Assembly: GCA_000585075.1 (NCBI GenBank)
Contig: JEMY01000035.1
Coordinates: 1-33,122, forward strand
Direction: 5' to 3'
Source: Candidatus Accumulibacter regalis
GTDB taxonomy: Bacteria; Pseudomonadota; Gammaproteobacteria; Burkholderiales; Rhodocyclaceae
DNA: 33,122 nucleotides
In this document: positions 1 through 33,122 of the stretch, in pieces
How the letters are laid out: each line of letters begins with the position of its first letter
Numbering within the stretch: position 1 is the stretch's first letter
The notes under the pieces: generated by a model
What the model was told of the DNA's origin: nothing
The model's input: the letters and a program-made list of their open reading frames with translations, nothing else
Databases searched by the model: none
Position numbers and translations under genes: made by a program

Positions 1-198
1 AGTCTGATGACCCCGATGCTGCAGCAGACGCTGTGCGATCATGCCGCCGGCAATTACCGCATTCTGACGACGCTCGCCGCCGAACTGCTCGCCGCCGCGG
101 CGCAGCGTGATCTTCCCCAACTCGACGAGAAGCTCTATCTGCAGGTCTTCGCCCAACCCGAGAGGCCGGCGCCACGGCGTGCGGTGGCGGGTCGCTGA
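1..198 (+). CDS. C-terminal end of an AAA ATPase of transposition (ExeA/TniB type), cut by the window edge
   Basis: The reading frame is open from base 1 to a TGA at 196-198, so the gene continues to the left of the window. The visible ~65 residues contain CDHAAGNYR, then LTTLAAELLAAAAQR and LDEKLYLQVFA. This is the usual C-terminal helical lid of the ExeA/TniB-like ATPases that accompany DDE transposases in two-gene mobile elements. In that family the ATPase selects the target and activates the transposase. The Walker motifs would lie outside the window. The repeat pair at 315-366 just downstream fits the end of such an element. Assignment to the broad ATPase family is fairly safe; the exact element family is inferred. 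Confidence 0.6.
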   Translation, partial: SLMTPMLQQTLCDHAAGNYRILTTLAAELLAAAAQRDLPQLDEKLYLQVFAQPERPAPRRAVAGR

Positions 199-314
199 TT
201 TCGAGACGGACGACGTCCTTCGGCACTTCGAATCCCTCGATGGCGCGCCGATCGCTCAATTCGTGGGTGTTGATAAATCCCTCGAACTGTGGCCGGAAGG
301 GGGTCACGGGGACC

Positions 315-366
315 GTGGAATAAATGCGGCACGTTTCATCGTGGAATAAATGCGGCACGTTTCATC
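315..366. repeat. Two perfect tandem copies of a 26-bp unit, possible transposon-end binding sites
   Basis: The unit begins GTGGAATAAATGCGGC and ends ACGTTTCATC. The copies at 315-340 and 341-366 are identical and directly adjacent. They lie ~115 bp after the stop codon of the transposition ATPase. Elements of the Tn7/Tn402 class carry several directly repeated transposase-binding sites at their ends, so this could be such an end. That reading is inferred; only the repeat itself is seen. Confidence 0.75.
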
Positions 367-566
367 GCCGCGTTTATGCCGCGAAAGCCCCTTGACGCCC
401 TGGAGGGCGCCAACGCTCAAGGCAGTTGTCGGGGATGGGGGTTTTACATCCCCGGCGGCTGCCTCACGGCGAGTGCGGGGTCTGGGGCAGAGCCCCAGGA
501 TCGGGTCGTCTGCGCCGCTCTTGCCCGACTCTCGTCAATGATCAGGCAGCACTTGATGCGTGGCGC

Positions 567-614
567 CTATCCGCCGCAACCATCACCGTACTATCCGCCG
601 CAACCATCACCGTA
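567..614. repeat. 24-bp perfect tandem duplication
   Basis: The unit starts CTATCCGCCGCAACC and ends ATCACCGTA. It occurs at 567-590 and again at 591-614 without a mismatch. It sits in decayed sequence just before the hydrolase remnant, and no gene function is evident. Confidence 0.8.
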
Positions 615-699
615 CGTGAACATCGGAACATCAAATCGGCTGACCGCACTCAGCTATAGGCGAGCGGGTTCGCGGCGGGCATTCTGCGCGGTGAACCGC

Positions 700-930
700 C
701 ACTCGACGGGCCGGGCGTCTGGCATTGCGCTCGCGAATGTTGGTCTCGTCATCCTGGAGATGCTGGCGCAGACCCCGGATTCGCGCCTGCGCCGGGCGGT
801 GCTCCTTGGCACCCCCCTGTCCGGGCAGCTGCCGCGCGCGACGATTGACTGCGGTGCCGAGAATGCCGGTACTGCTCTGGCACTCGATCATGCAATGGCT
901 GTCGCGAACACTTGGCGCCCCATCCCCCGC
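700..930 (+). pseudogene. Frameshifted remnant of an alpha/beta hydrolase
   Basis: In frame +1 the stretch reads GLVILEMLAQ, then RLRRAVLLGTP. The frame changes at about 810-840, and frame +2 continues ARRLTAVPRMPVLLW and SIMQWLSR. The intact hydrolase at 25953-26633 has GLIILDLLAQ, RLRRAILLGTP, ARRLARVAGLPTLLG and SIMEWLSR in the same order, and the DNA aligns along the same stretch. The nucleophile elbow (GHSMG in the intact protein) is lost here, replaced by roughly ANVG with a short deletion. Both ends of the gene are absent. This is therefore a dead copy or the remains of a relative, adjacent to mobile-element debris. The frameshift and lost active site are seen directly; the origin (old duplication or imported homologue) is inferred. 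Confidence 0.72.
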
Positions 931-1162
931 GGTCCGCGACTGCGGCAGCAACTGGCGGAGGCGCAGGCCAAGCGCGACTTCGCCGTGCAGCGCGTGCGCC
1001 GGGCTACGTTCACGGTGCGACGGAGAGTGTCCTCAGGCTTGCGGATCGGGAATGGAGTGGCTGTCCGCAGTGACCGCCCTGCGCAACCAGCGCTGACCGT
1101 CAGCCGCCAGCCACCGTCTGCCGTACCGGCATTGGTTCTGCGGTGCTCAGCCGTCCGTCGGG

Positions 1163-4100
1163 TTAGCGCTTCCTGCGCGCCTCGATTTCGCGCCGGATAC
1201 GCTCGATCTCGAGGTGTTTGGCCTGCGGAGTACCCCATCTGACGGGCCTCTGCGCCGCGGCGGCCTGCTCAGCCTCGCGCTGCGCCTGCAGCGCTCGCGC
1301 TTCGGCCAGGCGTTCTTCCTCGAGGGCCTGCGCACGGGCCACGGCGCGCTCGGCAGCGATCGGCACGCGCCATCCGGGCAGACCCGCGTCGAGAAGCAAG
1401 CGGTCGATGACTTTCGGAATCGGCTCCGGCCATTCCCAGTCGTTCAGCCGGGAAAACTCGTTGATCAGCGGCAGGTTGAGCGCGGCGCAGACTGGCGTCC
1501 ACACTTCCTCGTCGCCCTGGCGGCGCCGGACGGCGAGTTTGGGATTGAGCTGGTACCAGCCCTGACTGACGCGCCTGAACAGCGCCCGGTTGTACGCGTA
1601 GTCGCGGTCGATTTCGTTGCGCGCCAGGACGCTGGAAAGATGCTGGCGCCGGTTGCGTTCCGGACGGACGATATTGGCCGGCAGATGCTGCCAGGCGTCG
1701 AGAATGGCCTGCGCCTCGAAAGCGCCGTTGCTGCGGCGCTGGCGGTGACTGAAGCGGGACTTGAAGAGAACCCATAGCGTCTGGAAGAGGAAGTACTCCG
1801 ACAGGTGCCGGTCGAGGCGAACCAGGCGTTCGCCGGTATTGACGTCGATGCTCGCCGGGGCGAGCCGTTCGTAAAGCGCGGCCAGCGGGCCGCGGGCGAA
1901 CTTCGCATCGCGGAATCCCTCGCGCAACGCCCAGTGCAGCGCGTTGTAGCCATAATGGTCAACGGCGTCGCGGTCGGCGCCACGCTCGAGCAGCGCTTCG
2001 ACCAGCGGTACGTTGCCGGCCGCAGCCGCGGCCATCAGCGGCGTCAGGTTCATCGGCAGTCGATGCTCGACCCCGTACTGCTGGCATTGCTTCAGGATGT
2101 CCTTGAAATGGTTGGCGAAGTAGGGAAGGTAGGTCTTTCGTGCAAACTTCGCCCGTTGCTGCGCGAAGTTCGTCGCCGGCTCGAACTTCGCCTCCGCGAC
2201 CAGCCATTCGGCGAGTTGCGCTTCGTCGTGACAGGTCGCGTATTCATAGAGCTGCTGCTTCATCTTGGCGCCGGGGGCCTGTTCGCGGAAGACCTTGACC
2301 AGCAGCTCGACGACTTTCGCTTCGCCGAAAACCGGCCAGGGAACCGGCGTTTGCTTGAGGATCGTCCGACGGATCGTCTCGGCCTGTTCCTGCTTGCCCT
2401 GCAGTTCGAGCTTGCGCGCTTCCTTCTGCCAGTCTTCGAGGCTCGATTGCCTGGCCTCGACCTCGACCTGCCCGAGATTCATTTCGAGCAGCCCGAACAG
2501 CGCATGGCCGGTATCCGACTCGATCACGTAAACATTCCTGATCGCGCGTGTCAGCGCCACGTAGAGGGCATTGACGAAGAACTTGTAGACCTCGAGCGAC
2601 TTGTCGCTCTTGTCTTTCGCCCGCCGGTAGTCAAGCGTATCTGCGGCCAGGTCGGCCGGTTCCACGCCGTCAACGATCTCGCTGAACTCGGCGCGGTGGT
2701 CGGAGATGAAGCGGTAGAGGACGATATTGTCGTATTCGAGCCCCTTCGCTTCATGGATCGAGAAGAGCAGCGGCGTGGCGAAGTGCTTCCTGGCTTCGGC
2801 CTTGTCCTCGTCGCGCATCACCAGCACGGCGAACTGCGTCGATTGGCGAATCTTCTGGTCGAGCTCGCGCTTGCCGGCGTCCTTGTCGGGCATTAGCGCG
2901 ACCTGTCCGGCTTCGCCGCCGACCGCCTGCACGAGGAAGTTGCTCTCGCGGTCGATCGAGCCGAAGCGCCGGTGCTTGATCTTCAGCAACTGGTTGGCGA
3001 CACGGGTGGCCTCGAGCCCGTTGCGGAAGTTGGCGGTGAGCACACGCAGTTCCTGCCGCTCGGCCAGCTTCGGGTCTTCCCAGAACAGGCTCTTGACCTG
3101 GCTCCAGGAAAAGAAGTTGGGATGGACGATCTGGTTCGAATCGCCGCAGAGCAGGAAGTGGCCCGGCCTCTTCAGAGTCCTGAGGACCAGCGCCAGTTGC
3201 ACCGTGGTGATGTCCTGCACCTCGTCGACGACGACGAAATCGTAGCGCGGTGCCGCCAGCGCCTGCCAGTCCTGGGCGACCAGATTGAGGTCGTAGAGCT
3301 TCGCTTCGGCGAGCCAGCCACGGTACTTCTCGAACAGGTCGTAGAGCCGGTCGCGCAGATCGACCGGAAAGATCGACTGGCGCACGCCGAGCGCCAAATA
3401 GTCGTCGCGCGCGAGGACGCCACCGGCCCTGGCCGCAAGCACGCCGCGGATCTCCTCAAATACCTGATGGCCGTCGAACTCCCGGAACGTCTGCCGCATG
3501 CGTCCGAACCAGCCGGCGAAGTCGCGCCAGCTCGCCTCGCGACCCGCTGGCACGTGGATCGACTCGACGAATTCGCGGTAGGAGAGGAAAACGGCCTCCT
3601 GGCCGCTGCGCTCGAAGCCGTTGGCGTAGTAGAGGTCGCGGGCACTTTGCGCGAGGTAGCTCGAGTGCGTGACGTAGAGCACCTCGCCTTCGGCGTGCTT
3701 GAGTTTCTCGAGGGTCAGCGCGGTCTTGCCGCTGCCGGCGCTGCCGACGACGATCAGCGGTGCTGGCTGGTGATAGATCGCCTCCTGCGTGTCGTCGAAG
3801 GAGATCGGCTTGTCGAGCAGGTGAATCGCCGTCCGCTCCGGGTGCAGGTAGCGCACCGGCAAGGCTTCAGCGATCGCCTCGTCGGCGTCGATGTCCAGGA
3901 TCCGGCTCTCGTCGATCGCCGCGCCGCGCAGAAAGCGCGACTTGTCGTAGTCGTGATTGGCGATCACTTCCAGCATCAGCGCGCAGACCTCGTCGCCGTG
4001 GCGAACCAGCGAGAACAGCAGCCGGTCGGCGTCGTCGAGCCGGGCGCGGTAGAACCTGCCGTGGCTGAGATTGACCAGCTTCTTGACCTGTGCGGCACGA

Positions 4101-4258
4101 AAGTCGTTGCGGGCGATGGCATCAGCCACCTTGCGGTAGCTGGCCTTGACGCGGGCGGTGTCAAGGCCGGTGTATTCGAGAATTTTCACGGTGAGTTTCG
4201 GCGCGGAGGGTGTGACAACGAAGCCGGATCCTACCTTGCCGCGGTCGGCGCTGGCCAT
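1163..4258 (-). CDS. UvrD-like helicase with N-terminal ParE/RelE-like domain and ankyrin repeats
   Basis: A 1031-aa fusion. Residues ~24-110 resemble a ParE/RelE-type toxin fold (GRFYRARLDDADRLLFSLV, then the hydrophobic strand EVCALMLEVIANHDYDKSRF). Residues ~155-580 form a superfamily I helicase with all core motifs: Walker A GSAGSGKT (172-179), Walker B VVVDEVQD (342-349), GDSNQIVHPNFFSW (372-385), LTANFRNG (407-414), HEAKGLEYDNIVL (502-514) and LYVALTRA (565-572). Residues ~735-785 carry ankyrin-type units (TPLMAAAAAGNVPLVEALLERG, split here: TPLMAAAAAG, then NVPLVEALLERG). Residues 970-1031 are a charged coiled-coil-like helix. An in-frame TAA directly precedes the ATG, so the protein cannot start earlier. 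No strong ribosome site is seen, and a GTG at residue 24 is an alternative start. The gene stands alone between mobile-element remnants. A DNA repair or anti-phage role is possible, but the substrate is unknown. Confidence 0.85.
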   Translation of the reverse strand: MASADRGKVGSGFVVTPSAPKLTVKILEYTGLDTARVKASYRKVADAIARNDFRAAQVKKLVNLSHGRFYRARLDDADRLLFSLVRHGDEVCALMLEVIANHDYDKSRFLRGAAIDESRILDIDADEAIAEALPVRYLHPERTAIHLLDKPISFDDTQEAIYHQPAPLIVVGSAGSGKTALTLEKLKHAEGEVLYVTHSSYLAQSARDLYYANGFERSGQEAVFLSYREFVESIHVPAGREASWRDFAGWFGRMRQTFREFDGHQVFEEIRGVLAARAGGVLARDDYLALGVRQSIFPVDLRDRLYDLFEKYRGWLAEAKLYDLNLVAQDWQALAAPRYDFVVVDEVQDITTVQLALVLRTLKRPGHFLLCGDSNQIVHPNFFSWSQVKSLFWEDPKLAERQELRVLTANFRNGLEATRVANQLLKIKHRRFGSIDRESNFLVQAVGGEAGQVALMPDKDAGKRELDQKIRQSTQFAVLVMRDEDKAEARKHFATPLLFSIHEAKGLEYDNIVLYRFISDHRAEFSEIVDGVEPADLAADTLDYRRAKDKSDKSLEVYKFFVNALYVALTRAIRNVYVIESDTGHALFGLLEMNLGQVEVEARQSSLEDWQKEARKLELQGKQEQAETIRRTILKQTPVPWPVFGEAKVVELLVKVFREQAPGAKMKQQLYEYATCHDEAQLAEWLVAEAKFEPATNFAQQRAKFARKTYLPYFANHFKDILKQCQQYGVEHRLPMNLTPLMAAAAAGNVPLVEALLERGADRDAVDHYGYNALHWALREGFRDAKFARGPLAALYERLAPASIDVNTGERLVRLDRHLSEYFLFQTLWVLFKSRFSHRQRRSNGAFEAQAILDAWQHLPANIVRPERNRRQHLSSVLARNEIDRDYAYNRALFRRVSQGWYQLNPKLAVRRRQGDEEVWTPVCAALNLPLINEFSRLNDWEWPEPIPKVIDRLLLDAGLPGWRVPIAAERAVARAQALEEERLAEARALQAQREAEQAAAAQRPVRWGTPQAKHLEIERIRREIEARRKR

Positions 4259-4545
4259 TTATGCAATGACAGCGGCTCTTCGGGCATGGGCGGCGAAGTC
4301 GAACACATTCGGGTCAGAATCGTCGTTCAGCATCGACAACGATCTGTCCTTCGACGGCGGGGCCTCGGTATCGCGGCTGATAACGGACAGGCAATCCAAC
4401 CGCATCAGGTGTCTGTGGCGGCAGCGTAACACGGCTTGACGCCGGCGGCGGAGCGGCTGTGCGTCGGCGCAGGGGTGTTTTTCCGCGTTGCGCGGGTGGC
4501 CCTATCCCGCCGACCTGCGCGCCGACGACGGAAGATTGCGCTTTA
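4259..4545. other. Intergenic, nothing recognised
   Basis: This stretch upstream of the helicase fusion shows no coding signal or family match in any frame. It must contain the helicase promoter, but no clear -35/-10 pair was found. Confidence 0.4.
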
Positions 4546-4690
4546 CTACCAGGCGACGCGCTGATCGACCTCGTAGTCCGGTGCCGGCCGGGCCTGGGGA
4601 TCGATCTCGCGCACGCTCGGGCCGTCGGTGATCAAGGTGAAAATTCGCATCGCGCCGCCACAGTGGGGACACAACAGCGGGGAATTTTGT
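4546..4690 (-). pseudogene. C-terminal remnant of an IS91-family transposase
   Basis: Read on the minus strand, the last ~46 codons give CPHCGGAMRIFTLITDG followed by SVREIDPQARPAPDYEVDQ and a stop after RVAW. IS91/IS801-type transposases end with the same CPHCGG zinc-like knuckle, a SVREIL-type helix and a DPQ...PDYE..Q..AW tail. Here the helix and tail are joined directly, so the linker between them is deleted. Upstream of the Cys-Pro-His-Cys motif the frame no longer looks like transposase. The fragment is dead and marks a past insertion and rearrangement. Family assignment is by recognition of this characteristic tail. Confidence 0.65.
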
Positions 4691-5312
4691 AAATACGGCT
4701 TCAAAATGGAAGCAGGCTTCTGAACGGCCGCTTGGCTCTGAAAACTGCCGGAAAGCCGACGCCAGAAACTCGACCCGAGCGGTCGTTGGCGGGATGCGCC
4801 TTGAGCGTCAGCTGTAAGCCACATCGCCTCCGTTCGCGCAGGTCCGGCGGAAAAGTCCGGGCCGAGCAATCCGAGCGGCCGCTTGTTGTACGGAAGCGAT
4901 CTTGGTTACGGTGGCGGACGCTTCAAGTTTGGAGCGGTGGGGGTGTGGAGGTTGGCGTCAGTCGGCTCACGATCGATTCAGGGCGTTGTCCCTGAAGCTG
5001 GAACACGGAAGACCATCAACTCGCTGCGATGCTGAGGGCCAGCTTGTCATTCGTCAGCAGCCTGAAAGCAGGATCTGACGAGTCGGAGAGCGAGGGGGCC
5101 GATGGAATGCCAAGAGTGCGCCCCCGTGACCGCACTGCGAGCTGAATCGTCGCCATAGCCGCAACGCTCCTGCTCCCTGCTCCCTGCTCCCTGCTCCCTG
5201 CTCCCTGCTCCCTGCTCTCTGCCCAGCTTGGGCTTGTCGTCGTCACTCCAGCCGCCTGTCAGTTGATAGCACCGACAGCTGCAAGCGCTCGACCAACACC
5301 CAGCCGCCTTTG
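4691..5312. other. Long intergenic stretch with a heptanucleotide repeat
   Basis: No gene is supported between the IS91 remnant and the ATPase promoter. Open frames here are low-complexity translations. The only clear structure is the 7-bp tandem repeat at 5171-5219, listed separately. Confidence 0.45.
5171..5219. repeat. Heptanucleotide tandem repeat (TGCTCCC)n
   Basis: Six perfect copies of TGCTCCC (5171-5212) are followed by a seventh with one change (TGCTCTC, 5213-5219). The tract ends about 120 bp upstream of the putative -10 of the ATPase promoter. Such short tandem repeats change length by strand slippage. This one is non-coding, so any effect would be on spacing or transcript structure. 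Confidence 0.9.
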
Positions 5313-5355
5313 TTGGTAATTCCTGAACTTTTTGTCTATACTTTGTCCTAGACAA
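5313..5355 (+). promoter_or_regulatory. Promoter with palindromic operator TTGTC-CTA-GACAA upstream of the P-type ATPase
   Basis: A TATACT hexamer at 5337-5342 is followed immediately by the 13-bp palindrome TTGTC-CTA-GACAA (5343-5355). A possible -35 (TTGGTA, 5313-5318) lies 18 bp upstream of the hexamer. A second TTGTC half-site lies at 5332-5336, one helical turn from the first. If the hexamer is the -10, the palindrome covers the transcription start, as in classical repressor operators. The same arrangement recurs at 14996-15015. The elements are seen directly; promoter function and the identity of the regulator are inferred. Confidence 0.6.
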
Positions 5356-5468
5356 TTAGAGTGCGGCTTTCTAATTCCAATCATGGCCGCACCGATTTTC
5401 GTGGCGGTGGTTCGAGTATCTCAGTTCGAGCACGCGCGTAAAAAAACAACCGTACAGGAGTAAAGACC

Positions 5469-8198
5469 GTGCAAGACCTCTTGCAAAAGCACTGGCACCA
5501 CCTGCCGGCAAGCGAGGTGATCGACCTCCTCGATACCCGTGGCGAAGGCGGGCTCGATCAGTTCGAAGTCAGCGGGCGCCAGGAACGATTCGGTGCCAAC
5601 GCCCTGACCCCTGCCAAGGGCAAGGGCCCCCTGCAGCGCTTTCTGCAACAGTTCAACCAGGCGCTGGTGTACATCCTGGTGGCTGCGATCGTGATCAAGC
5701 TGGCCCTGGGTGGCTATGTCGATGCGGCTGTGATTTTCGCCGTGGTCCTGCTCAACGCCGTTCTTGGCTTCGCCCAGGAAAACAAGGCCTTGAACGCCCT
5801 CGCTGCGCTGTCGCGCGCGCTGACCACCGAGGCAACGGTCGTGCGCGCCGGGAACAAACAGCGGATCAACGCCCGCGACCTGGTTCCGGGCGATCTGGTC
5901 ATGCTGGCTTCTGGCGACAAGGTTCCGGCGGACCTGCGCCTGCTGCAGGTCCGCGACCTGCAGGTCGACGAGTCCGCCCTGACCGGTGAATCGGTTCCGG
6001 TCGCCAAGCAGGCCGGCGAACTGGCGCACGACGCGGCGCTCGCCGATCGCCGCAACATGGCCTATACCTCGACCTTGGTGACCTATGGCACGGCGACCGG
6101 AGTCGTCATCGCCATTGGTGACGGCACCGAGATCGGCAACATCTCGGGTCTTATCGCCGGCACGCAGCAACTCGATACTCCGCTGACGCGACAGGTCGGG
6201 CGCTTCAGCCATTATCTGCTCTACCTCATCCTGGCCCTGGCAGCGTTGACCTTCGTCGTCGGACTTGCGCACGGGGAATCCTGGGTGGCGATGTTCATGG
6301 CGACTGTCGCACTGGCGGTGGCGATGATCCCGGAGGGTCTGCCGGCGGTGCTCACCATCACCCTGGCCATCGGCGTCGGGCGCATGGCGCAACGTCACGC
6401 GATCATCCGCCGCCTGCCGGCGGTCGAGACATTGGGCAGCACGACCGTAATCTGCTCGGACAAGACCGGCACCCTGACACGCAACGAGATGACCGTGCAG
6501 AAGCTGTCCGCGGGCGGCGCTCACTTCGACCTCAGCGGCGTCGGTTACGGCCCTGAAGGTAGCCTGCAGCAGCAAGGGCTGGCCGTCGACCCCGGCAAGC
6601 ATCCCGCCCTGGCGGCGCTGCTGCGCGCCGGCCTGCTCTGCAACGACTCGCTACTGCGCGAGAGAGATGGCATCTGGCAGGTCGAGGGCGACCCCACCGA
6701 GGGTGCGCTGCTGGTAGCGGCGCGCAAGGCCGGTCTGGATTCACAGGAGGCCCTCGCCGGCGCGCCGCGCCTCGATGCGGTGCCTTTCGAATCGCAGCAT
6801 CAGTACATGGCGACCCTGCATGCCGGCGAGTCGCGAATGGTTTTTATGAAGGGCTCGGTGGAGAGCGTGCTGGCGCGCTGCAGCGGCGCGCTGGACGCCG
6901 GAGCGAAGACGGTGACGTTCGAGCCCGAGGTGGTGCTCGCACAGGTGGACGCAATGGCCGCGGCAGGGCTGCGCGTGCTCGCTTTCGCCCAGCGTCCCGC
7001 GAGCAACGATCAGGAGACGCTCGGCCATCAGGACCTGGCCGAGGGAATGACCTTCGTCGGCCTGCAGGGAATGATCGACCCGCCACGCGAGGAAGCGATC
7101 AGGGCGGTCTCGGCGTGTCGCGACGCCGGTGTTCGCGTAAAGATGATCACCGGCGACCATGCCGTCACCGCAGCCGCCATCGCCGGCCAGATCGGCCTCG
7201 ATCAGCGTGCCGGTCCGGGCGCTGCGCCGGCGGCGCTGACCGGTACGCAACTGGCCACTCTTTCCGACAGCGAATTGACCGCCGCGGTAAACGATACGGC
7301 CGTGTTTGCGCGCGTCACCCCCGAGCAGAAGCTGCGTCTCGTACAGGCGCTGCAAGCGCGCGGCGAGGTGGTGGCGATGACCGGTGACGGGGTCAACGAC
7401 GCACCCGCCCTGCGCCGGGCAGACATCGGCGTGGCGATGGGAATCACCGGCACCGAGGTGGCCAAGGAAGCCGCAGACATGGTGCTCACCGACGACAACT
7501 TCGCCACCATCGCCGCCGCCGTCGAAGAGGGACGAGGGGTCTTCGACAATCTGACCAAGTTCATCACCTGGATCCTGGCGACCAACGCCGGCCAGGGACT
7601 GGTGATCGTCGTCGCGGTAATGCTCGCCCAACCGCTGCCGGTCCTGCCCGTGCAGGCGCTGTGGATCAACATGACCACGGCGGTCTTCCTCGGGCTAGCG
7701 CTGGCCTTCGAACCCAAGGAACCGAATCTCATGAGCCGTCCGCCACGCGCTCCCGGCTCGCCGATCGTGAACGGCGAGCTGGCGCTGCGTATCGCGATGG
7801 TCGGCGTGATGCTCCTGGTCGGCGCCTTCGGGCTCTTCGAGTGGGCACTGCTGCGCGGCGCCAGTGAAGAGCAGGCGCGTACCATCGCGGTCAATGTGTT
7901 TGCGGTCGGACAGTCCTTCTACCTGCTCAACTGTCGCTCGCTGCGCTGGTCGATGTTCCACCTCGGCTTGCTGAGCAACCCGTGGATCTGGGCCGGTATC
8001 AGCACCATGATGCTCGCCCAGCTCGCATTCACCTACCTGCCACTGTTCAACCACCTGTTCCACACTGCACCAATTGCCGCCTTCGACTGGTTGCCGATCA
8101 TTGCCGTCGGACTGACGATCTACCTGGCGATGGAGTTCGAGAAGGCCTACCGGCGTCGCAGCGGGGCCCTGCCCCGATTCGCGCGAGCGCTGCGATGA
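5469..8198 (+). CDS. P2-type cation-transporting ATPase
   Basis: A 909-aa P-type ATPase that pumps a cation across the inner membrane through a phospho-aspartate cycle. Visible motifs are the actuator TGES (172-175), PEGLP in M4 (288-292), the phosphorylation site DKTGT (331-335) and GDGVNDAP (639-646). The N-terminal cation-ATPase domain and the C-terminal M7-M10 segment are present, giving full length. The start is GTG at 5469, with AGGAG at 5456-5460 eight bases upstream. It resembles SERCA/PMR1-type pumps overall, but two acidic Ca2+ ligands are missing: M5 has NAGQ (Gln709 where SERCA has Glu771), and M6 has NMTTA (Ala738 where SERCA has Asp800). Calcium specificity should therefore not be assumed. 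The upstream operator is shared with the photolyase operon, suggesting stress or light control. Confidence 0.93.
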   Translation: MQDLLQKHWHHLPASEVIDLLDTRGEGGLDQFEVSGRQERFGANALTPAKGKGPLQRFLQQFNQALVYILVAAIVIKLALGGYVDAAVIFAVVLLNAVLGFAQENKALNALAALSRALTTEATVVRAGNKQRINARDLVPGDLVMLASGDKVPADLRLLQVRDLQVDESALTGESVPVAKQAGELAHDAALADRRNMAYTSTLVTYGTATGVVIAIGDGTEIGNISGLIAGTQQLDTPLTRQVGRFSHYLLYLILALAALTFVVGLAHGESWVAMFMATVALAVAMIPEGLPAVLTITLAIGVGRMAQRHAIIRRLPAVETLGSTTVICSDKTGTLTRNEMTVQKLSAGGAHFDLSGVGYGPEGSLQQQGLAVDPGKHPALAALLRAGLLCNDSLLRERDGIWQVEGDPTEGALLVAARKAGLDSQEALAGAPRLDAVPFESQHQYMATLHAGESRMVFMKGSVESVLARCSGALDAGAKTVTFEPEVVLAQVDAMAAAGLRVLAFAQRPASNDQETLGHQDLAEGMTFVGLQGMIDPPREEAIRAVSACRDAGVRVKMITGDHAVTAAAIAGQIGLDQRAGPGAAPAALTGTQLATLSDSELTAAVNDTAVFARVTPEQKLRLVQALQARGEVVAMTGDGVNDAPALRRADIGVAMGITGTEVAKEAADMVLTDDNFATIAAAVEEGRGVFDNLTKFITWILATNAGQGLVIVVAVMLAQPLPVLPVQALWINMTTAVFLGLALAFEPKEPNLMSRPPRAPGSPIVNGELALRIAMVGVMLLVGAFGLFEWALLRGASEEQARTIAVNVFAVGQSFYLLNCRSLRWSMFHLGLLSNPWIWAGISTMMLAQLAFTYLPLFNHLFHTAPIAAFDWLPIIAVGLTIYLAMEFEKAYRRRSGALPRFARALR

Positions 8199-8290
8199 AG
8201 TGCAAGGCGGCGTACCCACCATCAATCAACGCGGCGTGTTCCGGGTCAGCCGCTCGGCGCCCGGTCGCTGCCCCTACTGGACGGACTCCA

Positions 8291-8896
8291 ATGCGCAAGT
8301 TCCTGCTTTCCCTGGCCCTCGCAGCCGCACCAAGCCTGTCGAGCGCCATCGAGGAACCCTCCTACGAAGTCGAGCGAAGGATCGGTGAAATCGAGGTCCG
8401 GCGCTACGCGCCCTACGTTGTAGCGGAGGTGATTATCAATGCCCCGGCCGAGGAGGCAGGCAGTGAAGCGTTCCCGATCCTTGCCGGCTACATCTTCGGC
8501 AAGAACAAGGGCTCGACGAAGTTCGCCATGACCGCGCCGGTAACCCAGGCGCCCGCGCCGATGCGGCTCGAAATGACCGCGCCGGTGACCCAGGCCGCCG
8601 CTCCGGGGGGCTATCGCGTGCAGTTCGTGTTGCCCAGCGAGGTGACGCTCGACCTGGCGCCCGAACCGGACGACGCGCGGGTGCAACTGCGCGAAGTGCC
8701 AGCAAGCACCGTCGCGGTGATCCGCTACTCTGGGTTCTGGACCCGGGCCAATTACGATGAGCACCTCGCCGAACTCGAAACCGCCTTGCGTACGGCCGAC
8801 GTGAGCTGGTTTGGAGAGCCGGTCCTGGCGCGCTACAACCCTCCTTTCATGCCGTGGTTCCTGCGCCGCAACGAGATCTGGTTGAAGCTCCGGTGA
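8291..8896 (+). CDS. SOUL-family heme-binding protein, exported
   Basis: A 201-aa protein. Residues 1-19 form a signal peptide (MRKFLLSLALAAA, cleavage probably after SSA), followed by a SOUL/HBP domain that starts YEVERRIGEIEVRRYAPYVV. The family hallmark MTAPVTQ occurs twice, 15 residues apart, and the C-terminus has ARYNPPFMPWFLRRNEIW, the typical SOUL end. Family members bind heme or porphyrins non-covalently; here this would happen in the periplasm. The gene starts 92 bp after the ATPase stop and has no promoter of its own that I can see, so it may be co-transcribed. Porphyrins are photosensitisers, which fits the proposed link to the photolyase block. That functional link is inferred. 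Confidence 0.9.
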   Translation: MRKFLLSLALAAAPSLSSAIEEPSYEVERRIGEIEVRRYAPYVVAEVIINAPAEEAGSEAFPILAGYIFGKNKGSTKFAMTAPVTQAPAPMRLEMTAPVTQAAAPGGYRVQFVLPSEVTLDLAPEPDDARVQLREVPASTVAVIRYSGFWTRANYDEHLAELETALRTADVSWFGEPVLARYNPPFMPWFLRRNEIWLKLR

Positions 8897-9074
8897 GGTT
8901 TGTCGCAACGGCCTGGAGGCCTTCATGACCATTTGACGCCATGTCTGCCAGCCAGCCGCCGCCGGTTGCGCCGTGGCGCGCGCCGCCGTCACGCACGCCG
9001 GAACTTCGTTCTGGCCATGGGGATCCCTGGCGTGCTCAGAAGGAATTTTTAACCGTTCCAACAAGGAGAGAAAA

Positions 9075-9545
9075 ATGCGGAAATATCCCATCGATAGCCC
9101 GGAAGCCATGGCACGGATCGTCGCCCTGGCCCTGCTCGCTGACGGCGCGCTCGACCACAGCGAAGTCGAGGCACTCGAAAAGCATGAACTTCGCGGGGAT
9201 CCGGGCATCCCCCCCGAGACGCTTGAGCGAGTCATCCATGAATTCTGTAATGACCTGATGCAAACGGCCCGCGCGCCAAATATCGGACAGATCGAGCTCG
9301 ATCTGCAATTGGTCGATCACCTGCTGGATGACATTCAGTCGCCTGAGCTGCAGAAAAAGGCCTTGACCGCGATCGTCGACATTGTCAACGCGGACGCCAC
9401 CCTCAACTCGGGAGAAGCCATTCTGATATCGCAGGCCATGAGTCGCTGGGGGCTGGAACTGCAACGGGTGACACAGGTCGAGGTGCGTGAGGCGAAGCAC
9501 TTGTCGCCGATCGTTCCAGGGCAGGTTCAGGTCGCGGAAGCCTGA
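9075..9545 (+). CDS. TerB-like (tellurite resistance B family) protein
   Basis: A 156-aa acidic, all-helical protein with no signal peptide. Two internal units typical of TerB-like domains are visible: LLADGALDHSEVEALEKHE near residue 20, and IVNADATLNSGEAILISQA near residue 105. Both have acidic residues that bind divalent metal in family structures. The start is ATG with AAGGAG at 9063-9068, well placed. The gene follows the SOUL gene by 178 bp. TerB domains occur in metal, oxidative and phage stress proteins, and the name 'tellurite resistance' does not prove that function. No other ter genes are present in the window, so this is a solitary TerB-domain protein. Confidence 0.8.
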   Translation: MRKYPIDSPEAMARIVALALLADGALDHSEVEALEKHELRGDPGIPPETLERVIHEFCNDLMQTARAPNIGQIELDLQLVDHLLDDIQSPELQKKALTAIVDIVNADATLNSGEAILISQAMSRWGLELQRVTQVEVREAKHLSPIVPGQVQVAEA

Positions 9546-9591
9546 TTGACTGAACAGCAAGATGGGCAAGAAAGACGCCCGCCACCGTTTC

Positions 9592-9629
9592 GATCAAGCG
9601 CTCCGTGGCAGGACGGCGGAGTGCTGATC
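9592..9629. terminator. Imperfect stem-loop downstream of the TerB-like gene
   Basis: The arms GATCAAGCGCTCCG (9592-9605) and CGGAGTGCTGATC (9617-9629) pair except for one bulge and one mismatch, around an 11-nt loop. There is no convincing T-run after it, so it is a weak terminator candidate or an mRNA-stabilising hairpin. It lies between the convergent terB-like and psiE genes, where a terminator would be expected. Confidence 0.35.
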
Positions 9630-9747
9630 TCGATGCGCTTTCGACTCCATGAGCTGACCATCGAGCAATGCCTACAGCCTTCATCCAGTGGTTCGGCACC
9701 GCCAGCGGCAGTCCCTTATCCGTCGCGAAGCTCTTGACCCGGCTCTC

Positions 9748-10215
9748 TCACTTCTTGGGCTGCGAAGAGACCAGCCAGTAGGTAACACCCAGCGCCAGCA
9801 GGATAGCTGCCATGCCGTAGAGATATTCGGCTTGCAGGGTGCTCAGGTCGAGCACGATCACCTTACGGGCGATGGCCATCAGTGCGGTCGCTACGACAAG
9901 TTGCACGTGGATGACATCGTCGCGCAGATAGAGGGTGATATTGACCAGGATTTCGATGGCGATCAGCACTGCCAGAAAGGCCGCGAAGACGACAAAAATA
10001 TCGTTGAGGTCAAGAAGCAGTACGGGCGGTTTTGACAACGCGTTGTAGAGAACCAGCACCACATCGGCAACGCACCACAGGATGACCAACGTCATCAGGA
10101 CGGCCAGCAGGCGAATGGCTTGACGGATGACTCGATGCAATCCGCGTACCAATGGATCGTCGTGTTTCTCCGAAAGATGATCGTCGTGAAGCGCCGACCC
10201 GTTTTCCTCTGACAT
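9748..10215 (-). CDS. psiE: PsiE-family membrane protein (phosphate-starvation-inducible)
   Basis: A 155-aa inner-membrane protein with four hydrophobic segments: LLAVLMTLVILWCVADVVLV, FVVFAAFLAVLIAIEILVNI, VVATALMAIARKVIVL and YLYGMAAILLALGVTYWL. The pattern LNDIFVVFAAFLAVLIAIEI and ARKVI are typical of PsiE, which E. coli induces under phosphate starvation; its molecular role is not known. The start chosen is the ATG at 10215 (MSEENGS), because AGAGG lies eight bases upstream. An in-frame ATG 6 bp earlier is too close to that site, and a more distant one (10281) has no ribosome site. It is convergent with the TerB-like gene, and no Pho box was identified. Confidence 0.85.
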   Translation of the reverse strand: MSEENGSALHDDHLSEKHDDPLVRGLHRVIRQAIRLLAVLMTLVILWCVADVVLVLYNALSKPPVLLLDLNDIFVVFAAFLAVLIAIEILVNITLYLRDDVIHVQLVVATALMAIARKVIVLDLSTLQAEYLYGMAAILLALGVTYWLVSSQPKK

Positions 10216-10613
10216 ATTCATGGCCTCTTGACCGTTGGTTGAGCGCTGACCTGAGAATGGGTGCTCCAAAGTCACATCCACAAGTATCCTTAACCGCCAT
10301 AGCCGAAGTCAATCAAGAAGTTCTCGTTGCCGCCCCTGGAGACGATCAGCAGCCAATCCTGAAGCAGGTCACGCACCAAGCGGTGCCTCGTGGTATCCGA
10401 TACTGGCCTCCCAGCGAACACGCGTCGTTGCCTCTCCGCCACCTCGTATTGAAAGGCGCAATACGGCGTATTGGAGCTGCAGCGAGCCGCTGCCGCGTTC
10501 GACGCCGCCATGTCACTGCTGAAACGCCGTCCCCATTGCAGGGGTTTGGGGGGAAACAATGGAGCAGCGAAGCGAGTTAAAGGCCGAGCAGATGCGTCGA
10601 ATGGAGGTCATGC
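10216..10613. other. Intergenic between psiE and the histidine phosphatase gene
   Basis: No recognisable gene. A minus-strand open frame at 10290-10559 (up to 89 codons, Cys- and Arg-rich) has no family I know and no clear ribosome site; it could be a remnant. A short CCCC...GGGG hairpin near 10540 was noted. Confidence 0.35.
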
Positions 10614-11195
10614 TCATGAACCTTCTCGTGCTTCGACGGGAATGACACCAAGCCATACCGGCATCGGGGTTCCATTGACCTGAAAAACACTGCCGCCACC
10701 GGCAGGCGGCGTTGCCTCGGTGAAGGCGTTCACCACCACTTGATGGGTGACCAGGATCACCGGCCGGCCATCAACGGGCAAGCTGGCGAGAAACGATCGC
10801 AAGGCGTCGAGAGTTCTTTCCCGATCGTCCGGCCGCCCGAAGAAGGAATTCAGCGCCGGCAAGGACTCTACCGGGCCAAGGTCCAGTAGGCGGGCCGTTT
10901 CGAGCGCACGGCACCACTGGCTGGAAAAGACTCGTCCATTGGTCAGGCCGACCGCACGCAGACGGGTGCCCAACTGTCGTGCCTGAGCCCGGCCGCTGGC
11001 GTCAAGATTCCGCTGCGTGGAACAATCGCCGATGACGAAATTCGGCGGGTCGCCGAACCCCGGCGCGCGGGCATGCCGCAGCATCAGCACACGGCCCGGT
11101 TTTGCGAGTTCGCCGAGCGACAAAGCCGGATCATCGGCCCACGCCGGAAACGACCATGACATGACTACCAGTACAAGGATGAGCCGCTTGCGCAT
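10614..11195 (-). CDS. Exported histidine phosphatase family protein
   Basis: A 193-aa protein. Residues 1-21 form a signal peptide (MRKRLILVLVVMSW...PAWA). The phosphatase core follows: RVLMLRHARAPG holds the catalytic RHA motif (RHG in most relatives), VFSSQWCRALETA is the second conserved Arg motif, and VTHQVVVNAF carries the second catalytic His. Branch-2-like periplasmic members hydrolyse phosphate esters; the substrate here is unknown. The start is ATG at 11195 with AAGGAG just upstream, in preference to a longer form. It is the last gene of the six-gene minus-strand operon and begins 13 bp after the CIA30 gene ends. Its place beside photolyase genes is unexplained. Confidence 0.85.
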   Translation of the reverse strand: MRKRLILVLVVMSWSFPAWADDPALSLGELAKPGRVLMLRHARAPGFGDPPNFVIGDCSTQRNLDASGRAQARQLGTRLRAVGLTNGRVFSSQWCRALETARLLDLGPVESLPALNSFFGRPDDRERTLDALRSFLASLPVDGRPVILVTHQVVVNAFTEATPPAGGGSVFQVNGTPMPVWLGVIPVEAREGS

Positions 11196-11208
11196 TCTTC
11201 TCCTTCCT

Positions 11209-11709
11209 TCAGCCGACAAGTTCGATCGCGCGCAGATCGAGCTTGAACGGACCCACTTGTCGATCGGCGATCAGAAGGCCCACTTGTCTTGCCGATGAGA
11301 CGGCCAGCGGTGGCAGGTGGTCGAGGACGCGCCCTCGCCAGGTCGGGATAAAATCGGCGACGGCCAGTTCTATCCTGGTCCACTCCCCAGCCGGTGGCTG
11401 AAAAGCCGCCTGGTAACTGACACCGTCGAGCTCGGCGCCAGTCCGAATGCTGAACTTGTAGCGCTTGCCGTCGCCGCGCACGGTGAGCAAACAGGCTGAA
11501 CCGCCCACGCTAGCGGACGCTATCACCGGTGAGCGAACGGACGCAAAGCCGCCGTTGTTGGTGAGGGAAAGCGATCCCGAGAAGGCGGCATGCCCTTCCG
11601 TATGAAAAGCCATCCGGCTGCCCGAGACCCCCCCCATAACGCGATCGTCGATGGCGTACCAGCCGGCGACGGCCTCGGGGGTGTCGAATCGGCAAATCGG
11701 AGTCGTCAT
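11209..11709 (-). CDS. CIA30-family (complex I intermediate-associated protein 30) protein
   Basis: A 166-aa soluble protein matching the CIA30/NDUFAF1-like beta-sandwich. It has an N-terminal AIDDRVMGGVSGSRM motif, characteristic of the bacterial family, then SLTNNGGFASVRS and a C-terminal RQVGLLIADRQVGPFKLDLRAI, split here: RQVGLLIADRQ, then VGPFKLDLRAI. In eukaryotes the family helps assemble respiratory complex I. The bacterial members are uncharacterised and resemble carbohydrate-binding folds. It sits fifth in the minus-strand operon, after the ABC1 kinase (118-bp gap) and before the phosphatase. No signal peptide is visible, so it is probably cytoplasmic. Confidence 0.87.
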   Translation of the reverse strand: MTTPICRFDTPEAVAGWYAIDDRVMGGVSGSRMAFHTEGHAAFSGSLSLTNNGGFASVRSPVIASASVGGSACLLTVRGDGKRYKFSIRTGAELDGVSYQAAFQPPAGEWTRIELAVADFIPTWRGRVLDHLPPLAVSSARQVGLLIADRQVGPFKLDLRAIELVG

Positions 11710-11827
11710 GCCTGCTGCCCTGGTCTATCGAAAGCAGGTAGCCATCCGCCCCTGCCAACCCCGGCCCGGAACGACGCACGGCGACGATTGGGCGGCAGGC
11801 CCGGCCATTCAGCATCTCGCTTCCGGC

Positions 11828-13177
11828 TCATGACGGCGCCTGCCTCGACGCGTAAGGCTGGAACAGGGCGCCGATGTCCACCCGCGCCTTGAGCTTTGCC
11901 GCCAGTAGATAAAGACCGCCTGCCTTGCGGTGCAAGAACAGGGCATCCGCCGGTGGCGTATGCCAAGAATCCCTTTCGCTGCTCAATGCCAGGCCGGCGT
12001 CGCGGATTCGCGCTGGCAGATCCGAATTCCCGAAATCGTAGGCGCCGGCGTAGCGCAAGGGTTCGCAGGCGTGCAGAAATACGTCAAGGACGAGTTGCCG
12101 CTGCCTCTCCCCGATGTCAGCCCGAAAGTAGCCGATAGCGCTGGCGGCCATGCTCATTTCCTGCCGGTCTCCGACGATGGCACTCGCCATCAGCCGGCGA
12201 TAGGCCTCGACGACAACTGCCGGGTAGGGGCGGGTGGCGCCAAAGTCGAGCAGAATTAGTTTGCGGCTGGCTTTGTCGTAGCGGTAGTTGGCGAGATTGG
12301 GGTCGGTCTGGACCAATCGGAATTCGAAGATCTCCCGAAAAAGCAGCCGGAACAGCAGTCCTGCCACGCGGTCCCGCTCGGCTTGCGGGGCATGCAGCAA
12401 GGATTCGACCGGCACGCCTCCCATGCAGGACATCGCCAGGACGCTCTCCGTCGTCAGGTCGGCGTGCACCCCGGGCAGAATGAACTCGGGCGCGTCGGCA
12501 AGAAGTCCGGCGTAGCGGCTGAGCCAGGCGCCCTCACCGAGATAATCCGCTTCGGCGTGCAACTGACGTTTCGATTCCCGCAGCAGCGGTCCGACATCCA
12601 GTCCTCTGGGCAGCAGTCCAGAGACACGCAGCAGGGTGGCGACATTATCGACGTCGCTGTCGATACTCTGGCGGACACCCGGGTACTGGACCTTTATGGC
12701 CAGGCGCCGCCCGTCCCTCGTCTGCGCCAGATGGACCTGGCCCACCGACGCTGCCGCCTTCGGCGTGAAGGAGAACTGCCGGAAATGACGGTCCCAACCA
12801 TGCCCCCAGTTGGCGTCGAGCACATTGACCAATTGGCTCATTGGCATGGCTTTGGCGTCGGCGCGCAAGCGTGCCAGGATAACGCCAAACTCCGGAGGCA
12901 ACAGATCGCCTGCATCCATGGACAACAGTTGCCCGAACTTCATCGCTGCCCCGCGTAATCGGGCAAGCTGATCGGCAACCCGGTACGCGTTCTCAGGCGT
13001 CAGCAGCAAGTCGGCAATTCGCGGACGCTTGCCTTGGGCCAACTGTCGTGTGCCTTGTGCCAGCATACTGCCGGCAACACCGCTGGCGAGAACACCCAGC
13101 CGGGCAAGCCTGGACCACCGTCCGCCGGGAACGGCCGCGGTGCTTGCGTCGCGTTTGCTGCTCTCATCGTCGAGCAT
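11828..13177 (-). CDS. ABC1/COQ8 (UbiB-like) atypical kinase
   Basis: A 449-aa protein of the ABC1/ADCK family. The KxGQ motif is MKFGQ (79-83). The Ala-rich loop AAASVGQVHLA (141-151) replaces the glycine loop, and the ATP lysine is in LAIKVQYPG (K162). EADY (209-212), TDPNLANY (291-298) and LDFG (310-313) complete the active site. The QTDPN...N form is the COQ8/ADCK3 type rather than the H.DxHPGN form of many UbiB proteins. COQ8 supports ubiquinone biosynthesis or lipid homeostasis by ATP hydrolysis. Unlike E. coli UbiB, no clear C-terminal transmembrane hairpin is seen. The start at 13177 is chosen because the upstream extension of the frame overlaps the next gene. No ubi genes lie nearby; it belongs to the photolyase-linked operon. 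Confidence 0.88.
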   Translation of the reverse strand: MLDDESSKRDASTAAVPGGRWSRLARLGVLASGVAGSMLAQGTRQLAQGKRPRIADLLLTPENAYRVADQLARLRGAAMKFGQLLSMDAGDLLPPEFGVILARLRADAKAMPMSQLVNVLDANWGHGWDRHFRQFSFTPKAAASVGQVHLAQTRDGRRLAIKVQYPGVRQSIDSDVDNVATLLRVSGLLPRGLDVGPLLRESKRQLHAEADYLGEGAWLSRYAGLLADAPEFILPGVHADLTTESVLAMSCMGGVPVESLLHAPQAERDRVAGLLFRLLFREIFEFRLVQTDPNLANYRYDKASRKLILLDFGATRPYPAVVVEAYRRLMASAIVGDRQEMSMAASAIGYFRADIGERQRQLVLDVFLHACEPLRYAGAYDFGNSDLPARIRDAGLALSSERDSWHTPPADALFLHRKAGGLYLLAAKLKARVDIGALFQPYASRQAPS

Positions 13178-13233
13178 GCGGCCTCGCTTTTCGTCTGATC
13201 CGACAGTAGCCCGGAACACTTGGCGACGATTCT

Positions 13234-13593
13234 TCAATACGAAGCCGGCTGCCGGCAATCGGGAGAATCCGGGACTTCCGAATCCTCGAGCGGATAGGCG
13301 TCGGCCACGTAAGCGGGACCTTTCATCACCATGACGATGAACGCAGCAATCGCCACCGTCAGCACCACCGTCCAGTGCAGGACGGCGATACTGAGCGCAA
13401 GAATGTCGACCATCTGGAGGTGAGTCGAGGCGTCCACTGCATCCCCTCCGCCGAGAAAAATTCTCGCCGCCAGCGACGGCAGGGCCAGAAGCAGCGTGCC
13501 GAAAACGAGCACACGGGGTAACAGACGGAGCACGTCGCGCTCGCGACCAGCCGGCGTCTGCACGAATTCCGGAAGTCTGTTGAAGGCGTTCAT
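13234..13593 (-). CDS. Small membrane protein, family not recognised
   Basis: A 119-aa protein with two strong hydrophobic segments: LLPRVLVFGTLLLALPSLAA (~24-43) and LALSIAVLHWTVVLTVAIAA (~65-84), continuing into FIVMVM. It ends in an acidic tail (PLEDSEVPDSPD). The start codon is preceded by AAGGAG, a good ribosome site. It lies between the DUF3429 gene and the ABC1 kinase gene in the minus-strand operon (32-bp and 56-bp gaps). No catalytic motif is visible. Membrane location is supported by composition; function is unknown. It is a candidate partner for the ABC1 kinase or DUF3429 protein. Confidence 0.78.
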   Translation of the reverse strand: MNAFNRLPEFVQTPAGRERDVLRLLPRVLVFGTLLLALPSLAARIFLGGGDAVDASTHLQMVDILALSIAVLHWTVVLTVAIAAFIVMVMKGPAYVADAYPLEDSEVPDSPDCRQPASY

Positions 13594-13625
13594 TGGGGCT
13601 CCTTTGCTCGACGGGTTTTGGACGA

Positions 13626-14093
13626 TTACCAGGTTTCAGCGAAAGCACCTGCTGTCAGGCAAACACAGGCCACCGTAGTCAGCCGGAAGCGCAGCGGCAG
13701 GTACCAGGCCGGCAGATGGCTGGCGGCGATCAGAAATCTATCCTGCCAGTAGTGGGCAAGAAACCCGGTCACCAAAAGGACACTCGCCAGCATCGGCGAG
13801 AACAGAAATGCCGACCAGGCGATAAGTGCGGGGACGACACTCCAGACGAAGCACCACGTCCGCTGACTTGCGCTCAGATCCGTCAAAGTCATGGCGAACC
13901 CCCAATGCAGGGCGCCGACGAAGGTCAGGATCACCGCACCGTAGGCAAACAGCGCATCGCTCCAGAGCTTAGCGTGGTGCGGGTCGACGAGGCTGGCGGG
14001 GGCGAGGACGAGAAACGGCAGCAGTCCTCCGTAACCGAGCCAGGCAACGCTGCGCGGAATGCGTGCAACGGGAGTGGGCAGAGAGTGGTCCAT
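13626..14093 (-). CDS. DUF3429 integral membrane protein
   Basis: A 155-aa protein with about five hydrophobic segments. The first is VAWLGYGGLLPFLVLAPASL, and a central YGAVILTFVGALHWGFAM carries the conserved F.GA.HWG signature of DUF3429. A WCFVWSVVPALIAWSAFLF segment and LVTGFLAHYWQDR follow, also typical. DUF3429 proteins are often found near photolyase and other light-stress genes in proteobacteria; their role is unknown. It is second in the minus-strand operon, 6 bp after the SDR stop, so tight co-translation is likely. Confidence 0.86.
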   Translation of the reverse strand: MDHSLPTPVARIPRSVAWLGYGGLLPFLVLAPASLVDPHHAKLWSDALFAYGAVILTFVGALHWGFAMTLTDLSASQRTWCFVWSVVPALIAWSAFLFSPMLASVLLVTGFLAHYWQDRFLIAASHLPAWYLPLRFRLTTVACVCLTAGAFAETW

Positions 14094-14099
14094 CGCGCC

Positions 14100-14840
14100 C
14101 TACCTGACCAACGGTCGAACGGTGGAAAAGCCGGCGTCCATCGACCACACCTGGCCGGTCACCCGGGCCGCCTTGTCCGAGAGCAGCCAGACCATCAGTT
14201 CGGCCAGTTCGTCGGGTGAGCCAATGCCCGGCAAGGGGTACTGGCGAGCCGCCGCCTCGCGGCCCATCGCGGTGCCGAGAATGGCGGTGGAGGCAGGCGT
14301 GTCCATGATGCCGGGGGCGACGGCGTTGATCCGGATGCCATTGCTCGCGTAGGTCGCCGCGGCGCTGCGTACCAGCCCTTCGACACCGGCTTTCGCTGCC
14401 GCTACTGCTTCGTGATTGGGAGTGCCGATCCGTGCAGCCGCCGACGAGACCAGCACCGCCGATCCCGGGCACTTGGCGTCGCGCAAGGCGCCGACGAAAG
14501 CCGCCAGAGTATGGAAGGCGCTGAACAGATTGGCGCTGAGGCAGGCCGCAAAGTCGGCGTCGGACATGCGATGCAGAGCGCCCAGGCGAATGTTGCCAAC
14601 GCAGTGCGCGAAGGCCGTGGGCAGCAACTGGTGCGCCTTGGCGACCTCAAGAACGTGGCGTGCTCCGGCAACGCTGGAGCAGTCAGCGACCACCTGTACG
14701 TGGCTGTCCCCGTAGCTGTGGGTCAAGCGCTCACCGTCCCGGCTGGTCAGCAGTAGTTCCCAGCCGGCCTCTGCCAGCCTGGCCGCCACCGCTTGACCCA
14801 GCCCGCCTGCTGCTCCAGTGACCAGGGCTACTTTCTCCAT
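14100..14840 (-). CDS. Short-chain dehydrogenase/reductase lacking the catalytic tyrosine
   Basis: A 246-aa Rossmann-fold protein. The cofactor motif TGAAGGLG is at 8-15, ahead of the usual beta-alpha-beta unit. Asn104 and the serine pair VLVSSAAA (Ser132/133) are in place, and the C-terminus has NAVAPGIMDTP. The usual YxxxK is here V146-AAA-K150, within PNHEAVAAAKAG, so the proton-donor Tyr is replaced by Val. The enzyme may use another mechanism or act as a binding protein. It is the first gene of the minus-strand operon, with GGAG about ten bases before the ATG, and is divergent from the TIGR02450 gene. The 177-bp gap carries four inverted repeats. The substrate is not predictable. Confidence 0.88.
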   Translation of the reverse strand: MEKVALVTGAAGGLGQAVAARLAEAGWELLLTSRDGERLTHSYGDSHVQVVADCSSVAGARHVLEVAKAHQLLPTAFAHCVGNIRLGALHRMSDADFAACLSANLFSAFHTLAAFVGALRDAKCPGSAVLVSSAAARIGTPNHEAVAAAKAGVEGLVRSAAATYASNGIRINAVAPGIMDTPASTAILGTAMGREAAARQYPLPGIGSPDELAELMVWLLSDKAARVTGQVWSMDAGFSTVRPLVR

Positions 14841-14928
14841 GACATCTCTTCTCCGGCTCAGCTGTTCTTAAGGAAGGGACTCCACGGGCGCCAATGAAAT
14901 CATCAGACTTACCGATCTGGAGCATTGT

Positions 14929-14941
14929 TTGTGCTAGACAT
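14929..14941 (-). promoter_or_regulatory. Degenerate operator (TTGTG-CTA-GACAT) on the SDR side
   Basis: This 13-bp site differs from the ATPase operator TTGTC-CTA-GACAA at only two positions. On the minus strand it is preceded by a TAAAGA stretch in the position of the -10 found next to the other two copies. It lies 89 bp upstream of the SDR start codon, which fits a promoter for the minus-strand operon. Similarity is seen; function is inferred. Confidence 0.45.
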
Positions 14942-14951
14942 CTTTAAGGCG

Positions 14952-14972
14952 AATGACCACGTAAAGGTCATT
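14952..14972. promoter_or_regulatory. Inverted repeat AATGACC-N7-GGTCATT in the divergent promoter region
   Basis: A perfect 7-bp inverted repeat with a 7-nt spacer, midway between the two putative operators. It could bind a dimeric regulator shared by both operons. No matching copy was found upstream of the P-type ATPase. Confidence 0.45.
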
Positions 14973-14973
14973 T

Positions 14974-14991
14974 GTGCGTTATACTACGCAC
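14974..14991. promoter_or_regulatory. Inverted repeat GTGCGT-N6-ACGCAC in the divergent promoter region
   Basis: A perfect 6-bp inverted repeat whose loop is TATACT. It overlaps the region where the -35 of the plus-strand promoter would lie: TTGTGC at 14972-14977 is 19 bp from the TATAGT hexamer. A spacer that long is typical of MerR-type activated promoters, but this is only suggestive. Confidence 0.4.
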
Positions 14992-14995
14992 CCAA

Positions 14996-15015
14996 CTATA
15001 GTTTGTCCAGGACAA
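14996..15015 (+). promoter_or_regulatory. Promoter with palindromic operator TTGTC-CAG-GACAA upstream of the photolyase operon
   Basis: TATAGT (14997-15002) abuts the palindrome TTGTC-CAG-GACAA (15003-15015). Over 22 bases from 14995 the sequence matches the ATPase promoter (5335-5356) at 18 positions. The palindrome touches the start codon of the TIGR02450 gene, and its AGGA also serves as the ribosome site. If TATAGT is the -10, the mRNA leader would be only about 5-10 nt. Confidence 0.6.
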
Positions 15016-15017
15016 TG

Positions 15018-15305
15018 ATGAGTAAAGCCGTGAAATCATCTTCCGCACCCGGATCCGAATCACAGGCCTTCGGCTTACCGCCTGCTCGCCGTCTGAACCC
15101 GAAGAAGCTGTTGCTCAGCAAGTGGACGGCGGCCACCCCGCATGACAAGGAGAAACACTTCATCGTTACCGGGGTGATTCAGCCGGAGTCCCCGGCCACT
15201 CGAATCGAGAGCATCGAACTGGAATCGGTGTACTCTCGGCGGTTGTTTTCGCTGCCCTGGCGTGATCTAACCGACGGCCAGCAGTGGCTGCAAGGCTGGC
15301 AATGA
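15018..15305 (+). CDS. TIGR02450 family small protein
   Basis: A 95-aa protein. The diagnostic block RLNPKKLLLSKWTAATPHDK followed by EKHFIVTGVI is characteristic of TIGR02450, a family of small uncharacterised proteins often next to photolyase or flavoprotein genes. Further on it has ESIELESVYSRRLFSLPWRDL and ends in WLQGWQ, again family-typical. ATG codons at 15015 and 15018 are in frame. The second is preferred because AGGA at 15009-15012 is better spaced; an upstream in-frame start at 14925 would place the operator inside the gene. It is the first gene of the plus-strand operon. The function is unknown. Confidence 0.84.
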   Translation: MSKAVKSSSAPGSESQAFGLPPARRLNPKKLLLSKWTAATPHDKEKHFIVTGVIQPESPATRIESIELESVYSRRLFSLPWRDLTDGQQWLQGWQ

Positions 15306-15363
15306 CTTGTGCCGGGAAGAATTCGCGCGCAGGCTCGTCGGATTGATGATTGACAAGGAAGCC

Positions 15364-16356
15364 ATGAATTACCCTCCGCATATTGCGCTGATCGGTGCCG
15401 GCATCGCCGGCCTGTCCTGCGCCACGGCACTGCAACGGGCTGGCCTCGAAGTCAGTCTGTTCGACAAGAGTCGCAGCCCCGGCGGACGTATGAGCACCCG
15501 TCGCGGCGACGACTGGCAATGCGACCACGGCGCCCAGTATTTCACCGCTCGCCACCCCGCCTTCCGCGCCGAAGTGGAGCGCTGGCAGCAGGCCGGGGTC
15601 GCGGGCGTTTGGGCTCCCAGGCTATCGATGTTTGATGGCGATTCGCCGGAAGAACGCGAGCCGACGGTCGAGCGCTTTGTCGGTATGCCGACGATGACCG
15701 CGCCTGCCCGGTATCTGGCCAGCACTCTGGCCGTGCACGCGCGAACGAACATCCAGCAGTTCAGGCCTCAGGCGCACGGCTGGCAGGTTTTTTCGGCTGA
15801 ACAGGGCTGGCTGGAAACGCGCTTTGCGGCCGTCCTGCTGGCCGTACCTTCGCCGCAGGCGGTACCACTATTGCAGCAAGCGGCCCCCGATTTGGCGGCA
15901 CTGGCAAGCAGCGCCGTGATGCGCGGCTGTTGGGCGCTTATGCTGCGCTTTGCTGCGCCGGTCGACCTGCCGTTCGATGCCGCCTTCGTCAATCGGGGCC
16001 CACTGCGCTGGCTCGCCCGCAACAGCAGCAAGCCGGGCCGCAGCGGCGAGGAAACCTGGCTGCTGCACGCCTGTGCAGACTGGAGCGAGGCGCATCTGGA
16101 AGAAGATTCCGAGAGCGTCGCCGTCGCCCTGCTATCCGCCTTTGGCCAACTCGGCGGTCCAGCCCCACAGGAATGGACTGTCCACCGCTGGCGTTACGCC
16201 GACACCGAACCGGCCCTCCACGAGGGTTGTGCCTGGCGTCCAGACATTGGCCTGGGCCTTTGCGGAGACTGGCTCAACGGCGGCAAGGTAGAGGGTGCCT
16301 GGCGCAGCGGCCGGACGCTGGCCGAACAGGTGTTGCAGTCGTTCGCGCGATGCTGA
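15364..16356 (+). CDS. FAD-dependent amine-oxidase-like (renalase-type) oxidoreductase
   Basis: A 330-aa protein. The N-terminal dinucleotide motif is IALIGAGIAGLSCATAL, with an acidic strand end (SLFDKSRSPGGRMSTRR) that binds the FAD ribose and phosphate. CDHGAQYFTAR follows, as in the renalase/NAD(P)-binding FAD family. The C-terminus has IGLCGDWLNGGKVEGAW-like residues (LGLCGDWLNGGKVEGAW), the second FAD contact. The substrate of bacterial members is mostly unknown. The start is the ATG at 15364 with AAGGA just upstream; a TTG at 15307 would add 19 residues without a good ribosome site. It begins 58 bp after the TIGR02450 gene, and its last bases overlap a small frame that leads into the photolyase gene. 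Genes of this family recur next to photolyases in proteobacteria. Confidence 0.88.
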   Translation: MNYPPHIALIGAGIAGLSCATALQRAGLEVSLFDKSRSPGGRMSTRRGDDWQCDHGAQYFTARHPAFRAEVERWQQAGVAGVWAPRLSMFDGDSPEEREPTVERFVGMPTMTAPARYLASTLAVHARTNIQQFRPQAHGWQVFSAEQGWLETRFAAVLLAVPSPQAVPLLQQAAPDLAALASSAVMRGCWALMLRFAAPVDLPFDAAFVNRGPLRWLARNSSKPGRSGEETWLLHACADWSEAHLEEDSESVAVALLSAFGQLGGPAPQEWTVHRWRYADTEPALHEGCAWRPDIGLGLCGDWLNGGKVEGAWRSGRTLAEQVLQSFARC

Positions 16357-16484
16357 TGGCCGGACTGAGTGAATCGCGGCCCTGCCACGAACCTTTCCTC
16401 CTGACGCACCGCTTGCCCGGTCTGGAGCGGAAGCGCGGCTTGCCGCAACGCCAGCGCCGGGGGCTTTACCAGAAAACCGCATGA
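16350..16484 (+). CDS. Possible 44-aa leader-like small protein coupled to the photolyase gene
   Basis: The frame starts with an ATG overlapping the stop of the FAD gene and ends in an ATGA overlap with the photolyase start (16481). It encodes an Arg-rich peptide (LERKRGLPQRQRRGLYQKTA at its end) with no recognised domain. The photolyase ATG has no good Shine-Dalgarno site of its own, so translation through this frame could couple the two genes. It occupies the place where other genomes often carry a small DUF2256 gene, but it lacks that family's cysteines. It may be only a spacer. Confidence 0.3.
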   Translation: MLMAGLSESRPCHEPFLLTHRLPGLERKRGLPQRQRRGLYQKTA

Positions 16485-18019
16485 GTCCCGGCACAACTCT
16501 TCGGCTGATTCTCGGGGACCAGCTCAATCCACGGCACACCTGGTTCGAGCAGCGGCGCGACGATGTGCTGTACGTCTTGATGGAAATGCGCCAGGAAACC
16601 GACTACGTGCTGCACCACGCGCAGAAAGTCCTCGCCATCTTTGCCGCGATGCGCGAGTTGGCCCGTCAGTTGCGTGCGGCCGGACACCGCGTTCTCTACC
16701 TGACGATCGATGATCCGGACAACCGGCAGTCGCTCCCGGACAACCTCGATGCGCTGCTGCTTCGGTTCAACGTCCGGGCCTTCGAATACCAGGCACCCGA
16801 CGAATGGCGACTCGACGCGCAACTGGCCGCCTATGCTCGGCGGCAATCCATCCCCTGCCGAATGGTGGAAAGCGAGCACTTCTATACCTTGCGCGACGAC
16901 GCTGCGCGGCTGTTTTCGACCCGTAAGCAATGGGTGATGGAGCACTTTTACCGCCACATGCGGGTGCAACATCGAGTACTGATCGATGGCGCTGGCCGAC
17001 CCGTGGGCGGCCAATGGAACTTCGACCACGACAACCGCAAGCCCTGGCCAGGGCTACCGTCCGAACCCGCAGACTTCCGCAACGCTCACGATCATTCGGC
17101 GCTCTGGCAGACGATCGTCGCCGCGGGCGTTAACAGCTTCGGCGAGGCCAACGCGGCGCAGTTGGCCTGGCCGATCAATCGAGCCGAAGCCTTGCAGCAA
17201 CTCGACGCCTTCATCGAGAAAGCGCTGCCGCACTTCGGCGACTTCCAGGACGCGATGAGCCATGGCGCCTGGCGAATGTTTCACTCGCTCCTGTCATTTG
17301 CACTCAACACCAAGATGCTCGATCCGCGCGAGGTCGTTGCCAAGGCCGACGCCGCCTGGCGCGCGGGGCGGGTATCGCTGGCGACTGCCGAGGGCTTCAT
17401 CCGGCAGATCGTCGGCTGGCGCGAGTACATCCGCGGTTTCTACTGGGCGCACATGCCGGAGTATGTCGAGCAGAACGTGTTTGGCCACGCCCGGGCGCTG
17501 CCGGGATGGTTCTGGAACGGTCGGACCAGGATGCGCTGTCTCGCCCGCGCCATCGGCCAGTCTCTCGAGCACGCCTACGCCCACCACATCCAGCGACTGA
17601 TGGTGATCGGCAACTTCGCGCTGCTGGCCGGCCTCGACCCCGCAGGCGTGCATCGCTGGTATCTCGGTGTCTATGTCGACGCTTTCGAATGGGTCGAACT
17701 GCCCAACACCCTCGGCATGAGCCAGTTCGCCGACGGCGGACTGCTGGCCACCAAGCCGTACGTATCCAGCGCCGCCTACATTGACCGCATGAGTGACTAT
17801 TGCAAGGGCTGTCATTACGACAAAAAGCTGCGCACCGGCGAGCGAGCCTGCCCCTACAATTCCCTCTACTGGGACTTCTTTGCGCGCAACGCCGGAAAAC
17901 TCTCGCCCAATCCGCGTCTCGGCATGGTCTATCGGCAGTTGGCAAAGATGGATGAAGCGACGCGGCGTTCGTTACAGGAGCAGGCAGACGAACTACGCAA
18001 TTCGCTGGATCGCCTATGA
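16481..18019 (+). CDS. Iron-sulfur bacterial cryptochrome/photolyase (PhrB-type, FeS-BCP)
   Basis: A 512-aa protein. The N-terminal part (LRLILGDQLNPRHTWF) is the antenna-type alpha/beta domain of deoxyribodipyrimidine photolyase-related proteins. The C-terminal helical FAD domain includes GWREYIRGFYWAHMP (312-326). Four cysteines that bind a [4Fe-4S] cluster in this family are present: C353 (MRCLARA), C441 and C444 (YCKGCHY) and C457 (RACPYN). Characterised relatives (Agrobacterium PhrB, Rhodobacter CryB) repair (6-4) photoproducts or act as photoreceptors. Length is normal and the protein appears complete. It is the last gene of the plus-strand operon and overlaps the preceding small frame by ATGA. 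It was not named phrB because that symbol also denotes the unrelated CPD photolyase class. Confidence 0.94.
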   Translation: MSPGTTLRLILGDQLNPRHTWFEQRRDDVLYVLMEMRQETDYVLHHAQKVLAIFAAMRELARQLRAAGHRVLYLTIDDPDNRQSLPDNLDALLLRFNVRAFEYQAPDEWRLDAQLAAYARRQSIPCRMVESEHFYTLRDDAARLFSTRKQWVMEHFYRHMRVQHRVLIDGAGRPVGGQWNFDHDNRKPWPGLPSEPADFRNAHDHSALWQTIVAAGVNSFGEANAAQLAWPINRAEALQQLDAFIEKALPHFGDFQDAMSHGAWRMFHSLLSFALNTKMLDPREVVAKADAAWRAGRVSLATAEGFIRQIVGWREYIRGFYWAHMPEYVEQNVFGHARALPGWFWNGRTRMRCLARAIGQSLEHAYAHHIQRLMVIGNFALLAGLDPAGVHRWYLGVYVDAFEWVELPNTLGMSQFADGGLLATKPYVSSAAYIDRMSDYCKGCHYDKKLRTGERACPYNSLYWDFFARNAGKLSPNPRLGMVYRQLAKMDEATRRSLQEQADELRNSLDRL

Positions 18020-18091
18020 TCCTCTTGTGGATGATCCGCTGCCGGGGCAAGAAGATCGCGCAACGCTTGGATCTGCCGGGGACCGGGTTTG

Positions 18092-18112
18092 GCCGCGCGC
18101 CTCACGCGCGGC
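18092..18112 (+). terminator. GC-rich hairpin after the photolyase gene
   Basis: A perfect 8-bp stem GCCGCGCG/CGCGCGGC with a 5-nt loop (CCTCA) lies 73 bp after the photolyase stop and is followed by TTGTCT. The T-run is poor, so termination is plausible but weak. Confidence 0.4.
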
Positions 18113-18206
18113 TTGTCTCCGTCTTTGCCGAGCGCGAACGAGTTGGCCGATCGCCGCCTGTGGTTCGATGCTGGCCGGACCACCCTCGTCACGCCGTATG
18201 TAGCGG

Positions 18207-18600
18207 TCAAGTTACTTCGGACGCCGGGATGGATTGCTTTTCTGCCGCTTGCTGTTCATAGACATTCGGCGGCAAGTAACCGAGTCTCGAGTGCCGACGG
18301 GCGCTGTTGCAGAAGCCGACGATGTAACCGGTCACGTCGCGGGAGGCTTCGGCATGGTTGGCGCTGGGTAATGGCCATCTGCAAGTCTGTACAGACCCGT
18401 TCGGCAGGGCTGTGGGGGGCCATCGCCCAGCCCACGATCTTGCGCGAGAACAGGTCCATCACGGCGGCCAGGTACAACCAGCCGCTCCCCGTGCGGAGGT
18501 AGGTGATGTCCGAAACCCTGGCGGCATTGGCCTTGCCCGGGTCGAACTGCCGCTTGAGCAGGTTGTCGGCGATCGGAAGGGCATGACGGCCAATGAACTC
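18207..18600 (-). pseudogene. Internally deleted IS3-family transposase (OrfB)
   Basis: On the minus strand, sequence from ~18590 reads RHALPIADNLLKRQF, then VSDITYLRTGSGWLYLAAVM and DLFSRKIVGWAM, the first part of the IS3 integrase core with its catalytic Asp (SDIT). After ITQRQP (near 18360) the frame changes. A second frame gives DVTGYIVGFCNSARRHSRLG, then YLPPNVYEQQ and a TGA at 18207-18209, the normal C-terminal end. The middle, with the second Asp and the DSE-type Glu, is missing. OrfA and the N-terminus are also absent. The element is dead. It borders the photolyase block on the right, as the IS91 remnant borders the ATPase on the left. Confidence 0.82.
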
Positions 18601-18660
18601 GCCATCACCAACGAGGCACTCACGCCCAACGCGAACCCTGCGGAATATCGGCACGGGCTC

Positions 18661-19608
18661 TCAGCGGCCGGTCAGCGTCATCAGCAGCGGTGTGCTCAAG
18701 GCCGCGAGGAGCGTCGACAACACCAGGCTGCTGGCCACCGGCCCTTCGAGGGTGTTGAACTGGCGCGACATCAAATAGACGTTCGCGCCGACGGCCAGCG
18801 AAGCGAGCAGAACGACCACCTGCGTCTCCATCGCCGGCAGACCGATCAGCAACGCCAGCGCCCAGACCACCAGCGGCTGCACGATCAACTTCAGGAAACA
18901 GATGGCAACGCTGATTTGCCAGCCGGTGCGCACGCCGTACTCGGCCAGCCCCATGCCGAGAACGATCAGCGCCAGTGGCGCCGCCGCCTGCGCCAGCATG
19001 CCCAGTGGCTGCGCGATCAGAGCCGGCAGCGGCCAGCCGCCAAGACCGAACAGCGCTCCCGAAAGGATGCCGGCGACGATCGGATTGGTCAGCACGCCAC
19101 GCGCCGTCCTGGCAAAGCCGCGCGCCGAGAAGTTGCCATGCTGCGCCCACTCGACCGACACGCTGACCAGGGTCCACAGGATCAAGGCGTTGAACACCAG
19201 CACCAGGGCCACCGACGGAACCGCCGCCTCGCCGAGTGCGACCTTGGCCAGCGGCAGGCCGAGCAGGACGTTGTTCGAGAACACGCCACCCAGCGCGAAC
19301 ACCGACTGCCCGACTCCGTCGAGCGCAAACAGCCACCAGCCAAGCAGACGGCCGATCGCAAAGACGATCAGGCAGCCGCCGAAGAAAGCGACCAGCAGGC
19401 GCGCGTCGACCGCTGGCAGCTTCGAGAAGTCGCTCATCATGCGGAACAGCATCGCCGGCAGAGCCACCGAGAACACGAAACGCGAGAGGTTCTCGGACAT
19501 TGCCTTCGGCCAGCCGCAGCCGCGCATCAGCAGGTAGCCGACCAGCACGAGAACGAACAGCGGTGCGGCCAGCCCGACGTGATGCACAAAGGTGTTCACG
19601 ACGCTCAC
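18661..19608 (-). CDS. AEC (auxin efflux carrier) family transporter
   Basis: A 315-aa integral membrane protein of about ten segments in two halves. N-terminal landmarks are APLFVLVLVGYLLMR and LSRFVFSVALPAMLFRMMS, the broken helix with Pro typical of the family. The middle has GGVFSNNVLLGLPLA, with the conserved Asn-Asn, and the second half has LTNPIVAGILSGALFGLGG and APLALIVLGMGLAEYG. The family moves organic acids such as malate or malonate with cations; the substrate cannot be read from the sequence. The gene ends only ~60 bp from the IS3 remnant, so its 3' flank has been disturbed but the protein is full length. It follows the crotonase gene by 22 bp and may be co-transcribed with it. 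Confidence 0.88.
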   Translation of the reverse strand: MSVVNTFVHHVGLAAPLFVLVLVGYLLMRGCGWPKAMSENLSRFVFSVALPAMLFRMMSDFSKLPAVDARLLVAFFGGCLIVFAIGRLLGWWLFALDGVGQSVFALGGVFSNNVLLGLPLAKVALGEAAVPSVALVLVFNALILWTLVSVSVEWAQHGNFSARGFARTARGVLTNPIVAGILSGALFGLGGWPLPALIAQPLGMLAQAAAPLALIVLGMGLAEYGVRTGWQISVAICFLKLIVQPLVVWALALLIGLPAMETQVVVLLASLAVGANVYLMSRQFNTLEGPVASSLVLSTLLAALSTPLLMTLTGR

Positions 19609-19630
19609 TGCGGCTGTCCGTGCACGCGCC

Positions 19631-20458
19631 TCAATCGCTGAAGCTGGGCGGCCGTTTCTCGCGCATGGCGGTCATCGCTTCCTCGAGATCGCTCGAAGTC
19701 AGCATCGACGCGTTCCAGGTCGCCACGTAGTTCAGGCCGTCGGCGACCGAATGATCACGCCCGTAGTTGAGCATCTCCTTGCTGCCGCGTATCGCCAGCG
19801 GCGACTTCGCGGCGATCGTCCGGGCGATCTCGCGAACGCCGTCGAGCAGCGTCTCCGGGGTCTCGAAAAGCTGATTGATCAAGCCGATGAGCTTGGCCTC
19901 GAAGCCATCGACCTTGCGCCCGGTATAGGCCATCTCGCGCGCGATGCCGTCCGCGACGAGGCGCGGCAGGCGCTGCAGCGTGCCGACGTCGGCGGTCATT
20001 CCGACGTCGATTTCACGCACTGCAAAGTGCACGTCAGCGGCCGCGTAGCGCATGTCGCAACAGCTCACCAGGTCGATCGCACCGCCGATGCAGGCGCCGT
20101 GGATCGCCGCCAGCACCGGCTTGCGACAACGCTCGATGGTTGATAGGCAATCCTGCAGATCGAGGATCACGCGGCGTAGCGCTTCGCGTTCGCGCGCCGG
20201 GTCGCGATGCGCTACGCGCTCGGCGACACCGGCGAGCATCGCCAGGTCGATGCCGGCGCAGAAGTTCCGGCCGGCGCCACTGAGCATCACCACCCGCACC
20301 TCATCGTGTTCGTCGGCCCAGGAGAAGGCCATGCGCAGCTCCTGCCACATGGCCTGGTTGATGGCGTTCGACCGCTCCGGACGATTCAGGGTGATCTCGG
20401 CAAGGCCCTCGTTCAGTACGATGGCCATCGTCGTCAACTCTGGAATGGCAGTGCTCAA
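19631..20458 (-). CDS. Enoyl-CoA hydratase/isomerase (crotonase) family protein
   Basis: A ~275-aa crotonase-fold enzyme. ITLNRPERSNAINQAMW starts the fold. The first oxyanion-hole element is SGAGRNFCAGIDLAML, and the second is AAIHGACIGGAIDLVSCCD. DVGMTADVGTLQRLP carries the acidic residue region. This pattern resembles delta3,5-delta2,4-dienoyl-CoA isomerases (ECH1-like), which have Asp in this loop, so isomerisation of unsaturated acyl-CoA is likely. The start is taken as TTG at 20458 (LSTAIPELTT), because AGGAG sits six bases upstream of it. An ATG at 20485 has no ribosome site. It is transcribed together with the AEC transporter and divergently from rluA. Confidence 0.9.
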   Translation of the reverse strand: MSTAIPELTTMAIVLNEGLAEITLNRPERSNAINQAMWQELRMAFSWADEHDEVRVVMLSGAGRNFCAGIDLAMLAGVAERVAHRDPAREREALRRVILDLQDCLSTIERCRKPVLAAIHGACIGGAIDLVSCCDMRYAAADVHFAVREIDVGMTADVGTLQRLPRLVADGIAREMAYTGRKVDGFEAKLIGLINQLFETPETLLDGVREIARTIAAKSPLAIRGSKEMLNYGRDHSVADGLNYVATWNASMLTSSDLEEAMTAMREKRPPSFSD

Positions 20459-20640
20459 GCTCTTCTCCTGGAAGTGATTTGTCATTGGCGGAAGCCCGTC
20501 CCGATCGGCTGCCGGCAGCGCGTCGCAGCGCCCGTGCAGTGTAATGGATTTGCCGGCTCTCGCCGCGACCGGCCAATTGGCGCGACAATTGGCCGCTTTC
20601 GGCAAATTCCATCAGTGCCTTTCCCCCACTCCGCTCGCGC

Positions 20641-21336
20641 ATGAACGCCGTCAAAACCGCATTCCCCACCATCCCCGCCATCCCTGCCAGCGCCGATCCG
20701 CTCCGCGGCACGCCGGAAATCCTCTATCGCGACGCGGCGCTGCTGGTGGTCGACAAGCCAGCCGGCCTGCTCACCGTACCCGGTCGCGGCGAAGACAAGC
20801 AGGATTGCCTGAGCGCGCGCCTGCAGGCCGAATTCGCCGACGCGCTGATCGTGCACCGGCTCGACATGCACACCTCCGGGGTGGTGGTACTGGCACGCGG
20901 CAAGGAGATGCAGCGGCGGCTGAGCAGCCAGTTCGCCAATCGCCAGGTCGAAAAACGCTATGTGGCGGTCGTCGCCGGCGAACTGCTCGTCGCCAGCGGC
21001 GAAATCGACCTGCCACTGAGTGCCGACTGGCCCCGGCGACCGCGGCAGAAAGTCGACCCGCTCGCCGGCAAGCCCTCGCTCACCCGCTACCGGGTGCTCG
21101 CGCACGACCCGACCGCCAATCGCTCGCGCCTGCTGCTCATTCCCCTGACCGGGCGTACGCACCAGTTGCGCGTGCACCTGCTGGCCATCGGCCACCCGAT
21201 CATCGGTGACGCGCTCTACGGCGGCACCGACCTCGCGCCCGAGGACACGCGGCTCCTGCTGCACGCCGAAACGCTGGCCTTTGCCCACCCCGAGAGCAGG
21301 CAGCCGCTGCAGTTTTTCTGCCCGGCGCCGTTCTAG
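20641..21336 (+). CDS. rluA: RluA-type RNA pseudouridine synthase
   Basis: A 231-aa enzyme that isomerises uridine to pseudouridine in RNA. The catalytic motif is VHRLDMHTSGVVVLARG, with the invariant Asp in HRLD. LLVVDKPAGLLTVPG is the N-terminal family motif, and LTGRTHQLRVHLLAIGHPIIGDALYG, split here as LTGRTHQLRVHL and GHPIIGDALYG, is the C-terminal one. There is no S4 domain, and the size and spacing fit RluA, which modifies 23S rRNA U746 and tRNA U32 in E. coli. The symbol is by family resemblance; RluC/D types are longer. It is transcribed divergently from the crotonase gene across a 180-bp gap. Confidence 0.88.
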   Translation: MNAVKTAFPTIPAIPASADPLRGTPEILYRDAALLVVDKPAGLLTVPGRGEDKQDCLSARLQAEFADALIVHRLDMHTSGVVVLARGKEMQRRLSSQFANRQVEKRYVAVVAGELLVASGEIDLPLSADWPRRPRQKVDPLAGKPSLTRYRVLAHDPTANRSRLLLIPLTGRTHQLRVHLLAIGHPIIGDALYGGTDLAPEDTRLLLHAETLAFAHPESRQPLQFFCPAPF

Positions 21337-21467
21337 ATCAAAGCCAGCCACTGGCCACTACGCGAAAATCAGCCCCTGCCAACCCGACGACGCAACAACG
21401 CACCAGCGCGCTCGCGCGCTCGCGCGTCGCGCCTCTCCCGCGAACCCCTCATCGAGGCCTCCGGACC

Positions 21468-22628
21468 ATGCGATTTTCCGAACAAGCTCTCTGGCTGGTC
21501 GGTTTCAGACCTTTCTTTGCCCTCGCCTGCCTGTCGGGACTTGCCCTGCCGGTTCTCTGGGCACTGTTCTTCGCGGGGACCCTGACCGCGCCGCCGGCAC
21601 CTTTCTCGCCCGTCCAGTGGCACGCGCATGAAATGTTCTTCGGCTTCGGCTGGGCGGTGATGGGCGGCTTCCTGCTCACGTCGACCAAGAACTGGGTAAA
21701 GATTCGCGGCTACCATGGCACGGCGTTGATTCTGCTCGTCGGCGCCTGGCTGCTTGAACGCGCCGGAATGTGGTACGCCGGCGCACTGCCGCCACTCGCC
21801 TTCCGCCTCGCCAGCAATCTCTTTCTGGCGTCGATCGTCGCCATGCTGCTGTGGTCGCTGATCCGCCACCGCGAGAGTGATTCCTTCCGCGACAACTACT
21901 TCTTCCTGATCATCCTGCCGCTCTTCCTGGTCGCCAAGAACCTGCTGCTCAGCGAAGCGCATTTTCAGGCGGGCGCGAGCATGACCGTGGCGCTTTTCCG
22001 GGTCGCGTTCCTGGTCATGCTCGAAAGGACGCTGACCCAGTTCATGAAAAACGCCATGCACGCCGAAATCCTGCGCAACGTGGTCCTCGACACGGGCATC
22101 AAGATGCTCGCCGTGCTGCTGGTCTTTGCCAGCCTGCTGCCGGCACCCGTCGCGGGGTGGACCGGCCTCCTGCTGGCGCTGCTGCTGCTCGTCCGCTTCG
22201 CGTTCTGGAAGCCGCAGCTGGCGCTGCGCCGGCTGGACATCGGCATCATGTATCTCGGCTACCTGGCCATCGTCGCGCAGCTGCTGCTCGACTTCGTCGC
22301 GCAGGTCGCGCAGCCGGCGTGGGTCGGCTCGCTGCCGATGCACGTCTTCACCTTCGGCGCCATGGGCCTGATCATTCCGGCGATGCTGATCCGCATCGCC
22401 AACGGTCACACCGGCAGAAAAGTGGTTTTCGACGGTCTCGACAAGGCCGTGCTGTGGATCATGATCGCCGGCTTCGTGCTCCGCAACGTCATCCCGCAAA
22501 TCGACCCGGCCGGCTACCTGCGCTGGATCGAGCTCGCCGCAGCGTGCTGGTTCTGCAGCTTCGCCATCCTCGCCTGGCGTTATATCCCGTACCTGCTACA
22601 GCCGCGCGTCGACGGCAGGGAACACTGA
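21468..22628 (+). CDS. nnrS: NnrS family heme- and copper-containing membrane protein
   Basis: A 386-aa protein with about twelve hydrophobic segments. The family signature is seen at the start: LWLVGFRPFFALACLSGLA, then WHAHEMFFGFGWAVMGGFLLTS with the conserved His pair, and further MHVFTFGAMGLIIPAMLIR with GHTGR. NnrS is associated with nitric oxide stress and denitrification; its exact role is not established. The gene stands alone 131 bp after rluA, and no NnrR/FNR box was found upstream. The start is ATG; a weak GAGG lies upstream. Confidence 0.9.
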   Translation: MRFSEQALWLVGFRPFFALACLSGLALPVLWALFFAGTLTAPPAPFSPVQWHAHEMFFGFGWAVMGGFLLTSTKNWVKIRGYHGTALILLVGAWLLERAGMWYAGALPPLAFRLASNLFLASIVAMLLWSLIRHRESDSFRDNYFFLIILPLFLVAKNLLLSEAHFQAGASMTVALFRVAFLVMLERTLTQFMKNAMHAEILRNVVLDTGIKMLAVLLVFASLLPAPVAGWTGLLLALLLLVRFAFWKPQLALRRLDIGIMYLGYLAIVAQLLLDFVAQVAQPAWVGSLPMHVFTFGAMGLIIPAMLIRIANGHTGRKVVFDGLDKAVLWIMIAGFVLRNVIPQIDPAGYLRWIELAAACWFCSFAILAWRYIPYLLQPRVDGREH

Positions 22629-22663
22629 TGGCCGCGAGTGCAGCAAGCGCCGCGACCCGCTGC

Positions 22664-23839
22664 CTAACGCATGCGCCGCACGATAAGCGCGACCACACAC
22701 CACAAGGCCACCGGCAACCAGTCGAGCACCTGGGCACCCACCGCGGCAGCACCACCAGACGCCGCCAGCCCGATACGTGAAAACGCCGCCACCGCCAGAG
22801 TCGCCATCAAGGCGCCGGTATGGCGCCCGGTGTGCAGCGGATGGCCGCTCTCGGCAGCCAGACCGATCGCAGCACAGAGGATGGCGGCCCAGAAAATCCC
22901 GGCCGCAAACTGGCTCAACAGCAAGGCCTCCAGCGAAACGGCAAGCACCGTTCCGGTCAGCGCCAGCGCGCCCAGCGCGCACGCCCCCTGCAGAACCTGC
23001 AGCACGCCACGCGCCCGCACCAGGCGACCAGCGCCGAGCAGACCAAAGCTGAAGCCGATCCAGAAGACCGGCAGCAACCAGGGCAGCAGCGCCGGGTCCG
23101 CCAGCCGCTTGTACTGCGCCGCCGAGTTGATCAGCGAATGCACCTGCTGGCCAATGGCGAGGAGCAGGGCGAGCAGCAGCAGGAAGGCCCACGAGCCTTT
23201 CGCCCGGCCGCCCGGTGTCTGCGGCACGGTTCCGGCGGCCGGCGCCACGGCAGCCGGCAAGCGCCGCTCGACATGAACCAGCGCCAGCGCCGAAGCGGCC
23301 ACGGCGAGTGCGCTGAGAAGGAAAGGCAGCGCCGGGTCGACCCCCTTGAGGACGATTGCCAGGTAAGGCGCGAGCGCCGACGCCACCGCCAGCCCGAGCA
23401 ACTGGATGCCAGCCAGGCGCGGCAGCGTCGCCCGCCCGGCGTAGCGCGAAAGCAATACGTACGGCGGTGCCCGCAAGGCCGACGACGTCGCCACCCAAAC
23501 GCCGATGGCCAGCAGGAACAGCGCCGGCGTCGCTGCCAGCCACGGCATCAGCAGCATCGCCAGCGCCGAAACCGCCGAGAGCAGCACCAGCATCGGCCCG
23601 ATCATGCGCAGCGCCGCGCGCGCCCGATCGACGGCGACCCCCATCCACCAGTCGGCGAGGGCGAAGATCAACTGGTCGGCGGCGATGATCCACGGCAGGT
23701 AGCGCCTGTCGATGCCACCGCGCGCCAGCAGTTCGGGAAGAAAGATGACGTACACCACCCAGCTCAGCGCGAAAAAGAACTCCACCCCGGCCAGCAACCA
23801 GGCAGCGCGGGTATCGCCAAGGGGAGGTGAGGCAGTCAT
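22664..23839 (-). CDS. Major facilitator superfamily transporter
   Basis: A 391-aa protein of about twelve transmembrane segments in two halves joined by a cytoplasmic loop near residue 200 (ERRLPAAVAPAAGTVPQ). The first half has LAGVEFFFALSWVVYVIFLP and WWMGVAVDRARAALR, the loop 2-3 region of MFS carriers with G..VDR. The second half has PVFWIGFSFGLLGAGRLVR. The substrate is not predictable. The start is taken at ATG 23839 (MTASPPLGD); an ATG nine codons earlier is possible, and neither has a good ribosome site. It is convergent with nnrS (35 bp apart), and no regulator gene is next to it. Confidence 0.82.
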   Translation of the reverse strand: MTASPPLGDTRAAWLLAGVEFFFALSWVVYVIFLPELLARGGIDRRYLPWIIAADQLIFALADWWMGVAVDRARAALRMIGPMLVLLSAVSALAMLLMPWLAATPALFLLAIGVWVATSSALRAPPYVLLSRYAGRATLPRLAGIQLLGLAVASALAPYLAIVLKGVDPALPFLLSALAVAASALALVHVERRLPAAVAPAAGTVPQTPGGRAKGSWAFLLLLALLLAIGQQVHSLINSAAQYKRLADPALLPWLLPVFWIGFSFGLLGAGRLVRARGVLQVLQGACALGALALTGTVLAVSLEALLLSQFAAGIFWAAILCAAIGLAAESGHPLHTGRHTGALMATLAVAAFSRIGLAASGGAAAVGAQVLDWLPVALWCVVALIVRRMR

Positions 23840-24009
23840 GGCCGCAATCGTGGCATGAAATCCCATGCAGCGAAACGTCGTTTTCTATCCCCGGACCCTG
23901 CCCGCCCGCATGCGCAGCTCCGCACCACGAAGCCGGCGAACGACGGGCGGCGATGAACGTGCGCCGCGACAGATCCGGAAGCGCAGGCGCGCTCCACCGC
24001 CCCGCCGCC

Positions 24010-24222
24010 TCACCGCTGGCGCAGCGGCGCGAGCAGTCCGGAGAGGCCGTTGTGGTCGAGTTCGTGCATCAGCGCCAGGAGCTGGCCGAGCTTGCCCGGC
24101 GGAAACCCTTCGCGCGCGAACCAGTTCAGATAGTTGCCCGGCAGGTCGGCAATCAGACGGCCCTTGTACCTGCCGTAGGGCATGCTCCAGGTCACCAGCC
24201 GTTGCAGATCGTCCGCCTCCAT
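24010..24222 (-). CDS. DUF3820 family protein
   Basis: A 70-aa protein. TWSMPYGRYKGRLIADLPGN followed by YLNWFAREGFPPGKLGQLL is the DUF3820 pattern (MPFGKYKG...LPDYYLNWF..KGFP.G.LG). The family includes proteins described as putative quorum-sensing-regulated virulence factors, but no molecular function is known. The gene begins 7 bp after the stop of pepD on the same strand, so the two are almost certainly co-transcribed. The complete short domain fills the whole protein. Confidence 0.85.
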   Translation of the reverse strand: MEADDLQRLVTWSMPYGRYKGRLIADLPGNYLNWFAREGFPPGKLGQLLALMHELDHNGLSGLLAPLRQR

Positions 24223-24229
24223 CGGCGCG

Positions 24230-25765
24230 TCAGCTCATTCCCTCAGCCTCAGCCGTGGGCGCCCGAGGCGATTCGGCGCTCGCGCCGCCTTCACCGACAG
24301 CGGCAAGAATCGCCGTCAGGAGTTGCCACGCCCGTCCTACGGAAGCGATCTCGACGCGCTCGCCGGGCGCATGTGCGCCGCGGATGGTCGGCCCGAAGGA
24401 GACCATGTCCAGGCCCGGATAGCGGGCGGCGATGAGGCCGCACTCGAGTCCGGCGTGGATCACCTGGACGCTCGATTCAGCGCCGAACTTCCGCCGGTAG
24501 ACCGACTGGCAAAGCGCCAGCAGCGGCGAAGCGGGATTCGGGGCCCAGCCCGGATAGTGGCCGGCCTGCTCGGCGACCGTTCCCGACAACGCAAAGAGCG
24601 CCACGATCTCATCGGCGAGCGCCTTGCTGCCGCTGTCGATGAGCGAGCGAACCATGAAGTTGCAAAAGCCAGCACTCGGCGTGATCCCGACCATGCCGAG
24701 GTTGTTTGACGTCTCGACCACCCCCGGAACGCTCAGACTATGGCGGCGCACGCCGTGCGGTGCAGCAGACAGCGACGCCAGCCAGATGAACTGATCGTCG
24801 ACGGACATCAGCTCGTCGACCGAGGCCGGCACGAGATCGATGTGCAGCGCCCCATCGACGCCCGGCAATTCCTCGCGCAGCGACGACTGCCACGACGCCA
24901 GGCGAGCCGCCAGAGCGTCAACGCTCCCCGACGGCACGGCCAGCGTCGCCGACGCCTCCCTCGGTAGCGCATTTCGCGCCGAGCCGCCGCTCAGTTGCGC
25001 CAGACGAAGCGGCAGCTGGCTCTCCAGGTCACGCAGCACGCGGACCAGCAATTTGATCGCGTTGCCGCGCTGCTCGTGAATGTCGATGCCCGAATGTCCG
25101 CCGCACAAGCCGCGCAGATCGACGCGCCAGGCCGACAGATCGCCCGGGACGGGTTCCGCGCGACCCTCGCGATGCACGTTGACGTCCAGACCTCCCGCGC
25201 ACCCCAGGTAGAACTCGCCCCACTCCTCGGTATCGAGGTTGAGCAACAGCCGACCCTGCAGCAAGCCGCGCTGCAGACCGTGCGCCCCGCCCATGCCGGC
25301 TTCCTCGTCGACCGTCAGCAAGGCTTCAAGCGGTCCATGCCGCAGCGAGTCGTCGTCGAGCGCGGCCAGGATCAGGGCCACTCCGATGCCGTTGTCGGCG
25401 CCCAGCGTCGTCTCCTCGGCGAGCAACCAGCCGTCGCGCGCCAGCGGCCGAATCGGATCGCACGAAAAGTCATGCGCGGTGCCCGCGTTCTTCTCGCAGA
25501 CCATGTCCAGATGCGCCTGCAGAATGACGCCGGGCGCATCGTCCATGCCGCTGCTGGCGACCTTGCAAAGCAGGAGATTTCCCGCCGCATCGACCGTCGC
25601 CGACAGTCCCCTGGCCAGCGCCCAGCGCCGAATCTCGTCGCGCAAGCGCCCTTCCGCCTTGGATTGGCGTGGAATGCGGCAAAGCGTCGCGAAATGCGCC
25701 CAGACGGCTGCCGGTTCGAGCGTGGAAAGGACGGGGTCGATACCTGCTTGTCGCGTCTTATTCAT
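24230..25765 (-). CDS. pepD: Aminoacyl-histidine dipeptidase (M20, PepD type)
   Basis: A 511-aa zinc peptidase of the cytosol that cleaves Xaa-His and other dipeptides. Metal-site motifs are HLD (85-87, in VILQAHLDMVCEKN), the bridging Asp124 (TLGADNGIGVA) and the Glu154-Glu155 pair (TVDEEAGMGGAHGL). The C-terminal metal His lies in GPTIRGAHAPGERVEI. The length agrees with PepD, which carries an insert that ordinary M20 peptidases lack. The start is the ATG at 25765 (MNKTRQAG); sequence further upstream in frame is not conserved-looking, and no clear ribosome site is seen. It is followed directly by the DUF3820 gene and is divergent from the hydrolase gene. Confidence 0.9.
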   Translation of the reverse strand: MNKTRQAGIDPVLSTLEPAAVWAHFATLCRIPRQSKAEGRLRDEIRRWALARGLSATVDAAGNLLLCKVASSGMDDAPGVILQAHLDMVCEKNAGTAHDFSCDPIRPLARDGWLLAEETTLGADNGIGVALILAALDDDSLRHGPLEALLTVDEEAGMGGAHGLQRGLLQGRLLLNLDTEEWGEFYLGCAGGLDVNVHREGRAEPVPGDLSAWRVDLRGLCGGHSGIDIHEQRGNAIKLLVRVLRDLESQLPLRLAQLSGGSARNALPREASATLAVPSGSVDALAARLASWQSSLREELPGVDGALHIDLVPASVDELMSVDDQFIWLASLSAAPHGVRRHSLSVPGVVETSNNLGMVGITPSAGFCNFMVRSLIDSGSKALADEIVALFALSGTVAEQAGHYPGWAPNPASPLLALCQSVYRRKFGAESSVQVIHAGLECGLIAARYPGLDMVSFGPTIRGAHAPGERVEIASVGRAWQLLTAILAAVGEGGASAESPRAPTAEAEGMS

Positions 25766-25952
25766 GGGCGATGCGTGCGGAGTGACGATGGACGATCCGA
25801 GGCGTGCACGATACCCGCTACCCGCCCGCGCTTCCATACCCCCGACTCCGGCATGCAATGCCCGCTCGCGGCGGGCGCCATACTCGCTGCGCAACGACGC
25901 GGCGCCGACGAAGCCGTAGAATTGACGGCAGCACGCCCTACAGGAGCAGGCA

Positions 25953-26633
25953 TTGGACGACAGCACGCCGTCTCGACATCGACACCCGAAGCCCACCGTC
26001 ATCCTGGTGCACGGCCTGTGGACGCCGGCGGCCGTTTTCGCCCTGCACAGCCACTGGCTGCAGCGCCGTGGTTACCGTACGCGGCGTTTCGGCTACCCCA
26101 GCGTGCGCGCCACGCTGGCGCAGAATGCGCAGGCGCTCAAGGCCTTTATCGAGGCGACGGGCGCCAGCGACATCCATCTCGTCGGCCACAGCATGGGCGG
26201 GCTGATCATCCTCGACCTGCTGGCCCAGTCAGTCGATCCACGTCTGCGCCGGGCGATCCTTCTCGGCACGCCCTGCCTAGACAGCCACTGCGCACGACGG
26301 CTGGCCAGGGTCGCGGGACTGCCGACGCTGCTCGGCCGCTCGATCATGGAATGGTTGTCGCGTCCGGCGCCGACCAGAACCTTGCTCGCGTCAGCGCCAC
26401 CGGTCGGCGTGCTCGCGGGCACGCGCAGCTTCGGCCTCGGCCGCGTCGTCCCCGGCTTGCCGCATCCCAACGACGGCGTCGTGGCCGTGGCGGAAACGCG
26501 CTTGCCCGGCGCCGCCGATTTCATCGCCCTCCCCGTCGCCCACTCGCAAATGCTCGCCTCACCTGCGTGTGCGGCGCAAATCGTAGCCTTCCTCGAGACG
26601 GGTCACTTTCGCCATGATCAAGAGCCGGCTTAG
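25953..26633 (+). CDS. Alpha/beta hydrolase (lipase/PGAP1-like)
   Basis: A 226-aa serine hydrolase. The oxyanion strand is VILVHGLWTP, the nucleophile elbow is GHSMGG (Ser near residue 78), a candidate acid is in HPNDGVVAV and the catalytic His is in VAHSQML. The fold is compact and there is no signal peptide, so it is cytoplasmic. The start is TTG at 25953, with AGGAG at 25942-25946. The stop overlaps the next gene by 20 bp, so translation is coupled with the lipoprotein peptidase. A frameshifted relative without the nucleophile elbow lies at 700-930. The natural substrate is unknown; lipase-like or esterase activity is expected. Confidence 0.87.
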   Translation: MDDSTPSRHRHPKPTVILVHGLWTPAAVFALHSHWLQRRGYRTRRFGYPSVRATLAQNAQALKAFIEATGASDIHLVGHSMGGLIILDLLAQSVDPRLRRAILLGTPCLDSHCARRLARVAGLPTLLGRSIMEWLSRPAPTRTLLASAPPVGVLAGTRSFGLGRVVPGLPHPNDGVVAVAETRLPGAADFIALPVAHSQMLASPACAAQIVAFLETGHFRHDQEPA

Positions 26634-27741
26634 GGACTCGCTCGTGCTGCTGCTCGCGGCCCTGCTGACCGGCTGCAGCAACGCCGGCTACTACGCACAG
26701 GCGATCGGCGGGCACTTCGCCGTAATGCGCGCCGCCACGCCCATCGCCAGGCTGATGAGCGATCCGGCCAGCGATCCGCGGCTGAAGAGCAAGCTGCACG
26801 AGGTGCAGGCGATACGCGACTTCGCCAGCCGCAATCTGGCCCTGCCGGACAACGGCAGCTATCGTGCCTACGCCGACCTCGGCAGACCCTACGTGGTGTG
26901 GAACGTATTCGCCGCGCCCGAACTGTCGCTGAAAGCCAGGAACTGGTGCCTGCTGATGGTCGGCTGCGTGAGCTACCGCGGCTACTACGACCAGCGTGAC
27001 GCCGAGGCGCTCGCCGCCGAGCTGCGCGAGCAGGGTTACGACACCTACGTCGCTGGCGTCCCCGCCTATTCCACGCTCGGCTATTTCGACGACCCGGTGC
27101 TCAACACTTTCCTGCGCTTCGGTACGCCGGAAGTGGCGCGCATCGTCTTTCACGAACTGGCCCACCAGGTGGTCTTCGTGAACGACGATTCGCTGTTCAA
27201 CGAGTCCTTCGCCACGGCCCTGGAAAACGAAGGCATGCGGCGCTGGCTGGCGAGCAACGCCGCACCCGGGCAGCGCGCCATCTTCGAGACGCAGCGCCTG
27301 CGCAAGGCCGGCTTTGCGGCCTTGATGCACGCCTATCGCGACAGGTTTCGCGCGCTCTACGACACCGACCGGGCCGACGGCGCCGGCCCGACCGTTGCGC
27401 AACGCGACGCCAAGGCCGCCCTGTTCGCCGCCCTGCGCAGCGACTACGCCGAACTGAAGGCGAGCTGGGACGGCTACGCCGGTTACGACGCGTTCTTTGG
27501 CGACGACCTGAACAACGCCAAACTGGCATCGCTCGCGCTCTACAACGAGCTGGTGCCGGCGTTCGAAGCCCTGCTCGCCCGACTGGATTACGACCTGCCG
27601 CAGTTCTACCGCAGCGTCAGCCAGCTCGCTGCGCTGGACAAGGACGCCCGGCGCCAGGCGCTGACCCGGCTCATGCCGGCCGCAGATGAGACCCGGCAAG
27701 CGCAAGGCAGCGTGGCGCTCGGTGCGGCGGAGGTCCGTTGA
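26614..27741 (+). CDS. Lipoprotein aminopeptidase/zinc protease (COG4324-like)
   Basis: A 375-aa protein. The signal sequence ends in the lipobox LLTGC, with the lipidated Cys at 21, so the protein is anchored on the periplasmic face of a membrane. The zinc motif is FHELAH (H180, E181, H184), followed by FNESFATALE, where the Glu is the likely third ligand. EGMRRWL and the DYAELKASWDGYAGYDAFFG region are family-typical for predicted aminopeptidases of the Pfam Aminopep type. Its substrate is unknown. It overlaps the preceding hydrolase gene by 20 bp, forming a two-gene unit. After its stop begins the repeat-rich stretch at 27.8 kb. Confidence 0.86.
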   Translation: MIKSRLRDSLVLLLAALLTGCSNAGYYAQAIGGHFAVMRAATPIARLMSDPASDPRLKSKLHEVQAIRDFASRNLALPDNGSYRAYADLGRPYVVWNVFAAPELSLKARNWCLLMVGCVSYRGYYDQRDAEALAAELREQGYDTYVAGVPAYSTLGYFDDPVLNTFLRFGTPEVARIVFHELAHQVVFVNDDSLFNESFATALENEGMRRWLASNAAPGQRAIFETQRLRKAGFAALMHAYRDRFRALYDTDRADGAGPTVAQRDAKAALFAALRSDYAELKASWDGYAGYDAFFGDDLNNAKLASLALYNELVPAFEALLARLDYDLPQFYRSVSQLAALDKDARRQALTRLMPAADETRQAQGSVALGAAEVR

Positions 27742-27848
27742 CACCTGCCGGGGTTGCCGACGCCGCAGAAAGCGTCGTCCTCGGCACCGCCACCCACCGA
27801 CATCCGGCTGCTGTCGTGTTGCCCGCAGCAGGAAACGCAAGAATACCG

Positions 27849-28370
27849 GCGACGACAGGGTTTCAAGCGGCTGCCCGGCGGGCTGAACGTCGCGGCGAAA
27901 ATGACGCGCCACGGCCGCCCGCACGTCATTGCGAGGAGGCGCAGCCGACGTGGCAATCCAGGGGTCTTGTTTTTTGCCTGGCCGATGTCGCGGACACGAA
28001 GTCAGAGACTGGAACTGGATTGCCGCGTCGGCTGCGCCTCCTCGCAATGACGGTGCCTGGGGAATGGTTGCACGGTCTTGGTGACGTGGGCAGCGGTGTG
28101 GAGCGGGTGAAATTCAGCGACGCCATGGTTTCAGGCGGCTGTCCGGCGCGCTGGAAGTGGCGGCGGAAATGCCGCGCCACAGCCGCGCCACAGCCACCCG
28201 CACGTCATTGCGAGGAGGCGCAGCCGACGTGGCAATCCAGGGGTCTTGTTTTTTGCCTGGCCGATGTCACGGACACGAAGTCAGAGACTGGAACTGGATT
28301 GCCGCGTCGGCTGCGCCTCCTCGCAATGACGGTGCCTGGGGGTTGCACGGTCTTGGTGACGTGGGCAGCG
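27849..28370. repeat. Tandemly duplicated ~270-bp unit containing a palindromic repeat element
   Basis: The two copies are 27849-28095 and about 28116-28370. They are nearly identical, apart from an 11-bp insertion before the core of copy 2 and a 4-bp deletion after it. Each holds a 37-bp inverted repeat starting CGTCATTGCGAGGAGGCGCA, with arms 27924-27960/28016-28052 in copy 1 and 28203-28239/28295-28331 in copy 2. The arms match each other with one mismatch and enclose 55 bp. Similar palindromes with the CGTCATTGCGAGGA core are widespread non-coding, MITE-like repeats in bacteria. Open frames across the unit are translations of the repeat, not genes. The 27742-28439 gap contains nothing else recognised. 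Confidence 0.88.
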
Positions 28371-28439
28371 CCGGCGACGCCACGGGTTTCACCCTGCTGC
28401 CAGGGGCGCAGGAAGTCGCATCAAGAACGCGGCACTACA

Positions 28440-29201
28440 CTAGGTCTTCAGCCGATACCCGGTCTTGAAGATCCACGCCACGACGGCCAGAAACACCGCC
28501 AGGAAGAGCAGTGTCATGACCAGGCTGACGCCGACACCGACGTCGGCGACGTCGTAGAAGCTCCAGCGGAAACCGCTGACCAGATAGACCACCGGGTTGA
28601 ACAGGGTGATCGTCTGCCAGACCGGCGGCAGCATGTTGATCGAGTAGAAGCTGCCGCCGAGGAAAGTCAGCGGGGTGATGATCAGCAGCGGCACGAGCTG
28701 CAGTTTCTCGAAATTGTCGGCCCAGATGCCGATGATGAAACCGAAGAGGCTGAAAGTCACCGCCGTCAGGACCAGGAAGAGCAGCATCCAGAGCGGATGC
28801 GCGACCTGCAGGGGGACGAACAGACCCGCCGTGGCCAGGATGATCAGCCCGAGGATGATCGACTTGGTCGCCGCGGCGCCGACATAGGCAGCCGCGATTT
28901 CGATGTACGAGATCGGTGCCGACAGCAACTCGTAGATGGTTCCGGTGAACTTCGGGAAGTAGATGCCGAACGAGGCGTTGGCGACGCTCTGCGTCAACAG
29001 CGACAGCATGATCAGCCCGGGCACGATGAAAGCGCCGTAGCTGATGCCCTCGATCTCGTCGATGCGCGAGCCGATCGCCGCGCCGAAGACGACAAAGTAC
29101 AGGGACGTCGAAATCACCGGCGAAATGACGCTCTGCAACAGCGTGCGGCGCGTACGCGCCATCTCGAAGAGGTAAATCGCGCGCATTGCATGCCAGTTCA
29201 T
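28440..29201 (-). CDS. ABC-2 type exporter permease
   Basis: A 253-aa membrane protein of six predicted segments. The N-terminal amphipathic start [19 protein letters not shown] leads into [19 protein letters not shown]. The ABC-2 signature is near the C-terminus ([20 protein letters not shown], then [16 protein letters not shown]). The closest recognisable type is YadH. It forms the membrane half of an exporter with the ATPase encoded just upstream, whose stop overlaps this start as ATGA (29198-29201). The substrate is not known; YadGH-type transporters are of uncertain function. Confidence 0.9.
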
Positions 29202-30124
29202 TTCTCTTCCTTCACCAGGCTGACGAAGATATCTTCGAGCGAACTTTGCGTGGTGTGCAGGTCCTTGAAAACGATGTCCGCGTCGTTGAGCTCCTTGAGC
29301 AGAGCGACGATGCCGGTTCGCTCGCCCTGCGCGTCGAAGGTATAGATCAGCTCGTTGCCATCGCTCGCCAGCTCGAGTTGATAGGCGGCCAGCGCAGGCG
29401 GGATACGTTCCAGGGTGGTCTGCAGTTGCAGCGTCATCTGCTTCTTGCCGAGCTTGCGCATCAGCTCGGCCTTCTCGTCAACCAGAATGATCTCGCCCTT
29501 GCTGATCACCCCGATGCGGTCGGCCATCTCTTCGGCCTCGTCGATGTAATGCGTGGTCAGAATGATGGTCACCCCGGTGGCCTGCAGCGAGCGCACCAGT
29601 TGCCACATGTCGCGGCGCAGGTTGACGTCAACGCCGGCGGTCGGCTCGTCGAGGAAGAGAATCTCCGGCTCGTGCGACAGCGCCTTGGCAATCAGCAGGC
29701 GACGCTTCATGCCGCCCGAAAGCGTGATGATCTTGCTGTCCTTCTTGTTCCACAGCGAAAGCTCGCGGAGGATCTTTTCGATGTAGGCGGGATTCGCCGG
29801 CTTGCCGAACAGGCCACGGCTGAACGACACCGTCGCCCACACCGACTCGAAGGCATCGGTGGTCAGTTCCTGCGGCACCAGACCGATCATCGCGCGAGCA
29901 GCACGGTAGTCGGCGACGATGTCGTGGCCATCGACCCGAACGCTGCCTTCGCTGGCCTTGACGATCCCGCAGATGATGCTGATCAGGGTCGTTTTTCCCG
30001 CGCCGTTGGGGCCCAGCAAGGCAAATATCTCGCCACGGCGAATGTCCAGATTGATGCGCTTTAACGCCTGGAAGCGCGAGTCGTAGGTCTTCGAGAGTTC
30101 GGATACGGAGAGGATGTTGTGCAT
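29198..30124 (-). CDS. ABC transporter ATP-binding protein
   Basis: A 308-aa ATPase of the ABC-2 (DRA/YadG) group. Walker A is GPNGAGKTT near residue 40, the signature is [16 protein letters not shown], and Walker B with its catalytic Glu is [12 protein letters not shown]. The switch His is in [15 protein letters not shown]-terminal extension of ~80 residues after the nucleotide domain fits the YadG type. The start is the ATG at 30124 (MHNILSV); a longer form starting at 30160 is possible but has no better ribosome site. It is the first gene of a two-gene exporter operon, ATGA-coupled to the permease. Confidence 0.92.
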
Positions 30125-30193
30125 CGGTGCGACCATAACAGATAGCGGCGATTCAGCCAAAAACGCCGCCGCAGGCGCGTGGCGAGGAAGGAA

Positions 30194-30427
30194 CTATTTG
30201 CTGAGCAGCAAAGCCAGGGTGTCGACCAGTTCCGCCCAGTCGGCGTCATCGCTCATTTCCTCGGCCAGAAACTGCGCCTGGCTCGGCGTCCAGAACGACG
30301 CATCGGCGACACGAACCCCTGGCGGCAGCGGCCGATGACGGGCGATGAAGTCCTCGATGCTCGCCGCGTCATCCGGCAAGCCGAGTTGGCGGAACAAATC
30401 GCTCAGCGTGTGAATCGCGTTTTCCAT
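30194..30427 (-). CDS. DUF2789 family protein
   Basis: A 77-aa acidic protein that is one DUF2789 domain. MENAIHTLSDLFRQLGLPDD is the usual N-terminus, FIARHRPLPPGVRVADASFW the middle and DDADWAELVDTLALLL the end. The function of the family is unknown; it is found mainly in gamma- and betaproteobacteria. The ATG at 30427 has AGGAG seven bases upstream, which excludes the longer open frame. It is encoded upstream of the ABC transporter on the same strand with a 69-bp gap. Confidence 0.9.
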   Translation of the reverse strand: MENAIHTLSDLFRQLGLPDDAASIEDFIARHRPLPPGVRVADASFWTPSQAQFLAEEMSDDADWAELVDTLALLLSK

Positions 30428-30893
30428 GATCATTCTCCTCGTAGTCAGAACGTCGCAGGCGCTGCGGAAGGCTCCGACCCTTGCGCCTACCCCTGGCTGG
30501 CTGCGCCATGATCGTCCAATACGGCAGCCGCTGGACCGGAGCGTCTCGGCATCATCGCGCCGTTGGCCGATTTGAACAACCACGGCGACTGTTGCCGTCG
30601 TGGCGGAACCTCAATAAGCGTGAAGGGGGCGGGTAAGCCAGCGCCCATCCCCCACCCAACGTCATTGCCAGAAGGCGCAGCCGACGCGGCAATCCACTTC
30701 GACCTTCGCACGACTTTCCCGCCCCATCGACTGCGCGAAGCGCAGAGCCTCAGTGCAACGCTATCCTTGCCACTGCGAAAATCAAAGTCGGCGTCCGCAG
30801 CGACCTTCGGCCTGCTCGCCTACTTCCCGGGTCTGCGCCGCCGCCGCGGCTCGCCCTGGCGCTACTGCATGGGCAAGTTGCTTGCGGTGACTG
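30428..30893. other. Intergenic stretch with one half of the palindromic repeat
   Basis: No gene is supported. The segment 30660-30696 is a single diverged arm of the repeat family at 27.9 and 28.2 kb (CGTCATTGCCAGAAGGCGCA and on). The rest shows only chance open frames. Confidence 0.5.
30660..30696. repeat. Solitary half-copy of the 37-bp palindromic repeat
   Basis: This 37-bp stretch matches the left arm of the elements at 27924 and 28203, with only a few differences and no length change. No partner arm is seen nearby. It shows that the repeat is dispersed and not only a local duplication. Confidence 0.75.
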
Positions 30894-32747
30894 TCACTCG
30901 GGATAGACTTGTATGCTCTCGGCAACGGAATCGGCAACGTGTTCCTTGGTGATCACGCCCAGCACGCCGGCCGGTCGCGGCACGCGGCCCTGGACCACCA
31001 GGGCCATCAGGGCGCGCTTGCGCGAAAGGCGGCGGATGACCGCAAGGCCGGTGTCGTCTTCGCGGACAACGGTAAAATTGCGGTGAGCGACGTCGCCGAG
31101 AGTGATTCCCGCGTGCGTGTGCGCCAGGCCGCGCCTCAGCCCGGCGTTGATGCGCAGCACTCCCTGGATGCGATTGCCGCGCGTCACGACGACGTGCAGC
31201 ATCCTCCCGTGGTGTTCGGGCTTGCGGAGGAAATCCTCGAAGTCGGTCGCGGCGGGCGCGACGACAAAAGCCCGGTCCATGAGGTCGCGTGCTCGCCGCA
31301 CCAGAAAGATGTTGGCATGCAAGGCCTTGGGAACCGGGTGTCCCCGGCGCACCAGCTTGAGCGTGTAGATGCTCTCCGGCGAGACCAGGCGGCGCACGCC
31401 GACGCTGAGGGCGACGGCCAGGATCATGGGCATAACGATGGAATAGTCGCGCGTCATCTCGAAGATCATGGTCACGGCGGTCATCACTGCGCCGGTTGCG
31501 CCACCGACCATGGCGCCCATCCCGACCATGGCGAATGACCCGACGCTGATCGGCACCGGCAGGTGCAGCGCGGCCATGACCGTCGCAAACGCCCCGCCTA
31601 TGGTTGCCCCCATGAACAACGAAGGCGAGAAGACTCCGCCGGAGGAGCCCGAGCCGAGGCTGAGCGAGGTGGCGACCAGCTTGCAGACGAACAACACGGC
31701 CAGCAGCTGGAAGGCACCGAGTTGTCCTCCGAGTATCGCCTGTATGGTCGCGTAGCCGACGCCCTCGACGTAGTAGTGACCGAGCGTCTCGTGCAGAACA
31801 TAGAAGAGCACGCCGACCAGCAGCATTCCCAAGGTGTGGCGCAGGTAGCGATGCCTGATCCGATCGAAGACATCCTCCATCAGGTGCAGGCCGCGGACAA
31901 ACCCGGCCGCGGCCAGGCCGGTGATCACGCCGAGCAGCGCGAAAAGACACAGGCTGATAACCGCCGACGCGTTGACCTCCAGCGGTGCCAGCGCAGGCAC
32001 GGCAAACGCCGGCTGCTGGCCGAAAAAGAACTGGCCAACGAAGGTTGCGGTTCCGGTCGCCAGCGCCACCGGCAGGAAGCTCTGCACGCTGACTTCGGGC
32101 AACAGCAGTTCAATGGCAAAAAGGACGCCGCCGATCGGCGTATTGAAGGTCGCGGCGATGCCTGCGGCCGCGCCGGCGGCAACGAGGATGATGCGCTCTG
32201 CCGACACGACTCGGACGAGTTGCCCGAGCGACGAGCCGAGCGCCGAGCCGATCTGAATGATCGGCCCTTCGCGCCCGACGGCCGCACCACTGCCAATGGC
32301 AACCGCCGACGCCAGCGATTTCACAACCGCGACGACGGGCCGAATTTCGCCATCCTTGTAGTGGATGGCGTCAATCACCTCCGGGACGCCGTGCCCGCGC
32401 GCTTCGGGGGCGAATCTTTCCACCAGAAAGGTAACGACCAAGGCGCCGAGAACCGGCACCAGAATGACGAACGGCCCCCAGGGACTTGCCGGCGTGAACT
32501 CATTGGCGTCGTAGGCGACGTTTGCCTGGCCCAGGAACAGCAGGTTGTGGATGAAACCGATGAGGTCGCGAAACACGACCGCGCCAAAGCCGGTCACCAC
32601 GCCGATCACCACCGCCAGCACGCACAGGAGCACCGTCCCGACACGCCGCCGAGGCTGTTCCGACTGCGCTGGAGTCGGCGTCGGCAGGTCGCTGCAAACG
32701 CCCTCGGCAAGGGGGGCGGCGTCGATTCGCGTGGGTGTTCCCGGCAT
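30894..32747 (-). CDS. ClC-family chloride channel or antiporter with C-terminal CBS domains
   Basis: A 617-aa protein: a ClC membrane domain (~38-455) followed by a CBS pair (~486-610). Filter motifs are GHGVPEV (118-124), GREGPIIQIGS (158-168, gating Glu160 present) and GSSGGVFSPSLF (367-378). At the position of the inner proton Glu of E. coli ClcA (E203), this protein has Leu214 (AIELLLPE). That substitution is common in channels and in some other prokaryotic ClCs, so channel versus exchanger is open. The CBS pair usually senses nucleotides. The start is ATG at 32747 with a G-rich ribosome-like site upstream; longer in-frame starts extend into sequence without conserved character. The gene is monocistronic as far as can be seen. 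Confidence 0.9.
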   Translation of the reverse strand: MPGTPTRIDAAPLAEGVCSDLPTPTPAQSEQPRRRVGTVLLCVLAVVIGVVTGFGAVVFRDLIGFIHNLLFLGQANVAYDANEFTPASPWGPFVILVPVLGALVVTFLVERFAPEARGHGVPEVIDAIHYKDGEIRPVVAVVKSLASAVAIGSGAAVGREGPIIQIGSALGSSLGQLVRVVSAERIILVAAGAAAGIAATFNTPIGGVLFAIELLLPEVSVQSFLPVALATGTATFVGQFFFGQQPAFAVPALAPLEVNASAVISLCLFALLGVITGLAAAGFVRGLHLMEDVFDRIRHRYLRHTLGMLLVGVLFYVLHETLGHYYVEGVGYATIQAILGGQLGAFQLLAVLFVCKLVATSLSLGSGSSGGVFSPSLFMGATIGGAFATVMAALHLPVPISVGSFAMVGMGAMVGGATGAVMTAVTMIFEMTRDYSIVMPMILAVALSVGVRRLVSPESIYTLKLVRRGHPVPKALHANIFLVRRARDLMDRAFVVAPAATDFEDFLRKPEHHGRMLHVVVTRGNRIQGVLRINAGLRRGLAHTHAGITLGDVAHRNFTVVREDDTGLAVIRRLSRKRALMALVVQGRVPRPAGVLGVITKEHVADSVAESIQVYPE

Positions 32748-32961
32748 GACAGATAGCCCCCCAAGACTGTAACGAGATTCCTGCATCGCGCCCGCGCTCA
32801 TCGCCCTTTTCCAGCCGACCGCCGCGGAAACTGCCGAGGGGGCCAAAGCGATGACCTGCACATGCCCGCGCGTCGGCACGTCAGAACGCGTGGGTCACCG
32901 CCATTATCGTCGAGATCCGGGCGGCGCCGCGAGGTTCCACAATCCCCACATTCCCTACCCG

Positions 32962-33122
32962 TCAGCCGTCCGGCCCGCGCGGCCCCTGCTCGCCCCGCCC
33001 ACCGCCGCGCTCGTCGCGCTGCCCACCCGCCTCGCGACGGCGATCAGACCGCGACTGGCGTTCATCAGGCGACGGCGCGCTGGCTCCTCCGGGAGGAGCC
33101 GCCGGGCGCTGCGGCATCGCCG
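32962..33122 (-). CDS. C-terminal part of a low-complexity Arg/Gly/Pro-rich protein, cut by the window edge
   Basis: The minus-strand frame is open from the right edge to a TGA at 32962-32964. It gives PQRPAAPPGGASAPSPDERQ, then RSDRRREAGGQRDERGGG and GEQGPRGPDG. This is a disordered, charged tail with no recognisable domain. The gene would extend beyond the window. Chance open frames are common in GC-rich DNA, so confidence is modest. Between this frame and the ClC start (32748-32961) nothing else is recognised. Confidence 0.4.
   Translation of the reverse strand, partial: AMPQRPAAPPGGASAPSPDERQSRSDRRREAGGQRDERGGGRGEQGPRGPDG

Follow-up and report, generated by a model that had tools for sequence, protein, structure and literature searches.

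Class I LitR/CarH proteins, known from Thermus, Bacillus megaterium and Myxococcus, are adenosyl-B12 photoreceptor repressors that act on carotenoid genes. According to excerpts of one source, the DNA target of the class I CarH proteins studied is a tandem array of 11-bp direct repeats (PMC9304148), and excerpted descriptions give their operators as three or four copies of nnnnTnnACAn. Class II is represented by PplR1 and PmlR2 of Pseudomonas, which have a LOV partner. Excerpts of PMC9758184 describe this class with one of two B12 domains, give its site as T(G/A)TACA-N12-TGTA(C/T)A, and place two sites around the single sigma-70 promoter P6650. In the same excerpts, the light-induced genes on which LitR-type regulators of Pseudomonas act include phrB, folE, SDR and FAD-oxidoreductase genes, with a furan fatty-acid synthase gene also in the set (PMC9758184). 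The class III LitR of Burkholderia multivorans, a betaproteobacterial protein associated with a light-dependent change, has a C-terminus that the excerpted source describes as unlike a functional domain (PMC9758184).

The stretch of DNA analysed here, referred to as the window, comprises 33,122 nucleotides of Candidatus Accumulibacter regalis (contig JEMY01000035.1). It contains just two exact matches to TTGTC-N3-GACAA: TTGTCCTAGACAA at 5343–5355, directly after TATACT (5337–5342) and before a P-type ATPase gene, and TTGTCCAGGACAA at 15003–15015, directly after TATAGT (14997–15002) and before a photolyase operon. A weaker copy, TTGTGCTAGACAT, is found at 14929–14941. The first-pass annotation had interpreted these as a promoter–palindrome module of identical layout that joins both blocks in one light or photo-oxidative stress regulon, a reading that proved partly right. 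Both hexamer–palindrome sequences are exact at 5337–5355 and 14997–15015, their flanks match at 18 of 22 positions (counted by eye), and Pfam and NCBIfam bore out the gene content of both blocks, including the SOUL domain (PF04832, 157 bits). The common regulator site is supported by litR-linked palindromes and orthologue conservation, and the light theme by a LitR/CarH-type regulator gene that bears the motif and by sites beside photolyase genes. The suggested MerR-type regulator gene was also found, since a genome scan put four of the seven core places beside one such gene. We consider it very probable that a LitR/CarH-family repressor, whose gene lies at another locus of this genome, uses the palindromes as its operators.

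The litR gene lies outside the window on the minus strand (G000:C26, locus L041:4538–5497). Its product has an N-terminal MerR-type DNA-binding domain (PF13411, 51.4 bits; cut-off 21.6) together with B12-binding_2 (32.6 bits; cut-off 23) and B12-binding (36.0 bits; cut-off 32.1) domains. Alignment with Thermus CarH showed that W-x9-EH and E-x-H-x-x-G, the cofactor-site (B12) motifs of class I LitR/CarH, are retained. The six residues of these motifs were intact in all 50 family litR loci, including this one, and in 28/28 LitRs of a second set overlapping these loci. Judged from its sequence, the regulator is a member of the LitR/CarH family with intact domains and B12-site residues. We did not file it as a CarH equivalog because it scored 134.8 bits against the NCBIfam model NF052513, below the cut-off of 400. 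Its closest named relative is from Candidatus Accumulibacter appositus.

This regulator shares with class I the MerR domain, both B12-binding subdomains, both sequence motifs, a TnnACA-type contact traceable in the half-site, and a site at its own gene. Unlike the direct repeats of that class, the 116 sites collected from 50 litR loci form a 15-bp palindrome with the consensus TTTGTCCWGGACAAA, often in phased pairs, and photolyase, folE2 and ATPase genes take the place of carotenoid genes among the targets seen. The gene set is very similar to that of class II, and two sites around one sigma-70 promoter recur here as at P6650, whereas the palindromes differ from the Pseudomonas site and LitR has both B12 domains. 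A Pseudomonas-type operator was rejected after a scan with its half-consensus, as TGTACA occurred upstream of only 2 of 30 litR loci (L133 and L143). Class III is comparable by description only, and the two B12 domains set LitR apart from the B. multivorans protein. The first-pass annotation did not recognise the motif as the site of a described regulator; the regulator family is in fact a described one, although the operator differs from those described for the members compared here.

When we examined the co-occurrence of palindrome and litR across the family, a palindrome with at most two mismatches was present within about 500 bp upstream of litR in all 50 loci examined, versus a mean of 0.2 loci (maximum 1) in dinucleotide shuffles of the same DNA. 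The exact 13-mer was found in 58 of 60 genomes with litR and in 12 of 90 without it (150 family genomes; Fisher p = 7e-27, which overstates the evidence as the genomes are related), while the reversed 13-mer gave 14/60 and 24/90 (p = 0.7). With the two-mismatch criterion the motif also turned up within litR itself, in the opening 480 nt of the coding sequence at 12 of 50 loci, which codon constraint or internal sites might account for. The upstream DNA of the LitR gene of G007:C73 (L226) was without a site. In litR genomes, distal sites adjoin photolyase clusters and also lie beside genes assigned by Pfam to DNA photolyase, lipocalin, fasciclin and glutathione peroxidase.

The photolyase operon on the forward strand encodes a TIGR02450/DUF2389 Trp-rich protein (15018–15305; family searches used the longer frame 14925–15305), an FAD-dependent amine-oxidase-like protein (15307–16356, Pfam), and a photolyase-related protein of the DPRP family (PF04244, 16481–18019). 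The divergent operon on the minus strand begins with an SDR oxidoreductase (14100–14840) and continues with a DUF3429 protein (13626–14093), an ABC1 atypical kinase (11828–13648) and a CIA30 protein (11209–11709); a histidine phosphatase family protein is encoded on the same strand (10614–11219). All were assigned by Pfam. The main putative LitR-type operator, TTGTCCAGGACAA, is retained in 13 of 14 genomes having this photolyase. TATAGT was dropped as the −10 element, being absent by eye from the other 14 aligned loci. The probable −10 is TATACT at 14980–14985 on the forward strand, in a column with a TAnnnT hexamer in 10/15 aligned loci (by eye). The 15-17-17 geometry common to a litR promoter class puts the expected −35 at 14957–14962 on the same strand (CCACGT, a poor match). 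Because the palindrome then lies 17 nt beyond the likely −10, by the start codon, its adjacency to TATAGT looks coincidental. The weaker copy at 14929–14941, which had been described as facing the SDR operon, is confirmed in sequence but reassigned in role as the putative upstream member of the photolyase operator pair, offset by 74 bp from the main site. Within the main operator, AGGA (15008–15011, forward strand) is a possible Shine–Dalgarno sequence of the TIGR02450 gene, separated by 6 nt from its ATG at 15018, and AGGA is on the sense strand in 7 of 8 loci with an asymmetric operator centre, the exception being G023.

At the other locus, the forward-strand gene at 5469–8198 encodes a type II, Ca2+-pump-like P-type ATPase (Pfam), whose best NCBIfam model, TIGR01522, scored 692.7 bits, under its cut-off of 798.3. 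The SOUL gene that follows (8291–8896, forward strand, in frame 7982–8896), for which the start and a signal-peptide-like N-terminus were picked by eye, is possibly co-transcribed with it. The probable −10 of the ATPase promoter, TATACT (5337–5342, forward strand), lies between the putative operator TTGTCCTAGACAA (5343–5355) and a forward-strand TTGTC half-site (5332–5336), 11 bp upstream of the palindrome's left half. Palindrome and half-site are kept in all five ATPase orthologues, with TATACT, TATAAT or TATTCT in each (by eye). An additional TTGTC at −11 was seen in 6 of the 116 litR-locus sites. No second operator was found within 120 bp in the five orthologues (best 4–6 mismatches).

Paired operators flank sigma-70-type promoters, in most cases with 6 or 7 helical turns separating the two, a spacing that suggests looping. 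For the main photolyase operator, a partner with 1–4 mismatches lay 73–75 bp away in 11 of 15 aligned loci, our own included, and 65–66 bp away in two, with none convincing in the remaining two. We give somewhat less than even chances to the reading that a class-I-type B12 photoreceptor represses through DNA looping: in darkness LitR would bridge two compact palindromes, spaced by a whole number of helical turns, into a closed loop enclosing a sigma-70 promoter, and illumination would open it. Such an operator architecture would be unlike that of the CarH proteins in the literature compared.

Genome-wide, relaxed TTGTC-N3-GACAA occurred at 7 places versus 4 for the reversed control, without clear enrichment, and at 76 versus 47 with one mismatch; it was dropped as a regulon signal, the excess being unclear. 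One-by-one inspection of the one-mismatch places covered C50:32437 and C15:63161, which were discarded as apparently inside genes (ORF lists). The refined core TGTCYWRGACA was not in excess in the genome either (7 places versus 9 in the control). Four of its places are at litR/folE2, one is before the ATPase gene, one is before the photolyase operon, and one, C44:183156, was rejected because it forms a terminator-like stem. Of the exact 13-mer TTGTCYWRGACAA the genome has two copies, both of them the sites already reported (control 2). TGTCCNGGACA has five exact copies: four are clustered next to litR in a stretch of about 415 bp, and the fifth is at the photolyase operon.

Under the LitR-operator model, adenosylcobalamin-bound LitR on its operators would block RNA polymerase in the dark. 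At the litR/folE2 and photolyase promoters it would probably do so as a bridge between two sites on either side of the promoter. Since no second operator was found within 120 bp of the ATPase site, single-site repression is proposed there, with LitR sitting on the −10. Light would cleave the cofactor and release LitR from DNA, jointly switching on photolyase, FAD oxidase, TIGR02450, the folE2–FAD oxidase–CFA-like operon, litR and ATPase–SOUL. Classical MerR-type activation, with light or B12 altering the activating form, is unlikely: LitR does have a MerR-type DNA-binding domain and the poor photolyase −35 may need help, but promoters of the divergent operon combine a good −35 with a good −10 at 17-bp spacing (here TTGACA-N17-TATAGT), one operator is positioned downstream of where transcription should start, as a repressor site would be, and PmlR2 represses in vitro according to excerpts of PMC9758184. 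Several observations were counted against the LitR-operator model: the compact palindromes versus the direct repeats of studied class I CarH, the missed NF052513 cut-off, the core count, the poor photolyase −35, the motif in litR coding DNA, and L226.

Co-occurrence alone does not separate a regulator from a target, so a separate, unlinked regulator might bind the palindromes with litR merely among its targets, and litR-less G106 and G095 have sites at folE2 (L215) and before a glutathione peroxidase gene (L218), respectively. We regard this as very unlikely, given the site upstream of litR in every locus examined and the finding that in 7 of 9 sampled litR-less genomes (of 12 with the exact site; G102, with five sites, G150 and G184 were left out) all retrieved sites are inside open frames of more than 150 aa, probably coding; the G106 assembly is 85% complete. 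A singlet-oxygen regulon under an ECF sigma factor and ChrR-type anti-sigma is more improbable still: the Vibrio cholerae blue-light response uses both a MerR protein and ChrR/sigmaE (excerpts of PMC5241685), yet the site here is a symmetrical palindrome, not TGATC-N16-18-CGTAW, and tracks litR. There is also a small chance that the photolyase operator is real while the ATPase copy is a chance or drifting match outside the regulon, as the ATPase orthologue occurs in few genomes of the genus (five others at 93% or more, all close relatives, one cut by a contig end). Against this, the 11-bp operator core is the longest invariant run upstream of the ATPase gene, no other stretch of 11 columns among the 219 non-coding ones is free of variation, the TTGTC 11 bp upstream is also invariant, and TGTC-N3-GACA is absent from the retrieved DNA of four own paralogues and one 58% homologue.

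For Candidatus Accumulibacter, bacteria known for phosphorus removal in wastewater plants, the LitR-operator model predicts a light response and names a likely regulator: the putative sites would serve a B12-type sensor that probably silences genes for DNA repair and light stress in darkness. It would extend the Pseudomonas light-gene set by an ATPase resembling calcium pumps and by a heme-binding protein. The B12 light-sensor family is known, but on sequence evidence the paired palindromic operators look like a new arrangement. Palindromic, phased operators suggest a second DNA-reading geometry for this sensor, which bears on the understanding of CarH and on CarH-based light-controlled gene tools. 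A literature search on the operator core strings returned no LitR/CarH title, the 2018/2020 J Bacteriol LitR and 2018 JBC CarH operator papers lying outside its scope. Searching Accumulibacter with light and CarH gave no match, and with photolyase one match, which concerned cyanobacteria. The fifth core string, TTGTCTAGACAA, occurs in a Bacillus licheniformis promoter paper (PMC9113418).

Both modules that the first-pass annotation had described in the window, a hexamer abutting TTGTC-N3-GACAA at 5337-5355 and at 14997-15015, were found, and they were the only two exact TTGTC-N3-GACAA matches there. Across the 4.63-Mb genome this pattern was present at seven places against four for its reversed control, which as written is weak evidence; the signal appears to lie in the location of a refined motif rather than in the pattern itself. 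Exact TGTCCNGGACA occurred at five places in the genome, four of them clustered on contig C26 in a stretch of about 415 bp and the fifth at the photolyase, and its reversed control likewise at five. TGTCYWRGACA occurred at seven places versus nine for the control, namely the five TGTCCNGGACA sites together with the ATPase copy and, on C44, a stem resembling a terminator.

The C26 cluster flanks a MerR-type regulator gene, a kind of neighbour that the first-pass annotation had proposed seeking beside the motif. Its 319-residue product, a candidate B12 light sensor of the LitR/CarH family (hereafter LitR), has MerR_1, B12-binding_2 and B12-binding domains all above cut-offs. With phmmer it scores about 111 bits against Thermus CarH, and the W-x9-EH and ExHxxG residues are retained; against the NCBIfam CarH equivalog it scored 134.8 bits, under the cut-off of 400. 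Divergent from litR lies folE2, followed by genes for an FAD oxidase, a CFA-like methyltransferase, an MFS transporter and an SDR. Among named relatives, Candidatus Accumulibacter appositus is the nearest (LitR identity 89%; the search may omit very near records), and the NCBI taxonomy places the genus in Betaproteobacteria.

We examined site and regulator together in 150 genomes of a family that we take to be Rhodocyclaceae (f1), 60 of which encode LitR. Fifty litR loci, selected on LitR alone in batches of 30 and 20, all carried a site (at most 2 mismatches, TGT/ACA ends) in the roughly 500 bp upstream of litR, and all kept the six B12-site residues. When this upstream DNA was dinucleotide-shuffled, a site appeared in 0.2 of 50 loci on average and in at most 1. 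A second control, the 5' 480 nt of the litR coding sequence, contained the motif in 12 of 50 loci, far above the shuffles; such matches within litR (e.g. L109:3901 and L103:3978) may reflect either codon constraint or internal operators. A second set of 28 loci, some shared with the first and some picked by the motif, had the site upstream in 27 cases; the sole exception is one member of the LitR pair of G007 (L226, contig C73), which keeps the B12-site residues and has no operator-like site upstream.

The exact 13-mer TTGTCYWRGACAA was present in 58 of 60 genomes with LitR and 12 of 90 without (p = 7e-27), versus 14 of 60 and 24 of 90 for its control (p = 0.7); the two LitR genomes lacking it, G071 and G115, have sites with 1-2 mismatches. 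Sites were fetched from nine of the 12 litR-less genomes that carry it (all but G102, G150 and G184), and in seven of these nine every fetched site fell within an open frame longer than 150 aa by a mechanical test. G095 also passed this test, yet its site precedes a glutathione peroxidase gene, and G106, an 85%-complete assembly, has two sites, one of them at folE2. At L221:2992 and L222:3017, in two genomes that lack a litR match, an exact copy of the 13-mer lies inside similar open frames, probably coding DNA, which by eye adjoin a rhamnose-synthesis-like gene.

Within the genus, summed over both strands, TGTCCAGGACA occurred 94 times in 28 genomes and its reversed control 28 times; the regions of all 69 sites outside the A. 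regalis genome were fetched. Of the 94, 59 lie outside mapped genes and have a litR-cluster or photolyase-cluster gene at most 1 kb downstream; the other 35 include some inside genes and two before a lipocalin-like gene (L073 and L078). A palindrome stands beside a lipocalin gene near position 3501 in L057, L073 and L078, with flanks alike across the three loci; Pfam supports the lipocalin at L057, which is counted among the 59, and at L078, which like L073 is among the 35. This gene is a putative further target common to the three loci. Four of the 28 genomes lack a litR match at threshold. G006 and G011 have no TGTCCAGGACA site; G003 has three: L051 and two that were mechanically placed inside long open frames, one of which, L052, by eye also lies between frames resembling ribosomal-protein and GTPase genes. 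In G020 a site stands beside a litR truncated by the contig end (L108).

Twenty regions around distal sites in LitR genomes, chosen among the matches listed, were read, and eight (L194, L196, L199 and L205-L209) have homologues of the A. regalis candidate regulon genes nearby. Pfam-identified genes beside these sites encode a DNA photolyase (L206:3044), lipocalin (L199, L201), fasciclin (L193:3050, L203:3041) and glutathione peroxidase (L204:3052); L193, L203, L204 and L206, where the neighbour is the 13-mer, belong to other genera of the family. Some distal sites lie within long open frames (e.g. L200, L210).

The consensus of 116 sites is TTTGTCCWGGACAAA, with A or T at the centre and almost no information outside; because TGT/ACA ends and a near-consensus middle were the selection criteria, the choice of sites itself partly fixes those positions. 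Upstream of litR, the distance between neighbouring sites is mainly 62-64 bp (24 cases) or 72-75 bp (8), with single cases at 84, 86 and 95 bp, a further group around 149-163 bp and some other, scattered distances. Close pairs enclose the promoter of the divergent operon. Read on L146, the 63-bp class has gaps of 4, 17 and 17 nt (operator to -35, -35 to -10, -10 to second operator); the 74-bp class, read on L128, has 15, 17 and 17, which adds one helical turn on one side only, and the A. regalis folE2 promoter has 15, 17 and 15. Phase coherence of the nine distinct spacing values was 0.82 at 10.5 bp and 0.84 at 11 bp, with a simulated p of about 0.001 at 10.5 bp that is inflated by neighbouring values and common descent.

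Such same-face spacing would fit a loop or cooperative bridge, and repression would fit the site positions, which adjoin the -10 at the ATPase and flank the promoter elsewhere. According to PMC8156234, class I CarH is DNA-bound in the dark with AdoB12 and released by light; because the B12-site residues are intact, we infer that LitR here would share this chemistry. Class I CarH uses direct-repeat operators, with TnnACA contacts within 11-bp repeats (PMC9304148), whereas the Accumulibacter sites are palindromes. TGTCC-T-GGACA reads TGGACA on one strand and AGGACA on the other, so two CarH-type contacts would overlap. The Pseudomonas LitR light response, as described in PMC9758184, covers photolyase, SDR, FAD oxidoreductase, fatty-acid synthase and folE, a gene set like that of the candidate regulon; the PplR1/PmlR2 operator is unlike the palindrome.

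The photolyase is present in 14 of 28 genus genomes. Among nine loci fetched for it alone, eight have the site, the exception being G027 (46% identical); adding A. regalis, G014, G015, G002 and G025 brings the total to 13 of 14 genomes. The photolyase frame is partial or has a stop in several relatives; G014, G021, G022 and G025 each have a stop in it and keep the operator. The abutting TATAGT did not hold as a common layout, being confined to A. regalis in a 15-locus alignment inspected by eye, in which a TAnnnT hexamer lies about 23 bp upstream of the palindrome in 10 loci. The weaker third copy, TTGTGCTAGACAT at 14929-14941, is present as described and pairs with the main operator (15003-15015): counterparts lie 73-75 bp upstream of the latter in 11 of 15 loci (A. 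regalis included; G018 by a second-best match with 4 mismatches) and 65-66 bp upstream in two, with none convincing in two. The photolyase promoter in the window matches the 15-17-17 geometry, with a poor -35. TCTAGGACA stands on the sense strand with AGGA kept in seven of eight loci with an asymmetric centre (exception G023), and in A. regalis AGGA lies 6 nt ahead of the start codon; the operator may also serve as a Shine-Dalgarno sequence, a modest point as the genomes are related.

The ATPase was found at a level of at least 93% in six genomes, A. regalis included, five of which have upstream DNA (the G022 contig ends). All five keep TGTCCTAGACA there, with TTGTC exactly 11 bp before the left half of the palindrome (5343-5355 in A. 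regalis). Of 219 non-coding columns 100 are invariant, and the 11-bp core of the palindrome is the one window of 11 columns without any variation. The fetched DNA of four ATPase paralogues in A. regalis and of one 58% homologue had no site. Downstream of the ATPase lies a SOUL heme-binding gene, and the frame after it (8973-9545, + strand), which overlaps another on the opposite strand, has a weak TerB likeness (22.1 bits, under the 24.4 cut-off). At 1163-4258 (- strand) the window encodes a 1031-residue protein that combines UvrD/REP-type helicase motifs with ankyrin repeats, in our view an unusual arrangement.
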